From NCBI GenBank assembly GCA_030434245.1, contig JAUISX010000003.1, forward strand, positions 202,001-266,000: a stretch of DNA of 64,000 nt, written 5' to 3'. This stretch comes from Porphyromonadaceae bacterium W3.11. Its GTDB lineage: Bacteria > Bacteroidota > Bacteroidia > Bacteroidales > Porphyromonadaceae. Below, in pieces: positions 1 to 64,000 of the stretch. The notes below the pieces were generated by a model that ran no database searches, had not been told where the DNA came from, and saw only the letters and a list, made by a program, of their open reading frames with translations. The position numbers and the translations under genes are program-made. Positions within the stretch are counted from its first letter, which is position 1. Each line of letters opens with the position of its first letter.

Positions 1-693
1 ATTTAAATAAGGTTCATAAAGCTTCAGTGAGTTGTAAAGCATTTGATCAACACCTTGAGAAGTAAGAGTACCTCCAGAAATGCCATCAACATAATCTTTC
101 CCACTAACGCTTTTTCCCGGTTTAACGACTGCAATACTCTTAAACTCTCCCTCGACAAAGATATGTTTGCCAGGGAACTGCTTCAAGAATTTATCCGAAG
201 TGATTTCAGCTCCCAGTCCTGGAGTCTCACCTTCATGGCTCATAGTAGTCCCATACACTGTATCTGCATCAGCGTCCATAGCAAGGTAGCCCCAAATTGG
301 TCCCCATAGACCTGCACCATACATTCCTAGGACGTACTTCTTCTCACCATCTATCTCTGCAACAAACACAGGATATTTAGGTGCAGAATAGAGGTCTTGA
401 AGACGAGTCGTAAATGCTTGATCATTTACGGTCACCCCCTCTGATCCTGGAATCACATTACCTTCAGCATCCACTACAAATGCTTCTTGGATAGTATTTG
501 CATATACGCTCTCAGTATTACTCTCATCGGTCGTAATATGTAGCGAACTTAATATCTGCCTCATTGTATCAATGTTGGCATTAGATTTCTGACGATCCTT
601 CAGCAGCTCCGAAGTAAATGCAAGCCCTATAGCCACAATTACTACCATCACTACAGAGTAGAGGATCACATAAGTATTACTATTCTTATTCAT
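1..693 (-). CDS. nqrC: Na+-translocating NADH:quinone reductase subunit C (partial, C-terminus cut by the window edge)
   Basis: NqrC is a membrane subunit of the Na+-pumping NADH:quinone reductase and carries a covalently bound FMN. The frame opens with ATG (complement of 691-693) and stays open to base 1, so only the last residues are missing. An N-terminal membrane helix (about residues 7-26) is followed by a periplasmic FMN-binding domain. Near residue 209 the motif SGGTLTS matches the family S-G-A-T flavinylation site, with Thr209 as the expected FMN acceptor. It lies 43 bp downstream of nqrB in the same operon; nqrD, nqrE and nqrF should follow outside the window. Identification is firm from the motif and gene order. 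Confidence 0.93.
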   Translation of the reverse strand, partial: MNKNSNTYVILYSVVMVVIVAIGLAFTSELLKDRQKSNANIDTMRQILSSLHITTDESNTESVYANTIQEAFVVDAEGNVIPGSEGVTVNDQAFTTRLQDLYSAPKYPVFVAEIDGEKKYVLGMYGAGLWGPIWGYLAMDADADTVYGTTMSHEGETPGLGAEITSDKFLKQFPGKHIFVEGEFKSIAVVKPGKSVSGKDYVDGISGGTLTSQGVDQMLYNSLKLYEPYLN

Positions 694-736
694 CTTTATA
701 CTGTCTCTTTATTGTCCAATATTAAGCTTTCCTCTC

Positions 737-1948
737 TCATTTATTATTTGCTACTATAGCTTTCGCACGCTTCACACGTTTCTGGATGTTAGCATCCAAG
801 ACGTAGAAGTCAATTAGCGGAGCAAAGGCATTCATCAATAAAATCGCCAACATCATACCCTCTGGATAACCAGGGTTGAGTGTACGGATGGCGATAGCAA
901 AGAAACCTATCAAAAATCCGTAAATCCACTTACCTTTCTCTGTACGAGAAGCAGTGACAGGGTCTGTTGCCATAAACACAGCACCGAAAGCAAAACCTCC
1001 TAGTAATATATGATCAATTGCTGGAAGCATCATCGCTCCTGTAGTACCTATCGCATTAAAAAGGGCTGCTGTTAAGAAACCTCCAGTAAAGACGGAAAGC
1101 ATTATTTTCCAGCTACCAATTCCTGTAACAATAAGGATTAAGGCACCTATCAGTATAGCCAATGTAGAGGTCTCCCCAATGGATCCAGGGATCAAACCCA
1201 GAAAGAAGTCCATGGTATTAAGTGGATTGCCTACAGCGTCAGTGATAGTAGGAACACTTGAGTCAACCAAACCCACCTGACCTAGAGGGGTTGCTCCAGT
1301 GTATGTATCGACCAAGCTCTCAGCACCTAATCCCCAGTGCTTACCGGTACGAATAAAGACAGCGTCTCCAGACATCTGACCTGGGTAAGAGAAGAATAGG
1401 AAAGCACGAGTCACAAGAGCGACGTTGAAAATATTATACCCTGTACCACCAAAGACCTCTTTTGCGAAGATCACAGCAAATGCGACCGCCACAATGACTT
1501 GCCATAAAGGAGTCTCAATAGGTAATATCATAGGAATCAGCAAACCAGATACCAAGTATCCCTCTGCGATTTCCTCACCTTTTGCTTGTGCCACGGCAAA
1601 CTCGATTCCCAAACCAATCAAATAACTCACAATGATCTTTGGGAGCATTGCTAAAAATCCGTAGAAGAATGTCGCCCAAAAGCCTGCATCTACTCCATTC
1701 ACTAGATAGTGTTGGTATCCGATATTATACATACCGAATAGAAGTGCTGGAAGTAGGGCAAAAATAACCACAGTCATGGTGCGTTTAGAATCCATGGCAT
1801 CATGAATATGCACCCCACGCTTACTAGTCTCATTTGGGACAAAGAGGAAGGTTTCAAAACCTTCAAAAACCGATTGTAGCTTGGAGAACTTACCTCCCGG
1901 CATGAAATTCGGTTTGATCTTGTCTATATGTTTTCTTAAAGATTTCAA
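737..1948 (-). CDS. nqrB: Na+-translocating NADH:quinone reductase subunit B
   Basis: This is the large integral membrane subunit of Na+-NQR, which takes part in sodium translocation and quinone reduction. The 403-residue length is normal. About ten hydrophobic segments follow an N-terminal cytoplasmic stretch of roughly 55 residues. The motif YTGATPLG contains the expected FMN-phosphothreonine acceptor (Thr220), equivalent to the S/T-G-A-T site of Vibrio NqrB. A late segment with MATDPVTASRTEKGKW is typical of the NqrB/RnfD family. It lies 55 bp after nqrA and 43 bp before nqrC, so the three are almost certainly cotranscribed. Nothing looks degraded. Confidence 0.95.
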   Translation of the reverse strand: MKSLRKHIDKIKPNFMPGGKFSKLQSVFEGFETFLFVPNETSKRGVHIHDAMDSKRTMTVVIFALLPALLFGMYNIGYQHYLVNGVDAGFWATFFYGFLAMLPKIIVSYLIGLGIEFAVAQAKGEEIAEGYLVSGLLIPMILPIETPLWQVIVAVAFAVIFAKEVFGGTGYNIFNVALVTRAFLFFSYPGQMSGDAVFIRTGKHWGLGAESLVDTYTGATPLGQVGLVDSSVPTITDAVGNPLNTMDFFLGLIPGSIGETSTLAILIGALILIVTGIGSWKIMLSVFTGGFLTAALFNAIGTTGAMMLPAIDHILLGGFAFGAVFMATDPVTASRTEKGKWIYGFLIGFFAIAIRTLNPGYPEGMMLAILLMNAFAPLIDFYVLDANIQKRVKRAKAIVANNK

Positions 1949-2003
1949 AGTAGTAAGTATCTATTATATCTGTAAATAATCAATCCTTTTGATGAATCAA
2001 TAA

Positions 2004-3356
2004 TTAATTCATCTCTTTATAGAGCTCATCAAGCCCTTTACGAATAATATACTGAAGCTCTAGTTTGGAAGTGTCCACAAACTCACAGAGAGCAAAGTCC
2101 TCAGGTGCTACCTCATAGATCCCAAGCTCTTCCATCTTATCTATATTGAATGCAATAGTGGCTTTCACCAGTTGCTCAGGATAAATATCAAGAGGGAACA
2201 CCTTATCATACTCGTTACTAACGATAATAGCACGAGTTCCACCTTTCAGTCGAGCATCAATATCATATTTTCTACTCTTTCCGAATAAGAATGTTGGGTA
2301 TGATCGGTTCACACTGTATTTTTTCATACCTAAGGCAGCCCACCCAAATAACTCATTCACATCATCACCCTCAGGAATAGCAGAAATGATGTTAGAGAAT
2401 GGGCTCATATACCTATAATCCTCCGTTAATTTAGTCCCGGTAAGGACATCACCATCAATAATCCGGACTGACCTCTTTCCATCCTCAATTTTCCCAGCTG
2501 TCAGGTCATTGACTTCTGAGCCACTCCTTACGGTAGCATATCCTGCACTCTCGAAGCAACTACCAGCAAACACGACTTTGCGACTCATATCCACACGGCC
2601 TGTAGCTAAGAAGCGACCTATAAGAGCCAACTCTGTCAAGCCTATAGCCCACACATTTTCGCCTCTATTTAACGGTTTTGTGTGATTAATGAAGACACTA
2701 GCATTACCAGCTGGATGGGGACCATCAATTTCGTATACCTTGCAGTTCTTAACCTCTAGTGGAGTTCCCTTCTTAACGCCCATATAGACATCCCCCTTCG
2801 TGAGCTTACCAATAACATCAATAGCATTTTGAAGATACTTAAGATCATCTTTCACTAGGGAGATCACGTCTGGCATCAGAGGAGCACTCAAGTAACCAGT
2901 CACATAAATATCACGAGGAGTCACTTTAGGATCCACGATCATATCATAAGGACGATTACGGAAAAGAGCTAATAAACCACTCTCCCCTAGAAGGTTCAGT
3001 ATATCTTCTCTGCTTTTCATTTTAGCATTAGCGACATCGAACTCCTTATAATCAATAGTTGACTCTGGCTTAATTTGCACATAAAGAATCTTTCGCTTAG
3101 CACCACGTTTCACCTCTACGATCTCCCCACTAACCGGAGCGGTCAGCTTTAGCATTGGCTCATTTTTATGATAAATTACCGCATCCCCAGCCTGCACATG
3201 GTCACCCTCCTTTACGGAAAGACGCGGTATGATCCCTGAAAAATGATCAGGAACCACTCCATAAGAACGTACTGGACTAGCAAGGACCTCCACTTTAGGA
3301 GCTTCACCTACAAGATTGATATCCAGTCCTTTCTTTGTTTTAATAACATTAGCCAT
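2004..3356 (-). CDS. nqrA: Na+-translocating NADH:quinone reductase subunit A
   Basis: NqrA is the cytoplasmic subunit of Na+-NQR, associated with ubiquinone/menaquinone binding. The 450-residue product begins with the family's MANVIKTKKGLDI and contains a lipoyl/RnfC-like barrel around residues 30-90 (SVKEGDHVQAGD). No transmembrane helix is apparent, as expected. It is the first gene of the nqr operon: the upstream 291 bp are non-coding and hold a possible TAnnTTTG promoter. Length and the conserved N-terminus make the call secure. The pump generates the sodium motive force that Porphyromonas-type fermenters use in place of a proton-pumping complex I; that physiological role is known for the family, not visible here. 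Confidence 0.95.
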   Translation of the reverse strand: MANVIKTKKGLDINLVGEAPKVEVLASPVRSYGVVPDHFSGIIPRLSVKEGDHVQAGDAVIYHKNEPMLKLTAPVSGEIVEVKRGAKRKILYVQIKPESTIDYKEFDVANAKMKSREDILNLLGESGLLALFRNRPYDMIVDPKVTPRDIYVTGYLSAPLMPDVISLVKDDLKYLQNAIDVIGKLTKGDVYMGVKKGTPLEVKNCKVYEIDGPHPAGNASVFINHTKPLNRGENVWAIGLTELALIGRFLATGRVDMSRKVVFAGSCFESAGYATVRSGSEVNDLTAGKIEDGKRSVRIIDGDVLTGTKLTEDYRYMSPFSNIISAIPEGDDVNELFGWAALGMKKYSVNRSYPTFLFGKSRKYDIDARLKGGTRAIIVSNEYDKVFPLDIYPEQLVKATIAFNIDKMEELGIYEVAPEDFALCEFVDTSKLELQYIIRKGLDELYKEMN

Positions 3357-3398
3357 AATCTTTCAATTAAGAAATATTTATTTTATGATACTTGCGGA

Positions 3399-3406
3399 CA
3401 AACTTA
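3399..3406 (-). promoter_or_regulatory. possible Bacteroidetes -7 promoter box for nqrA
   Basis: On the minus strand the bases read TAAGTTTG, matching the Bacteroidetes -7 consensus TAnnTTTG, 43 bp before the nqrA start. No clear -33 TTTG box lies at the usual 19-21 bp spacing, so this is only a candidate. Confidence 0.3.
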
Positions 3407-3647
3407 CCTATTATTTTGCATATATTAATCTTATTGAGTCAAATAATCGTGAATAATTTTTATTAACACAAGGATTGATCTCCTACCTATACCCAACAGA
3501 GATTCAATGAATAATATCGTCCACTCTTATTCAATTTACGCACAACGACTTGCTAATTAGAAAAAACGTGAGGAAAAAGATAAATGACCATTTACCTAAA
3601 TTCCCCCATTCGAAAATAAAGGTAGTCCATCCAAAACTCAGTACCAC

Positions 3648-4481
3648 TTAAATATAGACAAGTGATACAGCCATTATGATCATTCCAATAATAAGTCCCA
3701 CAATGGAATGGTGGTGATGCCCATACTTTTGAGCTGTTGGTAACAACTCATCTAATGAGATATAAACCATGACGCCTGCTATGGCCGCATTAATCACTCC
3801 AAACAAAGTATCATTTAGGAACGGGGCCAAAATTAAATACCCTATAAGTGCACCCACTGGCTCAGCTAAGCCGCTCGAAAAAGATATCCAAAAGGCTTTC
3901 TTCCTATTCCCTGTTGCATAATAAATAGGAACAGAGACAGAAATTCCCTCGGGTATATTGTGAATCGCGATGGCAATGGCAATAGGCAGAGCCAAGGTAG
4001 GATTTTCGAGAGCCGAGAGAAAGGTCACCATACCTTCTGGAAAGTTATGAATAGCCATAACTAACGCCGAGACTAGACCAGCTCGCATCAGTGCAGAGGT
4101 CTTTTTCTTCTGATCAATCTCATTCCTAAGTTCTTCCGTCATCTCCCCCTTAATGTCCTTCATCTCCATAATTTCATGTGGATTGAGATCCTCTGGAATT
4201 AAGAAATCAATCATCATGATCAGAAAGACACCACCAAAGAATGACAGTATAGAATATAACTGACCATTTTTCTCACCATACATCTCTGACATCATATCAA
4301 TAGAACCACTTAATAGCTCCACAAATGAGATGTAAATCATCACTCCAGCAGACAAACCAAGAGCTACCGAAAGAAACTTTGTATTAGTTTTCTTTGTGAA
4401 AAATGCAATCGCACTACCGATACCAGTAGAGAGCCCTGCAAAAAGCGTTATCACTAAAGCAAATAGTACATTCTCTGACAT
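3648..4481 (-). CDS. ZIP-family divalent metal transporter (ZupT-like)
   Basis: This is an inner-membrane permease of the ZIP family, which brings zinc and related divalent metals into the cytoplasm. The 277-residue product has about eight hydrophobic segments. The two signature metal-site helices are present: HNFPEGM (about residue 145) and HNIPEGI (about residue 175). The charged loop between helices 3 and 4 is the usual variable region, and a short His run (YGHHHHS) lies near the C-terminus. It starts 17 bp after murF and is probably translated from the same transcript. Metal specificity cannot be read from the sequence. ZupT is the closest named relative I recognise. Confidence 0.88.
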   Translation of the reverse strand: MSENVLFALVITLFAGLSTGIGSAIAFFTKKTNTKFLSVALGLSAGVMIYISFVELLSGSIDMMSEMYGEKNGQLYSILSFFGGVFLIMMIDFLIPEDLNPHEIMEMKDIKGEMTEELRNEIDQKKKTSALMRAGLVSALVMAIHNFPEGMVTFLSALENPTLALPIAIAIAIHNIPEGISVSVPIYYATGNRKKAFWISFSSGLAEPVGALIGYLILAPFLNDTLFGVINAAIAGVMVYISLDELLPTAQKYGHHHHSIVGLIIGMIIMAVSLVYI

Positions 4482-4498
4482 TACGTTATCCTATTTTT

Positions 4499-5914
4499 CT
4501 ATTTAGATTGATTATACCAAAATGAAGCCCCACCCTTTCCACTTCTACATGCTGATGCCTCTATCAAGGGCTCGCATCTCTCGAGAGCCATTCCTCGTGA
4601 ACCTTTTATTAGAATAATGGATTCATCTGGTATTTCTAAATTCTTTAGAAACTCTTGTAACAAGTCACTTTGATCAAAATAAAGAGTCGTATTTCGCTCA
4701 CCTTCAACCGCTGGATCATAGTTCAGAGCTTTTCCAAATTCATGACCCACGAGAATAGGAACTATTTCGGGATGCTGTCTTAACCAATTAATGACCTGTG
4801 CATGCTCTTTCTCACTATCTTCGCCCAACTCCAGCATATCCCCAAGCACAACCATTTTATGAATTTTCCTAGTCCCTTCGATATTTTGGAGTGCAGCCAT
4901 CATACTAGACGGATTAGCATTGTAACAGTCCAATATGATGTCAATGCCACGGTTCATTTTCACCAATTGAGACCTATTATTTGATGGAACATAATCTTTC
5001 ATCGCTAAAGCAATATCCCCCATCGTGATACCAAGTTTAATTCCTACGGCCACAGCAGCTAATACGTTGCTAGCGTTATACTTTCCTATCAAATTGGTAC
5101 CAATTTTTTGATGTTCACCTTTGGCTATCACTTCAAGCGACAAATAAGGATCCTCCTCTAAGTGAATCCCTCTTACAAAGTGATCGTGGCCCTCTATTAA
5201 TCCGACCCCATAAGTCAATGCTTCAGAGTGATACCAGTGCTCACGAAGCAATGGGTCATCACCATTCAGGAGATAAACTCCATTCGAATGCTCTAAATAT
5301 TCAAATAGTTCGCTCTTAGCACGCAAAATGCCTTTTTGAGAGCCAAAGCCTTGTAGATGAGCTTTTCCTATATTAGTAATAACCCCTATAGTAGGCTGAG
5401 CGATATCCGAAAGTAGTCTTATCTCTCCCTCTGCACTGGCTCCCATCTCAATAATGGCTACCTCATGTTCAGAAGTTATCTTTAGGATGGTCAAAGGCAC
5501 CCCTATGTGATTATTGAGATTACCCTCTGTCGCTAGGACTCTATATTTTCGACTAAGAACTGCACATGTTAGTTCCTTAGTCGTTGTTTTCCCATTGGTT
5601 CCTGTAATACAAATTACCGGTATATTCAATGATGCTCTGTGCGAGCGTGCGAGGTCTTGTAGTGCCTCAAGAGTATCTTTTACTAATAGACATCTGGGAT
5701 CTGCCTCTGCTAAATCGGGACGAGAGACCACTGCATAGGCAGCACCGAGCTCTAATGACTTTAGGGCAAAGTCATTTCCATCAAATGAAGGGCCCTTTAG
5801 AGCAACAAACAGATCTCCTCGCTTTAGCTTTCTGCTATCTGTACAAACTGAGGGATGCTCTAAAAAAGACTTGTACAATGTTTCCTGATTAATATATATA
5901 GGATTACTCATCAT
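4499..5914 (-). CDS. murF: UDP-N-acetylmuramoyl-tripeptide--D-alanyl-D-alanine ligase
   Basis: MurF adds D-Ala-D-Ala to UDP-MurNAc-tripeptide, the last cytoplasmic step of peptidoglycan precursor synthesis. The product is about 471 residues, typical for the family. The N-terminal Mur ligase domain contains CTDSRKLKRGDLFVALKG. The ATP-binding loop GTNGKTTTKE lies at residues 105-114, followed by the conserved GNLNNHIGVP and EMGASAEGEI segments and a C-terminal domain containing DCYNANPSS. Two in-frame ATG codons sit at the start (5914 or 5911), and I cannot choose between them. Unusually, it lies outside a dcw cluster and is followed by a metal transporter. Confidence 0.95.
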   Translation of the reverse strand: MMSNPIYINQETLYKSFLEHPSVCTDSRKLKRGDLFVALKGPSFDGNDFALKSLELGAAYAVVSRPDLAEADPRCLLVKDTLEALQDLARSHRASLNIPVICITGTNGKTTTKELTCAVLSRKYRVLATEGNLNNHIGVPLTILKITSEHEVAIIEMGASAEGEIRLLSDIAQPTIGVITNIGKAHLQGFGSQKGILRAKSELFEYLEHSNGVYLLNGDDPLLREHWYHSEALTYGVGLIEGHDHFVRGIHLEEDPYLSLEVIAKGEHQKIGTNLIGKYNASNVLAAVAVGIKLGITMGDIALAMKDYVPSNNRSQLVKMNRGIDIILDCYNANPSSMMAALQNIEGTRKIHKMVVLGDMLELGEDSEKEHAQVINWLRQHPEIVPILVGHEFGKALNYDPAVEGERNTTLYFDQSDLLQEFLKNLEIPDESIILIKGSRGMALERCEPLIEASACRSGKGGASFWYNQSK

Positions 5915-6061
5915 TACTACGACATAGTTTTTTCATTTACCAACAAAAGTACCTCAATTTCAGCATTTCTCCACTAACATATTATAGGGATATTTCTCTT
6001 TGTGCTCCAAATGAAAACAATTTAGTCACACCACCATGATTCGAAAGAGGTTAGAGCTACC

Positions 6062-6562
6062 TCAGAGGATATTAAGTGCTATGTGTGCACAGGCTATAGC
6101 ATCTGCCAACGCATGGTGATGATCTCTAAGATCGTATCCACATTGAGCTGATACCGTATGAAGTTGATGATTAGGAAGCTGTTTCCCAAAATAGCGTCGA
6201 GCAGCTTGATAGGTACAGAAAAAGCGATACTCTAGCGGATAGTTCATCTTATACTTGTGAAAGACTGCTTTGAGACAGCTCTGATCAAAAGCCGAATTAT
6301 GAGCGACAAATGGAAGTCCTATAGGCAGGCGAGCAGTGATTTTCTCCCAAACCTCAGGAAAATATGGTGCCTCATCGGTATCCATAGCAGTCAGTCCGTG
6401 TATAGAAGTACATGCCGGTAAATAGTAATTGGGGGACGGATGTATGAGTTCATACAATTGATCAGTAATTTCCCCCTCTTGTACAGTTACAATACCCACA
6501 CTGCACACACTACTGCGGCAGTAATTAGCCGTCTCAAAGTCAATAGCGATAAAGTCTTTCAT
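6062..6562 (-). CDS. 3'-5' exonuclease, DEDDh family (DnaQ/epsilon-like)
   Basis: This is a DNA polymerase III epsilon-like exonuclease domain on its own. All DEDDh elements are visible: FIAIDFETAN (Exo I, Asp-Glu), NSAFDQSCL (Exo II) and HHALADAIA (Exo III, His and Asp). It is about 166 residues from the ATG at 6562, which directly precedes the conserved strand. An in-frame ATG seven codons upstream (6583) is possible but less likely. It is not fused to a polymerase or UvrC domain, so it may be a stand-alone nuclease in repair or RNA processing. It stands alone on the minus strand. Confidence 0.85.
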   Translation of the reverse strand: MKDFIAIDFETANYCRSSVCSVGIVTVQEGEITDQLYELIHPSPNYYLPACTSIHGLTAMDTDEAPYFPEVWEKITARLPIGLPFVAHNSAFDQSCLKAVFHKYKMNYPLEYRFFCTYQAARRYFGKQLPNHQLHTVSAQCGYDLRDHHHALADAIACAHIALNIL

Positions 6563-6915
6563 TGTAAATTGATATAATGACACTTATCCCTCTACCCACC
6601 CTCAAAGTTAATCTATTTTCAAATCGCAAACAACAGCAGGCTGTCATTTGCATATAAACACTAACCCACGAAGAACAGGTCACCCTAAAAAATTAAGCAC
6701 GAAAAAGGTCCTATTCTCAATAAGCACATTACACAATGCCTACATCAAGAATTCCTAAAGGCTTTTTCATTGCATCAGGTTATCTTAATATCATTAGCAC
6801 TATAATTTTTATGCTTAATTTCAAGGTGTAAGGAAGTAACTTACACACCCACTTCTCACTTACAACAAGTAAGATTAGTTAACAAAAAAGTAAGGGCTAA
6901 GTGCAAATAAAATAT
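6563..6915. other. intergenic stretch without a recognisable gene
   Basis: This divergent spacer lies between the exonuclease and the promoter of the structured RNA. It is AT-rich, and I see no open frame with protein-like composition, no tRNA and no strong terminator hairpin. Confidence 0.5.
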
Positions 6916-6923
6916 TACATTTG
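6916..6923 (+). promoter_or_regulatory. Bacteroidetes -7 promoter box (TAnnTTTG)
   Basis: TACATTTG matches the -7 consensus exactly and would start transcription near 6930, just before the stem-loop RNA at 6945-7028. The -33 element is not clear. Confidence 0.45.
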
Positions 6924-6944
6924 TAAGGGTTGATAAGATAAAAA

Positions 6945-7028
6945 AAATCCCAATCAAAGGAGATTCATCTGCTTTATGGCCTCCGCGAAATAAAGCATAA
7001 TGCTGTGAGACCTTTACTTTTGGGATTT
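6945..7028 (+). ncRNA. candidate structured RNA or leader upstream of the DUF4301 gene
   Basis: A perfect 9-bp closing helix joins AAATCCCAA (6945-6953) to TTGGGATTT (7020-7028). A second helix joins AAAGG (6956-6960) to CCTTT (7011-7015). An 8-bp terminal hairpin joins TGCTTTAT (6970-6977) to ATAAAGCA (6990-6997). Between the second helix and the terminal hairpin is an asymmetric open region with 9 nt on the 5' side and 13 nt on the 3' side. A TAnnTTTG box sits about 20 bp upstream. Closing stem, central bubble and terminal stem resemble a miniature 6S RNA, but no known class is matched by motif. It could equally be a riboswitch or leader of the gene at 7160. Confidence 0.42.
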
Positions 7029-7159
7029 GCTTGACATGATTTCTTCTAAGTCATCAACTGTAGAGGCCACTGATTTGGGGCTATATAGAAGTCTTCAACT
7101 CCCTTTAGATGATAATGACAAAACACTTTAAAAAAGAACCACGATAAAAAAGTACATTT

Positions 7160-8707
7160 ATGGCAGAACTACATTTGACGGATGCTGACCTAGAGCAACT
7201 GGAACAGAAAGGCATTTCCAAGCAAGAATTAGAGTCGCAAATAAGACGATTTGAGAAGGGATATCCTTACCTATCTATCGTCCGATCTGCGGATGAAGAA
7301 CATGGCATTATCTCCATGACAGAGGAGGAAATAGAGGAAGTACTGAAGCTATGGGAAGACAAACTTCTATCTCCCTCAAGTGAAGTTGTGAAGTTCGTCC
7401 CTGCCTCTGGAGCAGCCTCTAGGATGTTTAAGGATCTCTACTCTTTCCTCAATGAGGGGAAAATGAATGAGTCCGTCAAGGAAGTACTGGCACACATTAA
7501 GGATTTTGCATTCTTCGATGCCCTGAATAGAGCGTGTATGCTTGGAGAGGGTGGTAAAGGCTGTGAAAAATTGATTCAAATGGGAGCTGAGAAAACAGTC
7601 ATAGAGTACCTCTTAGAACCTAAGGGGCTCAATTATGGAAAGCTCCCCAAAGCACTTTTACTATTCCACAGATACTCAGATGGCTCTCGAACAGCTGCAG
7701 AGGAGCACTTGACGGAAGGTGCTAAATATGCTCGAAACAGTGACGGGACGGTAAAGATACATTTCACTCTTTCCCCTGAACATATTGAGCCCTTTGAGAA
7801 TCTAATGCAGAAGCGTAAAGCTGAACTTGAGGATAGATATTCTGTCGTCTATGATATCTCTCACAGCATCCAAAAGGGCGAAACAGATACCATTGCTGTA
7901 GATATGCAGAATAACCCCATACGTAATGAAGACGGTAGCCTGCTCTTCCGTCCTGGGGGACATGGGGCTCTAATTTGGAACCTAAATGAAATAGACGCTG
8001 ACATCATCTTTATCAAAAACATTGATAATGTAGTGCCTGAATTGCTATCATGTGACACGATTATCCACAAGAAGATAATTGGGGGTTATCTCATCAAGCT
8101 TCAGGATAAGGTATTCAAGTATATGTCACAGTTATCTTCAGAAAAGAAAGCCAATACAGGACTTATCTCTGAGATCCGAGAGTTCCTTGAGGAGTCTTTC
8201 TGTATTGACACAAGTTACTTGGAAGATACAAACTTGGAAGAGCAAATCATCGAACTTCGCAGGCTTCTCAATCGCCCTACCCGTGTTTGCGGAATGGTAC
8301 GTAATGAGGGGGAACCTGGAGGTGGGCCCTATATCGTAAGGTCTGAAGATGGATCTACAGGATTACAGATCTTAGAAAGTAGCCAGATAGATAAGGAGAA
8401 CGAAGAGGACCTAGAAGAGTTTCGAAAGAGTCGATTCTTTAATCCTGTGGATTTAGTTTGTGGGGTTAAGGACTATCGAGGACATAAGTTTGACCTTCTC
8501 TCCTTCGTTGATGAGTCCACAGGATTCATCAGCAAAAAGAGTCAGAAGGGCGTAGAGCTGAAGGCTCTTGAGCTACCAGGACTATGGAATGGTGCCATGA
8601 GTAACTGGAACACAGCTTTTGTAGAAGTTCCGGCCACTACATTTAATCCCGTGAAGATCGTGAATGATCTTCTGAGACCTATACATACAACAAAAATAAA
8701 TTTTTAA
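7160..8707 (+). CDS. DUF4301 family protein
   Basis: This is a 515-residue cytoplasmic protein of the DUF4301 family, common in Bacteroidetes and of unknown function. Recognisable family blocks are the N-terminal LTDADLEQLEQKGI and the phosphate-loop-like KFVPASGAASRMFKDLY (around residues 77-93). GGHGALIWNLNEIDADIIFIKNID and RPTRVCGMVRNEGEPGGGPY follow. The SGAASRM and GEPGGGP segments suggest a nucleotide- or sugar-phosphate-binding fold related to nucleotidyltransferases; this is an inference. It has no signal peptide or membrane helix. A long leader containing a folded RNA precedes it, and it sits 21 bp upstream of an aminopeptidase P gene, probably cotranscribed. Confidence 0.8.
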   Translation: MAELHLTDADLEQLEQKGISKQELESQIRRFEKGYPYLSIVRSADEEHGIISMTEEEIEEVLKLWEDKLLSPSSEVVKFVPASGAASRMFKDLYSFLNEGKMNESVKEVLAHIKDFAFFDALNRACMLGEGGKGCEKLIQMGAEKTVIEYLLEPKGLNYGKLPKALLLFHRYSDGSRTAAEEHLTEGAKYARNSDGTVKIHFTLSPEHIEPFENLMQKRKAELEDRYSVVYDISHSIQKGETDTIAVDMQNNPIRNEDGSLLFRPGGHGALIWNLNEIDADIIFIKNIDNVVPELLSCDTIIHKKIIGGYLIKLQDKVFKYMSQLSSEKKANTGLISEIREFLEESFCIDTSYLEDTNLEEQIIELRRLLNRPTRVCGMVRNEGEPGGGPYIVRSEDGSTGLQILESSQIDKENEEDLEEFRKSRFFNPVDLVCGVKDYRGHKFDLLSFVDESTGFISKKSQKGVELKALELPGLWNGAMSNWNTAFVEVPATTFNPVKIVNDLLRPIHTTKINF

Positions 8708-8728
8708 ATCAAATAATAACATTTACAA

Positions 8729-10522
8729 ATGAAAGACGTAATTAAGAACAGACTTCAGGCACTTCGTAAGGTGATGAAGCAAGAAAATATTGATGCATAT
8801 ATCATACCTAGCTCCGATCATCACCTGAGCGAATACACCCCTGAGTGCTGGAAGAATAGAGAGTGGATAAGTGGATTTAATGGATCTGCGGGTACTGCAG
8901 TAGTTGCACTAGACGAAGCGGGATTATGGACAGATTCACGCTACTTCCTCCAAGGTGCTGAGCAACTAGAGGGAACCACGATCACTCTTCGCAAGGAGGG
9001 ACTACCAGAGACACCTAGTATAGCAGACTATCTTAGGAAGAAACCTGGTGTTAAGAGAATCGGATTCTTGGATAAAGCCATCAGCACTACAGAAGCACTG
9101 GGATATAAGAAAGCGATGGACATCGCTGGTATCGAAATTGTCTCCGACAAAGACCTCATCGGTATGGCTCGTGAGGACATGCCTGAAATTCCTCGCAACC
9201 CGTTCTTCGTACAACCCATTCAGTATGCTGGTGTATCTACAGCTGATAAAATTAAGCAAGTGAGATCCTCCCTAGAGGATATGGGTGCAAATACCTATAT
9301 CATAACCATGCTTGACGAGATTGCTTGGTTCTTCAATATCCGTAGCAATGACGTAGCTTACAATCCCGTAGGCATCGCATACGGACTCATCACGCCTCGT
9401 GAGGTTATCCTTTATACTTTCCCCGAAAAGCTTCCTACGGAAGTCAAAGAGCATCTAAAGGAAAATGGCGTTACGATAAAAGAATACAACGAAGTATATA
9501 CAGATGTAGCTAACCTAAAGGATAGCGATGTACTCTGCCTTGATCCCATCCGGACCAACTACGCCTTCTACCGTGCTGTACCTAGCCACGTAACTAAGAT
9601 ACAGCAGCTTAGTCCTATCACATTCCATAAGGCCGTGAAGAATGAAGCTGAATATAAGGGATATTACACCGTAATGAATCGTGACGGAGCTGCTCTAACT
9701 CGTTTCTTCATGTGGTTAGAAAAGACTCTAGCTGAGGGCAATAACCCAACTGAGTATGAAATTGGAGAGAAACTCTCTGGCTTCCGTGCTCAGGATGAGA
9801 AGTATGTGAGTGATAGCTTTGGGACCATCGCTGGATATAACGATCACGGTGCGATTGTTCACTATAGTGCTACCCCTGAAAGTGCCTATAAGCTGGAGCC
9901 TAAGGGGATGTTGCTTTTAGATTCAGGGGGTCAGTACTATGATGGTACCACCGACATCACTCGTACTATTTCACTAGATGGTAAACCTAGCCAAAAGCAG
10001 AAAGATGACTACACACGTGTACTAAAGGGGCATATTCAGTTAGCGACAGCTATCTTCCCTCAAGGAACTCGTGGCTCTCAATTAGATATCCTTGCTCGTA
10101 AGGCTCTTTGGGACAACTGTCAGAACTATGGTCACGGTACAGGTCATGGTGTAGGTCATTTCCTAAATGTCCACGAAGGTCCTCAAAACATTCGTATGAA
10201 TGAGAATCCTACAGAGCTAGTACCTGGTATGGTTACCTCTAACGAACCTGGCATTTACATCACAGGCGAATATGGTATCCGTATCGAGAACCTTATCCGC
10301 ACCATACCATTTAAGAAGTCAGTAGATGGGGCTTTCTATGCCTTTGAGACCTTAACGGTCTGCTATATGGATAATAGCTTAGTCAATGTAGATCTGATGG
10401 AGCCTAACGAAATCAAGTGGTACAACGACTACCAAGCAACCGTTTATGAGAGAATATCTCCATTGCTCAGTAAGGAAGAGGCTGCTTGGCTTAAAGCTAA
10501 GACAGCTCCTCTTAAGAAGTAA
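8729..10522 (+). CDS. Xaa-Pro aminopeptidase (aminopeptidase P, M24B)
   Basis: This is a metallo-aminopeptidase that removes an N-terminal residue preceding proline. The 597-residue product has the three-domain architecture of the long (eukaryotic-type) aminopeptidase P: two creatinase-like N-terminal domains and a C-terminal pita-bread catalytic domain. The metal ligands are visible in LLLDSGG and GTTDITRT (two Asp), GHGVGHFLNVHEGP (His), TSNEPGIY (Glu) and GIRIENL (Glu). There is no signal peptide, so the enzyme is probably cytoplasmic and finishes breakdown of imported proline-containing peptides. This fits a peptide-fermenting lifestyle. It follows the DUF4301 gene by 21 bp. Confidence 0.93.
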   Translation: MKDVIKNRLQALRKVMKQENIDAYIIPSSDHHLSEYTPECWKNREWISGFNGSAGTAVVALDEAGLWTDSRYFLQGAEQLEGTTITLRKEGLPETPSIADYLRKKPGVKRIGFLDKAISTTEALGYKKAMDIAGIEIVSDKDLIGMAREDMPEIPRNPFFVQPIQYAGVSTADKIKQVRSSLEDMGANTYIITMLDEIAWFFNIRSNDVAYNPVGIAYGLITPREVILYTFPEKLPTEVKEHLKENGVTIKEYNEVYTDVANLKDSDVLCLDPIRTNYAFYRAVPSHVTKIQQLSPITFHKAVKNEAEYKGYYTVMNRDGAALTRFFMWLEKTLAEGNNPTEYEIGEKLSGFRAQDEKYVSDSFGTIAGYNDHGAIVHYSATPESAYKLEPKGMLLLDSGGQYYDGTTDITRTISLDGKPSQKQKDDYTRVLKGHIQLATAIFPQGTRGSQLDILARKALWDNCQNYGHGTGHGVGHFLNVHEGPQNIRMNENPTELVPGMVTSNEPGIYITGEYGIRIENLIRTIPFKKSVDGAFYAFETLTVCYMDNSLVNVDLMEPNEIKWYNDYQATVYERISPLLSKEEAAWLKAKTAPLKK

Positions 10523-10601
10523 TGAGTATAAAGTAAGATTATTAATGGGTAGAGACAGAGGCATGCCTTTGTCTCTACTATTTAATTAAAGAAAAGAATT
10601 T

Positions 10602-11123
10602 ATGGCAATCATTCAAAGCGTAAGGGGCTTTACCCCAAAGATTGAAGATAATGTCTTCCTCGCTGCTAACTGTGTAGTGGTAGGAGATGTAGAGATTGGA
10701 GAAGGCTCAAGCATCTGGTTCAATGCTGTAGTCCGTGGTGATGTTAATAGCATCCGCATCGGAAAGAATGTGAATGTACAGGATGGAGCTGTCCTTCATA
10801 CGCTTTACCAGAAGTCTGTTACCATCCTTGAGGATAATGTATCCATCGGGCACAATGCCATCATTCATGGAGCTAAAGTCGAAGAAGGAGCTTTAGTTGG
10901 CATGGGTGCTATTGTTATGGACAATGCCGTTGTCGGCAAAGGAGCTATCATTGCTGGCGGTGCTGTGGTGCTGAGTAACACCATCATAGAGCCAGGAGCT
11001 CTATATGCTGGAGTACCAGCCAAGTTTGTTAAGATGGTTGATCCCGAACAATCGCAAACGATTAACAAACGAATCTCCGACAATTACCAGATGTATGCTT
11101 CGTGGTACCCGCCTCAAGAGTGA
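10602..11123 (+). CDS. gamma-class carbonic anhydrase-like hexapeptide protein
   Basis: This is a left-handed beta-helix protein of the gamma carbonic anhydrase/YrdA/PaaY group, 173 residues long. Hexapeptide repeats such as VVVGDVEIGEGSSIW and VEEGALVGMGAIV run through the chain. The three zinc-ligand histidines of the family are present at positions 66, 84 and 89 (AVLHT, SIGHNAIIHG). Many members show no measurable carbonic anhydrase activity, so the catalytic role is not certain. It has its own leader, 79 bp after the aminopeptidase gene, and converges with wbqC on the opposite strand. Confidence 0.88.
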   Translation: MAIIQSVRGFTPKIEDNVFLAANCVVVGDVEIGEGSSIWFNAVVRGDVNSIRIGKNVNVQDGAVLHTLYQKSVTILEDNVSIGHNAIIHGAKVEEGALVGMGAIVMDNAVVGKGAIIAGGAVVLSNTIIEPGALYAGVPAKFVKMVDPEQSQTINKRISDNYQMYASWYPPQE

Positions 11124-11145
11124 GGATGTGGGAAAAACCCTAAGG

Positions 11146-11742
11146 CTATAACTTCCTGAGATAGAGACGTCCCTCTGGACCTAGGTTCAGCAAGAGATCC
11201 AATGAGGACAGATAGGGAGTGAAGCCAAATTTATGTTCAAAGACCTGCCAGTACCGTGAAGGGATTGGCAGGTTCTTTTTATATTGTGGCGTGATCACTT
11301 CTGGGTAAGACGTATCGTTCGGGCTAATTTCATCTACCACTTTGGGCATTTCTAATTCCCAAGACTTACAGAGTAGCTCTAGCCACCTTTGATTGAATTC
11401 CACAAGAGAGATAATCCTCTCATCTGTGACAAGCTCCAGCACCATAGGCCCATAATGAAACCAGTATGGGCTATTCGTGTAGTTGCTAATCAGTAAATGT
11501 CCTAATTGGTGTTGCCAATGACCATGAGGTGATATCATCACCTGTGATGTCGGTGGTGAAGGGTAGCCGATCTTCTGCACCGGTATAGAAAAACTCACCA
11601 CACCATTAGATGAGAGGAAATCGGTACGATTTCGATAGCTCTGCTTTTGATACATCTCCCCCACATATATAGCACACTCGCCATGCATGAGCATAGAGAG
11701 ATAATGATAGTCAGGCAAAAAGGCTGTCGGTAAAAGTCTCAT
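11146..11742 (-). CDS. WbqC-like family protein
   Basis: This 198-residue protein belongs to the WbqC-like family (PF08889), seen in O-antigen and other loci and also next to lepB in Bacteroidales. The N-terminal LLPTAFLPDYHYLSML and the central YQKQSYRNRTDFLSSNG are family hallmarks. No catalytic residues are established for the family, so I assign no reaction. It begins 13 bp after the degenerate signal-peptidase-like gene and is the last member of a tight minus-strand run. The conserved neighbourhood suggests a housekeeping link with protein export or envelope assembly (inference). Confidence 0.82.
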   Translation of the reverse strand: MRLLPTAFLPDYHYLSMLMHGECAIYVGEMYQKQSYRNRTDFLSSNGVVSFSIPVQKIGYPSPPTSQVMISPHGHWQHQLGHLLISNYTNSPYWFHYGPMVLELVTDERIISLVEFNQRWLELLCKSWELEMPKVVDEISPNDTSYPEVITPQYKKNLPIPSRYWQVFEHKFGFTPYLSSLDLLLNLGPEGRLYLRKL

Positions 11743-11755
11743 ATTTTTCTGTCAT

Positions 11756-12136
11756 CTAAGGCAGCTTAATCTGCCCTACTACCGTTCCGTGAACTTGCTC
11801 TCTAAGAATCCAGATATCAGAAGTGCCTATATCTACTAAGAGCTCTTGTCTTGGATGGACCGAGCTACTCTGAATGAGCCGTGCTGGGAGTAGTTGTCGG
11901 TTCCCCTCATCATCATAGAGTGTTACCACTAGTAAGTCATTACTCGCCGCCGGCTCGTTCTGTAAAGCCACCAAGAGAAGGCTCTTATGACGAACCCCAT
12001 CAGGAAGTTCTCCATGCATACCTACATAGTAAGTATTGATGACGAACATCCTAAATAAGATGATAAATAATAGCAAAAGAGCACCCCCACCCAATAGGCG
12101 GATTACTCCTTTGCTATTACCTTTCTCCCGACTCAT
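11756..12136 (-). CDS. degenerate signal-peptidase-I-like (S26 fold) membrane protein
   Basis: The product is about 126 residues from the ATG at 12136. A longer open frame extends to 12292 but overlaps lepB and lacks family similarity, so I reject it. One membrane helix (residues about 12-30) is followed by YYVGMHGEL, which aligns with the S26 motif around the catalytic serine (G-S-M-x-P-T-L) but has Gly where Ser should be. The segment holding the catalytic Lys in LepB has Arg here (LLPARLIQ). The end, LREQVHGTVVGQI, resembles the last S26 strand. It is therefore probably catalytically dead, perhaps a partner of the LepB encoded 7 bp upstream. The S26 relationship is inferred by eye. Confidence 0.6.
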   Translation of the reverse strand: MSREKGNSKGVIRLLGGGALLLLFIILFRMFVINTYYVGMHGELPDGVRHKSLLLVALQNEPAASNDLLVVTLYDDEGNRQLLPARLIQSSSVHPRQELLVDIGTSDIWILREQVHGTVVGQIKLP

Positions 12137-12143
12137 CTTAGGA

Positions 12144-13556
12144 TTACTTTGGCAGCTTAAAGAAACGATTCCATCGGACGCCTTGCTTATCCTTATCCCA
12201 TGAGAGCCATACAAATAGAGGTGTCCCAACAATATGATCCTCAGGTACAAATCCCCAAGCTCTAGAGTCGGCTGAGCGATGACGGTTATCACCTAGCATG
12301 AAATAATAGTCCATGGCAAAGGTATAGGTATCACTCTGTACCCCATCGATAAATACTTTACCATCCTTGATCTCTAAATTATGCCTTTCGAAGTTACGAA
12401 TACATCTGTCATAGATCTCCAGATTTTCAGGAGTAAGCGTAATCGTCGCGCCCTTCTTAGGTATCCATATAGGTCCATAATTATCACGAGTCCACCCAGT
12501 ATCTAAGTTCAATGGGTAGGTAGGGAAAGATTTAACATCAGGAGTCGGCTCTATGACGATCTTCTTAACGGCACTATGTTTGCTCAATTCTGTCTTCATC
12601 TCCTCCGTCAAAGGCATGTGATATACAGCACCATATCCACTATTATTCACACTATCTAACTTCAGATAACTCTGATACAAATATGAGAATCGTGGATCTT
12701 GACCCGAGAAAAACAACACATCATCATTACTCACGCCCAATTGCTGCAACTCCTCGTTAGTGAAAAAGGCACCATTGGTCTGAACGTAATAATTAAGCTG
12801 CATCTCTTTGGGTCTTTCTTGCTTAACCCCATTCAGATAGAGGTCATTGTCAATAACGGCAAGAGAATCTCCAGGCATACCTGCCAGGCGCTTCACATAA
12901 TGGTCCCTCATGTCCACTGGACGATACTGTATCTCACCATAGGTCTGCTTATCGTTCCAAACCCTGTCCCTACCATCCATGTGTACGGTGGTATAATAGT
13001 CTGGATTCAACTTTTTTGTACAAATCGTATCACCAGCAGGAAAATTAAAGACGACGATATCATACAGCTTTATCTCTCGCAGTCCTTTCAATCTCTTGTA
13101 CTCCCACTGTGGCTTCTCAGAATAGGTCTTGCCGCCCCAAGGGAACTGATTATGAAAAAGTGGGAAAGCCAGCGGAGTCATAGGTACCCTCGGTCCGTAT
13201 GACAGCTTACTAACATATAGATAGTCTCCGACTAAGTAAGTCTTCTCGAGTGAAGAACTTGGGATCTTGAAGTTCTGAAAAATAAAAAGATTCAGCATGT
13301 GCACCACAATAAGCACCACGACTAAGTCTTCAATCAACTTCATAAAGCTTTTTAAGGCCTTACTATTGGACTTTTCCCACCAACGCCACGGTATAATGTG
13401 CGTAATACAGATGTCGAAAAGAAATGGGAATACGATAATAAAGACCCATACATTACGAGTCCATATCGCCATGCCTATGGTCAGGATCGCATAGATTGTG
13501 ACCCAAATCCAGCTGTGAAGGGGTACCTTCTTATAGTCAAAGTTAATTTTTTTCAT
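12144..13556 (-). CDS. lepB: signal peptidase I
   Basis: This membrane-bound serine protease removes signal peptides from exported proteins. At 470 residues it is long, as Bacteroidetes LepB proteins are, because of a large insertion between the catalytic Lys and the C-terminal boxes. Three N-terminal hydrophobic segments (about 15-32, 34-52 and 76-94) precede the catalytic Ser102 in IPSSSLEKTY. Lys222 in YVKRLAGMPGD is the general base. The C-terminal box reads LGDNRHRSADSRAWGFV, followed by the final IVGTPLFVWLSWD strand. Its start lies 9 bp after the dapB stop and its end 7 bp before the degenerate paralogue, so all are likely in one operon. Confidence 0.95.
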   Translation of the reverse strand: MKKINFDYKKVPLHSWIWVTIYAILTIGMAIWTRNVWVFIIVFPFLFDICITHIIPWRWWEKSNSKALKSFMKLIEDLVVVLIVVHMLNLFIFQNFKIPSSSLEKTYLVGDYLYVSKLSYGPRVPMTPLAFPLFHNQFPWGGKTYSEKPQWEYKRLKGLREIKLYDIVVFNFPAGDTICTKKLNPDYYTTVHMDGRDRVWNDKQTYGEIQYRPVDMRDHYVKRLAGMPGDSLAVIDNDLYLNGVKQERPKEMQLNYYVQTNGAFFTNEELQQLGVSNDDVLFFSGQDPRFSYLYQSYLKLDSVNNSGYGAVYHMPLTEEMKTELSKHSAVKKIVIEPTPDVKSFPTYPLNLDTGWTRDNYGPIWIPKKGATITLTPENLEIYDRCIRNFERHNLEIKDGKVFIDGVQSDTYTFAMDYYFMLGDNRHRSADSRAWGFVPEDHIVGTPLFVWLSWDKDKQGVRWNRFFKLPK

Positions 13557-13565
13557 GAAACCGCC

Positions 13566-14285
13566 TTACTTGATATTTACAAGGTCTTCCATCCCAAAGA
13601 CACCTTTTTTACCTTGAATAAACTCTGCAGCCAGGACAGCCCCACGAGCCAAACCTGCACGTCCCTTCGCCTCATGCTTTATCTCTATCACATCCTCTTC
13701 ACTCTCATAACGAATCGTATGTGTCCCGGGAACCTCGCCCTCTCGAACAGAACGTATCAATAATTGCTCTGGTGTAGCATCAGGTTTTGCATCGGTTGCT
13801 AGGTAGGGCTTAGACTCTGTCTTTACAGCGAGCTGTTCAATGACCTCATCAGCTAGAGTCAAAGCCGTCCCACTAGGATAGTCCAATTTATGAATATGGT
13901 GGATCTCCTCCATAGACGCATCATATTCAGGAAAGAAGTTCATCATCTTCGCCAAATGCTTATTAAGCTGACGGAACAGGTAAATTCCGATGCTAAAATT
14001 AGAGGCATAAAAGAAACTCCCCTCATGACGATCAACCTCAGTGAGGATATCATCATACTTTTTAAGCCAACCTGTAGTTCCTGATACGATCGGTACCCCT
14101 TGCTTTATAGCCTTACTTATATTCTCAAATGCTGTTTCTGGCGTCGTAAATTCGATAGCCACATCACATTCAGGGAGTGTATCCCACTGGGCATCCAACT
14201 TTCCGACCACTTCATGACCACGACTTAGAGCGATTCGCTCCACCTCGTGCCCCATCTTACCATATCCTATTATACAAATCTTCAT
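13566..14285 (-). CDS. dapB: 4-hydroxy-tetrahydrodipicolinate reductase
   Basis: DapB catalyses the NAD(P)H-dependent reduction step in the diaminopimelate/lysine pathway and so feeds peptidoglycan synthesis. From the ATG at 14285 the product is 239 residues; an upstream in-frame start at 14324 would add 13 residues before the conserved first strand and is rejected. The nucleotide-binding GYGKMGHEVER follows the start directly, and the catalytic block EIHHIHKLDYPSGTAL lies near residue 145. The slightly short length is usual for Bacteroidetes. It precedes lepB by 9 bp in the same compact gene run. Confidence 0.94.
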   Translation of the reverse strand: MKICIIGYGKMGHEVERIALSRGHEVVGKLDAQWDTLPECDVAIEFTTPETAFENISKAIKQGVPIVSGTTGWLKKYDDILTEVDRHEGSFFYASNFSIGIYLFRQLNKHLAKMMNFFPEYDASMEEIHHIHKLDYPSGTALTLADEVIEQLAVKTESKPYLATDAKPDATPEQLLIRSVREGEVPGTHTIRYESEEDVIEIKHEAKGRAGLARGAVLAAEFIQGKKGVFGMEDLVNIK

Positions 14286-14393
14286 CTTACTCAATTTTAT
14301 TGCTTTACGCACAAAGTTACTCAAAAATAAGATACCCCAAATAGGACCATTTCACATCCGATTGAGTCTATAGAGTAGAGGCCTAATGGGGTA

Positions 14394-15059
14394 TTAGGTC
14401 AATGGATTAACCAGCATGGTATCTTCAGGCAAAATATCCTCAGCAAGCGGATAACTCATCCATCCCACCTGCTTAGGCGTAAACGGCACCCATTTCTGAG
14501 GGAAGCGACAGGAGCTCCCCTTGCTATACGTAAGTTCCTCAAACTGTGCATCCAGCTCTGCAGCACTATCCATATAGCATTCAGCATCTAATCCCGGGCG
14601 AATGACGGGATATGCCTCTTTAGGTGCCTTCATAAAGATAGAGCCCGACATCAACCTCATATCCAATCGCTCGTAATAGGCAATCAGATCAGTATCCGCA
14701 GGGACTAAAATAGCAAAGTCATACCCTTTCGCTCTTAGCTCTCCATTAAATAAATCCCGCATGAGTTTAGTCATAATCCCTGTACCTCGGTGACTCTCTG
14801 CAGTACAGATAGCATAGAGATATGCACACCTTCGAAGCCCTAGCGATGACGACAACTTAGCATCGTATGAGACCACCTGAATATGAGCTACGATCTCTCC
14901 CTTATCCGCTAATAGTATGGTACTATCAGCTGAGGCTAAGGCCTCAAGATGTAGTTCGTAATAATGCAGATACTGATGACCAAAAGCCTCACAGAGCAAG
15001 CGAAGAATTGAGCGATGTTGCTCTTTATCACTTCGAGAAAAAAGAACTCTCTCCATCAT
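14394..15059 (-). CDS. GNAT-family N-acetyltransferase
   Basis: This 221-residue protein has the GNAT acetyl-CoA-binding signature in YLYAICTAESHRGTGIMTKLMRDLF (R-G-T-G; about residues 85-110). The C-terminal region suggests a second domain, as in the Eis-like or DUF4942-type bacterial GNATs, but the substrate is not evident. It is 16 bp downstream of the DUF2156 gene, itself built on a GNAT-like fold, so the two could act on related substrates (inference). A gap of about 108 bp separates it from dapB. Confidence 0.78.
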   Translation of the reverse strand: MMERVLFSRSDKEQHRSILRLLCEAFGHQYLHYYELHLEALASADSTILLADKGEIVAHIQVVSYDAKLSSSLGLRRCAYLYAICTAESHRGTGIMTKLMRDLFNGELRAKGYDFAILVPADTDLIAYYERLDMRLMSGSIFMKAPKEAYPVIRPGLDAECYMDSAAELDAQFEELTYSKGSSCRFPQKWVPFTPKQVGWMSYPLAEDILPEDTMLVNPLT

Positions 15060-15075
15060 TATAATAAACTCATTT

Positions 15076-15990
15076 TCACTCTTCAGGATATCTTAGAGCT
15101 ACGGTGAATTTTTCCATGATTAATTTAGGCTTATAAGATAGCTTTGCCTTCCGAAGTCCCTCTATCCCCAAGTCCTCTTCTCGATTGACCGATTCAAACT
15201 CCTCAGGGATTCTCTTCGCAAACTCTTGATTAATGATAGCAAAAGAGCCCTCATAATTGATGTCAGCTTTCTCCACATGAACACCAAAGCAACAGTTACT
15301 AATAGGCATTCCTAAGGTAAAAGCAATTATCTTACCATCCACTCGGATGCAACCTCCACTCAACCCAATCTCCTCAAACTCACTCAAGGCAGTACGAACC
15401 ATTCTACGCTCCTCTTGGATATCCTCGGTACGATCAGAGACAGCATACCAAGCATCCTCAACAGCCAAGCACTCCTTAGCATTTTCTTGGTTAATCTCTT
15501 CATATTGGTAGTCAGGATACATCCGCTTGAATTTATTCACATGATTTCGCTTACTCTGTAATTTCTTACCAGAGAGCGTAGCGAGCTTCTCTCTTAGATA
15601 GATATAATCTGCATAATCACGATTCTCTATGATGTGTAGGTTCTCTGGGCGTGTCATTTGAAGTAACTCAACCCCTTTCTCTATAACAGACATAAGGACC
15701 AAAGGACCTCCCTCTGTCTGTTCCATTGTATATTCCATATCCATTAGGACATCGGCAAAGTCGCCATCCCCAATAGGCATCAAATAGGCAGTCCGTGTAT
15801 CATCTTCATATCGAAAACGAACCACCATCATATCTTTATGAAAAGCAATCTCTGTCTTATAAAAAAAGCCCCAATTGTACAGATTCCCGAAGGAGTAATC
15901 GCAATTACAATATGGATTCAACTTTCTATATTCTTCCACCCTAGTCCTATCGTCAAGGGTTACTCTATGAAACTCTATTAACTCAGCCAT
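15076..15990 (-). CDS. DUF2156 (phosphatidylglycerol lysyltransferase C-terminal-like) protein
   Basis: The 304-residue protein matches the DUF2156 family, related to the aminoacyl-transferase domain of MprF-type phosphatidylglycerol lysyltransferases. Family-like features are the N-terminal LNPYCNCDYSFGNLYNWG, the central KLQSKRNHVNKFKRMYPDY, and the late EEDLGIEGLRKAKLSYKPK. It lacks the membrane domain of MprF, so it is a soluble acyl- or aminoacyl-transferase-like protein with unknown substrate. It starts the minus-strand run that leads to dapB, lepB and wbqC. Confidence 0.82.
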   Translation of the reverse strand: MAELIEFHRVTLDDRTRVEEYRKLNPYCNCDYSFGNLYNWGFFYKTEIAFHKDMMVVRFRYEDDTRTAYLMPIGDGDFADVLMDMEYTMEQTEGGPLVLMSVIEKGVELLQMTRPENLHIIENRDYADYIYLREKLATLSGKKLQSKRNHVNKFKRMYPDYQYEEINQENAKECLAVEDAWYAVSDRTEDIQEERRMVRTALSEFEEIGLSGGCIRVDGKIIAFTLGMPISNCCFGVHVEKADINYEGSFAIINQEFAKRIPEEFESVNREEDLGIEGLRKAKLSYKPKLIMEKFTVALRYPEE

Positions 15991-16214
15991 CTATATTTAG
16001 TCTTTGGTAAATTCACCAATATTGTATAACATCCTAGGGCAAAGTTACTAAAAATAAAGGCTCTAACCTTGCTCCTAGACTAGAATAGTAGGTCTACCAA
16101 AACCCTTACTCACGACACTAAAGTATCTTCTCTAATGTCATGACCGTGGAGGATATGCTTTTGAATAATAGAAAAACGAAAAGCAACGAAATGAAAGTGG
16201 CGTTTTAAAAAATA

Positions 16215-16315
16215 GCCCCTGTAGGGGCAGTAAAATCGTCCTATAGGAAGAAGAACTTCTTCCTATAGGAAAAAATCATGCATCCTATAGGAAACATTTT
16301 TCTTTCATATAACTA
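16215..16315 (+). repeat. dispersed palindromic intergenic repeat, copy A (interrupted by the IS982-type element)
   Basis: The stretch holds GCCCCT/AGGGGC (16215-16228), then a perfect 15-bp inverted repeat around CCTATAGG (16239-16253 with 16256-16270). A third CCTATAGG follows at 16283, and it ends in CTTTCATATAACTA. The same right end, CTTTCATATAACTAA, and similar CCTAT(A/G)(G/A)G palindromes recur at 35150-35243 (opposite strand) and 51075-51165. The right edge continues after the inserted element at 17343. Confidence 0.75.
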
Positions 16316-17342
16316 ACGCGAGTTCGATTTAAGAAACTATAGCAAGAGCCTCTTTATCAATAATTTCAAGATTTAAGGAAGGCTTTTTAGGCATCAAGTT
16401 GTACGCAAGTAATCCTGAAACCAGATTGACTACGAAATTATTGACACTGCGATGTCTCGTATGTTCTATTTGGCATACATTCTTTAAGAGATCATTGACG
16501 GTTTCTATGATGGCTCTTTTTCGAAGGAGAATTTTATCATGAATATGCATTAGAGCATTCTTCATATTCTTCTTAAGTTTTGTAATCAAGTGTATATCAT
16601 CAATAAAGAGCTTGTCAAATAGACTCTTTGAGATATATCCTCTATCCGCAATGAGCTTACCAAAGAGTTTCTTAGAGAAAGAGTCATCCTTTAGTGGAGC
16701 TCTGTCATCTGTATTACCAGGCGTGATCTGATAGGTGATAATCTCTCCTTTGTCATTGATAACAAGATGCAGTTTAAAGCCATAGAACCAACCCATTGTG
16801 GAGCGACCTTTCTGTGCCCAACCTTTCATAGTCTTATGGGTTCTTTCCCGTTTGATATGACAAGATCTTAGAGGAGTAGAGTCAATAAAAGAAACACCTG
16901 TACACTTTCCTAAGCAGCACATATTGAGAAACATAACAAGCTTTAGCCCCACTTTAGTTTGAAGTTCCACAAAACGATTATAGGAGACTGTTTGAGGAAA
17001 TTCACTTTTAAGATGAACCTGAACATATTTGAGATAGAAGGACTTGAGGTCTCTATATCTTGACATATGAAAAAGTATGAGTATTGTCATGACCTCACTG
17101 TCAGAAAGACGTGATTTTCTATTTCTTCTCTTCTTACCTCCTTGTTCTATAGCATTCTCAGCAACAACACGATCAAACTGAATAGAGAAATCGTCGATAA
17201 TACAAAATGATTCTAGTATATTTGTTGTCATAAAAGTGGTGTTTTATTTTCTTGTAATTAGCTGGTAATCAATTACTAAGATACAAATAATTCACCACTT
17301 TTCCTAGTGTTTTTACTCCTGTTTCTTATCCCGAACTCACGT
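16316..17342 (-). mobile_element. IS982-family insertion sequence, 1027 bp
   Basis: Imperfect terminal inverted repeats flank one transposase gene: left ACGCGAGTTCG...TAAGAAAC (16316-16337), right GTTTCTTA...CGAACTCACGT (17321-17342). The 6-bp sequence TAACTA is directly repeated at 16310-16315 and 17343-17348, a plausible target-site duplication. Removing the element and one TAACTA restores CATATAACTAAAATTTC, which is found uninterrupted (as its reverse complement) at about 35150. The ends could shift by a base or two because AACG/CGTT also pair. Confidence 0.88.
16329..17231 (-). CDS. IS982-family transposase
   Basis: This 300-residue DDE transposase has the IS982 family layout. A helical N-terminus (RKSRLSDSEVMTILILFHMSRYRDLKSFY) is followed by the first catalytic Asp in FIDSTPL. 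The GWAQKGRSTMGWFYGFKLHLVIN block comes next, with a second Asp in TPGNTDDR or in LIADRGYISK and a Glu in the RAIIETVNDLLKN segment. It is full length with no frameshift and so may be active. Its stop codon lies inside the left terminal repeat. Confidence 0.93.
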   Translation of the reverse strand: MTTNILESFCIIDDFSIQFDRVVAENAIEQGGKKRRNRKSRLSDSEVMTILILFHMSRYRDLKSFYLKYVQVHLKSEFPQTVSYNRFVELQTKVGLKLVMFLNMCCLGKCTGVSFIDSTPLRSCHIKRERTHKTMKGWAQKGRSTMGWFYGFKLHLVINDKGEIITYQITPGNTDDRAPLKDDSFSKKLFGKLIADRGYISKSLFDKLFIDDIHLITKLKKNMKNALMHIHDKILLRKRAIIETVNDLLKNVCQIEHTRHRSVNNFVVNLVSGLLAYNLMPKKPSLNLEIIDKEALAIVS

Positions 17343-17348
17343 TAACTA

Positions 17349-17793
17349 AAATTTCGTCTGGGTTGGGGTCACAAAGTGGCAATTATGTATTACGTTTTGT
17401 CACCTCCTATTTTTCATTATAAATCAGCATATTAGACACTATCTCCTGCTACTCTTAGTTGCTGTAGGTCCTGTAATATCCGAAAGCTCTTACAAATCGT
17501 CAAGTCAAGGATTCTCCAACTATTGTCTCACTCACAATGATGGTTCTCGCAGTAGTGTAAGCAAATCAGTATGACTTTCCTTGATAAATGAGATACTAAG
17601 ACGCCGTCTATATAGAAGGTAAATTACAAGAAGAGAACACACGCGAATATCGAAAGCTGAACGAAGTAAATTTCGACCGTGAAGCACTCTCAAAGATATA
17701 GGCTTCCTTTTTGTACCGACATCAGACATAGCCCCATTAACTAGAAAAATCATAAAGCAAAGACCAATTTATATTTTATTTAATAAAAAGAGT
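17349..17793. other. intergenic stretch with no recognisable gene
   Basis: This lies between the IS982-type element and the riboswitch promoter. Short open frames exist on the minus strand (for example 17532-17753), but they lack a ribosome-binding site or any recognisable family. I see no tRNA and no strong terminator here. Confidence 0.5.
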
Positions 17794-17801
17794 TACCTTT
17801 G
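17794..17801 (+). promoter_or_regulatory. -7 promoter box of the riboswitch-led transcript
   Basis: TACCTTTG matches the Bacteroidetes TAnnTTTG consensus and is followed by GCA, a common context. Transcription would start near 17807, exactly where the closing helix of the cobalamin aptamer begins. A clear -33 box is not seen. Confidence 0.62.
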
Positions 17802-17806
17802 CAGCG

Positions 17807-18005
17807 ATTTGCAAGGCACATTGGAATTTGGTATAAAAAAGAGCCCATAGGCTAATATATTTTGAAGCCAAAGCTGTACCCGCAGCCGTAAGTCCTATAA
17901 CATAACTCCATCTACTGGAGCTCATAGAGCTCCATACCACTGCTCCATTACGGAGTGGGAAGGTAAGAATGAGAGGGGATGAGCCGGAAGACCTACCTTG
18001 CAAAT
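17807..18005 (+). promoter_or_regulatory. cobalamin (B12) riboswitch
   Basis: The aptamer's closing helix pairs ATTTGCAAGG (17807-17816) with CCTTGCAAAT (17996-18005). Inside are the class hallmarks. GGAATTTGGT (17823-17832) pairs through GCCAAA (17867-17872). The conserved core CCCGCAGCCGTAAG (17879-17892) corresponds to the family CCCGCAACTGTAAG. The B12 box GAGCCGGAAGACCTACC (17981-17997) corresponds to GAGCCAGGAGACCTGCC. A GGAGCTC/GAGCTCC hairpin (17918-17934) forms the peripheral arm. The 223 nt after the aptamer contain a hairpin at about 18153-18193 shortly before the start codon, so control of translation initiation or of attenuation is plausible. It governs the TonB receptor and PepSY genes. 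Confidence 0.9.
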
Positions 18006-18228
18006 AGTATTGAAGTGAACTTGATCACTACCAACTTCACTCTACCTAGGCTTTCGGGAAAAAGAGCCCATAATACTTAGTCTTGTCACAAAATGCCCCA
18101 TTTAGGGACGCGTTGTATCATGATGTAGTGTTTCTTTCTCCTAAGTCATCGCCTTGAAGAGTTGTTGGGATCAGTCCTAACTTCAACTGCAGAAACTATT
18201 TTATCACTTATCATTTAAAAATTTAAGA

Positions 18229-20637
18229 ATGAGGCGAAAACTTTTTTGGGCAATCATCCCGTTACTAGTCATGGCTATGCCACTTACAGCAAGTGCGAAA
18301 GACGATAAGTCTAATAACATCAGCCAACCCACCACTAATGAACCTGACACAACTTACTACCTAACTAATGTTGATGTCTCAGCTAAACGGAGGGTGAAGA
18401 TGTCTAAGCTAGATGTAGAGCTAAAAGACCTACCTCTAACCGTTAATAACATCTCACTACAGCCTCTTAAACTTAGAGGTATATTTGACTTCCAAGAAGC
18501 AACACGCTTTGCCCCATCTGTTAATACCAGGACCACATATGGAGCGTTTCAGCAAGTGAGTGTGAGGGGATTTGACTACTCTCCTGTAGAAATTGATGGT
18601 GTACGTGATGAGCGTACGACGTTCAATTCATATCCTCTCCCTGACCTTACAATGGTAGAGAGTATCGAAGTCAGCAAGGGTCCAGCTTCAGTCCTTAGTG
18701 GACACTCCTCTGTTGGTGGATCGATCAATATTGTTAGAAAATCTGCTACGAACGTACCACAACTAGAGCTTCTACTGATGAATGGCTCTTGGAACACCTA
18801 CCAAGTCAGCGGTACTATTGGTGGAAAACTCGTTGATGGCATTAACACCTTATTTAACTTCAATAGATCTGGTGGTGACCAATGGAGAGACCTTGGGAAC
18901 AGACGCTTCTCGGTGTATAACAATACAAACTTCAGACTCGCTCCTAAGCATATCTTAGACCTACGTCTTAGCTATAATAAAGACTTCTATGGTACAGAGG
19001 CAGGACTACCAGCAACAATGCCGGGAGACATCACAGTGGAAAAAACAGGCAAGGTTATATACAAAGAAGGCGATAGGCTTAGAGGACTCAATAGAGCTCA
19101 GAGATATAATAACAATAGCGACTTCATGTTCAATGAAAGTGCTAATGCTCTATTGAGATACACCTTCTACATGAACGAGGATTGGAAGTTATCTAACAAA
19201 GCTATGTATAGCTACGACGTTATTGATTACTTCTCTACTGAGTCTCTAAGCTATCCTGAAAGTTCGGATCCTATCTATCCATACTTTTATATGAGAGGTG
19301 ACAAGAAGAAGTATATAGACCTCGATCATGTACAGCTGACATTCCCTCTACGATTCCAACACGTGGCTAAGACTTTTCAAGACCATTTAGACATCACTGG
19401 AAATTTCAATATAGGAACCATCAAAAATAGCATTCTGCTTGGCGGCTCATACACCATAATGGATCGGGTATCCTTCTCTGGTTATGGCGTAGCTGGCGAA
19501 CCTCAGTCCGCTCACAACCCTGCAGATGACATCGATGTATGGGGACCAGGTGTAAACTCTGTCATTTCATCATACAACCCTGATAATTCAGCTCCGATGT
19601 TTGAAAGATTTAGTAAAGCATCTCCATCGGAAACACAGGTTATCGGTGTTTTCTTCCAAGACATGATGGACTTTTCCAAACACCTTAAGGGTTTTGTGGC
19701 ACTGAGATACAATAACTATGGTATCAAGCACTTCACAAAGTCTGATGCTATTGATAGAAAAGCGAAATATGAGCGTGGTGAGCAAACAGCCAACTTGATT
19801 TATAATTCGCTCACTTATAGATTTGGACTGGTTTACCAACCCATTGAAGATCTATCAATATACACTAGCTATTCTAACTTCTTCGTTCCTGACCGTCGTG
19901 CAAGGTCCTTTAGTGAAAAACAAATCTTAGTGGATAAGAAGGGAAACACTATAGACCAAAGTAAATTAGATTTTAGCAAAGCTATTTTTGATCCAACTAC
20001 TGGATACCAAGCTGAGATTGGAACTACATTTAATATCTCATCTAAACTTAATGGTAGTCTATCAGTTTACCACATCAAGCAAGAAAACCTCGTACGTACC
20101 ATTGGTACCATCCCTGGTGTCATTGATGGAAAGCCTATAGACAAATCAGTAGTAGCTCAAGTTGGCACAGTATTATCTACTGGGGTAGAGTCTGAAATCA
20201 ATTATAGCCCGCTAGAGAACTTATTCTTCAGCATCGGTTACGGGCTTACTCATGCACGCTACGGAGAGATCGCAAAGAATGAATATGACCTGAAGGGGGT
20301 TGACAAGGGAGATAGACTAAATTATATCCCAAGAAACACATTCTTCAGCTTTGGTAACTACACCTTCAATAAAGGACTCTTAAGTGGGCTTGACCTTAAC
20401 TATAGCGTCACTTATACAGATAAGATTTACCGAAACTTTGGTAGAAATATCTATTACGACCCATACATGCTACTTAATCTCGGTGCTCGCTATACGATTG
20501 CCAATTCAGGTGTGTCTATAGGTCTGCAGGTAAATAACGTCTTAGACAAGCACTATGTGGCTCAGTCACTGGGCAACCAAGAAGTACCAGCGATGCCTCG
20601 TAACTTCAAGTTGATGATCAATTATAAGATTTGGTAA
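18229..20637 (+). CDS. TonB-dependent outer-membrane receptor, siderophore-receptor type, under B12 riboswitch control
   Basis: This is a TonB-dependent transporter of 802 residues that imports a scarce ligand across the outer membrane using TonB energy. A signal peptide (residues 1-24, cleavage after TASA) precedes a plug domain (about 65-175; AFQQVSVRGFDYSPVEIDGVRDE and IEVSKGPASVLSGHSSVGGSINIV). A 22-strand barrel follows, ending in LMINYKIW with a terminal aromatic residue. By sequence it resembles ferric-siderophore receptors rather than classical BtuB. The cobalamin riboswitch upstream and CbiZ downstream argue that its ligand is a corrinoid. I therefore call it a TonB receptor with probable corrinoid substrate. 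The PepSY gene follows 6 bp later. Confidence 0.9.
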   Translation: MRRKLFWAIIPLLVMAMPLTASAKDDKSNNISQPTTNEPDTTYYLTNVDVSAKRRVKMSKLDVELKDLPLTVNNISLQPLKLRGIFDFQEATRFAPSVNTRTTYGAFQQVSVRGFDYSPVEIDGVRDERTTFNSYPLPDLTMVESIEVSKGPASVLSGHSSVGGSINIVRKSATNVPQLELLLMNGSWNTYQVSGTIGGKLVDGINTLFNFNRSGGDQWRDLGNRRFSVYNNTNFRLAPKHILDLRLSYNKDFYGTEAGLPATMPGDITVEKTGKVIYKEGDRLRGLNRAQRYNNNSDFMFNESANALLRYTFYMNEDWKLSNKAMYSYDVIDYFSTESLSYPESSDPIYPYFYMRGDKKKYIDLDHVQLTFPLRFQHVAKTFQDHLDITGNFNIGTIKNSILLGGSYTIMDRVSFSGYGVAGEPQSAHNPADDIDVWGPGVNSVISSYNPDNSAPMFERFSKASPSETQVIGVFFQDMMDFSKHLKGFVALRYNNYGIKHFTKSDAIDRKAKYERGEQTANLIYNSLTYRFGLVYQPIEDLSIYTSYSNFFVPDRRARSFSEKQILVDKKGNTIDQSKLDFSKAIFDPTTGYQAEIGTTFNISSKLNGSLSVYHIKQENLVRTIGTIPGVIDGKPIDKSVVAQVGTVLSTGVESEINYSPLENLFFSIGYGLTHARYGEIAKNEYDLKGVDKGDRLNYIPRNTFFSFGNYTFNKGLLSGLDLNYSVTYTDKIYRNFGRNIYYDPYMLLNLGARYTIANSGVSIGLQVNNVLDKHYVAQSLGNQEVPAMPRNFKLMINYKIW

Positions 20638-20643
20638 TTCTCT

Positions 20644-22125
20644 ATGAAGGTTTTCAAAGTCATCCATAAATGGCTAGGAGTCATCATGGCTCCACTGATG
20701 GTCATGTGGTTCATCTCTGGGTTCTTCATGATATTCAGTGGATTTCCTAGAGTAGAGAATAGCAGTAGATTCAGCTTGCTGGACACGCTGTCCTCTACTG
20801 ACTCTTTACCACATGCCTCACAACTTAGGTCCTGGTATATCCAAAAGACTAAGAGTGGAGCGGAACTGACTGAAATAGGTATAGAAAAGAGTCCAAGAGG
20901 ACTCTTTCTAAACCTATCTGGTACTGAGGGCAACGTAATGATTGAGGCCTCCAATGGAGAGGTAGCAAAGGTTATAAAGCCTAGCATTGAGGATATCGAG
21001 GAGATGACCTATAGGATCACTCAGCAATCCCCTATGCGTATCGATACGCTCAATAATCTTGAACAATGGATCCCGTTCTCAGCACAGAGAGCTGAATTTC
21101 CAATATACAAAGTAGCTGTAAACGATGGTCACGATACTCATCTGTATTTCTCAGGACAGAGCGGAAGATTGCTCCAACAGACAAATAGCAACAATCGCTT
21201 ACTGGCATGCTTTGGAGCTATCCCCCATTGGCTTTATTTCTGGCCTATCAGACAGAACATAGACTTGTGGATAAATATTTTCATTGTCCTAGGTATTGTA
21301 GGATGTCTGATGATTATATCGGGGCTAGTAATGGGGATATTCCGAACCTCACAAGCCCGAAAAGGGAAGGGCAAAAAGTGGAGTCCGTACAAGAAACGGT
21401 GGTATTACTGGCACCACATTACAGGATTAATCTTTGGTATTTTTGTCCTCACTTGGATGTTCAGTGGATGGATGTCTCTTGATAAGTTACCGAGCTGGAT
21501 GACTGGACCAACACCGGATAAAGAGTATTATACACTATCTAGAAGTTTGCCTATAACTTCGGGCATTAACCTAGACTTCGATAAAGCGATAGAAATATAC
21601 CCAAATGCTAAGAGAATAACATACGGTAGTTATTTAGGCCAGGGTTATTACGTGATAGAAGATGGGACTAGTAAAGAGTATGTACAGATCGAAGACGGAA
21701 TTGTCCAGCCGCTAAAGGTTTCAGAGGAGCAGGCCAAAACGTATCTGACTGCAGAACTTCCACAGGTAAAAATTGAGAGCTGTAGGACGTTGACAGACTA
21801 CACGGCTAATTATCTCCCTCATCCAAAAGGGCGTCACAAGCCTCCACTACCTGTATTCGAAGTCAAAACAGATGACGGTACAACCTTATACATGGCTTCG
21901 ACAGAACCCAGAGTACAAGTAACGAACAAAGCAACCGTACTCAACTCTTGGGCATATCAAAAGCTTCATGCCTTTAAGTTCCTATGGGCATACCACCATC
22001 CAGCCCTATGGATGGCTCTTATGCTGATACTACTATCAGGTGGTACTCTTGTGAGTATTACGGGAATTGTACTTGCTTGGAATGTGCTTCGCCGCCAGTT
22101 CAAAGGAAGAAAGAAAAACTCGTAA
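20644..22125 (+). CDS. PepSY-associated transmembrane protein
   Basis: This 493-residue inner-membrane protein of the PepSY-TM family has an N-terminal helix (about 5-30; HKWLGVIMAPLMVMWFISG). Helices follow around 200-230 and 260-285 (YYWHHITGLIFGIFVLTWMFSGW), and a C-terminal one lies around 455-480 (YHHPALWMALMLILLSGG). Periplasmic PepSY-like domains lie between them. His residues sit in or next to the helices (HKWLG, WHHITG, YHHPAL), as expected of haem-coordinating members thought to reduce ferric siderophores. It lies 6 bp after the TonB receptor gene, so both are under the cobalamin riboswitch. A role in reducing or releasing a cobalt corrinoid is an inference; iron uptake is the alternative. 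Confidence 0.82.
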   Translation: MKVFKVIHKWLGVIMAPLMVMWFISGFFMIFSGFPRVENSSRFSLLDTLSSTDSLPHASQLRSWYIQKTKSGAELTEIGIEKSPRGLFLNLSGTEGNVMIEASNGEVAKVIKPSIEDIEEMTYRITQQSPMRIDTLNNLEQWIPFSAQRAEFPIYKVAVNDGHDTHLYFSGQSGRLLQQTNSNNRLLACFGAIPHWLYFWPIRQNIDLWINIFIVLGIVGCLMIISGLVMGIFRTSQARKGKGKKWSPYKKRWYYWHHITGLIFGIFVLTWMFSGWMSLDKLPSWMTGPTPDKEYYTLSRSLPITSGINLDFDKAIEIYPNAKRITYGSYLGQGYYVIEDGTSKEYVQIEDGIVQPLKVSEEQAKTYLTAELPQVKIESCRTLTDYTANYLPHPKGRHKPPLPVFEVKTDDGTTLYMASTEPRVQVTNKATVLNSWAYQKLHAFKFLWAYHHPALWMALMLILLSGGTLVSITGIVLAWNVLRRQFKGRKKNS

Positions 22126-22147
22126 CCACTAAGGCACTACATTTTCA

Positions 22148-22185
22148 CCCCCAAATGATCTTAGATAACCTAGATTATTTGGGGG
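22148..22185 (+). terminator. stem-loop terminator after the receptor/PepSY operon
   Basis: CCCCCAAATGATCT (22148-22161) pairs with AGATTATTTGGGGG (22172-22185) over 14 bp with one G-U pair and a 10-nt loop, 22 bp after the PepSY stop. The following T tract is short. Confidence 0.65.
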
Positions 22186-22422
22186 TTAATACATCTCGCA
22201 CTTGTGTCTTCAAAAACATCCTATGAGTATCTTTATAGAATATACCAAATGAAGGGTAATAAAATGTATCAATGCAACTTTGGTATCAAAACTTTCATCG
22301 AAATTGACCTAATAATTAGAGCGAAGATTTACAGAGCATTATTGTAGGCAAGACAGCTCAATGATGTTCGAAATATTGGGTAAATTTGTCTATTATTCAA
22401 GCTAATTATTAATATTGTAGAG

Positions 22423-22525
22423 AAGGTCTCGATAGACCTTAGGATATAGTTTTTTATATCTATCATAGTATAACATTAGATATACGAAAGGAGAGTCTTG
22501 TTACTTGTATAAAGTATGATTCTCC
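22423..22525 (+). other. hairpin-rich leader upstream of the binding-protein gene
   Basis: Three successive stems are visible: AAGGTCT/AGACCTT (22423-22440), GATATA/TATATC (22443-22460) and GGAGAGTC/GATTCTCC (22490-22525, with ACTT/AAGT nested). A TAAATTTG box at 22381-22388 could start this leader. The cobalamin-aptamer core and B12 box are absent, so it is not a second B12 riboswitch of the common class. Confidence 0.35.
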
Positions 22526-22607
22526 ATTAGAAGCCAACATCATTTGAATAAAGCACATTAAATAATTAATATATCATCTATTGATAACAAATAAAGAATT
22601 AACCACC

Positions 22608-23783
22608 ATGTCAAAAAAATTACTTTTCATTTTTCTCACCACTCTGCTACCATTCTTAATCGGATGTAGTGGTGAAAGTAGCCAACAACAAAAAGAGGGC
22701 AAGGCTTCACCAGAAGCAATTGAGGACTTTGACTTTCCTGTGAAGGTTAAGTATGCAAAGGGCTTCACTGTTGAAAATCATGAAACCTACAAGGTTTTGC
22801 ATATAAAAAATGCAGACCAAAAAGACTCAGAAGATACTTTCGTCCTATACTTAAAAGGCGAGGAGCGTCCTGAATATGATGGCATGGTCACTAACTATAT
22901 CCCCATCCCAGTGTCTAAAATCATTACCACCTCTAGTGTACAGATCGGAGCCTTTCCAATACTCGAGGGCGAAGAGAGCATCATAGGCTCTACTTCATTT
23001 CAGTACATTAGCAATGAGACTATTCGCCAGCGTGCAGAGGATGGATTGATAAAAGAGGTCGGCATGGGGATGTCCAATAACTTTGAATTGATACTCTCTC
23101 TAGAGCCGGAAGTCCTTCTCCTTGATTACGTTGGCTCACCAGAGGAAGCTGAAAAATACAAAGCGTCTGGACTCGCATTGATGATTTTTAATTCGTGGAA
23201 AGATCAAAGCTTGCTTGGCCGTGCTGAATGGCTTAAGGTGATTGGATTGCTCTTGGGAAAGAATGAAAAAGCGGATGATGCATTCCAAGAGGTTGCAACC
23301 AACTATATGGCAGCAAAGAATCTTTTATCTGAGGATGACGAGTGGATCCCTATCATGTATGGACAGGACTATAAGGGGACATGGTATGTACCTGGCGAAC
23401 TAAGTTATCCTGCGAATATGTTTAATGATGCAAAGCTGAGCTTTGACTTCATTGCTGGTGAGACGGATAGCCAACCTAGGAGCATAGAGGAGATTTTTGC
23501 AAAAAATCGTCACGCTTTATATTGGTTCTCATCGTTCTATGCAGACTGCGAAACGGTAGCCGATTTTGCAACAATAAACGAACGTTATAGAAATTTTGAT
23601 GCCGTAAAAAAGGGGAAAGTCATCTCTGACCGTAAGAGAGTCAATGGATTTGGTGGAAATGATTACTGGGAAAGTGGACCTTATCGTCCCGATCTCTTAC
23701 TAAAAGACTTGATCAAGATCACACGTCCAGAATTGTTACTAGATTATGAAACAACCTACTGGATGGAATTAAGGAGGGAGTAA
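22608..23783 (+). CDS. periplasmic-binding lipoprotein, BtuF/FecB-like
   Basis: This is a substrate-binding protein of the class III ABC-importer family (vitamin B12, siderophore and haem binding). The start ATG at 22608 opens directly onto a lipoprotein signal (MSKKLLFIFLTTLLPFLIGC; lipobox Cys20), giving about 391 residues. An earlier in-frame codon at 22581 only adds a polar extension. The first lobe contains ITTSSVQIGAFPILEGEESIIG, the linker region GMSNNFELILSLEPEVLLLDYVG, and the second lobe contains PIMYGQDYKGTWYVPGELSY. No permease or ATPase follows. Next to cbiZ and downstream of a B12-controlled operon, a corrinoid ligand is the best inference. Confidence 0.82.
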   Translation: MSKKLLFIFLTTLLPFLIGCSGESSQQQKEGKASPEAIEDFDFPVKVKYAKGFTVENHETYKVLHIKNADQKDSEDTFVLYLKGEERPEYDGMVTNYIPIPVSKIITTSSVQIGAFPILEGEESIIGSTSFQYISNETIRQRAEDGLIKEVGMGMSNNFELILSLEPEVLLLDYVGSPEEAEKYKASGLALMIFNSWKDQSLLGRAEWLKVIGLLLGKNEKADDAFQEVATNYMAAKNLLSEDDEWIPIMYGQDYKGTWYVPGELSYPANMFNDAKLSFDFIAGETDSQPRSIEEIFAKNRHALYWFSSFYADCETVADFATINERYRNFDAVKKGKVISDRKRVNGFGGNDYWESGPYRPDLLLKDLIKITRPELLLDYETTYWMELRRE

Positions 23784-23841
23784 AATCGGTATCATCAACT
23801 TCCATTTCGTCATTGATATGTAATTCGACAGAATACGGACA

Positions 23842-24975
23842 ATGTTTGCAAAAGAGAACCTTAAATACATTAGCCCCATGGGGGATGAGATGTACGTCGA
23901 ACACGATAGTCTCATTGTCCGACTCATGGGGCATAGAGGGATCGTCAGCAGCTCCAACCTCAATGGTGGATACCGTGAGGACGTGAAGTATATATACAAT
24001 CATAGCTGTGCGAAAAATCCGTTTGTCTTAGCTAAGAAAGAGACGGAAATACAAGAAAGCACGCTCGATGAATACTTCGAGGAGCTAGCCCTTCATATTG
24101 GGCTACCAGTGGATTCTACGACGGGCATGGATACCGCGGCAAAGATTGAAAATCTCGCGATTTCTACCCGTCAAGTGCATGGGGTGAAGGTGATGGCGGT
24201 TGCTACAGCTGGGATTGATGTCAATGGTGGTAGAGCTGGGGATAAAGCCACTTACGATGAGTTCGCAAAAGAGGGGCTTCCCATTAAGTCTGGAACCATA
24301 AATATCCTCCTCTTCATTGATGCAAATCTTAACGCTGGGGTACTAACTCGTGCAATCGTCACAGCGACGGAAGCTAAATCTGCTGCTTTGCAAGAATTAA
24401 TGGCCAATAGTATGTTCTCGGAAGGGATTGCTACTGGCTCTGGCACCGACTCTATCGTCATTGTAGCTAATAAGGACTCCAACACACCCCTCTACAGCTC
24501 AGGCAAGCACGTTCTACTTGGACAGATGATTGGCGAAAGCGTAAAGGAGGCGGTGTCAAAGGCTCTGGATAAGCAAACGGGGATGAATCCGCGTCGCCAA
24601 GCGTCTATTGAATGGCAGTCCAAACGATATGGTATCACAAAGGATAATATCCTAAACCACTTTTGCGACATCTCTAAACAACAATACGATATTGAACGCA
24701 TCAGGAGACGAATTGACAAAATAGATACGGATGAATATATTTTGGCTTACGTCGCAGCCATCACTCACCTGTGTGATCAAAACAGATGGAATATCCTAAG
24801 TGATGACGTGCTCATAACTCTTGCCAACGAACTCATAAACGGGCTTATAAAAAAACATCATATCGATTTTATTGTTTCAATAGACAAGGAAGCAATGCCG
24901 AAAAGAAAAGGATACAAGCTAGTTATTGAACACACAATGATCGCTCTAGCTATCATTGCCTCTAATCCTCAATAA
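23842..24975 (+). CDS. cbiZ: adenosylcobinamide amidohydrolase
   Basis: CbiZ hydrolyses the aminopropanol side of adenosylcobinamide or pseudocobamides, returning adenosylcobyric acid so that the lower ligand can be remodelled. The 377-residue protein contains the CbiZ domain with its conserved runs TTGMDTAAKIENLAIS, VMAVATAGIDVNGGRAGD, GTINILLFIDANLNAGVLTRAIVTATEAK and ATGSGTDSIVIVANK. The C-terminal 90 residues (from about IDKIDTDEYILAYVAAITH) go beyond the core domain, as in other Bacteroidales homologues. It follows the binding-protein gene by 58 bp. This is the strongest protein evidence that the surrounding locus handles corrinoids. Confidence 0.9.
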   Translation: MFAKENLKYISPMGDEMYVEHDSLIVRLMGHRGIVSSSNLNGGYREDVKYIYNHSCAKNPFVLAKKETEIQESTLDEYFEELALHIGLPVDSTTGMDTAAKIENLAISTRQVHGVKVMAVATAGIDVNGGRAGDKATYDEFAKEGLPIKSGTINILLFIDANLNAGVLTRAIVTATEAKSAALQELMANSMFSEGIATGSGTDSIVIVANKDSNTPLYSSGKHVLLGQMIGESVKEAVSKALDKQTGMNPRRQASIEWQSKRYGITKDNILNHFCDISKQQYDIERIRRRIDKIDTDEYILAYVAAITHLCDQNRWNILSDDVLITLANELINGLIKKHHIDFIVSIDKEAMPKRKGYKLVIEHTMIALAIIASNPQ

Positions 24976-25101
24976 TGTATCAATTGAAACACAATTGATC
25001 ATGAGATACTTCAAGTGAGTTAACGAAACAATAATTCATCATGCTTGTTCTACAATAAAGAGTGAATAAATATTTATAAAACAGATTAAAGGACATTTTT
25101 T

Positions 25102-25812
25102 ATGGAACAAGACAGAACAGAGTACCCAATGCCAAGAATTGGTGAGAAGGCACCATCATTTACTGCAAAAACGACTCAAGGAACGATTAACTTCCCTGAA
25201 GATTATACTGGAAAGTGGAAAATCTTATTTAGTCACCCAGCAGACTTTACACCAGTGTGTACTACCGAGTTCATGACTTTTGCATCACGTCAAAAGGAGT
25301 TTGACGACCTTAATTGCCAGTTAGTAGGTCTTTCTATAGATGGGCTTTTCAGCCATATAGCTTGGCTGCGGAATATACAGCATCTTGACTTCAATGGCAT
25401 GAAGGACGTAGAGGTGAAGTTCCCACTTATTGAGGACATTACTATGGATGTCGCTAATAAGTACGGAATGGTTCATCCAAATGAAAATAGCACTGCAGCT
25501 GTACGTGCTGTATTCTTTATTGACCCAGATGATATTATCCGCACAATCCTCTATTATCCAGCTTCACTAGGTCGTAACTTTGATGAGATTGTACGTATAT
25601 TGAAAGGTCTTCAGGTTGCTGCTGAGTTTGAAGTGGCCCTACCTGCCGATTGGAAGCCAGGTAAGGACGTTATCGTGCCTCCTGCTGGATCATGTGGCAG
25701 TGCTAAGGAAAGAATGGAATCAAAGGACAGCGATATACACTGTCATGACTGGTACCTCTGCACTAAGAAGCTCTCTGAAGAAGAGATCAATAAGAAAATC
25801 AGTGAAAAGTAA
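25102..25812 (+). CDS. peroxiredoxin, Prx6 (1-Cys) type with Cys-rich tail
   Basis: This 236-residue thiol peroxidase detoxifies hydrogen and organic peroxides. The peroxidatic cysteine is Cys53 in HPADFTPVCTTEF, with the Prx6-type C-terminal dimerisation domain after about residue 165 (LPADWKPGKDVIVPP). The tail has three more cysteines, at 198 (GSCGS), 214 (DIHCHDW) and 220 (YLCTKK). These could act as resolving residues as in the longer archaeal or bacterial Prx6 enzymes. It has no signal peptide. A 126-bp spacer with a short palindrome (24979-24999) separates it from cbiZ, and a strong terminator follows. Confidence 0.92.
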   Translation: MEQDRTEYPMPRIGEKAPSFTAKTTQGTINFPEDYTGKWKILFSHPADFTPVCTTEFMTFASRQKEFDDLNCQLVGLSIDGLFSHIAWLRNIQHLDFNGMKDVEVKFPLIEDITMDVANKYGMVHPNENSTAAVRAVFFIDPDDIIRTILYYPASLGRNFDEIVRILKGLQVAAEFEVALPADWKPGKDVIVPPAGSCGSAKERMESKDSDIHCHDWYLCTKKLSEEEINKKISEK

Positions 25813-25867
25813 TGTAGATGCCATTCGTTTAACGTTTTCGCTATAAGCATAACGAATCGATCTAATT

Positions 25868-25921
25868 AATAAAAGAGCTGGTGTGCACAACTGTTTCTGT
25901 TTACACGCCAGCTCTTTTATT
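25868..25921 (+). terminator. terminator of the peroxiredoxin gene
   Basis: An 18-bp stem pairs AATAAAAGAGCTGGTGTG (25868-25885) with CACGCCAGCTCTTTTATT (25904-25921), with one G-U pair. The A and T runs at its ends make it work on either strand. Confidence 0.85.
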
Positions 25922-25976
25922 ATGCCAGCTTAAATATTATTGGTGTCCAATAAAAGTGTTAAATGCGAAGAAGAAA

Positions 25977-26006
25977 AGGGCTGATCCTAGTAATGGAATC
26001 AGCCCT
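25977..26006. terminator. second stem-loop in the spacer before ompA
   Basis: AGGGCTGAT (25977-25985) pairs with ATCAGCCCT (25998-26006), followed by a TTTAGTTTT run on the plus strand. It may be a backup terminator or the remains of another element. Confidence 0.5.
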
Positions 26007-26069
26007 ATATGTTTAGTTTTGTAATTCGCTAAAAAAACAAACTAACTATGGACAAATGTACATATTTTG

Positions 26070-26135
26070 GGTAGTATCCCATGACATGTGTGTACGCCAG
26101 AATACGTCTTTTAATAGTCAACCTACATATTTTTT
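26070..26135 (+). mobile_element. solo end of an IS256-type element (remnant)
   Basis: The stretch starts GGTAGTATCCC and continues through GTGTGTACGCCAGAAT to AACCTACATATTTTTT. It is clearly similar over its length to the left end of the intact IS256-family element at 58780-58846. No transposase or opposite end follows, so this is a decayed or partial copy. Confidence 0.68.
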
Positions 26136-26280
26136 GGTGTCCGGTAAAAGTTTTTATCAAACACCAATAATTACCAATATAATAGGCAATTTTGAGGAGT
26201 GTTATACTGACAGCATTTTATAAATGTGTAACATTGAGAATATTACACTAACCTCAACCGTTCGGAAACGTATAAAAAAA

Positions 26281-26309
26281 GAGTGCCCGTGGAAAAACCA
26301 CAGGCACTC
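26281..26309 (-). terminator. terminator of ompA
   Basis: GAGTGCCCGTGG (26281-26292) pairs with CCACAGGCACTC (26298-26309) around AAAAA. On the minus strand the stem is followed by a run of seven T (26274-26280), 34 bp after the ompA stop. Confidence 0.85.
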
Positions 26310-26342
26310 AATACTATTTTAAATAATCTTACTTAATCAAGA

Positions 26343-27530
26343 TTACTTAGCTGTCATGATAACAACACGGTTCCATGCGTTATTTTCGAATGGTTGCTCG
26401 CTATCACCATTGTACTCGATAGATACAAGGTTAGAAGGAACACCGTACTCATCTGTAAGAATACGAGCTACTTCACGTGCACGTCTCTCAGAGATATTCA
26501 TGTTATAGTCAGCAGAACCAGTCTTAGCGTCAGCATAACCAACAACAACTACAGGAAGGTTATTAGCCTTTGCAAATTCTGCAACTGTAAAGATGTTAGC
26601 CATTTGGTTCTTATCTACGTTAGAGCTATCGATACGGAAGAATACGTGTCTTTCCATTTCCTTAACAGCAACTTCCTTAACAACTGGAGTTGTGTCACAT
26701 GTTGGGCACTCTTTTGGACGCTTAGCAAGTTCCATGTTTTCAGCCTTAAGTCTGTTAACTTGGCTCTGAAGGTCGTTGATAAGAGCTTCGTCCATAGGAA
26801 CAACAGCTTCCCAGTCTGGACGACCAGCGTCAAATGTAAGACCTAGACGAACTTGACCAACTAGGTCATTTGTTCTGTGGTTCATTGCTTCAGGTACTCT
26901 TAGCATGTTAGCAAATGTTACTTGTGGAGCAAGTACTAGGCTAACACGACGACCAAGACGGAACTGCATTTCGATACCAGCGTTACCTGATACAGAGTGG
27001 TTGAAGTTCTTATCATCCCAGTACTTTTGAGTAGCATCAGGAGTGTTCAAAATGATCTGGTTAAGCATATAACCAACACCTACGAAAGGAACAAAGCTGA
27101 ACACACGACCTGGACGGTAAGTACCAAAGTAGTTGTTCATATTGAACATAAAGTCAAAGTGTGGGTTGATAGCGTGACCATATTGTGGCTTATCACCATC
27201 TAGACCTGCATAACCATCTTTGAAATAGTTATAGTCAATTGACAAACGAGTACCGAAGTAAGGGTTGTGCCACTTACCAATACCGATTGCACCAGTGTAA
27301 CCAATACGATCCTTAAATTCTACATCCTTCTGAATTGAAGCGCTGCTAAAGCTTTCGATAATACTTGCACCACCCTGAAGAGAGATGAACCAGTTATCTG
27401 AAGCCTTGTTTGGTTTAAAACTAACATTCTTACCAGCCATGTTATCAACATTATTATTGACAACCTCTTGTGCTGATGCTGAGAGTGCTAGCGCACCTGC
27501 TAGTGCTAGTGCTAATGCTTTTACTTTCAT
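26343..27530 (-). CDS. OmpA-family outer membrane protein (Pgm6/7-like)
   Basis: This is an outer-membrane beta-barrel protein with a periplasmic peptidoglycan-binding domain. The 395 residues begin with a signal peptide (MKVKALALALAGALALSASA). An N-terminal barrel domain (about 45-235) follows, then a linker with a coiled-coil-like stretch (LINDLQSQVNRLKAENMEL) and a Cys pair (KECPTCDT). The OmpA C-terminal domain (about 285-395) contains NMNISERRAREVARIL. Length and layout match the abundant Porphyromonas Pgm6/Pgm7 proteins, which stabilise the envelope. Porphyromonas gingivalis has two tandem copies; here there is one. It has its own terminator. Confidence 0.92.
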   Translation of the reverse strand: MKVKALALALAGALALSASAQEVVNNNVDNMAGKNVSFKPNKASDNWFISLQGGASIIESFSSASIQKDVEFKDRIGYTGAIGIGKWHNPYFGTRLSIDYNYFKDGYAGLDGDKPQYGHAINPHFDFMFNMNNYFGTYRPGRVFSFVPFVGVGYMLNQIILNTPDATQKYWDDKNFNHSVSGNAGIEMQFRLGRRVSLVLAPQVTFANMLRVPEAMNHRTNDLVGQVRLGLTFDAGRPDWEAVVPMDEALINDLQSQVNRLKAENMELAKRPKECPTCDTTPVVKEVAVKEMERHVFFRIDSSNVDKNQMANIFTVAEFAKANNLPVVVVGYADAKTGSADYNMNISERRAREVARILTDEYGVPSNLVSIEYNGDSEQPFENNAWNRVVIMTAK

Positions 27531-27639
27531 AATTAAAATCTTTTTAATTCAACATTCTATATTTCACGATCCAAATTTTCTGTTTCGCCGGTAATTTGAG
27601 AAATACAACATAATTAGTACTCCTCATCAAACCACATGG

Positions 27640-27647
27640 CAAATATA
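27640..27647 (-). promoter_or_regulatory. possible -7 promoter box for ompA
   Basis: The minus strand reads TATATTTG, a match to TAnnTTTG, about 110 bp before the ompA start. No good -33 box was found, so confidence is limited. Confidence 0.35.
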
Positions 27648-27731
27648 GCAATAAATCACTTACCTCCCTGCTTTTTAAAAAAAAATAACTGATTTAAGGT
27701 TAAAAGGTCCTATTATTGATAACATTTACCT

Positions 27732-28616
27732 CTAATTATCTTTGTATTTTATGGACTCTTGTAACATCTGCATATATTCACTGCCTCTGTATGTCTGAAG
27801 TAAGGCTTCGATTTCATCAAAAGTGATCCAGCCTTGCTTATACGCTATTTCCTCCAAACAGGCCACTTGCAAGCCCTGTCTTTTCTCTATAGTCCTAATA
27901 AAATCACCTGCCTCATACAGTGACTCATGTGTCCCTGTATCCAACCATGCAAATCCTCGACCCAGAGGCTCTACGCTTAAGCGATCAGCCGATAGATAAT
28001 GTTGATTGACAGACGTGATCTCAAGCTCACCTCTCGGCGATGGAGTCAGCCCCTTAGCTACATTTATAACGTCATTAGGGTAGAAGTACAGCCCAACTAC
28101 AGCGTAATTACTTCGCGGGTTTGCAGGCTTCTCCTCTATAGATAGAGCCTTCTTGTTATGGTCAAACTCTACCACTCCATATCGTTCTGGATCTTTAACA
28201 TAATATGAAAAGACCACAGCTTTCTTTTGAATCTCCACCTTTTTAATCGCTTGCTGTAAAATCTGAGTGAACGACTGTCCATAGAAAATATTGTCACCTA
28301 GGACTAATGCTACATCATCATGACCTATAAAGTCTTCGGCTAAGATAAAAGCCTGTGCGATACCTTCTGGACGAGGCTGGGCTATATATGAAATTCTCAC
28401 TCCAAAGCGAGAGCCATCACTAAGCAACTTCTTAAAAAGTGGCTGATCGTCAGGTGTCGTAATAATACAAATATCACGAATACCGGCAAGCATAAGGACA
28501 GATATGGGATAATACACCAACGGCTTACCATAAACTGGTAGCAGTTGCTTAGAAAAAGCAATCGTTGAGGGATACAATCGTGTACCCGATCCACCTGCAA
28601 GAACAATTCCTTTCAT
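27732..28616 (-). CDS. rfbA: glucose-1-phosphate thymidylyltransferase
   Basis: RfbA joins dTTP and glucose-1-phosphate to make dTDP-glucose, the first step to dTDP-rhamnose for surface polysaccharides. The 294-residue product opens with the nucleotidyltransferase signature [17 protein letters not shown] and carries [25 protein letters not shown] and [10 protein letters not shown], all typical of the short RmlA class. No rfbB, C or D gene is nearby, so it is separated from the rest of the pathway. Its start is 4 bp after the stop of the thiol lipoprotein gene, indicating cotranscription. Confidence 0.94.
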
Positions 28617-28620
28617 TTAA

Positions 28621-29541
28621 TTACACTGTTTCTGTATTTAGGTAATCTTCTAATTGGTCTGGGAAAAGATCTTTTAGGATCACATTTTTCTCAGAATCTA
28701 GCAAATAAAGCGTTGGAGATGCTTTGAGATCATAGAGACTTTTCTCTACGATCATCTTATTTTGGTCCATCCCTGCAGTTGCATAGTCAGGGATTTCATC
28801 TAGATTTTCTCTCCATAAGCTCTCATCGCCATCAGGATAGATACATAGCACACTAAGCTTTTTACTCTTCACTGCCTCCAAGACCCTTTCACTCTGGGAT
28901 AAGTACTTTAAGACCTCCTTACAGGTATGGCAATCTGGATTATAAAAGACCACTAAGAGATCTCCCTCATGAGCGGTGGAATGGAGGGTATGACTCTTTC
29001 CATCAGGAGTCACATACGTAAAGTCCTCTGCTCTCGTCCCTACTCTATTTTTGAGAAAGAGCTTATAGCCTTCTTCGTAGCGTAGCTTTGCAGCAGGATC
29101 TAGCAAGCTCTCTTGATCGGCCACAGCCAGCACTTGATAGTACTGCTCGAGATTATAGATAGGGGAGTTAGGATGGCTAAGATAACTATCATTAAAAGCT
29201 AACACTATCGAGTCCATCGCTGGTGTTGCGATGGTGAAGAGGGTATTTAATGAGGCCTCAAATTTTTCATCACTAGCTATATCTCCAATCGCAAAGTAAT
29301 CGACTAGAAAACGCTCCATCTCTTGAGCAGAAGGATAGTTAGCACTGTCTAAGAGGTCAATATCCTTCCATACTTGATCTACAATATAATTAGCCCTTGC
29401 TTCTGGCTCAGTAATCATCTCAGGAGGAACTGGAAACTCTGGCTTCACGAGCTGCTCATGCGAGTCACCTCTCTTTCCAGAACATGCCACAAGCAAAAGA
29501 AGAGCCGTAAGCATACAAAGATGCTTACCACTCTTCCTCAT
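28621..29541 (-). CDS. DUF5106 / thioredoxin-like lipoprotein
   Basis: This is an envelope lipoprotein of about 306 residues. Starting at the ATG at 29541, the signal MRKSGKHLCMLTALLLLVAC has a lipobox LLVAC. Residues about 35-165 look like the DUF5106 domain that Bacteroidetes often fuse to thioredoxin folds. The C-terminal part (about 170-306) is thioredoxin-like with the active-site motif CHTC in VFYNPDCHTCKEVL and the cis-Pro segment KASPTLYLLD. It may reduce disulfides or haem-protein thiols in the periplasm (inference). It lies between the CoA-transferase and rfbA genes in one tight unit. Confidence 0.8.
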   Translation of the reverse strand: MRKSGKHLCMLTALLLLVACSGKRGDSHEQLVKPEFPVPPEMITEPEARANYIVDQVWKDIDLLDSANYPSAQEMERFLVDYFAIGDIASDEKFEASLNTLFTIATPAMDSIVLAFNDSYLSHPNSPIYNLEQYYQVLAVADQESLLDPAAKLRYEEGYKLFLKNRVGTRAEDFTYVTPDGKSHTLHSTAHEGDLLVVFYNPDCHTCKEVLKYLSQSERVLEAVKSKKLSVLCIYPDGDESLWRENLDEIPDYATAGMDQNKMIVEKSLYDLKASPTLYLLDSEKNVILKDLFPDQLEDYLNTETV

Positions 29542-29566
29542 TATATATACAAAATTCATTTGTTAA

Positions 29567-31063
29567 TTACTTAGCAAATTTACTCCAATCTACATTTTTC
29601 ATCGTACCCTTTTCCTTAAACTGTCTGTGGTACTCAAAACAAGCTTCTAGATTATGGCGAGTCTGTCCTTCAGGAGATATTTTCAGATACTCGCGAAGGT
29701 TATCACGATAATCTGGGTGGACCACATTATTAATGATCTCTTCTGCTCTTTCACGTGGACACTTACCGCGTAGGTCAGCCACTCCATACTCACTGATGAT
29801 GACATTAACAGAGTGCTCTGAGTGATCTTGGTGAGATACCATCGGAACAAAACAGCTGATATCTCCACCCTTAGCAGTAGATGGGGTGGTGAAGATTGAG
29901 ATATATGCCCCACGAGTAAAGTCACCTGAGCCACCAATACCATTCATCATTTTGGTACCCAGTACGTGAGTAGAGTTTATATTACCATAAATATCAGCTT
30001 CGAGTGCAGTATTAATAGAGATAATACCCAAGCGACGAACTACCTCTGGATTATTAGAGTACTCTAGAGGTCTCAACAAGACCTTATCCTTAAAGAAATC
30101 AAGATCCTTATAAACCTCCAGAATTGTTTCCCTAGATACAGACAATGAACATCCACTCGCAAATTTCACTTTCCCCTTACGCATCAGTTCAATGACTGCG
30201 TCTTGGATCACTTCAGTATAGACCTCAAAAGCAGGAATTTCAGGATTGTCTCCCATTGATCCAAGCACCGCATTAGCCACGTTACCCACACCACTCTGTA
30301 TTGGGAGGAAACTCTCAGGAATACGTCCTGCTCTCATCTCTGATACAAAGAAGTTGGCTACATTCGCTCCAATTTTCTTAGTAACGTCATCAAGTGGTGC
30401 AAAACCTGAATCATCATTAGGCTCGCTAGTCTTAACAACAGCCACGATCTTGCTAGGATCCACCTTGACACAATCAGATCCGATCCTATCATTCACATTA
30501 CGGATCTTAATCTCATCACGATGAGGAGGGTCTTGCATCTCCACAATGTCGTGCATTCCTCGTATAGCCTTTGGATGACGATCATTGAGCTCCACGATAA
30601 TTTTATCTGCTAGACGGCAGATGGTAGGTAAGATCCCCACCCCTGTTGTAGGTACTATTTCACCATCCTCTGTAACATCAGATGCCTCAACAACTGCTAC
30701 ATCTATTTTACCAAAAAAGCCATAACGTATTTCCTGTGCAAACATACTCAAGTGAAGGTCACAGTAAGAGGTCTGTCCTGAATTAATCAGTTGACGTAGA
30801 TCCTTATTAGACTGATATGGGGCTCTCCATCTCACAGCATTTGCTCTAGCTAATTCACCATCCAATCTATCTCCTGTAGATGCTCCAGTGAAGACGCCTA
30901 TCTTGAATTCTCGTCCAGCCTCATGCTCTACTCTTGCCTTTTCAGCAATCGCATGAGGAACTACTTTAGGACATCCAGCTGGCGTAAAGCCACTGAACCC
31001 GACATTATCATTATGTCTCACAAAATCCGCTGCTTCTTGAGCGGTCATAAACTTTAGTGCCAT
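29567..31063 (-). CDS. acetyl-CoA hydrolase/CoA-transferase family (succinate/acetate-type)
   Basis: This CoA-transferase of about 498 residues moves CoA between short-chain acids such as succinate, acetate or butyrate. The ATG at 31063 begins MALKFMTAQEAADF; the longer frame to 31111 adds a low-complexity leader and is not favoured. Conserved blocks are GFSGFTPAGCPK (N-terminal), FEVYTEVIQDAVIEL with the catalytic Glu, and MNGIGGSGDFTRGAY, the glycine-rich loop of the C-terminal domain. IISEYGVADLRGKCPRERA also matches the family. In Porphyromonas such enzymes serve succinate and butyrate fermentation. The exact acid pair cannot be told here. Confidence 0.88.
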   Translation of the reverse strand: MALKFMTAQEAADFVRHNDNVGFSGFTPAGCPKVVPHAIAEKARVEHEAGREFKIGVFTGASTGDRLDGELARANAVRWRAPYQSNKDLRQLINSGQTSYCDLHLSMFAQEIRYGFFGKIDVAVVEASDVTEDGEIVPTTGVGILPTICRLADKIIVELNDRHPKAIRGMHDIVEMQDPPHRDEIKIRNVNDRIGSDCVKVDPSKIVAVVKTSEPNDDSGFAPLDDVTKKIGANVANFFVSEMRAGRIPESFLPIQSGVGNVANAVLGSMGDNPEIPAFEVYTEVIQDAVIELMRKGKVKFASGCSLSVSRETILEVYKDLDFFKDKVLLRPLEYSNNPEVVRRLGIISINTALEADIYGNINSTHVLGTKMMNGIGGSGDFTRGAYISIFTTPSTAKGGDISCFVPMVSHQDHSEHSVNVIISEYGVADLRGKCPRERAEEIINNVVHPDYRDNLREYLKISPEGQTRHNLEACFEYHRQFKEKGTMKNVDWSKFAK

Positions 31064-31145
31064 GTTTATATCTATTATATAATAAATAAGGTTGTTTTCT
31101 ATTTTATGCAAATATAACTATTCTGTAACAATACCGCATCCCCTA

Positions 31146-32249
31146 TTACAGACAGTTATCCCCTTTCTCACAACAAATTATTTTGGAGTACTTATCCAGC
31201 AGTTCGTGAAGCATTTTTTCATCCTTCTTCGGAGCGAGAAAAAGCATGTCATCCATATCGACGATCAAATAATCCTCTAGGCCAACAGCCACAACCCTCT
31301 TCTTTGGATCAGACTCTCTCACTAGCGTACCGGCACTGTCTTCTAAGATTATATTAGTATTAATGGGGCGTAATCCCTCAGGTAGTGATTCTGAATATTT
31401 TTGCAGACTGTTCCATGTCCCCAAGTCATCCCAACCAAAGTCTCCTACTGCAGTACATACATTATCTGCACGCTCCATTACGCCATAGTCGATAGAGATT
31501 GATGGACTCGCCATAAAAGCTTCATTTACCGATGACCGTTCACTCAACTGACCATAGGACTCAATCTCAGCAAAATGTACCGCAACCTCAGGAAGATACT
31601 CCTCCATCGCATCGATAATATCCCGAACCCTCCAAATAAACATTCCGGAGTTCCACAGATAGTCACCAGACTCTAATAGCTTCTTAGCCTCTTCTTCGTT
31701 GGGTTTTTCTTTGAATCGCTTTATTGGACCAATCCCATTAGCCTTAGTATCAGGTGTCATTTCTATATAACCGTAGCCTGTAGCTGGAAAGGTGGGTTTG
31801 ACACCAATAGTCATCAGCACATTATGCTTTTTGACATAACGGATAGCCTCCTGCACTTTCTTACGAAAGGACGCAATCCCTAATATATTATGATCTGACG
31901 GAGTCACGATCATCAAAGCATCAGGATTATCCCACGCTATCTTATAGGCGGCATAAGCAATCGCAGGGGCTGTATTTCGGCGAATAGGCTCTGTCAACAC
32001 CTGTGTGGGCTGTAAGGCAGGCAACTGACGTAAGACCTCTGGCTCAAACTTCTCGCCAGTCATCACTAAGAAATTGGTGGCTGGCAATAGGGATTCGAAA
32101 CGGTCAAATGTCTCCTGAATCATCGTACGTCCAGACCCAGTTATATCAAGGAATTGTTTTGGTCTATCAATACGGCTCAGAGGCCAAAAGCGTGAACCGA
32201 TTCCTCCCGCCATAATCACACAGTAAATATCCGCTGTACTATTCGTCAT
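31146..32249 (-). CDS. mannose-1-phosphate guanylyltransferase
   Basis: This enzyme makes GDP-mannose from GTP and mannose-1-phosphate, for glycan or polysaccharide synthesis. The 367-residue length is that of the single-domain type, without the C-terminal isomerase cupin of bifunctional ManC/AlgA. The signature VIMAGGIGSRFWPLSR begins at residue 11, followed by the pyrophosphorylase lysine in DRPKQFLDI. FKEKPNEEEAKKLL, WNSGMFIWR and FGWDDLGTW also match the family. It stands alone between the CoA-transferase and two-component genes. Confidence 0.93.
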   Translation of the reverse strand: MTNSTADIYCVIMAGGIGSRFWPLSRIDRPKQFLDITGSGRTMIQETFDRFESLLPATNFLVMTGEKFEPEVLRQLPALQPTQVLTEPIRRNTAPAIAYAAYKIAWDNPDALMIVTPSDHNILGIASFRKKVQEAIRYVKKHNVLMTIGVKPTFPATGYGYIEMTPDTKANGIGPIKRFKEKPNEEEAKKLLESGDYLWNSGMFIWRVRDIIDAMEEYLPEVAVHFAEIESYGQLSERSSVNEAFMASPSISIDYGVMERADNVCTAVGDFGWDDLGTWNSLQKYSESLPEGLRPINTNIILEDSAGTLVRESDPKKRVVAVGLEDYLIVDMDDMLFLAPKKDEKMLHELLDKYSKIICCEKGDNCL

Positions 32250-32345
32250 TATGAGTTAGTATAAAACAAACTGTTATCATTCATTTCCACAAAGATACCA
32301 CTAAATATATCAACTTTCAGGGGTTAATACCCTACCACCACCTAT

Positions 32346-33560
32346 TCAATGAAAATAAATCCTAAAATAGGTCAGATTAGCATCTCTATCAGTGTGTAGA
32401 GAGTAGCGAAAGTTATGCTGCTTGAGGACTTCTTGTGTAAAAAGCAATCCAATCCCTTGTCCCTGCGGCTTAGTACTAAAGAATGGGCTAAAGAGCTTAG
32501 CCTCAACCTCCGGAGGAATCCCGCTACCATTATCCTCAATCTCTAACATCCCTTCGGAGGCCGATGTACGGATATTAATTTGCCCGCCTGACATAGGAAT
32601 ACTCTCAATGGCATTCTTCACAACATTGATAAAGACCTGCTCCATCAAAGGAATATCCATCATCAAGTTAGGAAGATCGTCATCTAAGTTCAACTTTATC
32701 TGAATAGGCTTAGCACTTGTAAGGCTCTCTATGATAGGCATCTGATTTCGGATCAAAGCATTCAGATCACTACTCTTCAATACGGCCTTAGGAAGCTTCA
32801 CTACTGCTGCAAAACGCGACACGAAGTCACTCATGGCATAACAGCGAGACATACAGATGGAGAGAGCATCAGCCAGCTCCTGATAACCTTCTTCACTAAG
32901 TTCTGAAGAGGTTGTATCTAAGATAGATGTAATCCCAGCTGTAGAGTTATTAACCTCGTGTGCCAGCATTCTAATCACCTGCTCGTAGGTCTCCTTCTCG
33001 GCTCTCCTCACTTCATCTGTCAAACGCTCAATAAGAAAGAAAGAGCGCTTAAACCCGCGATCCACAAAATAAGAGTGAGTACACTTATAGATACTACCAT
33101 CAGCACGATTGAAGGTGTAAGTACCCCTCGTAGGTACCTCTGTCAAGTCCAGAGTAGCTTTCTTGGCAAAAACATTCAGTGGAATACCTTCGTAGTCATC
33201 ATCATGCTTATGCAGTAAGATTTTACGTCCAGAGGGGTTTATTTCGGTGATATAATTATCATAGTCTAGGACCACAACACCCATAGGTGAAGCGTTAATC
33301 AACAAGTCCAAAAACTCATTTTTCTCCCGAAGCCTGAGACGCTCTTCCTTCAGCTGATCCATGAGGCTATTGAAGAGGTCCACCACTTCATCAGCATCTT
33401 TCTGACCGGTTTTCTTCAGTCGGCTGCTGAAGTCTTGACCCTTAAGTAATCCCATCCCATTGGAGATAATCCTCAATGGCTTAATAGCCCTACTATAAAA
33501 AAAGAAGAGCAAGACAATCAAGAGCAATATTAGCCCTATGAGGATATAATCAAGATTCAT
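32346..33560 (-). CDS. sensor histidine kinase (HAMP-PAS-HisKA-HATPase), NtrB-like
   Basis: This 404-residue kinase pairs with the sigma-54 activator encoded just upstream. One membrane helix (residues about 4-21) leads directly into a HAMP-like segment (24-76). A PAS domain follows (about 82-175), then the phospho-acceptor His201 in MLAHEVNNSTAG, and an ATPase domain with VVKNAIESI (N box), EDNGSGIPPE (G1) and GQGIGLLFT (G2). There is no second helix and hence no periplasmic sensor domain, so the signal is probably sensed in the cytoplasm or membrane. Its ATG overlaps the regulator's stop by 4 bp (ATGA), giving coupled translation. Confidence 0.9.
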   Translation of the reverse strand: MNLDYILIGLILLLIVLLFFFYSRAIKPLRIISNGMGLLKGQDFSSRLKKTGQKDADEVVDLFNSLMDQLKEERLRLREKNEFLDLLINASPMGVVVLDYDNYITEINPSGRKILLHKHDDDYEGIPLNVFAKKATLDLTEVPTRGTYTFNRADGSIYKCTHSYFVDRGFKRSFFLIERLTDEVRRAEKETYEQVIRMLAHEVNNSTAGITSILDTTSSELSEEGYQELADALSICMSRCYAMSDFVSRFAAVVKLPKAVLKSSDLNALIRNQMPIIESLTSAKPIQIKLNLDDDLPNLMMDIPLMEQVFINVVKNAIESIPMSGGQINIRTSASEGMLEIEDNGSGIPPEVEAKLFSPFFSTKPQGQGIGLLFTQEVLKQHNFRYSLHTDRDANLTYFRIYFH

Positions 33561-34885
33561 AATCCGTACTTATCCAATCTACGATACAAGGCAGCTCTCG
33601 AAAGTCCAAGCGACTTTGCTACCCGACTTAGATTGCCATTATGGAGGGCAATCTGTCTCTGTATCTCCATCTTCTCTATCTCATCTAGGGTCATCGCTTT
33701 ACCTCCGCTTGTCAGTTGGGCGTCCGTCTCGATGTGTTGCTTCAACTGCTCCACCCCAATCTCATCAGTTGGAGATACTAATATCGACCGCTCTACCAAG
33801 TTCTTTAGTTCACGAATGTTTCCCGGAAATGGGTGACTCATAAGGAACTGCATCGCCTCATCAGTGAATGTGACATGCTCACAATTTTCGGAGAGCCCAG
33901 CAAAATGCCTTACCAGCAATGGGATATCATCAGGTCTCTCTCTTAGGGCTGGGATATGAAGGTGAATTAAATTGATTCGATAGAAGAGATCTTCCCTAAA
34001 GGTCCCATCCTGTACCATCGCTCTCAGATCAGCATTCGTAGCGGAGATAACACGTACATCCACCTTTTTAGGTTTACTATCCCCCAGTACTTCGAAGGTT
34101 TGATCTTGGAGCACCCTCAGCAGTTTCACTTGACAAGAAAGGTCTAACTCCCCTATCTCATCTAGGAAAATAGTCCCCTTATCTGCCATCGTGAAGCGTC
34201 CTTTTCGATCAGCATACGCATCAGTAAAAGCCCCCTTCTTATGTCCAAACATCTCACTCTCAAATAGGCTTTGAGAGATGCCACCCAAATTAACTTTCAC
34301 GAAAGGCTCATCCACCCGCTTGCTATGCTCGTGGATAGCCTCCGCGATTAGTTCTTTTCCTGTGCCGCTCTCTCCCGTGATGAGGATAGGTGCAGTCGTC
34401 GTCGCCACTCGAGCTACGGTCGCTAGTAACTCCTGCATCGGCTTAGAGCGACCTATGATCTTAGGGAAGTCGGGATGACACTTAATATCGGCATTATTCT
34501 GTCGGGTTATTTCTATAGCATTCTCAATAGTCTTAAGTAGCTGTAGGTTATTCCACGGCTTCGTAATGAAGTCGAAAGCACCTAGCTTCATACCTTTTAC
34601 CGCCAGTTCGATACTGCCCCACGCCGTCATCAGAATCACAGGAACACCAGGGGCATATATACTCATCCGCTGTAATAACTCCAGACCCTCTCTACCTGTA
34701 GTGGTCAAAGTAAAATTCATATCCATGATTACCACGGAAGGTTGCTCCTTCTGGACATGAGCCAAGGCTTGGTCAGGCCCTTCGGCACATTGCACGTCAT
34801 ACCCCTTACGCTTTAGCAAAAGCGTAAGAGATGTCCTCACGGTGGCATCGTCATCTACCACCAATATTTTATACCCCTTTTCCAT
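33557..34885 (-). CDS. sigma-54-dependent response regulator (NtrC family)
   Basis: This is a transcription activator of about 442 residues. The start at 34885 (MEKGYKILVVDDD) leads straight into the receiver domain; an in-frame codon 11 residues upstream is unlikely. The receiver has acidic DDD and phospho-acceptor Asp55 (VVIMDMNF). The AAA+ domain (about 135-370) has Walker A GESGTGKE, the sigma-54-contact loop as GAFTDA (consensus GAFTGA) and Walker B GTIFLDEIGEL. The C-terminal Fis-type helix-turn-helix is NLSRVAKSLGLSRAALYRRLD. The efflux operon at 39.6-50.9 kb has a sigma-54 promoter and is a likely target (inference). Confidence 0.93.
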   Translation of the reverse strand: MEKGYKILVVDDDATVRTSLTLLLKRKGYDVQCAEGPDQALAHVQKEQPSVVIMDMNFTLTTTGREGLELLQRMSIYAPGVPVILMTAWGSIELAVKGMKLGAFDFITKPWNNLQLLKTIENAIEITRQNNADIKCHPDFPKIIGRSKPMQELLATVARVATTTAPILITGESGTGKELIAEAIHEHSKRVDEPFVKVNLGGISQSLFESEMFGHKKGAFTDAYADRKGRFTMADKGTIFLDEIGELDLSCQVKLLRVLQDQTFEVLGDSKPKKVDVRVISATNADLRAMVQDGTFREDLFYRINLIHLHIPALRERPDDIPLLVRHFAGLSENCEHVTFTDEAMQFLMSHPFPGNIRELKNLVERSILVSPTDEIGVEQLKQHIETDAQLTSGGKAMTLDEIEKMEIQRQIALHNGNLSRVAKSLGLSRAALYRRLDKYGL

Positions 34886-35149
34886 ATAGCTACAAATATA
34901 CTTATATCTTTTCTGCAATCATAGTACTAAAAAAACGTCTGATGACTATCTGAATCATCATATCGGACTATTTAATCACACGTTGCCTAAAGTTACCTTT
35001 CTGTCAATTCGTAGGGGAGGTTAGAAAAGATAGATTAAAACTTCATCTAGTCATCATCGCAAGAGGCATAACATGCTGATAAACAGCAATGAATACACGA
35101 CATTAAATCGCAACCTCGAGTTCATTTTTTAGGCATAAGTAGCAGGTGA

Positions 35150-35243
35150 AATTTTAGTTATATGAAAGAGAAAGGCTTCCTATAGGAAGGAAAAATTTTT
35201 CCTATGAGAAGGAGAACGGTTTCATATAGGAAGAATTTTCGCA
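35150..35243 (-). repeat. dispersed palindromic intergenic repeat, copy B
   Basis: Read on the minus strand this copy runs from GCGAAAATTCTTCCTATATG through CCTATAGG-type palindromes to CTTTCATATAACTAAAATTTC. It keeps the intact right end that is split by the IS982-type element in copy A, and closely follows copy C at 51075-51165. Confidence 0.75.
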
Positions 35244-35325
35244 CCTCCTTGGATGTTTTTTTGTGTCAACACCTTTCATTCTGTCACTCTATAAATAACC
35301 ACGGATCACACCATATCAACACAAT

Positions 35326-35363
35326 AGTGATGGGCTGATACCTCCTGATACCAGCCCATCACT
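35326..35363 (-). terminator. stem-loop terminator after the S9 oligopeptidase gene
   Basis: AGTGATGGGCTG (35326-35337) pairs with CAGCCCATCACT (35352-35363) over 12 bp around a 14-nt loop, 28 bp beyond the stop codon. There is no long T run. Confidence 0.7.
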
Positions 35364-35390
35364 TCATAATGACCAAAGGACTCTCCTCTC

Positions 35391-37544
35391 TTACTTATCG
35401 ATACCTACACGATTAAGGATAAAGGCGAACTCAAAGGCGGTATCCTTAATACCGTCATACCGTCCTGTAGCTCCACCGTGACCACTATCCATATTCATGT
35501 GAAGAAGGACAATATTATCATCCGTCTTCAATGAACGTAACTTAGCAATCCACTTTGTTGGCTCATGGAAAAGGACTTGCGAGTCGTTAATACCACCAGT
35601 AATTAGCATGTTGGGGTAATCCTGTGCCTTGACATTATCATATGGGGAGTACGAAAGCATATAATCATAGTACTCCTCCTCATTAGGATTTCCCCACTCC
35701 TCATATTCACCAGTAGTCAGTGGTAGAGTATCATCTAGCATTGTGCTGACCACATCAACAAAAGGCACCTGTGCCACAATGGTCTGATATAGATCGGGGC
35801 GCATATTGGCTACTGCACCCATCAGTAATCCTCCAGCACTACCACCCATTGCTGCCAATTTATTAGCGGAGGTGTACTTCTCATTAATCAACAGCTCGCT
35901 ACATGCGATAAAGTCCGTGAAGGTATTCTTCTTCTTCAGTAGCTTACCATCCTCATACCACTGCTCACCCATATCACTACCTCCGCGAATCTGTGCTAAG
36001 CAATAGACAAACCCTCTATCAATCAAACTAAAGTTGCTGATGCTGAAGTACACATCTGAGCTCACACCATAGCTTCCGTATGAGTAAATGAGTGCTGGAT
36101 GAGTTCCATCCTTCTTCAATCCCTTCTTATACACCACGGCCATAGGGATCTTAACTCCATCCTTCGCAGTTGCCCACAGACGCTCCACCTCGTAGTCATC
36201 AGGATTAAAGCCAGATGGGACCTCCTGCGTCTTCAGCACCACACTCTCTCCATTCGTAATATCATACTCATATAAGGTGGTAGGGCGATTGAGTGAAGTG
36301 TATGAATAGCGTATAGTAGTCACATCATACTCAGGGTTACCGCTTAGGGAAGCCGTGTACACAGGCTCTGGGAATGATATTTTCTTACTCTCACCACCAT
36401 TGATAGGCTTTAATTCAATCTCAGAAAGCCCATTCTTTCGGTACTCAAGAGCGACATAATCCTTTAGAATATCTATCCCCTCTATGCGTACCTCGCTATC
36501 GTGAGGCACAAATTCCTTCCAAGTGCTCCTATCCTCATATCCTTGGAGAGGCATCTCATAGATTTTCCCATTGAGGTTCTCTTTGTCCTTATAGCGTACG
36601 AAGAACTTATCCTTATGTGCATAAACTGAGTACTCAACGCCCTGCTCACGGGGAATAAAGACCTTAAAGGTATCGTTAGGACGGTCGGCAGAGATTAACT
36701 GCTCATCCGAAGTTGTAGAGCTACCGCTATAGATATAGATATACTGATTATTCTTATCACCGCCTACACCAGTAACAAACTTGGGATCCTTCTCCTCATA
36801 AACCAACGTAGCTGATGATTCGTCTAGGGCCTGTCGATATATCTTAGATGGTCTTAAGGTGTGATCAATAGTAGCATAGAAGAGAGTCTTACTATCATTA
36901 GCCCAAGCTACGGAAGTAGCTCCATCTACAGTAAAGCCCACCTCCTCACGAGATGCTAAATCGACCACCTTAAGTGTAAATTCAGCATAAGAGCCTGTCT
37001 CGTTATAGAAGTATGCCACCTTGCTATTATCAGGACTTATATTATATCCACTAAAGATAAAAGCGGGTTTTCCCTCAGCTAGTTGATTGATATCCAACAC
37101 TACCTCTTCAGGAGCCTCCATGGATCCCTTACGACGTAGATAAGTACGATATTGCTTACCCTTCTCTGAACGACTGTAATAGTAGTAGCCATTTCGATAT
37201 GATGGATAGCTTTCATCATCCTCCTTCATTCGCCCTAATATCTCATTATAAATGGTCTGCTGAAGTGCCTCTGTTGAGGCCATAACCTCTTGGGTGTAAG
37301 CATTCTCAGCTTTGATATAGTCGATAACCTTAGGATTACTCTTATCTTTCATCCAAAAGTAATTATCGATACGATTATGCCCAAACTCTGTCATGGTATC
37401 TGGAATAACCTCTGCCAGAGGGGCCGCATGGAAATCTGATTGTTTCAAAATAGTAACTTTTTCATCTTTTGACTTACCTGTATTGCAGGATGCAAAAACA
37501 AGTAATGCCACCACAAAGAGTGGCAAATAATAAATTCGTTTCAT
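35391..37544 (-). CDS. S9A prolyl oligopeptidase family protein (oligopeptidase B-like), lipoprotein
   Basis: This is a serine oligopeptidase of 717 residues. Unlike cytoplasmic oligopeptidase B it starts with a lipoprotein signal (MKRIYYLPLFVVALLVFASC), so it is probably anchored in the periplasm or outer membrane. A seven-bladed propeller (about 75-440) precedes the alpha/beta-hydrolase domain with nucleophile Ser569 in GGSAGGLLMG and His689 in DSGHGG. An Asp in GGINDSQVLFHEP is a good candidate for the third member. It likely trims peptides to dipeptides or basic-residue ends, feeding amino acid fermentation. It is monocistronic with its own terminator. Confidence 0.92.
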   Translation of the reverse strand: MKRIYYLPLFVVALLVFASCNTGKSKDEKVTILKQSDFHAAPLAEVIPDTMTEFGHNRIDNYFWMKDKSNPKVIDYIKAENAYTQEVMASTEALQQTIYNEILGRMKEDDESYPSYRNGYYYYSRSEKGKQYRTYLRRKGSMEAPEEVVLDINQLAEGKPAFIFSGYNISPDNSKVAYFYNETGSYAEFTLKVVDLASREEVGFTVDGATSVAWANDSKTLFYATIDHTLRPSKIYRQALDESSATLVYEEKDPKFVTGVGGDKNNQYIYIYSGSSTTSDEQLISADRPNDTFKVFIPREQGVEYSVYAHKDKFFVRYKDKENLNGKIYEMPLQGYEDRSTWKEFVPHDSEVRIEGIDILKDYVALEYRKNGLSEIELKPINGGESKKISFPEPVYTASLSGNPEYDVTTIRYSYTSLNRPTTLYEYDITNGESVVLKTQEVPSGFNPDDYEVERLWATAKDGVKIPMAVVYKKGLKKDGTHPALIYSYGSYGVSSDVYFSISNFSLIDRGFVYCLAQIRGGSDMGEQWYEDGKLLKKKNTFTDFIACSELLINEKYTSANKLAAMGGSAGGLLMGAVANMRPDLYQTIVAQVPFVDVVSTMLDDTLPLTTGEYEEWGNPNEEEYYDYMLSYSPYDNVKAQDYPNMLITGGINDSQVLFHEPTKWIAKLRSLKTDDNIVLLHMNMDSGHGGATGRYDGIKDTAFEFAFILNRVGIDK

Positions 37545-37948
37545 AAAAATTAGTTCTAGTAGTTTGGTCGTTTTATTTTAGTGTAAAGATAAATACATTT
37601 TACCAAATTATTCAAAGGGTAGACTTTTTCTTCATAAATAGCATAAAGTTCTTTAATCTCTTCTACCCATACCGCTGAAATATTGTACCGTTACTTTCAA
37701 ATTATTCTACCGGTATGCTATTCCTCAAAAATTTCACAGGTATTAATTAATAACTGATATTCATTATACGATGGAGATATTATCCCTAGAAGGGATTACG
37801 ACTATTGTCATTCATCACAGACGTTCCACACAAGCCTGCCTAAAATCATTCATCGGGCGGACAAAACGTGTGTGTCATATAGTTAAATGGCACAAGAATG
37901 ACTTAAATCATCATACATTTTTACCATCAGAATACATCTACTACACTC
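37545..37948. other. divergent intergenic stretch with a partial repeat
   Basis: This lies between the S9 peptidase and the Fic operator. At about 37713-37765 it carries a segment (ATGCTATTCCT...ATTAATTAA...AACTGAT) resembling 51178-51231 upstream of the metalloprotease gene. A plus-strand open frame (37771-37986) is short and resembles nothing known; I do not call it a gene. Confidence 0.45.
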
Positions 37949-37985
37949 CAATTCTTTCCAATCCTTTGAGAATTGGAAAGAATTG
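37949..37985 (+). promoter_or_regulatory. palindromic operator spanning the -33 region of the fic promoter
   Basis: CAATTCTTTCCAAT (37949-37962) pairs with ATTGGAAAGAATTG (37972-37985), a perfect 14-bp inverted repeat. Its 9-nt centre contains TTTG (37965-37968). Nineteen bases further on lies TACCTTTG (37988-37995), a consensus -7 box. The palindrome is therefore centred on the -33 box and would block the promoter if bound by a dimer. A near-identical palindrome follows the gene at 39335. Confidence 0.72.
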
Positions 37986-37995
37986 AATACCTTTG
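37965..37995 (+). promoter_or_regulatory. fic promoter (-33 TTTG, N19, -7 TACCTTTG)
   Basis: Both Bacteroidetes promoter elements match consensus at ideal spacing, 32 bp upstream of the fic ATG. Confidence 0.7.
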
Positions 37996-38026
37996 AGACA
38001 TATATTAATTTGAGAAAAAGGTAAAA

Positions 38027-39340
38027 ATGATTGAGGAAGCACCAAAGTTTTCAGATGAAGAGATTATTAAACGTGCACTGGTGAAGGAACCTTTGTTAGA
38101 GGACCTAATCACTGCAGCAAACAATAACTATGAGTATTGGGACACCGTGAAGTATAAAAAAACTCCTAATGGATATACTGCTAAGGACTTATGGTTTTCT
38201 ATAAAAGCATCAAGAATGATGCACGATCAGAAAGTATGGAAAAAATATGGCATCCACTTCAGTCTAACGAATAGGATGCAGGAGTTTTGTCACCAGTTTG
38301 ATATGAATTTTGGTCCTTCGTTAGATTCTAATTCTTTAATCAAAGAAACTAAAGAAGAAAGATATCTTATCAGCTCATTAATGGAGGAAGCTATCTCATC
38401 AAGTCAGATGGAAGGTGCCTCTACCACGAGAAAGGTCGCAAAGGAGATGCTTAGGAAGAAAAGAACTCCCAAAGATAAATCACAACAAATGATTCATAAC
38501 AATTATCAGACAATACAATATATCGTTGATAATAAAAGTGAACCATTGACTAGTGAAAGGCTGCTCAAGATACATCGTTTAATAACAGATAATACATTGG
38601 ACGAAAGTGACACCGGGCGATTTCGAGAGGATGACAATGTCGTAGTAGAAAATGGGATAACACATGAAGTCGTGCATACGCCACCATCATATAAAGACAT
38701 TCCTCAGTTTATCGAAGATCTATGTGATTTCTTTAATAACAAGAACCCTACTTTTTTTATTCATCCAGTCATTAAAGGAATTATTATTCATTTTATGATT
38801 GCCTATATGCATCCTTTTGTTGATGGTAATGGGCGAACAGCGAGAGCCATGTTTTATTGGTATATGCTGAAAGAAGAGTATTCGCTAACGGAATACCTCT
38901 CTATATCCAGAATTATTTCAAGGCGTAAAAAGAAATACGAAAAAACTTTTCTGTACTCAGAAGCAGACAACTTGGATATTGGGTACTTTATTACCTACAA
39001 TTTATCAATTATAGAGACTGCTTTTGAAGAATTAAAAAAATACATCGAGAGAAAAATTGAAGAGAAAAATGCAGCCTACGATTTTTTAACCATTGGCAAC
39101 ATCAATGAACGTCAAGCTCAATTATTAAAGATGTATGCAGATGATCCTAAACTCTTGCTTACGGTCAAGGATTTAGAAATAAAATTTTCTATCAGTCCGA
39201 CAACAGCAAAGTCAGACATAAATGGGTTACTAGACTTAGGGCTCCTGACAGAATTTTCTTTCAATAAAGTAAAAAAGGGCTACCGAAAAAGCGTAGAATT
39301 TGACGACATCATCAAAAACAAACTTACTCCCAGTCTCTAA
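38027..39340 (+). CDS. Fic-domain protein with C-terminal winged helix
   Basis: Fic proteins transfer AMP (or related groups) from nucleotides onto target proteins. The 437-residue product has an N-terminal helical region and an inhibitory motif SSSQMEG (form [S/T]xxxE[G/N], about residue 125). The Fic core follows with the full active-site motif HPFVDGNGRTARAMF (about 263-277). The last 90 residues look like a winged helix (LTVKDLEIKFSISPTTAKSDINGLLDLGLL). The intact catalytic loop means it should be active once the inhibitory Glu is displaced. The DNA-binding-like tail and the flanking palindromes suggest autoregulation (inference). No antitoxin-like partner gene is adjacent. Confidence 0.92.
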   Translation: MIEEAPKFSDEEIIKRALVKEPLLEDLITAANNNYEYWDTVKYKKTPNGYTAKDLWFSIKASRMMHDQKVWKKYGIHFSLTNRMQEFCHQFDMNFGPSLDSNSLIKETKEERYLISSLMEEAISSSQMEGASTTRKVAKEMLRKKRTPKDKSQQMIHNNYQTIQYIVDNKSEPLTSERLLKIHRLITDNTLDESDTGRFREDDNVVVENGITHEVVHTPPSYKDIPQFIEDLCDFFNNKNPTFFIHPVIKGIIIHFMIAYMHPFVDGNGRTARAMFYWYMLKEEYSLTEYLSISRIISRRKKKYEKTFLYSEADNLDIGYFITYNLSIIETAFEELKKYIERKIEEKNAAYDFLTIGNINERQAQLLKMYADDPKLLLTVKDLEIKFSISPTTAKSDINGLLDLGLLTEFSFNKVKKGYRKSVEFDDIIKNKLTPSL

Positions 39341-39377
39341 TTCTTTCCAATACTTTGAGAATTGGAAAGAATTAGAG
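39335..39377 (+). repeat. second copy of the fic palindrome, overlapping the stop codon
   Basis: CTCTAATTCTTTCCAAT (39335-39351) pairs with ATTGGAAAGAATTAGAG (39361-39377), a perfect 17-bp stem with a 9-nt loop. Loop and inner arms match the upstream copy at 37949 except for single bases. No -7 box follows it. It may act as a terminator or a second protein-binding site. Confidence 0.7.
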
Positions 39378-39470
39378 AGTATAGTAAAGGACGAGTTAGT
39401 ATCAACAATAGACTCTGACCAAAGCGAACTAGTGGAGGACTACGACCTAAACGATCTCTAAATTAGAAAA

Positions 39471-39502
39471 GGTATGCCAGTATCTGATGACCCTGGCATA
39501 CC
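39471..39502. terminator. bidirectional terminator between fic and the efflux operon
   Basis: GGTATGCCAG (39471-39480) pairs with CTGGCATACC (39493-39502). It lies between two convergent transcription units, 83 bp beyond the tolC-type stop on the minus strand. Confidence 0.65.
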
Positions 39503-39584
39503 ATCGACCTAACTGAAGTGGTATGAGCTCCAAATTAGGACTACAAAATAAACAAAGAACTACATTTGAAAATATTTATGTGAT

Positions 39585-41063
39585 TTACTCATGAATCATA
39601 CGATTGAAGTCCCTCTCTAGGTCACGATCATTTTGGTAATCATAGAGGGTCAGACTACGAATCTGATGGAAGTAATACCAGTATAGGAAAAGCTCATTGA
39701 TGTACTTCGCACGTGCATTATCCTTTGAGAGTTGGGCATCGGCTAGGTCTAGGGTATTTATCTTCCCTATCAAGAAGCTCTCTACGGAGGTGCTGTATCT
39801 CTTCTGGGCGATTTCGTCAGAGGTCTTAGCGATAGCTAATTGCTCCGCTTGGTTATTGTACTTCTCTACGAGTAAGAAGAGGTCTTGATTGAAGTCGATT
39901 TGCTCTTTCTTTAACTGAGCTGACATCACCTCTCTATTGGACTCAGCCACTCTTACCTGCCCTTTTCTCTTTCCCCAATCTAGCAGGGGTATCTTAACCC
40001 CCACCTGTACCACTTGGTAGTCAATGAGATTTTGATATGCTGGACGGAACTGCAAGTCTTGTCCAGTATAGCCAACTGAAGCATAGAGCGAGATTTGTCT
40101 AAGGTTACCTTTCGCTTGTGCCACCTGATAGTCGGCCTCCAGCTGCCTTCGGCGGATGCTATGTAGGAGCGGATTATTGGCGTGTGCTTTATTCAGAACA
40201 TCATCATAACTGATACTAGGATAGCCCACATCGGAAGGGACATCCACCATCACTTGCTCCTGCTCGTTCATTCCTAAAAAGCTAGTGAGTGCAAACATCG
40301 ATGCCTTATGCTCAGACTGAGCCGAGGTAAAGCGGCTCTCCGCTTGAAGAGCCGAAAGCTCTAGTTGGAGCAACTCATTCTGTGAGATCTGCCCCATCTC
40401 TCGGCGTGCCTTAGCAACCTCGTGGATACGCTGTGCGTTCTTGAGGTTTTGCTCCGCTATCTTGAGGTTCTCTTGCGAGAGAAGCAGCGAGAAGTATAAC
40501 TGGATGGCACGTAGTGTCACATTCTCTACATCATTGAGATATTGAGCCTGTGCTTCCTTGTACTTCACGGGTTCTATCTTCCGATCCCACTTGATATGAT
40601 TGACCCCAAAAAGTGGTTGCTCTAGAGTAATCCCAACAGGGACACTGAGGAACTGACGATTTAGGCTCTTCGTCAAGGGGTCAAGATACTGTAAGGACGA
40701 ACTAAGACGTACTTTACCACCTGTGAGCCATATATTCTGCTCGACAGACATCTCACCTGACAACTGCAGGGAGTTAGTCCGGACAAACTTATAGGAGCCA
40801 TCCGACTCTTGATAAGGATTGTAGCTCCTTCGGAAGTCGGGTAGAGTGGCTGCAAAACTGACCTCTGGCAGTAGGTTAGCCTTGTAGGTCCTATGGGTCC
40901 AATAGGCTTTTTTAAGTTGATTGGATGCTACTTGAGCCTCCACCGAATTTCTATGTGCTCTGCTGATGGCTTCGTCTAGTGAGACCACCTGCTGCCCAAA
41001 GGCAGAGGTTGAACTCACTACGACGAGCATCATAGAAAAAAGTATTAATCGCTTCATCTTCAT
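39585..41063 (-). CDS. TolC-family outer membrane efflux protein
   Basis: This is the outer-membrane channel of the tripartite export system encoded upstream. The 492-residue product has a signal peptide (to about AFGQ, residue 24) and two OEP repeats rich in long helices, such as AEQNLKNAQRIHEVAKARREMGQIS and EIAQKRYSTSVESFLIGKINTLDLADAQ. The latter is a canonical TolC hairpin segment. No lipobox is present. It is the last gene of the minus-strand operon and starts 42 bp after the final permease. A small GGCAC/GTGCC hairpin lies in the gap. Confidence 0.92.
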   Translation of the reverse strand: MKMKRLILFSMMLVVVSSTSAFGQQVVSLDEAISRAHRNSVEAQVASNQLKKAYWTHRTYKANLLPEVSFAATLPDFRRSYNPYQESDGSYKFVRTNSLQLSGEMSVEQNIWLTGGKVRLSSSLQYLDPLTKSLNRQFLSVPVGITLEQPLFGVNHIKWDRKIEPVKYKEAQAQYLNDVENVTLRAIQLYFSLLLSQENLKIAEQNLKNAQRIHEVAKARREMGQISQNELLQLELSALQAESRFTSAQSEHKASMFALTSFLGMNEQEQVMVDVPSDVGYPSISYDDVLNKAHANNPLLHSIRRRQLEADYQVAQAKGNLRQISLYASVGYTGQDLQFRPAYQNLIDYQVVQVGVKIPLLDWGKRKGQVRVAESNREVMSAQLKKEQIDFNQDLFLLVEKYNNQAEQLAIAKTSDEIAQKRYSTSVESFLIGKINTLDLADAQLSKDNARAKYINELFLYWYYFHQIRSLTLYDYQNDRDLERDFNRMIHE

Positions 41064-41105
41064 TTTTTATATTATGGTGTCGCAGGCACGAAGTGCCACG
41101 CTCAC

Positions 41106-42338
41106 TTATTCTTCCCGCAGTGCTTCAGCAGGTGGGATACGCTTCGTCTTACGGGTCGGTAGCCATACCGCCAAGAGCACTGTGCCAAGCATCGTAAATA
41201 TTGTAATGACTAACCCTCCAACGTATCTCTTAAGGTCCAATGGAATCAACTCCACGGATGGAATTTCGTAATGGAAGAGAAGCCACATCACGATAGCGGC
41301 TAAAAACACCCCTATCACCATCATCATCGTCGCCTCAAGCATAAAGAGCCTCTGGGTACCACTAGGAGTAGAACCATAGGAAATCCTAAGGCCAATCTGA
41401 CTCCTACGCTTCACTGTACGGTACCAAAAGACCCCCGCAACACCCAATAGGATATTCGCCAGAAGGAATAGGAGTACAAAGAGCTCCGAAAAAGCCTCTA
41501 ATCTTGCTTGCTCCCACTCCACCTGTTCAGCATCAGGATTGTATTCGATTGACTTAAACCTAAAGTTATTCAGCACCAGTTTTGGAGCCATTTCTTTTTT
41601 GAATCGTTCTTTGAATTGAGGAGTACATTCTGGCTTCACTCTTATTCCTACCTCTATAGCAAATACACTATTAATTGATAGGTCCAGAGGTTTGATATTA
41701 GTGATGAATACTGGCACGCTGCATTGAAATTTTGATTGTCGAATAGGCTTCACAGCCCCTTGAATGATTTGATCAGGGGTTTTAAACTCTTCATCCTGAA
41801 AGAGCGTATCTCCCAATTGAATGCCACGTTCTTGATAATCTTGCGTGATAATCAATTGGCCATTTTCCAAAATCTTTTTCAAATTCTCAATAGAATCACT
41901 TACGGGTTCGTATCTATATACCTGAAGAAAATCTGGGGTAATCTTTTTGAATGGGGCGAAATCTTTACTGATGAAGTTTCGAGCAAAAATATTCATCCCC
42001 ATCATTGATCTGCTGTGGGGTCTCGCAGCGATAGAAAGAGATACGTACTCAACACCTGAAAACTCCTCAATCCTTTTCTTAATTTCTAATAAGTTATCAG
42101 CTCTCTGATCTGAAGTTACCCCTTCAATGAATTCTATATGATCAGGCTGTAACTCATCCAACTCCACATTGTATGTATTTGTGATATCATAGCCTTTAGG
42201 GCTACTATAGAGGCGGCCCCTACAATAAAGCATATCAGCGATGTACCACAATACGGTAGCAATAATAAAGAGCTCAATGACGATAATTGCATTTTGCTTA
42301 CGCTCTTTCCAAACTATCTTAAATATATGCTTAATCAT
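41106..42338 (-). CDS. MacB/FtsX-type ABC permease, second member of pair 3 (type B)
   Basis: This is an inner-membrane permease of the MacB type: one N-terminal helix (about 18-36), a large periplasmic domain, and three C-terminal helices (about 283-303, 335-360 and 372-393). The 410 residues begin MIKHIFKIVWKERKQN and end RKTKRIPPAEALREE, nearly the same as the permease at 43669. No ATPase domain is fused. It follows the 42345 gene by 6 bp. As a type-B member it probably pairs with the type-A permease just upstream; the substrate is unknown. Confidence 0.88.
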   Translation of the reverse strand: MIKHIFKIVWKERKQNAIIVIELFIIATVLWYIADMLYCRGRLYSSPKGYDITNTYNVELDELQPDHIEFIEGVTSDQRADNLLEIKKRIEEFSGVEYVSLSIAARPHSRSMMGMNIFARNFISKDFAPFKKITPDFLQVYRYEPVSDSIENLKKILENGQLIITQDYQERGIQLGDTLFQDEEFKTPDQIIQGAVKPIRQSKFQCSVPVFITNIKPLDLSINSVFAIEVGIRVKPECTPQFKERFKKEMAPKLVLNNFRFKSIEYNPDAEQVEWEQARLEAFSELFVLLFLLANILLGVAGVFWYRTVKRRSQIGLRISYGSTPSGTQRLFMLEATMMMVIGVFLAAIVMWLLFHYEIPSVELIPLDLKRYVGGLVITIFTMLGTVLLAVWLPTRKTKRIPPAEALREE

Positions 42339-42344
42339 CTGGTA

Positions 42345-43658
42345 CTATTCATCATAAAGGTTTTGTATTATATTACTCCTTGCATACCTGATAGCAGGAA
42401 CAATGGCAGAAATTAAGTTAAGAAGCAAGCAGAAGAGGATTGCTAAAATCAAAACTCTTGGCTGCAAAAGATTCCAGAGGGAAATATTTAGCTCTCCAAA
42501 ATTGTATCCTTTGAATAATATCTTGCTAAGCCCGAATACCCCCCATATAGACAATAGGAAGCCAAAGATTGAGCCAATAATCGTAAAGAGCAAACTCTCC
42601 CAAATAACTTGCCATAAAATATTATGGGTGGTAGCTCCATAAGCTCTCCTTACCCCGATCTCATGGGCACGCCGATTCATTCTCGAATTGGTCATCAAGC
42701 TTAGATTTATAGCTGGAACAACCAAAAACAAAAGAAGTAGAGCAAAAATTCTGCGATACATTGCTTTTGTTTTTGGCTCTTGATCGCTCCTTCTTAATTT
42801 TGATTCCCGATATGTATCAGGCTGTGAATATATATTCACTTCTGTATTAGGAGTATGTGATAAAAATTCATCAAGTTTTTCTTTGACTTCATTACGGATA
42901 TCTTTGAAGTTACGTTTACTTTTTGCTAATAATATCACACTAAATCCTCCAGATATCTCATCTCGATCTTCTTGTGAAATAAGTGAAGTTGAAGTATGTG
43001 GAATCCACATCGAGGCTTGTGCATAAGTGGCTAGGCTTGAAGGTGTCTCTACTACTCCGCAGACTTCAAATTCCTCTCCTTTATGAATGTAAAACCTACG
43101 CCCCAACACATCTGCTGATCCAAAGAGTTTCAAAGCAAATGCTTTAGACAACACAGCTTTCTTTGCCATAGACTCCACATCACTATTGGTAAATGCAGAC
43201 CCTGTTAAGAATCTAAATTCAAAGCACTTCCAATATTCTGAATTACACAAAAAAGCTAAAACATCGAGTGCCTCGTCCGAATCAGTAAGTTTAGCTTCAC
43301 TATATTCGTATTGAAAGAATCCAATGGCTTCAGGTGTTTTCATTGGAACAAAAACTTTAGAAATCAATTGGTATCCCAATGGTCCAGTGTTTGTATTAGT
43401 TGTGGTTATAGTCTTAGTGGACCCATCTTGATCAGGCTCCGAAGTACTTTGTGTCGTGGTCTTAACCGATGCTCTTTTTATGATTAGCATACGGTCTCTT
43501 TTGGTTTCGGGTGGTAGGTGCCCATACTTCACATTTTCTGTCATCACCTGCACCATGATCATGCAGATGGAGAGGGCTGTACCGAGTATCGTGATGATAC
43601 TCAGCACAGGATTCTCCCGCAGGATCCGCCACGCTTGTTTAAAGTATTGCTTTATCAT
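42345..43658 (-). CDS. MacB/FtsX-type ABC permease, first member of pair 3 (type A)
   Basis: This 437-residue permease has the N-terminal helix at about 20-38, a periplasmic MacB core and three C-terminal helices. The start MIKQYFKQAWRILRENP is identical to that of the permease at 44943, over an unbroken 77-bp DNA identity. A Ser/Thr-rich insert (about residues 70-95, KTTTQSTSEPDQ) is specific to this copy. RAYGATTHNILWQVIWESL is the FtsX coupling segment. It lies 10 bp after the 43669 gene and 6 bp before the 41106 gene. Confidence 0.88.
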   Translation of the reverse strand: MIKQYFKQAWRILRENPVLSIITILGTALSICMIMVQVMTENVKYGHLPPETKRDRMLIIKRASVKTTTQSTSEPDQDGSTKTITTTNTNTGPLGYQLISKVFVPMKTPEAIGFFQYEYSEAKLTDSDEALDVLAFLCNSEYWKCFEFRFLTGSAFTNSDVESMAKKAVLSKAFALKLFGSADVLGRRFYIHKGEEFEVCGVVETPSSLATYAQASMWIPHTSTSLISQEDRDEISGGFSVILLAKSKRNFKDIRNEVKEKLDEFLSHTPNTEVNIYSQPDTYRESKLRRSDQEPKTKAMYRRIFALLLLFLVVPAINLSLMTNSRMNRRAHEIGVRRAYGATTHNILWQVIWESLLFTIIGSIFGFLLSIWGVFGLSKILFKGYNFGELNISLWNLLQPRVLILAILFCLLLNLISAIVPAIRYARSNIIQNLYDE

Positions 43659-43668
43659 ATCCTTGTTT

Positions 43669-44928
43669 TTATTCTTCTCTAAGTGCTACTGCAGGTGGTA
43701 TTCGCTTGGTCTTGCGGGTAGGCATCCACACCGCCAAGAGCACTGCAATGTACATGATGATGGCCGTAATAATAAGGCCTCCAAAATAGCGACGAATATC
43801 CAGAGGGATAATATTTACAGATGGTATCTCCTGCACAAATGCTACAATCATGAGGAGGGCAGCTAATACCATGGCGATGCTCTGAATCAGTACTCCCTCA
43901 AGCAGGAAAACCCCTTGTGCTCCTCTTGGGCTGGACCCAAATGAGATACGCAATCCGATCTGGCTCCTACGGTACACGGTTCGGTACCAGAATACTCCAG
44001 CCACCCCCAATAGGATATTTGCCACTAGGAATAGGAGCATTAACCCTTCGGAGAGAAATTGATTTTTCATATTCTTTTCTTCCCACTCAAATTGGTCGGG
44101 ATTGTAGAGAATATGCTGAAATCTGAAGTTTCCAATCTCCATCATCGGAGCCATTTCTTTTTCAAATCGCTCCGCAAAGCCCTCCATTGCTTCGGGGCGT
44201 ACCCGAATACTGAATTCTAACCCGCTTAACCAACTCTGTACATAACCCCCTAAATCACCGTCTGGCACTTTCTTAACCAACACACCCATCCAAGCTGTTT
44301 GGTACTTAGAATATCGCACGGGTTTGATGAGTCCCTTTACTACTCCTATGCGATATTCTCGTTTACTATCGTAGTATAAGGTGTCGCCCAGTATGGTGTT
44401 ATTATTCTTTTTTGCCAGCTCCTCAAATTCAGTACTCACCAATATATTATCTTCCTCGAGAGCTTTCACCATCTCATCTCTGGTCATCGAAATAGGCTCA
44501 TACCTATACACGTTCACGAAACTTGGTGATACGTACTTTAATAGATAATTAACTGTCTCTTCAAATCTATAGGAATGGGCTGAAGGAGTGATATTACCCG
44601 GTGAGCCTGGTCGGGAAGCTAAGGAGATAGACGCTGCTTCAACCCCTGGGAAATTCTGAATTCGCCCATATATTTCCTTAACCGCCTCTACCTTCTTATC
44701 CGCATCAAAATCCTCTTGATAGTTAGGAGATATCAATGGTAGCTCCTTCAACTGCACCAAAAAGGTATTCTCAATATCAAAGCCTGTAGGGCTCAGGTAG
44801 TTCCTTGTGCGGCAATACATCTGATCCACTACACTCCAGAGGATGAGAGAGATCACGGTGAGCTCCAGAAGAATCACGATATTGTGCTTGCGTTCGTTCC
44901 AAAGAATCTTAAAAATATGCTTAATCAT
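43669..44928 (-). CDS. MacB/FtsX-type ABC permease, second member of pair 2 (type B)
   Basis: The 419-residue type-B permease begins MIKHIFKILWNERKHN and ends RKTKRIPPAVALREE, with the one-plus-three helix layout. The segment GLRISFGSSPRGAQGVFLLEG before the second helix group is the probable coupling region for the ATPase. It is closest in the window to the permease at 41106 and more distant from the one at 46925. It sits 14 bp after its presumed partner at 44943. Confidence 0.88.
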   Translation of the reverse strand: MIKHIFKILWNERKHNIVILLELTVISLILWSVVDQMYCRTRNYLSPTGFDIENTFLVQLKELPLISPNYQEDFDADKKVEAVKEIYGRIQNFPGVEAASISLASRPGSPGNITPSAHSYRFEETVNYLLKYVSPSFVNVYRYEPISMTRDEMVKALEEDNILVSTEFEELAKKNNNTILGDTLYYDSKREYRIGVVKGLIKPVRYSKYQTAWMGVLVKKVPDGDLGGYVQSWLSGLEFSIRVRPEAMEGFAERFEKEMAPMMEIGNFRFQHILYNPDQFEWEEKNMKNQFLSEGLMLLFLVANILLGVAGVFWYRTVYRRSQIGLRISFGSSPRGAQGVFLLEGVLIQSIAMVLAALLMIVAFVQEIPSVNIIPLDIRRYFGGLIITAIIMYIAVLLAVWMPTRKTKRIPPAVALREE

Positions 44929-44942
44929 AACTCTTACCCTCC

Positions 44943-46193
44943 TTACTTCAGATTATTTACAATATTGCTTCTCGAAAACTTAACTGCTGGAATAATTGCC
45001 GATACCAAATTGAGTAGCAGGCAAAAGCCTATGGCGTAAAGAAAGACCCTTGGTTGCAGATAATTCCAAACGGACAAATTTAGTGAAGCAACATTCAATC
45101 CATTAAATAAGATTTCAGACAAACCAAACATTCCCCCTAAAGAGAGGAAAAAGCCCAGCACAGCCCCGATAATCGTAAAGAGCAGGCTCTCCCATATCAC
45201 TTGTTGGAAAACTTGTGCGTTTCTTGCTCCATACGCTCTTCGCACTCCCAACTCATGGCGTCGCTGTAGCATCCTCGAAGAAGTCATCAATGCCAAGTTG
45301 ATGGCAGGAATAAGCAGATAGAGGGCGTAATCCTTGAGTTTTCTGGTTCGCACCGCCTTCATATCTGGTACAGTATTATCAGAGAATCTATAATAGGAGA
45401 CATAAAAGGTATCTGGCTGTCCCATGAAAGTAACATCCCAAGTCGGGTCATTGGCATTTCTGGCATCTACCTTTTCATTAAATTCCTCAATGATTTTCTT
45501 AAAGTCCTTAGGATTCTTTGCCAAAAGTATTGAACGGAATCCGCCTGGATAGCTCATCCCGTCATCTTGCAAATGTGCAGTATAGGGAATCCAGAGATTA
45601 CTATTGGCGTGATGAGCCAAAGAGCTCATGGTCTTTACGACCCCACAGATGATATACTCTACATCATCAAGTAAGATACTCTTACCCACAACATCTGCAG
45701 TTTCGAAGATTTCTTTGGCCCATTTATCTCTGATCACCACCTTCTTGCTTCCCGCTTTCACATCCGCTTCTGTAAAAGGAGAGCCAAAGAGAAATTCATG
45801 CTCAAAGCAATCCCAATAATCCTCATTGGTCATTTTGCAGAATAAATCCTTCCCTTCGATCACTCCTGGTTTTCTTGCTGAGAAATTACCTGTGGAGTAG
45901 AATGCAGTCTTTTCGGGAGTCTGAAGTGGTAAAATGAGTTCATTGATGAGCTTTAGTCCCAACATGCTATAATTCGCATTACCTCCCTTCTTCTCCCCCA
46001 TCCTGACACTCCTTACGGAGAGCATGCGATCACGTTTGGTCTCGGGGGCGAGGTTGCCAAACTTGACCTCATCCGCCATCACGCGCATCATGATCATACA
46101 GATGGAGAGGGCTGTACCGAGTATCGTGATGATACTCAGCACAGGATTCTCCCGCAGGATCCGCCACGCTTGTTTGAAATATTGCTTAATCAT
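44943..46193 (-). CDS. MacB/FtsX-type ABC permease, first member of pair 2 (type A)
   Basis: The 416-residue type-A permease shares its first residues with the one at 42345; the DNA 46099-46175 equals 43564-43640 exactly. The periplasmic domains have diverged, so the shared start probably reflects gene conversion or recent duplication of that segment. The coupling segment reads RRAYGARNAQVFQQVIWESL, followed by three C-terminal helices. It is 19 bp downstream of the ATPase gene. Confidence 0.88.
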   Translation of the reverse strand: MIKQYFKQAWRILRENPVLSIITILGTALSICMIMMRVMADEVKFGNLAPETKRDRMLSVRSVRMGEKKGGNANYSMLGLKLINELILPLQTPEKTAFYSTGNFSARKPGVIEGKDLFCKMTNEDYWDCFEHEFLFGSPFTEADVKAGSKKVVIRDKWAKEIFETADVVGKSILLDDVEYIICGVVKTMSSLAHHANSNLWIPYTAHLQDDGMSYPGGFRSILLAKNPKDFKKIIEEFNEKVDARNANDPTWDVTFMGQPDTFYVSYYRFSDNTVPDMKAVRTRKLKDYALYLLIPAINLALMTSSRMLQRRHELGVRRAYGARNAQVFQQVIWESLLFTIIGAVLGFFLSLGGMFGLSEILFNGLNVASLNLSVWNYLQPRVFLYAIGFCLLLNLVSAIIPAVKFSRSNIVNNLK

Positions 46194-46212
46194 AACTTCA
46201 ATCGCTCTATGA

Positions 46213-46893
46213 TTAAGATATCTGTCGGCCGTCTAAGAAGCGTACAGTTCTCTGTGTTTCAGCAGCCTTGTCTTCGTCGTGTGTAACCATGACGATGGTC
46301 CGTCCATCCTCTTGATTGAGCTGGTGAAGCAATTGCATAATCTCAGCACCCATCGTTGAGTCTAGATTACCAGTAGGCTCGTCCGCAAGGATGATAGATG
46401 GATTACCAATTACTGCTCTAGCGATAGCTACTCTCTGGCACTGTCCTCCTGATAGCTGAGCTGGGAAGTGCTTCATACGATGAGATAGCCCCACGCGCTC
46501 TAGTACTTCCTTAGCCAGTTTGCGACGCTCGCTCTCACCCACCTTGCGGTACAGCAATGGAAGCTCTACATTATCCAGTACGTTAAGTGAATTGATGAGG
46601 TGGAAGCTCTGGAAGACAAAGCCCAGATTTTCATTTCTAAAGCGAGCCAATTCCTTATCCTTCATCCCATTGGTATCAAGTCCATCAATGAGTATTTGAC
46701 CCTTGGTGGGCTGATCTAATAGCCCCATCACATTTAGGAGGGTGGACTTTCCACAACCAGAAGGTCCCATCACAGACATAAATTCACCCTCCATGACCTC
46801 TAGATTTACGTTTTCTAGTGCTACAGTTTCAATCTCTTCAGTACGGTAAATCTTATACACCTCCTGTAGTTCAATCATCTTTTTCATAATCAT
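46213..46893 (-). CDS. ABC transporter ATP-binding protein (MacB/LolD type)
   Basis: This 226-residue ATPase energises the permeases of the operon. Walker A is GPSGCGKST (about 40-48), the Q loop lies in LGFVFQSFHL, the ABC signature is LSGGQCQRVAIARA, Walker B is IILADEPTGNLD and the switch His is in MVTHDEDKA. The family is that of LolD, MacB and FtsE, usually paired with FtsX-type permeases and working by mechanotransmission rather than transport through the membrane. It is the only ATPase gene among six permease genes, so it probably serves all of them. Confidence 0.94.
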   Translation of the reverse strand: MIMKKMIELQEVYKIYRTEEIETVALENVNLEVMEGEFMSVMGPSGCGKSTLLNVMGLLDQPTKGQILIDGLDTNGMKDKELARFRNENLGFVFQSFHLINSLNVLDNVELPLLYRKVGESERRKLAKEVLERVGLSHRMKHFPAQLSGGQCQRVAIARAVIGNPSIILADEPTGNLDSTMGAEIMQLLHQLNQEDGRTIVMVTHDEDKAAETQRTVRFLDGRQIS

Positions 46894-46924
46894 GTACTTT
46901 TATATTGTTTATAATCTTATATGT

Positions 46925-48130
46925 TTACTCATCTCTTAGTGCCTCTACAGGATTAACTCTTGCAGCTCTCCTCGCAGGTATCCAAGCACTCACGCCCACG
47001 ATTACAGCCATCAATATATAGGTTATAACTACCGTTATTAGTCCCCTCAGCCATACCTTTTCTATTATATAATGTCCATTATCTATGTTCGAAAGACCTA
47101 TTACCTCAATAATATCCAGATGAAGAATAACTGCTATAACCACCATCGCAGGGATAGCTGCAAGAGTGAGCAGTAGGATCGCCTCCGTGACAAACTGACG
47201 TAGCACCTCTTTCCGAGAACTACCCATTGACATCCGCACGCCTATCTCATTACGTCTCGCTTGATTTCTAAACCAAAATGTACCTATCACCCCAAGGGCG
47301 GTACTCAAGACAAAGAATAGCATCATAATCATTCTTAACTGTACCTCCATCGTAGTGCCATTTATCATCTCTAGCGTCTTTTTAACGTTATGATAACTAA
47401 GAATACTATAGGAGACATCTTCTCTAAATTTATCTATTGAGAAGTGATCATTGACTCGTAATGACAGCTCAGGCATCGTTACAGACTCCTCTTTGGCTGA
47501 AATAAAAAAGGTTGGTGTATATGTTTCATAGTCATACTTCTTCTGATTCCCTACCACATCGGTAACTATGTAAATATCATCCTGCCCCATATAGACAGCT
47601 TTACCTATGGGATCTTCATCGGCGAATAAACCTTTAGCCAAGTCCTCACTTAAAACAATTGATGATGAGTTGGAGAAATCAAGAGCTCCGGTCCTATCAG
47701 AATGTGTCACCGATCGAATCTCAAAAATAGAAAAATAATCGGGGGAGGTAACTCTCTTTATTTCAGCGCTCATAGAAATAGCATCACTATTTGTATCTCT
47801 CTTTAGTACTCTGGAAGAATATGAGGAGCTAAAGGGAGTCGTTCCTTCAAATTTATTAGATAGTGTGACCTTCTCAACTCCAGGATACTGCTTTACCTTT
47901 CGCACAAATTTTTCGAATTCGTCTTTTTTCTCCTCACTATTTATGTCATCATGATAGACTCTGTAAGTATTTTCAATATTGAACCCTCTCGGCAACAAAC
48001 GATTATGGACCATCATAAAACTATAGTCAACAACATACCAAAAGAGGATAAATACAATAAGTAGCTCTAAATAAATCCAGCCGTTCTCGCCACGCTGTTT
48101 CCATATTTGCTTTAACACCTGCTTAATCAT
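46925..48130 (-). CDS. MacB/FtsX-type ABC permease, second member of pair 1 (type B)
   Basis: The 401-residue type-B permease begins MIKQVLKQIWKQRGENGW and ends ARVNPVEALRDE, with an N-terminal helix at about 18-38 and three C-terminal helices. Coupling segment: GVRMSMGSSRKEVLRQFVTEA. It is the most divergent type-B copy in the operon. It follows the 48144 gene by 13 bp and precedes the ATPase gene by 31 bp. Confidence 0.88.
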   Translation of the reverse strand: MIKQVLKQIWKQRGENGWIYLELLIVFILFWYVVDYSFMMVHNRLLPRGFNIENTYRVYHDDINSEEKKDEFEKFVRKVKQYPGVEKVTLSNKFEGTTPFSSSYSSRVLKRDTNSDAISMSAEIKRVTSPDYFSIFEIRSVTHSDRTGALDFSNSSSIVLSEDLAKGLFADEDPIGKAVYMGQDDIYIVTDVVGNQKKYDYETYTPTFFISAKEESVTMPELSLRVNDHFSIDKFREDVSYSILSYHNVKKTLEMINGTTMEVQLRMIMMLFFVLSTALGVIGTFWFRNQARRNEIGVRMSMGSSRKEVLRQFVTEAILLLTLAAIPAMVVIAVILHLDIIEVIGLSNIDNGHYIIEKVWLRGLITVVITYILMAVIVGVSAWIPARRAARVNPVEALRDE

Positions 48131-48143
48131 AATCTTCTACTTA

Positions 48144-49460
48144 TTAATGTTTATGTTCTGAAAGTGAATCCACTATATTTCTCTTAGCGTATCTGTACGA
48201 TGGGATTAAGGTAGAGAGCATATTGATAACGAAAACCGCAACCAATGCGACTAAGAACACCTCAAGATTCAGCATCATTCCAGATGTAATCCCTGCATTG
48301 TCGCTAAACGTACTATATACATCTGAGCTACTCACCATAATGAGAGGAGAGACCAACGTTGTAGAGATATACTGAAGTAAAAAATATGATATTATAAAAC
48401 CGAGTAACCCTCCTAATACTGTCAATAGTAAGTTCTCAGTAATCAACTGCACCGTTAGCTGTCCTCGTGTTCCGCCAAAGGCCTTACGTACTCCAAACTC
48501 AGATGCCCTCTTCTCCATACGACTACTATTTAGTCCAGAAAGATTTAATAGTGGCACTAATGCAAATATCAACAGCATTATGGCAAATGTCCATTTAACC
48601 TTATTTATATTTAAAGCATAATTACCTATACGAAAAGCAGTAGTAAATGCGTCATCTGGCTGACCTTTTAAGTCAATATTATAGGACAGCCCTTCTTCAT
48701 ACCTCCGAAGATTATCCTCCACCTCCTTGCGTACTTCAGCAAAATGAGCAGCAGATGGTGCTACTACAATGACATTATAAAAACCCAATATACCCTCTCG
48801 GTCAAAAGGATCCTCATATTTTCCATTCGTCGTATATGGTACCCATGCATTAGCAAAAGTATCATTCAATAGGTAGGATCTATTTCTAACAACCCCTGTC
48901 ACCTTGTATAGCTCACCATTAAGTATAAGTGACTCACCAATAGCTGAAGCACCATTGAAAAGCCTACGACTAGTCATTTCATCAATTACAATCTTCTTGT
49001 CTCCAGCAGAAAAAACGGCATCATCATAAGGGACACCTTCGATAAAATCAAAGCGAAAAGCCTTCCAATAGTTTGCATCAGTAAACTTTATGACCAAGGG
49101 TCTTTTCTTTGTATCGCCTACCCTCGAAACAGTATAATCTTCTCCAAAAGGGACAAGATAAGCCGTAACCACCTCAGCTGACTGCAATGGATAAAAAATC
49201 TCTCTAACAGTCTGAAGTGAAGAGAATGCTGATGAAGTCCCCTTATCAGCTCCGTCTTTCGAAATAATAGTTACACCCTGTGTATATAGTGATCTAGAGC
49301 GATTGACTTCTGGTTCTATATTTCCACACTTTATGTGGATAAATACGGATATAGCCATCACCATACAGATAGCTAATGCTGTACCTATGATATAGATGGT
49401 GCTATAGAGCTTATTCTCCTTCAGCAACCACCACGCTTGCTTGAAATACTTCTTAATCAT
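48144..49460 (-). CDS. MacB/FtsX-type ABC permease, first member of pair 1 (type A)
   Basis: The 438-residue type-A permease begins MIKKYFKQAWWLLKENKLYS, with the usual N-terminal helix, a periplasmic domain of about 240 residues and C-terminal helices from about residue 290. The coupling segment reads FGVRKAFGGTRGQLTVQLITENLLL. It is the first permease gene after the adaptor, with a 161-bp spacer in which I see no gene. It pairs with the type-B permease at 46925. Confidence 0.88.
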   Translation of the reverse strand: MIKKYFKQAWWLLKENKLYSTIYIIGTALAICMVMAISVFIHIKCGNIEPEVNRSRSLYTQGVTIISKDGADKGTSSAFSSLQTVREIFYPLQSAEVVTAYLVPFGEDYTVSRVGDTKKRPLVIKFTDANYWKAFRFDFIEGVPYDDAVFSAGDKKIVIDEMTSRRLFNGASAIGESLILNGELYKVTGVVRNRSYLLNDTFANAWVPYTTNGKYEDPFDREGILGFYNVIVVAPSAAHFAEVRKEVEDNLRRYEEGLSYNIDLKGQPDDAFTTAFRIGNYALNINKVKWTFAIMLLIFALVPLLNLSGLNSSRMEKRASEFGVRKAFGGTRGQLTVQLITENLLLTVLGGLLGFIISYFLLQYISTTLVSPLIMVSSSDVYSTFSDNAGITSGMMLNLEVFLVALVAVFVINMLSTLIPSYRYAKRNIVDSLSEHKH

Positions 49461-49621
49461 AATTTTTTCTTGACCATTATATACATTTATTGTTCTTTAT
49501 TAAAAGGCTGTACCATGGGTAAGAGACAACGCTCTGAAGGCGAAAAAAGCACTTTTAGTATGAAACCTAACTCGAATGCCCAAGGGTACGCCATAGGTTA
49601 CCATCATGTACCCCTCTCCTA

Positions 49622-50869
49622 TTACTTGCTAATCTTCAGTTTACTACGGTTTTTAAAGGAACTCATATCGGAGACAACGACCAGATCACCCTCTTTTAGT
49701 CCTGATACCACCTCTACATACTTATGGTTGGAGTCCCCTAGCTGCACCTCCCGCTTGAACAACTCCTCTCCATTTTTCACAAAAAGCTCATACTTCCCAG
49801 GCCCACTATAGTACGAGCCCTTATCTATCATCATCACATCCTCCTGAATAGCAGTCATCACATAGACATCAGTCTTTAATCCAGAACGAAGTTTCTCATG
49901 GTCATCCTCCTCTAACTGAACCGTAAACTGAATGACACCACCCTTAGATAATGGAGTGATATTGGAGACCACCCCCTTCAGTTCATCCCGACCTATTCGC
50001 ACCAATGTACGAGCACCCGGATAGAGTCTATCTGCATAACTATCCGCTATCTGCCCCTCTACCCTGAAGTGAGATAGATCGGATATTATCGCCACTTGTG
50101 AACCCTGTGCGGCCTGTGACCCAATCTCATTACTGACAAAGGTCAGGACACCAGCTCGCGGAGCACGAATAGCCGCATCCTCCAGCGTACGTCTCACCTC
50201 CGATAATGTCTTTTGGAAGATTGCGAGGTCTAGCTCCTGTACCTTAATCTCCGCATCCGCTACAGCACGGTCGTTGTGATACTTCTTCGTCGCCTGTTCC
50301 TGCTCTAGCTGAGCCACATTGTACTTAAGCTCCGTCTCACGTACCTTATCCGTAGTCCCGGCACCGATACTATCCAGATAACGCTCATTACGTACCTCCA
50401 CCTTCATCTTATCCAGCTGTAGTTCATTGACCTCTAGCTGCATCTTACTGTCGCTCAATTGGCTCTCACTCTTGATCCTAAGTTGCTCCAACTTATATTG
50501 ACGCATCTGCAGCTCATCCAACTTCTTATTATAATCCGTCTGAATACTCTGCAAGTCCAGCTTAAGGATAGGAGTCCCCACCTCCACTGTATCACCCGGA
50601 CGCTTTAGCACCTCCTCTATACGGCTATTGATAGGAGCAATCACAATCTCCTCAAAACTAGGCTTCACCTGCCCCGAGGCACTCACCGACACCTCTATAG
50701 TCCCCCTTATAACGGTCGAGATCTTCAAATTCATAGCCGAAATTGAAGGCCGAAGAAATATCAATATAACCGCTAATAAACCAATGCCTACCAATGCTAT
50801 GGCACCAAACTTAATTAGCTTCTTGTTTTTCTCCTTGCGAAGCACCTCTTTAGGTATATTTCTATCCAT
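49622..50869 (-). CDS. membrane-fusion (HlyD/MacA-type) periplasmic adaptor
   Basis: This 415-residue adaptor links the inner-membrane permeases to the TolC channel. A short cytoplasmic N-terminus precedes one membrane helix (about 21-40). Then come a split lipoyl domain (IEEVLKRPGDTVEVGTPILKLD at about 88-110; IRAPRAGVLTFVSNEIGSQAAQGS at about 233-255), a helical hairpin between them (about 112-220), and beta-barrel and membrane-proximal domains (GLKEGDLVVVSDMSSF). It is the first gene of the operon and lies 50 bp downstream of a sigma-54 promoter. Confidence 0.9.
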   Translation of the reverse strand: MDRNIPKEVLRKEKNKKLIKFGAIALVGIGLLAVILIFLRPSISAMNLKISTVIRGTIEVSVSASGQVKPSFEEIVIAPINSRIEEVLKRPGDTVEVGTPILKLDLQSIQTDYNKKLDELQMRQYKLEQLRIKSESQLSDSKMQLEVNELQLDKMKVEVRNERYLDSIGAGTTDKVRETELKYNVAQLEQEQATKKYHNDRAVADAEIKVQELDLAIFQKTLSEVRRTLEDAAIRAPRAGVLTFVSNEIGSQAAQGSQVAIISDLSHFRVEGQIADSYADRLYPGARTLVRIGRDELKGVVSNITPLSKGGVIQFTVQLEEDDHEKLRSGLKTDVYVMTAIQEDVMMIDKGSYYSGPGKYELFVKNGEELFKREVQLGDSNHKYVEVVSGLKEGDLVVVSDMSSFKNRSKLKISK

Positions 50870-50918
50870 TATGATAACGATACTTAATAGTAAATCTTTT
50901 TCTTACGTCATTAAAAGG

Positions 50919-50933
50919 GCAAGCTCTGTGCCA
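50919..50933 (-). promoter_or_regulatory. sigma-54 (-24/-12) promoter of the efflux operon
   Basis: The minus strand reads TGGCAC-AGAGC-TTGC, an exact match to the sigma-54 consensus TGGCAC-N5-TTGC with correct GG-to-GC spacing. Transcription would start near 50908, about 40 bp before the adaptor gene. Two inverted repeats lie 50-100 bp further upstream, as expected for an enhancer-binding activator. Confidence 0.82.
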
Positions 50934-50969
50934 AAACATATAACTACCTGATAATCAGCAGGTGTAAAA

Positions 50970-51027
50970 AGTAAAGTGTTCATTTCCGAACAGTTTACTG
51001 TCCGCTAGCGAACACTTTTAGCGGACA
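50970..51027 (-). promoter_or_regulatory. tandem inverted repeats, probable enhancer site for an NtrC-type activator
   Basis: The first repeat, 50970-50999, pairs AGTAAAGTGTTC with GAACAGTTTACT (11 of 12 bp). The second, 50999-51027, pairs TGTCCGCTA with TAGCGGACA (9 of 9 bp). They sit about 60-120 bp upstream of the predicted sigma-54 start site, a typical distance for upstream activating sequences. The binding protein is inferred, perhaps the regulator at 33557-34885. Confidence 0.6.
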
Positions 51028-51074
51028 CATTACTTACTTTTAGGATTTTCAGAAGAAGACACGCTCAAGAAGGG

Positions 51075-51165
51075 CGAAAATTCTTCCTATAGGAAACATT
51101 TCTTCTTCTCATAGGGAAAAATATTTTTCCCTATGAGAAGCGTTTCTCTTTCATATAACTAATTT
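51075..51165 (+). repeat. dispersed palindromic intergenic repeat, copy C
   Basis: This copy runs from GCGAAAATTCTTCCTATAGG through CTTCTCATAGGGAAAA and its inverted partner TTTTCCCTATGAGAAG to CTTTCATATAACTAA. It matches copy B closely and copy A in its right half. It lies between two divergent operons and does not overlap either promoter. Confidence 0.75.
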
Positions 51166-51280
51166 TTTGAGAGGTTTATGCTATTCCTGAAAAAAGTGCA
51201 CAGAAATTAATTAAAAACTGATGTGCTTTATACTTTAAATTGTGACAAAAAAGAGACAGCTGATCCTTTCTATACAAATC

Positions 51281-51312
51281 ATTGAAAGAGCAAAGTATAA
51301 TCAGTATATTTG
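51281..51312 (+). promoter_or_regulatory. promoter of the metalloprotease-susC-susD unit
   Basis: ATTG (51281-51284) as a -33 element, a 20-bp spacer, and TATATTTG (51305-51312) as the -7 element fit the Bacteroidetes housekeeping promoter. The start codon follows 53 bp later. Confidence 0.62.
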
Positions 51313-51365
51313 CGCTAATTTTGAGTAAAAAAATTTCTATTTAGTAACATATTTAATTGTATTCT

Positions 51366-53930
51366 ATGCAATCTATCACACGCAAAGCAAGAAAGGGAAA
51401 AAGCACATGGCTGTTTTTTTTAAGTTTGACAATGATATTTTCACTCAATAGCTGCTCTGTTATCAAGCTCAAGTCTGATGCAAAAAGCAACAAGAACGCA
51501 AAAGAAGTGAATTTATCCGATTATGAAAAAGTTGTAGCCGATAGTACAGAGGTAGCAAAAGGGCTATTCAACGTATATCAAAGTGGCGACAAATATTATT
51601 TTGACATTCCCACTTCATATCTGGGTAGAGATCTACTTGTGGTCAATAGAATCCTACAGGTTCCGCCAGAGCTCAATGAAGCAGGAATTAATAAAGGTAT
51701 CAATTATGAGAATACCTTAATTTCATTCTCTCTATCGCATGACAAGAAAAAACTATTAATAACCAACGTGAAACCTAAGCCAGAATTCCCTGAAGGTGAT
51801 TTAATAGGTATCTCTATTGATGAGAATTTCCGATCCCCTCTAATGGCGAAACTTCCAGTACATGCATTCTCATCTGATTCGACATCAGTAATAGTGGAGA
51901 TGACAAAGTTCTTTGATGGTTCTTCATCTCTACTTAACCACCTCTTTGATATGATTAGTATTGGAGGAAATCCTGAGAAAGAGCTATCATCGATAGTGAG
52001 AGTGTCAGCATTTCCAAACAACTTAACCGTTGTATCTGACTTTGGGACAAAAGTTAGTGAGGGTAGAGGGAATGTATATCTAACTGTACGTACAAGTTCA
52101 TCCTTTGTTCTCCTTCCTGAACACCCTATGAGAGGTCGTGCATTAAGCCCACGCATCGGTTTTTTCACCGTGCCACAAACTTTTTACTCAGACAACCAAG
52201 TATCAGTAAAAAAAGAACAATACATTACTCGATGGAGACTTGAGCCTTCAGATCCTGAAGCATATTTACGTGGTGAGCTTGTGGAGCCCATTACCCCTAT
52301 CATTTTTTATATAGATAGTAGTACTCCTAAAAAGTGGCGAAAATACATGAAGGAAGGCATAGAAGACTGGCAAGTAGCATTTGAGAAAGCTGGTTTTAAA
52401 AATGCCATCATAGCCAGAGAGGTAGATGAAGAGATAAACCATGATGACCTCTCTATCTCAAGTATCAACTACATCGCTAGTGATAAAATGAATGCCATGG
52501 GACCATCTGTCTTCGACCCTAGAAGTGGAGAGATCATCCAAGCAGATATTATTTGGTGGCATAATGTACTCACTATGCTACGTAATTGGATTGTACTTCA
52601 GACAGGTGCCACACAAGATGGAGCTGCTCAATGGAATATACCTGAGGAGCTTCTGGGTGATGCTATGCGATTTGTGGCATGCCATGAGGTAGGTCACTCG
52701 CTAGGGCTTAGACATAATATGATTGCTTCATCTGCATACAATGTCCAAGATTTACGCGACCCAGCTTTCACGGCTAAGAATGGGACCTCTGCAAGTATAA
52801 TGGATTATGCACGCTTTAACTACGTTGCTCAACCAGGTGATGGGGTAAAGCACTTCTCTCCTCAGATAGGACCATACGACTTACTTGCTATTGAGTATGG
52901 GTATAGATGGTATGGAGATAATGTGACTAAAAAACAGGAAAATTCAAAGTTGCAAGCATTACTAAATAAGCATACTGGTAAATTATACAGATATAGCGAA
53001 GCACAAGACTCAAGAGCAGTAATAGACCCGAGGGCACAAACGGAAGATCTAACAAATGACCCTGTACTTGCCTCTGAGCTAGGAATTAAAAATCTTAAAA
53101 GGATATTACCAAAGCTAGAGCAAATCACGGCCAATGGAGATCCTTATCAAGGATATGATGAGCTTGGAGTTATGCTTAACACGCTCATTAATCAATGGAA
53201 TACGTTTATTTACCATCCTCTTGGTTTAATTGGTGGATTAAATATTGAATTAACTGATAGGAGTATGCCAAATACCCCTACCTATTCATTCGTACCAAAA
53301 GAGGAACAAAAAAGAGCCTTAGAGTTCTTGATCCGTGAAACTATCACAGACATAGACTGGCTATTCAATGCGCCGGTATACAAAAAAACTTTCCCAATCA
53401 AGGAGTCTCCTGCTGGTTTAATAGAGCAAGCCCCATCTCTACTACTAAAAAATGCCCAGAGCTATATTTTTTGGGATCTGTTAGACGACAGACGGCTAAT
53501 TAGGATGAGTGAAAATGAATGGCGTAATGGATCAAGTGCCTTTACACCTACAGATCTTACAAATAGACTTTTTGATGTCATCTTTGATAAAAGTGTGAAG
53601 GGGAAAGAACTAACAGTGGAAGAACGCTTAGTACAAAAGGGACTAGTAGATGCTCTTATACAAAGTGTATCAACTTCTAAAGTCACAAAAAAGAATAGTT
53701 TGACATCAATGACAAATATCTCGTATGACAGCAAATCATTGGATGTAATCAGAGATGTCAATTTTCACGGAAGTTTAGCAGACCGAATCTCTGATGCTAT
53801 TTCAGTCAAAAGAGGTCTCTTAAATAAAATATATACAACTATTAAACCTCTTCAAAATAGAGGTTCTGAACAGATGAGAGGACACTATATTGACTTAGTG
53901 CTTCGTATCGAAAATGCAATTGAGAAGTAA
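51366..53930 (+). CDS. zinc-dependent metalloprotease lipoprotein (metzincin-like, DUF5117/DUF5118 type)
   Basis: The product is about 854 residues from the ATG at 51366; an in-frame TTG at 51357 is less likely. A lipoprotein signal (residues about 15-31, lipobox LNSC) indicates a membrane-anchored extracytoplasmic enzyme. The zinc site is HEVGHSLGLRH with His440, His444 and His450 as ligands and Glu441 catalytic, followed by the Met-turn SIMDYARF. The N-terminal half looks like DUF5118 and DUF5117 domains of the Bacteroidetes family. It lies 39 bp before susC and shares its promoter, so it probably cuts protein into peptides for the SusCD importer (inference). Confidence 0.9.
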   Translation: MQSITRKARKGKSTWLFFLSLTMIFSLNSCSVIKLKSDAKSNKNAKEVNLSDYEKVVADSTEVAKGLFNVYQSGDKYYFDIPTSYLGRDLLVVNRILQVPPELNEAGINKGINYENTLISFSLSHDKKKLLITNVKPKPEFPEGDLIGISIDENFRSPLMAKLPVHAFSSDSTSVIVEMTKFFDGSSSLLNHLFDMISIGGNPEKELSSIVRVSAFPNNLTVVSDFGTKVSEGRGNVYLTVRTSSSFVLLPEHPMRGRALSPRIGFFTVPQTFYSDNQVSVKKEQYITRWRLEPSDPEAYLRGELVEPITPIIFYIDSSTPKKWRKYMKEGIEDWQVAFEKAGFKNAIIAREVDEEINHDDLSISSINYIASDKMNAMGPSVFDPRSGEIIQADIIWWHNVLTMLRNWIVLQTGATQDGAAQWNIPEELLGDAMRFVACHEVGHSLGLRHNMIASSAYNVQDLRDPAFTAKNGTSASIMDYARFNYVAQPGDGVKHFSPQIGPYDLLAIEYGYRWYGDNVTKKQENSKLQALLNKHTGKLYRYSEAQDSRAVIDPRAQTEDLTNDPVLASELGIKNLKRILPKLEQITANGDPYQGYDELGVMLNTLINQWNTFIYHPLGLIGGLNIELTDRSMPNTPTYSFVPKEEQKRALEFLIRETITDIDWLFNAPVYKKTFPIKESPAGLIEQAPSLLLKNAQSYIFWDLLDDRRLIRMSENEWRNGSSAFTPTDLTNRLFDVIFDKSVKGKELTVEERLVQKGLVDALIQSVSTSKVTKKNSLTSMTNISYDSKSLDVIRDVNFHGSLADRISDAISVKRGLLNKIYTTIKPLQNRGSEQMRGHYIDLVLRIENAIEK

Positions 53931-53969
53931 ACTAATAATAAACTCATATTGACTATACAACATTTCATT

Positions 53970-56900
53970 ATGAAAAGAATATTATACATAGTCTCTATAC
54001 TATTGAGTTCGTTGATAGCTATCAATGCACAAGAAGTAAGGACTATTAAAGGTAAAGTTACCGAAGCTGATACAAATATCCCATTGCCTGGAGCAACTGT
54101 TTTTATTGCTGAGGGACAGGGCGTTGACGACTATCAGCCTCAAGGGACAATAACAGACTATGATGGCAACTATCTCTTAACAATCCCGAAGAACGTAAAG
54201 AAAGTCATCGTTAGCTATTTAGGGTTTCAACCTCATACGATAAACCTAATAGATGGACAGTCTGTTTACGATGTGTCGATGGAAGAAGATAGAGCTGTAC
54301 TAGACGAAGTCGTCGTTACAGGGTACCAAAAAATCGAACGCCGAAAATTGACTTCAGCCGTAAAAACACTTGATAGTAAGGAATTAGCACAGGTAGGAGT
54401 TCCTAGTGTTGATCAAATGCTATCTGGTCAAGTCGCAGGAGTGGTAGTGACACCCCTCTCTGGTGCTCCTGGTGCTTCAAGCCAAGTAAGAATTAGAGGT
54501 ACTGTCTCTCTATCTGGTAGCTCCGAACCTCTTTGGGTACTTGATGGTATTCCATTGGATGGAGACCAAATCCCAAGTGACTTTAACTCTCAAAGTTCTC
54601 TTGATGAACTAAGAAACACCTCTATCGCAGGACTCAATCCAGCTGACATTGAAAATATCACAATCCTAAAGGATGCCGCAGCTACTGCTATTTACGGTGC
54701 ACGTGCTGCGAATGGCGTTATTGTTATTACCTCCAAGAGGGGAAAAGAAGGTAAGATGCGTGTACAATTCTCTGCAGATATGTTTTACACAGCACGTCCT
54801 AATCCTGATAAACTAAACCTTTTGAACCCTTCCGAAAAGGTAGATCTAGAGCTAGGATTACTAAAAAATCCTTTACATACATACAGATCTAACCAAGGAG
54901 AGGTTGCTCGAATCATTGAGCGGCACGGACTAACTGATTCATATAAAGAAAATGGTATAAATGCTCTCACCCCTGAAACTCTACAAGAAATAGATGCTCT
55001 AAGAAACAAGGGCACCAACTGGTTTAGGGAGATTTATGAACCAACGTTCAATCAACAGTATACACTCAGCTTATCCGGTGGTAGTGAAAAAACGCATTAC
55101 TATGTATCTGGTGGTTATTATTCTGAAGACGGAACAACCAAAGGAACATCTTTCAAGAGGTATAACTTAACGTCAAACACAGACTTTAAAATTAGTGATA
55201 AAGTTACGAGTAGCTTGAGCATTTTTGCCAATCAAAATAATAGATCTACATACTTAACGAATGGTGAAAATTCTAATGCTCAATATTACTCTAGAAATGT
55301 AAATCCATATCTTGAAGTCGTTGATGCCAATGGCAACTTCATATATGATCCAGATGTACTAAATTCAGATGACCAACCCATCCCGTTTAACTATCGAGAG
55401 GAGCAAGAAAATACTAAATATACTCTGCAAGGACAGTCACTCAAAGCGGTATTAGAGCTAGCTTATAGGCCACTTGATTGGTTGAAAGCAACGACACAAT
55501 TAGGTCTCCAATTTGAAAATAACTCAACTGAGAGATTTGCTGATAAGGAGTCGTACTATACTAGACAGTACGCAGCATCTAATAGATATAATAAAGATGG
55601 CAAGACCGCAACCATTCTTCCTGATGGAGGAATTATACAAAACTGGAATGATCGTTTCTTCCAATATAATTGGCGTACTCAAGTTTTCATGAATCATAAT
55701 TTTAACAATGATCATGATGTTGATTTTATGGCTGGAGTAGAACTGCGTCGTAATGAGTATGATAATATTCACACAAAAGGTTTTGGATTCGATCCGAATA
55801 GTAATACGACTAAACCACTGGTCTTTCCAGAAGGGTTTAGAGACACCGATAAGCCATCATTACGACAGTATCACAAACAGACTGTTGAGAACGCTTTTGT
55901 ATCTTTTTTTAGCACAGCTAGCTATACATATAAGGAGCGCTATACTATCTTTGGTAGCTTACGCCTAGATGGTTCCAATCTTTTTGGAGTGGATCCAAAA
56001 TATCGTTACTTACCTCTTTGGTCAATTTCAGGAGCTTGGAACGCTGGTAGAGAAGAATTCCTACAAGATGTATCATGGCTTTCAAACCTAAGAGTACGTG
56101 GATCCTACGGACTTCAGGGTAATATCGATAAAAACACATCTCCTTTCGTTAAAGGTGAATGGAACACCACCAGCTTCTTCCCAGGTATTTCAGAGCAAAT
56201 TGTATCAGTTACATCACCTCCTAACCAATACTTAAGATGGGAGAAGACTAGCAACATCAATGCCGGTATAGACATTGGCTTATGGAATAGGCTTGATATT
56301 TCATTTGACTATTATTATCGTAATTCGGATGACCTTATTTCACTTAAGTCAATTCCTCTTGAAAATGGCTTTAACTTTGTGAACCTTAACTGGGGACAAG
56401 TAGAAAATAGAGGATGGGAATTGTCTCTAAACTCTACTAATATATCGACTAAGGATTGGACTTGGACCACAGGACTTAACTTCTCAAAAAACAGAAGTAA
56501 AGTACTGAAGTACAATGTAGCCGACAACTCTTATACCCCATCACTTGAAGGGTATCCTGTTAATGCAGTTTTTGCAATTCCTACTGCGGGAATCGACCCC
56601 GAAACTGGTCTAATGAGATTCCGTGGTAAAGAGGATGAAATACTGGGGTATAAAGAATTTTATAACCTCTCCTCTGGTATATGGGGTGATGTTATAAGTG
56701 GATATACTCCTGAAGAGATGCGTCAGTTATTTAAATATATCGGCGACCGTGATCCAAAACTAACAGGAGGTATTAATAGTAAACTTAGATTCAAGAACTT
56801 TGACTTTTCTATTTATGCAAACTTTGTTATTGATAGGATAGCTCAGAAACAACCACCTTATAAGCCAACGCATATTAACCCAGGGGTTAATTACACTCGT

Positions 56901-57284
56901 GATATTTTATCAATGTGGACTCCTGCCAACAAAGCAGGAACCCTTCCTAAACTCCTTAATGGAAACATCTCTGGAGAAGACCCAGAAGCTCTAGCAAGTG
57001 CGTGGATTAGCAGTTATGACCCATCATCCTCATTTAATAGCTATGACATCTGGTACAAAAAGATGAGTTATATCCGTGTTAACAGTATAAGATTAGGCTA
57101 CACTCTCACTCCAGAAATGCTTAATAGCCATACGATAAACGCAGTTCGCTTTAGTTTGGAATTTAAGAATCCATTTGTATTCAGTACAGATTATTCAGGA
57201 TTCTTTGATCCCGAGGGTTATGGTAATATCTATGTTCAACCAATAGCTAAAACCATTTCATTAGGAATTCAGGTTACTTTATAA
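53970..57284 (+). CDS. SusC/RagA-family TonB-linked outer membrane transporter
   Basis: The product is about 1104 residues from ATG 53970, which opens onto a signal peptide (MKRILYIVSILLSSLIAINA). A frame start at 53949 (TTG) is less likely. A carboxypeptidase-D-like domain (about 22-105) carries GKVTEADTNIPLPGATVFI. It is followed by the SusC signature LDEVVVTGYQKIERRKLTSA, a plug with VRIRGTVSLSGSSEPLWVLDGIP and TAIYGARAANGVIVITSK, and a long barrel. RagA and RagB of Porphyromonas gingivalis import oligopeptides. The protease gene just upstream makes the same substrate class likely here. Confidence 0.94.
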   Translation: MKRILYIVSILLSSLIAINAQEVRTIKGKVTEADTNIPLPGATVFIAEGQGVDDYQPQGTITDYDGNYLLTIPKNVKKVIVSYLGFQPHTINLIDGQSVYDVSMEEDRAVLDEVVVTGYQKIERRKLTSAVKTLDSKELAQVGVPSVDQMLSGQVAGVVVTPLSGAPGASSQVRIRGTVSLSGSSEPLWVLDGIPLDGDQIPSDFNSQSSLDELRNTSIAGLNPADIENITILKDAAATAIYGARAANGVIVITSKRGKEGKMRVQFSADMFYTARPNPDKLNLLNPSEKVDLELGLLKNPLHTYRSNQGEVARIIERHGLTDSYKENGINALTPETLQEIDALRNKGTNWFREIYEPTFNQQYTLSLSGGSEKTHYYVSGGYYSEDGTTKGTSFKRYNLTSNTDFKISDKVTSSLSIFANQNNRSTYLTNGENSNAQYYSRNVNPYLEVVDANGNFIYDPDVLNSDDQPIPFNYREEQENTKYTLQGQSLKAVLELAYRPLDWLKATTQLGLQFENNSTERFADKESYYTRQYAASNRYNKDGKTATILPDGGIIQNWNDRFFQYNWRTQVFMNHNFNNDHDVDFMAGVELRRNEYDNIHTKGFGFDPNSNTTKPLVFPEGFRDTDKPSLRQYHKQTVENAFVSFFSTASYTYKERYTIFGSLRLDGSNLFGVDPKYRYLPLWSISGAWNAGREEFLQDVSWLSNLRVRGSYGLQGNIDKNTSPFVKGEWNTTSFFPGISEQIVSVTSPPNQYLRWEKTSNINAGIDIGLWNRLDISFDYYYRNSDDLISLKSIPLENGFNFVNLNWGQVENRGWELSLNSTNISTKDWTWTTGLNFSKNRSKVLKYNVADNSYTPSLEGYPVNAVFAIPTAGIDPETGLMRFRGKEDEILGYKEFYNLSSGIWGDVISGYTPEEMRQLFKYIGDRDPKLTGGINSKLRFKNFDFSIYANFVIDRIAQKQPPYKPTHINPGVNYTRDILSMWTPANKAGTLPKLLNGNISGEDPEALASAWISSYDPSSSFNSYDIWYKKMSYIRVNSIRLGYTLTPEMLNSHTINAVRFSLEFKNPFVFSTDYSGFFDPEGYGNIYVQPIAKTISLGIQVTL

Positions 57285-57305
57285 ATCACTTGATTAATAA
57301 CAATT

Positions 57306-58655
57306 ATGAAAATAATACGTAATATTATTACCTTTGGCATCATCACTATACTGACAACAGGGTGTGATAAATTCTTAGATATAGCACCCAAGGGACAGGT
57401 TATTCCGAGTAAGACTAGCGAGTATCGTGCTACCCTTAATCAAGGCTATGCACAGCTTCCTGAACTCACGTTAGTGAATATGCGAGGTACTGTAATAGAT
57501 CCGCAGCCAGATAACTTAGGGCTCTCTTTAGATGAGTTCGAGACTTATAAAACTATCTATACCTGGGCAGACACCGATGACAATAGTGGAAAGGCTGCAA
57601 CATATCCATACTATTCATACTATAAGAGTATATTTTTTGCCAATACCATCATCACGAGTGACGCTGAAAAGGTTAAAGAGGATTCAAGGGATGAAAAATT
57701 TGAGCAAGTTAGAAGTGAGGCTTATGCCTTACGGGCTTACAACTACTTTGAACTGTGTAATCTCTATGGACCAAAATGGGAACGCAACAATGTAGAGTCA
57801 CTTGTCGTTCCAATAAATGACATAATTGACACAGAGCAAAAATTTCCACGTACTACACTAGGAAAGTTGCACGAACTAATTCTAAGCGATATCCATAAAG
57901 CCTTAGACCTTAGCAAAGTCAATCGTTATGATGACACTAGGTATAGATATCGTTTTTCTCGTGAAGCTATATTGGCTCTTACGAGTCGTATTTACCTATA
58001 TCGTAGTGAATGGGAGCTAGCAAAGAAATATGCATTAGAGGTACTGAAGATTAGCGACGAATTGGTAAATCTTAATGACACCGATACGAAGCTGCCGACT
58101 AACTATCAGTCATCTGAGGCAATCATTAATTGCACAGCTCTCATTAAGCAGAATATACTTATGTACATGGGGATCTCAGAACAGACCCTTGCTTTATATG
58201 GTGAGGGCGATCTTCGATTAACTAAGTATTATGGAGACACGATGGGACTTGGTTATCAAATCCCGATAAAAGGGACGAACAAAGCAGAACAGACTACGAT
58301 TCGCAGGTCTGAAATATACCTTACTGCAGCTGAAGCATGTGCTAGACTCGGCGAGAATGAAGAAGCTAAAGGATATTTGCTTACTCTACTTAAGAACCGT
58401 CTAACTCCAGAAGCATATGCGACTGAAGCACAAACTATCAGTAATTTATCTGATAAAAAACTCATATCACGTGTGATGCTAGAACGCCAAAAAGAATTGG
58501 CATTTGAAGGTCACGACTGGTATGATTACAAACGAACAGACCAGCCTGAATTGAGAAAGACAATATATGGAAAAGAATATGTGCTTCCTGCTAAGGACCC
58601 TCGCTATACTTTAGACTTACCTAAGGAAGCAAAAGCAAATAATCCTCTATTATAA
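57306..58655 (+). CDS. SusD/RagB-family nutrient-binding lipoprotein
   Basis: This 449-residue surface lipoprotein acts as the lid of the SusC transporter. The signal ends in ILTTGC (lipobox Cys20), followed by DKFLDIAPKGQVIP. TPR-type helices include EKFEQVRSEAYALRAYNYFELCNLYGP, the classical SusD segment. Near the C-terminus MLERQKELAFEGHDWYDYKRT matches the family end block. It lies 21 bp after susC. A good terminator follows 37 bp after the stop. Ligand not deducible; peptides are the best guess from the upstream protease. Confidence 0.93.
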   Translation: MKIIRNIITFGIITILTTGCDKFLDIAPKGQVIPSKTSEYRATLNQGYAQLPELTLVNMRGTVIDPQPDNLGLSLDEFETYKTIYTWADTDDNSGKAATYPYYSYYKSIFFANTIITSDAEKVKEDSRDEKFEQVRSEAYALRAYNYFELCNLYGPKWERNNVESLVVPINDIIDTEQKFPRTTLGKLHELILSDIHKALDLSKVNRYDDTRYRYRFSREAILALTSRIYLYRSEWELAKKYALEVLKISDELVNLNDTDTKLPTNYQSSEAIINCTALIKQNILMYMGISEQTLALYGEGDLRLTKYYGDTMGLGYQIPIKGTNKAEQTTIRRSEIYLTAAEACARLGENEEAKGYLLTLLKNRLTPEAYATEAQTISNLSDKKLISRVMLERQKELAFEGHDWYDYKRTDQPELRKTIYGKEYVLPAKDPRYTLDLPKEAKANNPLL

Positions 58656-58691
58656 TCTAATTAGGCTATAATATCCATATAGGCGTATATT

Positions 58692-58730
58692 GCACCTCCT
58701 GGTCTCAATTAATTAGAGATTAGGAGGTGC
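58692..58730 (+). terminator. terminator of the protease-susCD operon
   Basis: GCACCTCCT (58692-58700) pairs with AGGAGGTGC (58722-58730), with TCTC/GAGA pairing inside the loop. The following TTCTC run is short. Confidence 0.72.
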
Positions 58731-58779
58731 TTCTCATATCAGACTAAAGCGTTACAGCCTCTAAAATAGTATATATATA

Positions 58780-60216
58780 GGTAGTGTCCCCAAAAGTGTG
58801 TACGGCAGAATGCGTCTCTGAAAAGCAAACCTACATATTTTTTCGCTTTGTTTTCCATAAACATTAAAGATAGACCAATAAAGAATTAAGGCAAGGCTGT
58901 CGTAGCACCGCGGAGACACCGCCTTGCCGTATTCTTTTAGGTTGATATCTTTGTGTTGGAAAATAAAGCACATTGTTGTTATTTACTTTTCATTGTTCTT
59001 CCTAAGTCCAAGAGTTAGATCTCCTATTCTTTTCTTCAGATAGTTTGCATTGATTGCAATACTACCTATCAAGTGTAGAGCGGATTCTACGCTAGGTAAT
59101 GCACATTTATATCGAGCCCCTTTCTTTACCTGTCTATTGAAGCGTTCTATCCAGTTAGTACTATGAATGTACTTGCGAACACTGACGTCGTATTTTAGGT
59201 ATGTGAAGTAATACTCTATCCTCTGACCGTTAGCTATTTTTGTGAGAAAAGGATAGCTCTTACGCCATCTGAACGCAAAGTTTTTAAAGCTCTCTAGGCC
59301 ATCTAAAGGTGAGCTTCTTGAGCCGTCTTTACTAAAGACCTCCTGTAGATCACTTGCGATGGCTGACTTATCTCGAGGGCGTATCTTTCGAGTTATTTCT
59401 CGCTGTAGATGCACCGTGCAGAGCTGGACTTCCACTTCTGTAAAGTGCTCACGTGCAACCTCTTCAATGTTATTCAACCCGTCTGAAATGATTAGTCCTA
59501 CCTCTTCGAGTCCTCGGCTTTTTAGATCCTCAAAAAACTCGCCCCAGATGCCGCTTCCCTCTGTTGGATTATTATAGACACCCACGATGTCTCGACGTCC
59601 TTCGCTATCTAAACTCATCACTACAAAAAATGCCTCCTTGCTCACACTTTCTCCTCTCCGTACAGGAAGATATGTAGCATCGATAACAAGTGCCTCTAAA
59701 GTCCTCGGTAGACGTCTTTGACGCCACTCTTCTACTGCTTCTTGGGTCGATAAGGAGAGACGATTGATTTGACTCGTACTATAACGTTTACCATACAAAC
59801 GCTCGAATACTCCAGAGATATCCTCCATCGTATTACCGCAGCTATATAGATAACCTGCTAGTTCTCCCATCTCTTTCTCTTGATCTTTGAGAACGCCTAA
59901 AATCAAGGGCATGAAGCCCTGCTGTCGAGTTCGGGGTACTCGTAATTCTAGCATATTACCACTCGCAAAGATGCGACGGGGGCGGTATCCATTGCTCACA
60001 TCGCCACTATCTTCTTTATACAGTTCCCTCTCCCCTTGCATCGCTATTTCGATGATTAACTCCATTAAACGACCAACTCCATTTGGCTCTGTCATCACGT
60101 TTGATAGAATTTCCTTAAATTGCATTTGTGTAAGTCTCATCTTCTTGTTTATCTTTTGTTTTTAACTTTTCAAAGATAACATTCTTGGGACTTACACACT
60201 TTTTGGGGACAGTATC
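58780..60216 (-). mobile_element. IS256-family insertion sequence, 1437 bp
   Basis: The ends GGTAGTGTCCCCAAAA (58780) and, on the other strand, GATACTGTCCCCAAAA (from 60216) form imperfect inverted repeats that extend into GTGTGTA. The 8-bp sequence TATATATA lies directly outside both ends (58772-58779 and 60217-60224), fitting the 8-9 bp duplication made by this family. The element landed after the susD terminator, so it breaks no gene. Confidence 0.9.
58983..60140 (-). CDS. IS256-family transposase (MULE-type DDE)
   Basis: This 385-residue transposase is full length. The family blocks are present: the N-terminal QFKEILSNVMTEPNGVGRL, the catalytic Asp in LEALVIDATYLPVRRG, the second Asp in LIISDGLNNI, the CTVHLQREI motif, and the catalytic Glu near YIHSTNWIERFNRQVKKG. 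The frame is unbroken with near-intact ends, so the element may be mobile. Confidence 0.94.
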   Translation of the reverse strand: MRLTQMQFKEILSNVMTEPNGVGRLMELIIEIAMQGERELYKEDSGDVSNGYRPRRIFASGNMLELRVPRTRQQGFMPLILGVLKDQEKEMGELAGYLYSCGNTMEDISGVFERLYGKRYSTSQINRLSLSTQEAVEEWRQRRLPRTLEALVIDATYLPVRRGESVSKEAFFVVMSLDSEGRRDIVGVYNNPTEGSGIWGEFFEDLKSRGLEEVGLIISDGLNNIEEVAREHFTEVEVQLCTVHLQREITRKIRPRDKSAIASDLQEVFSKDGSRSSPLDGLESFKNFAFRWRKSYPFLTKIANGQRIEYYFTYLKYDVSVRKYIHSTNWIERFNRQVKKGARYKCALPSVESALHLIGSIAINANYLKKRIGDLTLGLRKNNEK

Positions 60217-60303
60217 TATATATAAGGGAGGAAAGGCAAGGCTCAATGTTGACTAATTTTCAACCACTTGACACTCCATAAACCTTGAGTGTAAACACAA
60301 CTA

Positions 60304-60344
60304 CCCCCTTTTTCCAAAAGATCATGTTTTTTGGGAAAAGGGGG
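60304..60344 (-). terminator. terminator of the sppA-lpxK-dut operon
   Basis: CCCCCTTTTTCC (60304-60315) pairs with GGGAAAAGGGGG (60333-60344), about 80 bp beyond the dut stop on the minus strand. Confidence 0.72.
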
Positions 60345-60424
60345 ATGTTTAAGTCAGTTCTTCAAAGTTATACTACAAAGAATGAGATATTTTAATAGTG
60401 TTAGAGATAAAAAAGCAAGCTCAA

Positions 60425-60871
60425 CTACTTAGTGCCAGTCGAACCAAAACCTCCGCCACCACGCTCTGTTTCGTTAAGAATATCCACTTCCTCAAACTCA
60501 GCTGAAGAATACCGTGCAATCACCATTTGACAAATACGCTCTCCTGGATGAATCGTGAATGGCTCGGTTGAGAGATTCGCCATAATCACTTTGATTTCAC
60601 CTCGATAATCTGCATCAATAGTCCCTGGAGTATTCATCAGTGTAATTCCATACTTCAGAGCAAGACCACTTCTAGGTCTAATCTGGGCTTCATAACCATC
60701 AGGAAGTGCAATGAAAAGGCCTGTAGGTACAGCTAATCGCTGCATCGGCTCTAATACTATTGGTTCTAGCAAATCGGCCCTAAGGTCTAAGCCTGCTGAA
60801 CTAGACGTAGCATAGGTTGGAAGTGGATTGGCACTTTTATTTATTATTTTTACTTTTACTTTCTCTTTCAT
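60425..60871 (-). CDS. dut: deoxyuridine 5'-triphosphate nucleotidohydrolase (dUTPase)
   Basis: This trimeric enzyme hydrolyses dUTP to dUMP and pyrophosphate, keeping uracil out of DNA and supplying dTMP synthesis. The 148-residue product has all five motifs: SSAGLDLRA (1), [11 protein letters not shown] (2), [13 protein letters not shown] (3), [11 protein letters not shown] (4) and [10 protein letters not shown] (5). It starts 3 bp after the lpxK stop, so it is in the same operon. Confidence 0.96.
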
Positions 60872-60874
60872 AAA

Positions 60875-61966
60875 TCAAATAGTAAGACCATTATTCTTAA
60901 TCGCACGCTTTGCCTTTCTAAGAAGCCCCATACGACAGTCTAGAGAGATATCTATAAAGATAGGGATATACCAGATCCTTTCTTTCACTGATGACGGAAT
61001 CAAATCCTCACATGGTAGCAACCTCATGGCATCTTTTTCAGTGGTAAGGATAAAGAGATTAGGATCCTCCTCTAACCGTTCCACTAAATCTGTGACCTCG
61101 CTGTTTGTGAATCGGTGATGATCAGGATACTCTATATAAGACTCTACATTAGTAAATTTGCGCGCGATTAGTTCCTGAAACTCTGTAGGCTCAGCAATTC
61201 CTGTAAGTACAAGCACAGGGGTATTAAGTCGAAGTCCACTTATCCTCGGACGCTCATCTGGAGTAGAGGGATCAAACAAACACCTAGGAGACTCATACTT
61301 GACTCGACTAAAATACTGGTCTTGAAAAGCCAGAAGATTCAAAGCCTCCTTCTTCAGACGTAGTTCAACTGGCGTCACATCTCTAGGTGTGTGCGTGATA
61401 ATTATCGTATCTGCACGAAAAGCCTCCTTCCGACCATCGCGAAGAGATCCGTAAGGCATAAAGAAATCCTCTATATAGAGGTTTTGATAGGAGGAAAGCA
61501 GTATTGTGTATGAAGGGATGACTGAACGGTGCTGAAAACCATCATCCATTAACACCACATCCGGACGCTCATTCTCAGGCATCTCCTCCATAGCATGAAG
61601 AGCTCGGCGACGGTCACCATCTATGTAAACCATAACCTCGGGGAACTTCCGTTTGATCTGAAACGGTTCATCTCCTATCGTCCATGCGGTGTCCCTATTG
61701 GAGGCAATGATGGGTCCCCTCGTCTTTCTCCCATAACCTCTGCTTAAAAGAGCTATGCGATAATCATTTTTTAACAACCGAATAAGCAACTCAATATGAG
61801 GTGTCTTACCCGTCCCACCTACAGCTAAATTACCTACACATATCGTAGGGATAGAAGACTTTTCAGATGCCAACCACCCTCGCTCATAAGCAAAATTACG
61901 CACCCCAACAGCCATACCATATATAGCTGATGGGATACGTAATAACCAATGACGATGATTTAACAT
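60875..61966 (-). CDS. lpxK: tetraacyldisaccharide 4'-kinase
   Basis: LpxK phosphorylates the 4' position of the lipid A disaccharide at the inner membrane. The 363-residue product has an N-terminal hydrophobic stretch and the P-loop VGNLAVGGTGKTPHIELL (about 42-59). The Walker-B-like block VVLMDDGFQHRSV and the late FILTTEKDAMRL follow. This shows that the organism makes lipid A. It begins 22 bp after sppA and runs to within 3 bp of dut. Confidence 0.94.
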   Translation of the reverse strand: MLNHRHWLLRIPSAIYGMAVGVRNFAYERGWLASEKSSIPTICVGNLAVGGTGKTPHIELLIRLLKNDYRIALLSRGYGRKTRGPIIASNRDTAWTIGDEPFQIKRKFPEVMVYIDGDRRRALHAMEEMPENERPDVVLMDDGFQHRSVIPSYTILLSSYQNLYIEDFFMPYGSLRDGRKEAFRADTIIITHTPRDVTPVELRLKKEALNLLAFQDQYFSRVKYESPRCLFDPSTPDERPRISGLRLNTPVLVLTGIAEPTEFQELIARKFTNVESYIEYPDHHRFTNSEVTDLVERLEEDPNLFILTTEKDAMRLLPCEDLIPSSVKERIWYIPIFIDISLDCRMGLLRKAKRAIKNNGLTI

Positions 61967-61988
61967 CTATAAATCTTATCTTCTTAAA

Positions 61989-63812
61989 TTAAAGTTGAAA
62001 TGACTCAATAGGTGCAGCTTGTATATTTTCGATCCGATATGGAGGAATAGCTTGCACACCAGAAACTTTATTCACTTCATAATTGACACGATGAAGGATA
62101 CGATCTTCCGTAGGCATAAATAAATAATGAACTCTTGCTTGGAAATCTGTACCCATTAACTTCTTAAAGAAGCTAATCTTATCCACCCGATGAACCACAC
62201 GGTAGCTATCAAGCTCTGCCAGACGAGCTGCTTCTTCGATAGCCATCTGAAGGCCACCTAGCTTATCAACAAGTCCTAGATCTATAGCACGGCTACCAAG
62301 CCATACTCTACCCTGTCCAACGGAGTCAACGTGTGCCTTAGAAACGCCTCGACCTTCAGACACTAGTGTAATAAATTCGTCATAACCCCTCTCAATATTC
62401 TTCTGCATCACCTCTTTTTGCTTTGCATTCATTGGGTGGATAATTGATAAGGAACCTACCTCTGAAGTAGAGACTTCCTCTTCACGTAGTCCTATCTTTT
62501 TCATCGTCCCTTGTAAATTAGGGATCACTCCAAAAATACCAATCGATCCGGTCAACGTATAAGGATCAGCAACAATCAAATTAGCTGGAGCCGAAATCAT
62601 ATAGCCACCAGAAGCAGCATAGTTACCCATAGAAACAACGACAGGTTTCTTGGCCTTCAGCAACTGCAGTTCATGATTGATCATCTCTGACGTTGTAGCA
62701 GCTCCACCACCGGAATTTACGCGAAGCACAACAGCCTTAATATCTTCATCCTCTGCAGCTTTACGAAGTTTGCTTACTAATGATTCATTTATCTCAGTGT
62801 TCATCCCTTTGAAAGGATTATCGCCATCGTCTCCAGTTCCCTGAACAATATTACCTTCTGCATAAATCACAGCGACTTTATCACTGGACTTATTTCTGCT
62901 CTCGTGACGTAGGACATCACCTACCCTGCGGTAATCAAGCTTCACATCTCTATCACCAACGATCTTCTCTGCCAAAACATCATCTATATCTACGCGATAT
63001 ACCAGCGAGTCAATCAGATTAAGTGCCACTGAATGCTCCATTGGTTCAAAAGCAGATACATTCTCTACGAACTCATCTAGAACACTTCTTTCTATTCCTC
63101 TACTCTTAGCAATCTCAGAAGTGGTACCGACCCATAGCCCATCGATCATCTCCTGTACTTGCAAACGATTTTCGGGACTCATCTTGTCAAGCATAATAGG
63201 CTCCACAGCACTCTTGAATGTACCGACCTTGAATACTTGCACTTCTGCACCCAACTTCTCAAGAAGACCTTTTTTGAAAATCACAGAGCTATTAATACCC
63301 TCAATAGCCATCATGCCTTTAGGACCAGCATATACCTTATCAGCAACACTACTGATATAATAGGTACCAAGATTATACGAATCAGAGTAAGCGTAAATCT
63401 TCTTGCCTGACTCTTTAAAGCGTAACAAGGCTTCACGTATCTCATACGCTGTACCAAACCCAGCACCGCTATTTTCTAACTTCAATACGATAGCTTCAAT
63501 TGAGGGGTTTTCTCTCGCCACATTAATGGCACGTACTATCTCCTGAAGAGTAAAGCTTTTATTTTCTTTCGAACCAAAATCAACAAAGGGGTCATCCATT
63601 ATAGGAGTATCATTTATGACGCCCACCTGATCTATTAGAAGCACACTTTCACTACTTAAGGAAACCGGCTTTTCCTCGCCCTTACCAGAGAAGGAGTCCA
63701 TAACACCACCTATGGCTGAGGACAATACTGCGAAAAATATTATGACGACTAAACCGCCTGCCAAAAGGACTCCCAGACAGGAGGCCAGCAACATTTTCAA
63801 AAACTGCTTCAT
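61989..63812 (-). CDS. sppA: signal peptide peptidase SppA, 67-kDa type
   Basis: This membrane-anchored serine-lysine protease degrades cleaved signal peptides. At 607 residues it is the long, tandem-domain form. An N-terminal membrane helix lies at about 5-35. The general base Lys200 sits in VGTFKSAVEP of the first domain and the nucleophile Ser401 in NYAASGGYMIS of the second, the layout known for the Escherichia coli enzyme. Further family blocks are VLRVNSGGGAATTSEMI and TGSIGIFGVIPN. It is the first gene of the sppA-lpxK-dut operon; the promoter should lie in 63813-63950. Confidence 0.94.
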   Translation of the reverse strand: MKQFLKMLLASCLGVLLAGGLVVIIFFAVLSSAIGGVMDSFSGKGEEKPVSLSSESVLLIDQVGVINDTPIMDDPFVDFGSKENKSFTLQEIVRAINVARENPSIEAIVLKLENSGAGFGTAYEIREALLRFKESGKKIYAYSDSYNLGTYYISSVADKVYAGPKGMMAIEGINSSVIFKKGLLEKLGAEVQVFKVGTFKSAVEPIMLDKMSPENRLQVQEMIDGLWVGTTSEIAKSRGIERSVLDEFVENVSAFEPMEHSVALNLIDSLVYRVDIDDVLAEKIVGDRDVKLDYRRVGDVLRHESRNKSSDKVAVIYAEGNIVQGTGDDGDNPFKGMNTEINESLVSKLRKAAEDEDIKAVVLRVNSGGGAATTSEMINHELQLLKAKKPVVVSMGNYAASGGYMISAPANLIVADPYTLTGSIGIFGVIPNLQGTMKKIGLREEEVSTSEVGSLSIIHPMNAKQKEVMQKNIERGYDEFITLVSEGRGVSKAHVDSVGQGRVWLGSRAIDLGLVDKLGGLQMAIEEAARLAELDSYRVVHRVDKISFFKKLMGTDFQARVHYLFMPTEDRILHRVNYEVNKVSGVQAIPPYRIENIQAAPIESFQL

Positions 63813-63955
63813 ATCAATAATTTACTTTTTTTATATATGCTAGTCTGATTAGTTTTTCAGACATAAATCTATCTTGCAAGATAATCAAAATGTATCTTTT
63901 AGCCAAAAGATAAACACGAATAGCACGGACAAAGCTCTAATATATAAAATATTAC

Positions 63956-63991
63956 AAAAAGGGATGTCACAAGAACGTGACACCCCTTTTT
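63956..63991. terminator. bidirectional stem-loop terminator upstream of sppA
   Basis: AAAAAGGG-A-TGTCAC (63956-63970) pairs with GTGACA-C-CCCTTTTT (63977-63991), with one internal mismatch and T runs on both strands. It probably ends a gene lying beyond the window edge. Confidence 0.72.
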
Positions 63992-64000
63992 TATCCTAAA

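Follow-up and report, generated by a model that had tools for sequence, protein, structure and literature searches.

The 64,000-nucleotide stretch of Porphyromonadaceae bacterium W3.11 that was analysed here (the window) carries, on the forward strand, a cobalamin riboswitch followed by a TonB-dependent receptor of the siderophore type and a PepSY_TM inner-membrane protein. We read this unit (unit 1), with a probability of roughly 0.55, as a module under B12 repression in which an outer-membrane receptor and a reductase supply chelated cobalt to B12 synthesis.

A cmscan of the whole window gave a sole match at gathering level, RF00174 at 17797-18014 (+), with 56.4 bits against a gathering cut-off of 31.5 (E 2.4e-11). 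Read directly in the sequence, this aptamer has its core at 17879-17892, its B12 box at 17981-17993 and a closing stem of 10 bp (17807-17816/17996-18005), and the Infernal search thus agrees with an earlier note on this DNA, which had described a cobalamin aptamer from these three elements. Our own covariance model, R1, scores the aptamer at 123.9 bits, the window sequence being itself part of R1. Immediately 5′ of the aptamer (17794-17801, +) we read TACCTTTG, which we take to be a Bacteroidota-type −7 promoter box (consensus TAnnTTTG), in keeping with the claim that the aptamer lies directly behind a promoter. The leader with the expression platform (18015-18228, +) was folded as 18015-18240, at −52 kcal/mol, and is weakly more stable than shuffled sequences (z −1.9); therefore, we claim neither a terminator nor masking of the start site as the mechanism. 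Cobalamin binding to the aptamer presumably switches unit 1, as judged from the sequence. The earlier note had set iron control through a Fur site against its own proposal; no E. coli-type Fur box is present anywhere in the window at up to 3 mismatches, a type from which Bacteroidota Fur sites may differ.

The receptor (18229-20637, +; 802 aa) was assigned by Pfam, NCBIfam, a tree and a structure model. Both the TonB barrel and plug domains are present, and the nearest subfamily is the siderophore receptor TIGR01783, below whose cut-off the protein stays (189.5 versus 223.5 bits). The scores with the B12 receptor model TIGR01779 (30.8 bits, cut-off 599.7) and with PRK10641 (BtuB; 20.2 bits, cut-off 836) are far lower. 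In a quick tree of 60 rows the receptor falls inside a Bacteroidota clade of 35 rows (support 99) on the FhuA/Fiu/FhuE side, apart from E. coli BtuB, FepA, FecA, HmuR and the BtuB-like and XusA-like receptors. The closest solved relatives by sequence are ferric siderophore receptors, and the structure model (pLDDT 83.2) finds its best PDB matches in FhuA, Fiu and PiuA; the 50 structural matches listed are all TonB receptors, with siderophore receptors on top and BtuB absent among them. The models and the tree bear out the description of a riboswitch leading into a receptor of siderophore look that is unlike classical BtuB, with TIGR01783 as the nearest model, though below its cut-off.

The gene that starts 6 nt behind the receptor gene, with no gene between (20644-22125, +), was overlooked in the earlier note. 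It encodes an inner-membrane protein of 493 aa with a PepSY_TM domain (PF03929, 45.7 bits, gathering cut-off 28.8), which contains invariant histidines and whose predicted fold matches the siderophore reductase FoxB. A sequence search for a solved relative gave no convincing match. The modelled fold suggests that the protein may be a haem-bearing reductase like FoxB. None of the unit 1 proteins matches CbiM in Pfam or NCBIfam.

The distribution of the receptor was determined in 148 Bacteroidales genomes (search at E 1e-30, with the best 7 candidate places scored per genome). The receptor clade is found in 7 genomes and CbiC in 14, and both occur together in 7 (p 1.3e-8, kinship ignored), while none of the 134 CbiC-negative genomes has the clade. 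Since all seven carry CbiC, whereas cobalamin riboswitches are present in 139 of the 148 genomes, the clade appears to track de novo synthesis and not salvage. CbiC is also found in 33 of 39 genomes with related PepSY genes, and the six that are CbiC-negative are all metagenome assemblies by title. The cobalt transporter family CbiM was searched in 18 genomes of named loci in which a PepSY gene is linked to a riboswitch: it is absent from 17, although all 18 have CbiC, so that CbiM does not account for the cobalt route of these 17. That CbiM and the receptor complement each other was considered and rejected, as in the 148-genome sample CbiM is present in 4/7 receptor genomes versus 2/7 other CbiC genomes.

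The genomic surroundings were examined in 80 PepSY loci, the best of 267 found with profile A1. In 64 of these preselected loci the PepSY gene is preceded, within 9.5 kb and on its own strand, by a cobalamin riboswitch, which is no unbiased rate, since 7 of the 11 rows of A1 themselves lie behind riboswitches, and in 28 of the 64 cbi (corrin-synthesis) genes follow within 8 kb. The count left out 2 partial matches of 88. Of the 16 loci outside this script count, L122 and L142 do have a riboswitch upstream by coordinates, L148 has a partial match at the contig start, six run off the contig (L099, L105, L108, L115, L125 and L133), and seven have upstream sequence with no riboswitch (L092, L126, L146, L158, L162, L166 and L169). 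These cbi genes, the FoxB-like partner and the restriction of the clade to CbiC-bearing genomes (7/7, in the sample of 148) all speak against corrinoid capture by the receptor, as the earlier note had proposed. Gene labels at the loci of relatives are best BLAST hits to proteins of the own genome and of genome G003, some named by reading. In many operons a CbiK-like protein with a signal-peptide-like start (judged by eye) directly precedes the receptor, and BtuB-like receptors often share operons with the receptor/PepSY loci, so corrinoid traffic is close by. Receptors with neither riboswitch nor PepSY neighbour also occur (L055, L057, L058, L060 and L061), and the contig of L059 stops shortly after the receptor gene. 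Porphyromonas somerae has a receptor with 71% identity together with a PepSY gene, before which no riboswitch was detectable, a dedicated search for a hidden one included; a distant clade member in the same genome (L070) does sit behind a riboswitch.

A strong hairpin (22147-22186, +; −23.8 kcal/mol, z −6.1) separates unit 1 from a second unit, the genes of which lie about 0.5 kb downstream; it is terminator-like but has no long T run, and the terminator scan did not list it. Unit 2 encodes a BtuF-like periplasmic binding lipoprotein (22608-23783, +; 391 aa, lipobox judged by eye) with a Peripla_BP_2 domain (PF01497, 105.5 bits) and no match to the BtuF equivalog model in the NCBIfam search, and CbiZ, an adenosylcobinamide amidohydrolase (23842-24975, +; 377 aa; PF01955, 176.3 bits, gathering cut-off 27). 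By family match, this is the composition that had been reported for the unit. The two proteins share 48% and 57% identity with their counterparts, a BtuF-like protein and CbiZ, encoded by the first and last genes of riboswitch operon L015, the interior of which holds BtuC-like and BtuD-like genes, as well as CobN-like and chelatase-like genes that were named by reading, without family search. Neither Rfam, R1 nor R1 unfiltered places a riboswitch before unit 2, the best unfiltered R1 candidate there scoring 10.3 bits and lying on the opposite strand. At the orthologue loci, the best-hit tables show no CbiZ-like gene and a BtuF-like neighbour only at L062 and L100, and joining both units into one pathway therefore rests on proximity here. 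The proposal of joint corrinoid uptake and remodelling thus has support by family match for handling and remodelling, which fit the BtuF-like protein and CbiZ, and is not supported for capture by the receptor. As part of the cobalt reading, and with the same confidence, we regard unit 2 as a separate corrinoid-handling unit.

The host genome gave family matches for CbiH-C, CbiE-T, CbiG-F, CbiL, CbiD, CobA, CbiK, CbiM, a CbiO-like protein, CobU, CobT, CobS and CobC, several of these matches falling below strict cut-offs. The host is accordingly predicted to hold most of the anaerobic corrin pathway plus CbiM, the latter encoded at G000:C3:167813, outside unit 1. In the proposed cobalt route, low cellular B12 would let the riboswitch permit expression of unit 1, the sign being that expected of the family. 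The siderophore-type receptor would then import a cobalt chelate in a TonB-driven manner, perhaps Co(III) bound to a foreign siderophore, and the PepSY protein, with haem bound, would free the cobalt at the inner membrane by reducing Co(III) to Co(II), a step suggested by the fold match and the invariant histidines. Co(II) could enter through the CbiM-type transporter encoded elsewhere in the genome, and CbiK would insert it into the anaerobic corrin pathway, for which the genes are present. Weighing against the cobalt reading are the P. somerae orthologue without a riboswitch, the receptors with neither riboswitch nor PepSY neighbour, the seven PepSY loci with upstream sequence but no riboswitch, the BtuB-like receptors in shared operons, the lack of complementarity with CbiM and the CbiM that the host already has. 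In addition, B12 is still required by four species of Bacteroidales whose cbi set is complete (excerpt of PMC6593275).

Uptake of corrinoids, perhaps incomplete ones, by the receptor ranks below cobalt supply and is rather unlikely in our view. The PepSY protein would in that case reduce the corrinoid cobalt or strip the upper ligand ahead of BtuF, BtuCD and CbiZ, which suits the cobalamin riboswitch at the head of unit 1, the BtuF-like and CbiZ genes 0.5 kb downstream and genome G051, where the receptor and PepSY genes precede a second riboswitch with btuF-btuC-btuD. It does not suit the absence of the clade from 134 CbiC-negative genomes when riboswitches are so widespread, nor the siderophore-type sequence and fold of the receptor. 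B. thetaiotaomicron, described in an excerpt of PMC6143338 as having no B12 synthesis, also argues against it, as its cobamide operons 1 and 2 list no PepSY gene in the excerpted text of PMC12751083.

A pair for ferric siderophores or haem, under B12 control by chance or using iron for a linked purpose, would explain why the closest solved receptor relatives are ferric siderophore receptors, and has a precedent in XusABC, which in B. thetaiotaomicron imports iron siderophores (PMC13142918, in part) and is induced when iron is depleted (PMC10434189, in part). The recurrent linkage to cobalamin riboswitches and cbi genes makes this improbable, as does the lack of an E. coli-type Fur box, with the proviso on Bacteroidota sites given above. 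We give still less weight to import of a tetrapyrrole precursor or metal-tetrapyrrole on which an exported CbiK-like chelatase acts in the periplasm. The CbiK-like proteins with signal-peptide-like starts before the receptor would agree with it, as would another riboswitch operon of the host (L009), with HmuY and CobN-like genes, the latter named by reading; unit 1 has no chelatase gene, however, and the CobA-type methyltransferase of the host would make precorrin-2 from uroporphyrinogen III.

Cobalt supply can tentatively be extended to a form of reductive cobalt piracy in corrin-making Bacteroidota, possibly comprising B12-repressed siderophore-type receptors for Co(III)-siderophore complexes, a FoxB-like PepSY reductase that sets Co(II) free and an exported CbiK-like carrier; in gut relatives this CbiK-like protein, with histidine at its mature N-terminus by eye, might carry Co(II) through the periplasm. 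How B12-making gut and oral Bacteroidota acquire cobalt is unsettled, CbiM being absent from 17 of the 18 CbiC-bearing genomes with a riboswitch-linked PepSY gene. If true, the receptor, release step and regulator would be named, cobalt would be taken as a reducible chelate, annotations as siderophore or B12 uptake genes would need correcting, and the piracy system would give the first confirmed outer-membrane cobalt receptor, none having been confirmed as of a 2021 review (PMC7689651, in part). The receptor/PepSY pair is a testable cobalt candidate for which an earlier prediction may exist, because related cobalt or riboswitch genes are reported in the available portions of four papers: the predicted cobalt genes 'cnoABDC' and 'cbtFACDX' are cited in PMC8123684, whose appendix gives a 'Co-transporter' in a gene list for genomes that make B12, the next row naming Bacteroides fragilis and Parabacteroides; 6 Bacteroidetes have other predicted Co transporters (PMC2667541); a catalogue already lists over 20 genes under riboswitch control for each Bacteroidaceae genome (PMC3766115); and a riboswitch operon of X. 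ruminicola combines two TonB transporters with four genes for cobalamin synthesis (PMC11575231). The literature found, partly in excerpt, contains no statement tying PepSY proteins or the receptor to cobalt or corrin synthesis.

Among known systems, XusABC (BT_2065-2063) of B. thetaiotaomicron is alike in that a TonB receptor is encoded with a PepSY inner-membrane protein, and PepSY proteins next to Xus-type systems have been proposed to reduce siderophore iron (PMC13142918, in part). XusABC also has a lipoprotein, whereas unit 1 has no DUF4374-type surface lipoprotein (XusB); our receptor lies outside the clade of XusA-like receptors from riboswitch operons, in a tree that does not contain BT_2065, and it is a cobalamin riboswitch that heads unit 1, whereas BT_2063-2065 go up when iron is depleted (PMC10434189, in part). 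BtuB-BtuG and other Bacteroides B12 uptake loci share a cobalamin riboswitch and a TonB receptor with unit 1, which in contrast has no BtuG-like gene and whose receptor belongs to a clade that, within the sample, is confined to genomes with CbiC. The predicted cobalt-specific TonB receptors of Novosphingobium (PMC7689651, in part) likewise lie behind a riboswitch, of the adenosylcobalamin type, and next to cobalt/B12 genes. Their partners are a NiCoT permease and CobW, whereas unit 1 has a gene resembling a PepSY reductase, and its relatives add CbiK and cbi genes. FoxB (PDB 7abw) matches the predicted fold of the PepSY protein, at about 13% identity and with 365 versus 493 residues, but the PepSY protein, unlike FoxB, is linked to corrin genes, where we predict a role as reductase.

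The cobalamin riboswitch proposed in the earlier note is confirmed by an RF00174 match at 17797-18014 on the plus strand (56.4 bits; cut-off 31.5), the sole one in the window, and the claimed core, B12 box and 10-bp stem are all present in the aptamer sequence. It is the lowest-scoring among the 11 cobalamin riboswitches of this 2.63-Mb genome. The 14-nt sequence AAAAAGAGCCCATA occurs twice, in an aptamer insert (17836-17849) and in the leader (18059-18072), and this repeat may be involved in an alternative fold. The riboswitch is followed after 214 nt by the TonB receptor gene (18229-20637, 802 aa), and a PepSY_TM protein gene (20644-22125, 493 aa), missing from the earlier note, begins six nucleotides after the receptor stop. 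A stable hairpin (22147-22186) comes next, and then the btuF-like gene (22608-23783) and cbiZ (23842-24975), ahead of which a riboswitch was searched for and none detected.

The receptor scores 189.5 bits with a siderophore-receptor subfamily model, below its cut-off of 223.5, and 30.8 bits with the B12-receptor model, which has a cut-off of 599.7. Most of its solved sequence relatives are siderophore receptors, and BtuB is absent among them at E 1e-5; the structures nearest to its predicted model (pLDDT 83.2) are FhuA, Fiu and PiuA. The expected dissimilarity to BtuB also holds in a tree, where the receptor sits in a 35-row Bacteroidota clade (99 support) that falls to one side with FhuA, Fiu and FhuE, and E. 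coli BtuB, FepA and FecA, HmuR, and the BtuB-like and XusA-like receptors lie on the opposite side; this is a quick tree of 60 rows with long branches to the E. coli rows, hence only the split was used.

Siderophores hold Co(III) tightly and its release from such complexes requires reduction, so that chelated cobalt is a fitting cargo for a siderophore-type receptor paired with a predicted FoxB-like reductase. We consider cobalt supply for B12 synthesis, with a predicted ligand, to be the best reading of the riboswitch-receptor-PepSY unit, at a probability of about 0.55. We surveyed 148 Bacteroidales genomes, spread evenly over the order; for the receptor clade, the 7 best candidate places of each genome were scored and a best match over 590 bits counted as presence. 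The receptor clade is found in 7 genomes from six families, and CbiC, a marker of de novo corrin synthesis, in 14; all 7 receptor genomes carry CbiC (Fisher p 1.3e-8 for the 148 genomes, kinship uncorrected). The earlier note saw the receptor as a corrinoid catcher, and BtuB-like genes are indeed common to many of the same operons, but a receptor for corrinoid salvage ought to occur in many non-makers, and with the best 7 places scored the clade occurs in 0 of 134 CbiC-negative genomes, despite cobalamin riboswitches in 139 of the 148. This goes against salvage and makes corrinoid uptake by this receptor rather unlikely. Related PepSY genes define a second set of 39 genomes, and in most of these the PepSY stretch examined contains no cbi genes. 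CbiC is present in 33 of the 39, and the six CbiC-negative ones are metagenome assemblies.

Cobalt is required by B12 makers, and two published articles (PMC7689651, PMC3766115) describe the control of cobalt transporters by cobalamin riboswitches. Of the 18 named-locus genomes in which a PepSY gene is linked to a riboswitch, 17 lack the cobalt transporter CbiM and all 18 have CbiC. CbiM and the receptor as complementary alternatives were rejected, with CbiM in 4/7 receptor genomes versus 2/7 other CbiC genomes of the 148-genome sample, which weakens any argument from CbiM absence; the two could act in series, one per membrane. Counting against cobalt supply, Porphyromonas somerae has a receptor and a PepSY protein 71% and 49% identical to those of the window, ahead of which a riboswitch was searched for and none detected (a distant clade member in the same genome, L070, does have one), and receptors of other family members (L055, L057, L058, L060 and L061) have no riboswitch or PepSY neighbour. 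Also against it, PMC6593275 notes that in four Bacteroidales species a complete cbi set coexists with a need for B12.

Ten related genomes contain 17 PepSY genes of the long, window-like class, 7 of them within 8 kb downstream of a same-strand cobalamin riboswitch, versus 0/7 for the short, high-scoring class by the same criterion. Among 80 named PepSY loci, the best 80 of 267 with a query profile biased to riboswitch-linked rows, a cobalamin riboswitch lies up to 9.5 kb upstream of a PepSY gene in 64. Corrin-synthesis genes follow within 8 kb in 28 of these 64, and automatic labels place a window-type receptor between riboswitch and PepSY in 41 and a XusA-like receptor in 7; in others the receptor follows PepSY or has no label. 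Bacteroides fragilis (L095) and Dysgonomonas alginatilytica (L130) exemplify the typical order: riboswitch, BtuB-like receptor, CbiK with a signal-like start, window-type receptor, PepSY, CbiC-H, CbiE-T and CbiG-F, the domain names being taken from own-genome homologues. A genome of a different family (G051) has riboswitch-receptor-PepSY and then riboswitch-btuF-btuC-btuD; among the receptor genomes, G051, G133, G153, G177 and G202 have a riboswitch upstream in the stretches examined, as in the window, and G012 has the receptor alone. Among plus-strand CbiK-like proteins of loci L094-L171, 25/41 have a signal-like start ending in AH or GH, counted by sequence pattern and discounting one more match (L125:2911). 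The mature protein would then begin with histidine, a possible metal-binding N-terminus.

By family match, the window's own genome encodes CbiH-C, CbiE-T, CbiG-F, CbiL, CbiD, CobU, CobT, CobS and CobC, and an operon for a CbiK-like protein, CbiM (262 bits against a cut-off of 184), a 95-aa protein at the CbiN place, a CbiO-like 668-aa protein and a CobA-type methyltransferase. These genes make B12 synthesis by the anaerobic, early-cobalt route likely rather than proven, since CbiG, CbiK, CobS, CobC and CbiO do not reach the cut-offs of the strictest models and the inventory is confined to the genes listed here.

Another riboswitch operon (L015) carries paralogues of the second unit's BtuF-like protein and CbiZ as its first and last genes, so the proposed corrinoid handling and remodelling is reasonable for these two proteins, judging from sequence. 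The further proposal of a single pathway shared by both units would rest on their proximity in the window, because the best-hit tables for loci with orthologues contain no CbiZ-like gene and a BtuF-like neighbour in L062 and L100 only.

Elsewhere in this genome, a 97.5-bit cobalamin riboswitch precedes a glutamate dehydrogenase gene (L010, G000:C5, 772-2717), an unusual target, and another (L016, G000:C3, 9717-12358) precedes a gene that, by reading its sequence, resembles that of NrdD, the anaerobic ribonucleotide reductase, which belongs to a known type of substitute that works without B12. Two four-gene riboswitch operons (L013 and L014, G000:C2) encode proteins of equal lengths (446, 432, 545 and 445 aa) with near-identical starts, and behind each operon stands a copy of one 385-aa protein whose context suggests a transposase. 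Copies lie near several B12 loci (L009, L010, L012-L014, L087, L176), and there is a second, partial CbiC match (G000:C7:19497); from these copies and this match, the B12 genes seem to be on the move.

A second B12-riboswitch operon of this genome (L018, G000:C1:528000-541000, 852-9514) encodes a BtuB-like receptor, a CbiK lipoprotein, a XusA-like receptor, a XusB-like lipoprotein without Pfam match and a PepSY protein, making up a Xus-like set under B12 control. In G003:C92 (L075 and L083), XusA-like, XusB-like and PepSY genes immediately precede homologues of CbiC-H, CbiE-T, CbiG-F and CbiL, a BtuF/BtuD-like transporter, perhaps a CbtJKL-like importer of cobalt, and CbiD, in one gene run.

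In the literature searched, no mention was found of such a receptor joined to a reductase-like gene within corrin operons, or of its restriction to genomes that carry CbiC, although supplementary gene lists may hold an earlier prediction. The pairing of receptor and PepSY is itself already known from XusABC, for iron, and a cobalt role was predicted earlier for TonB receptors behind cobalamin riboswitches, where the window receptor is likewise placed.
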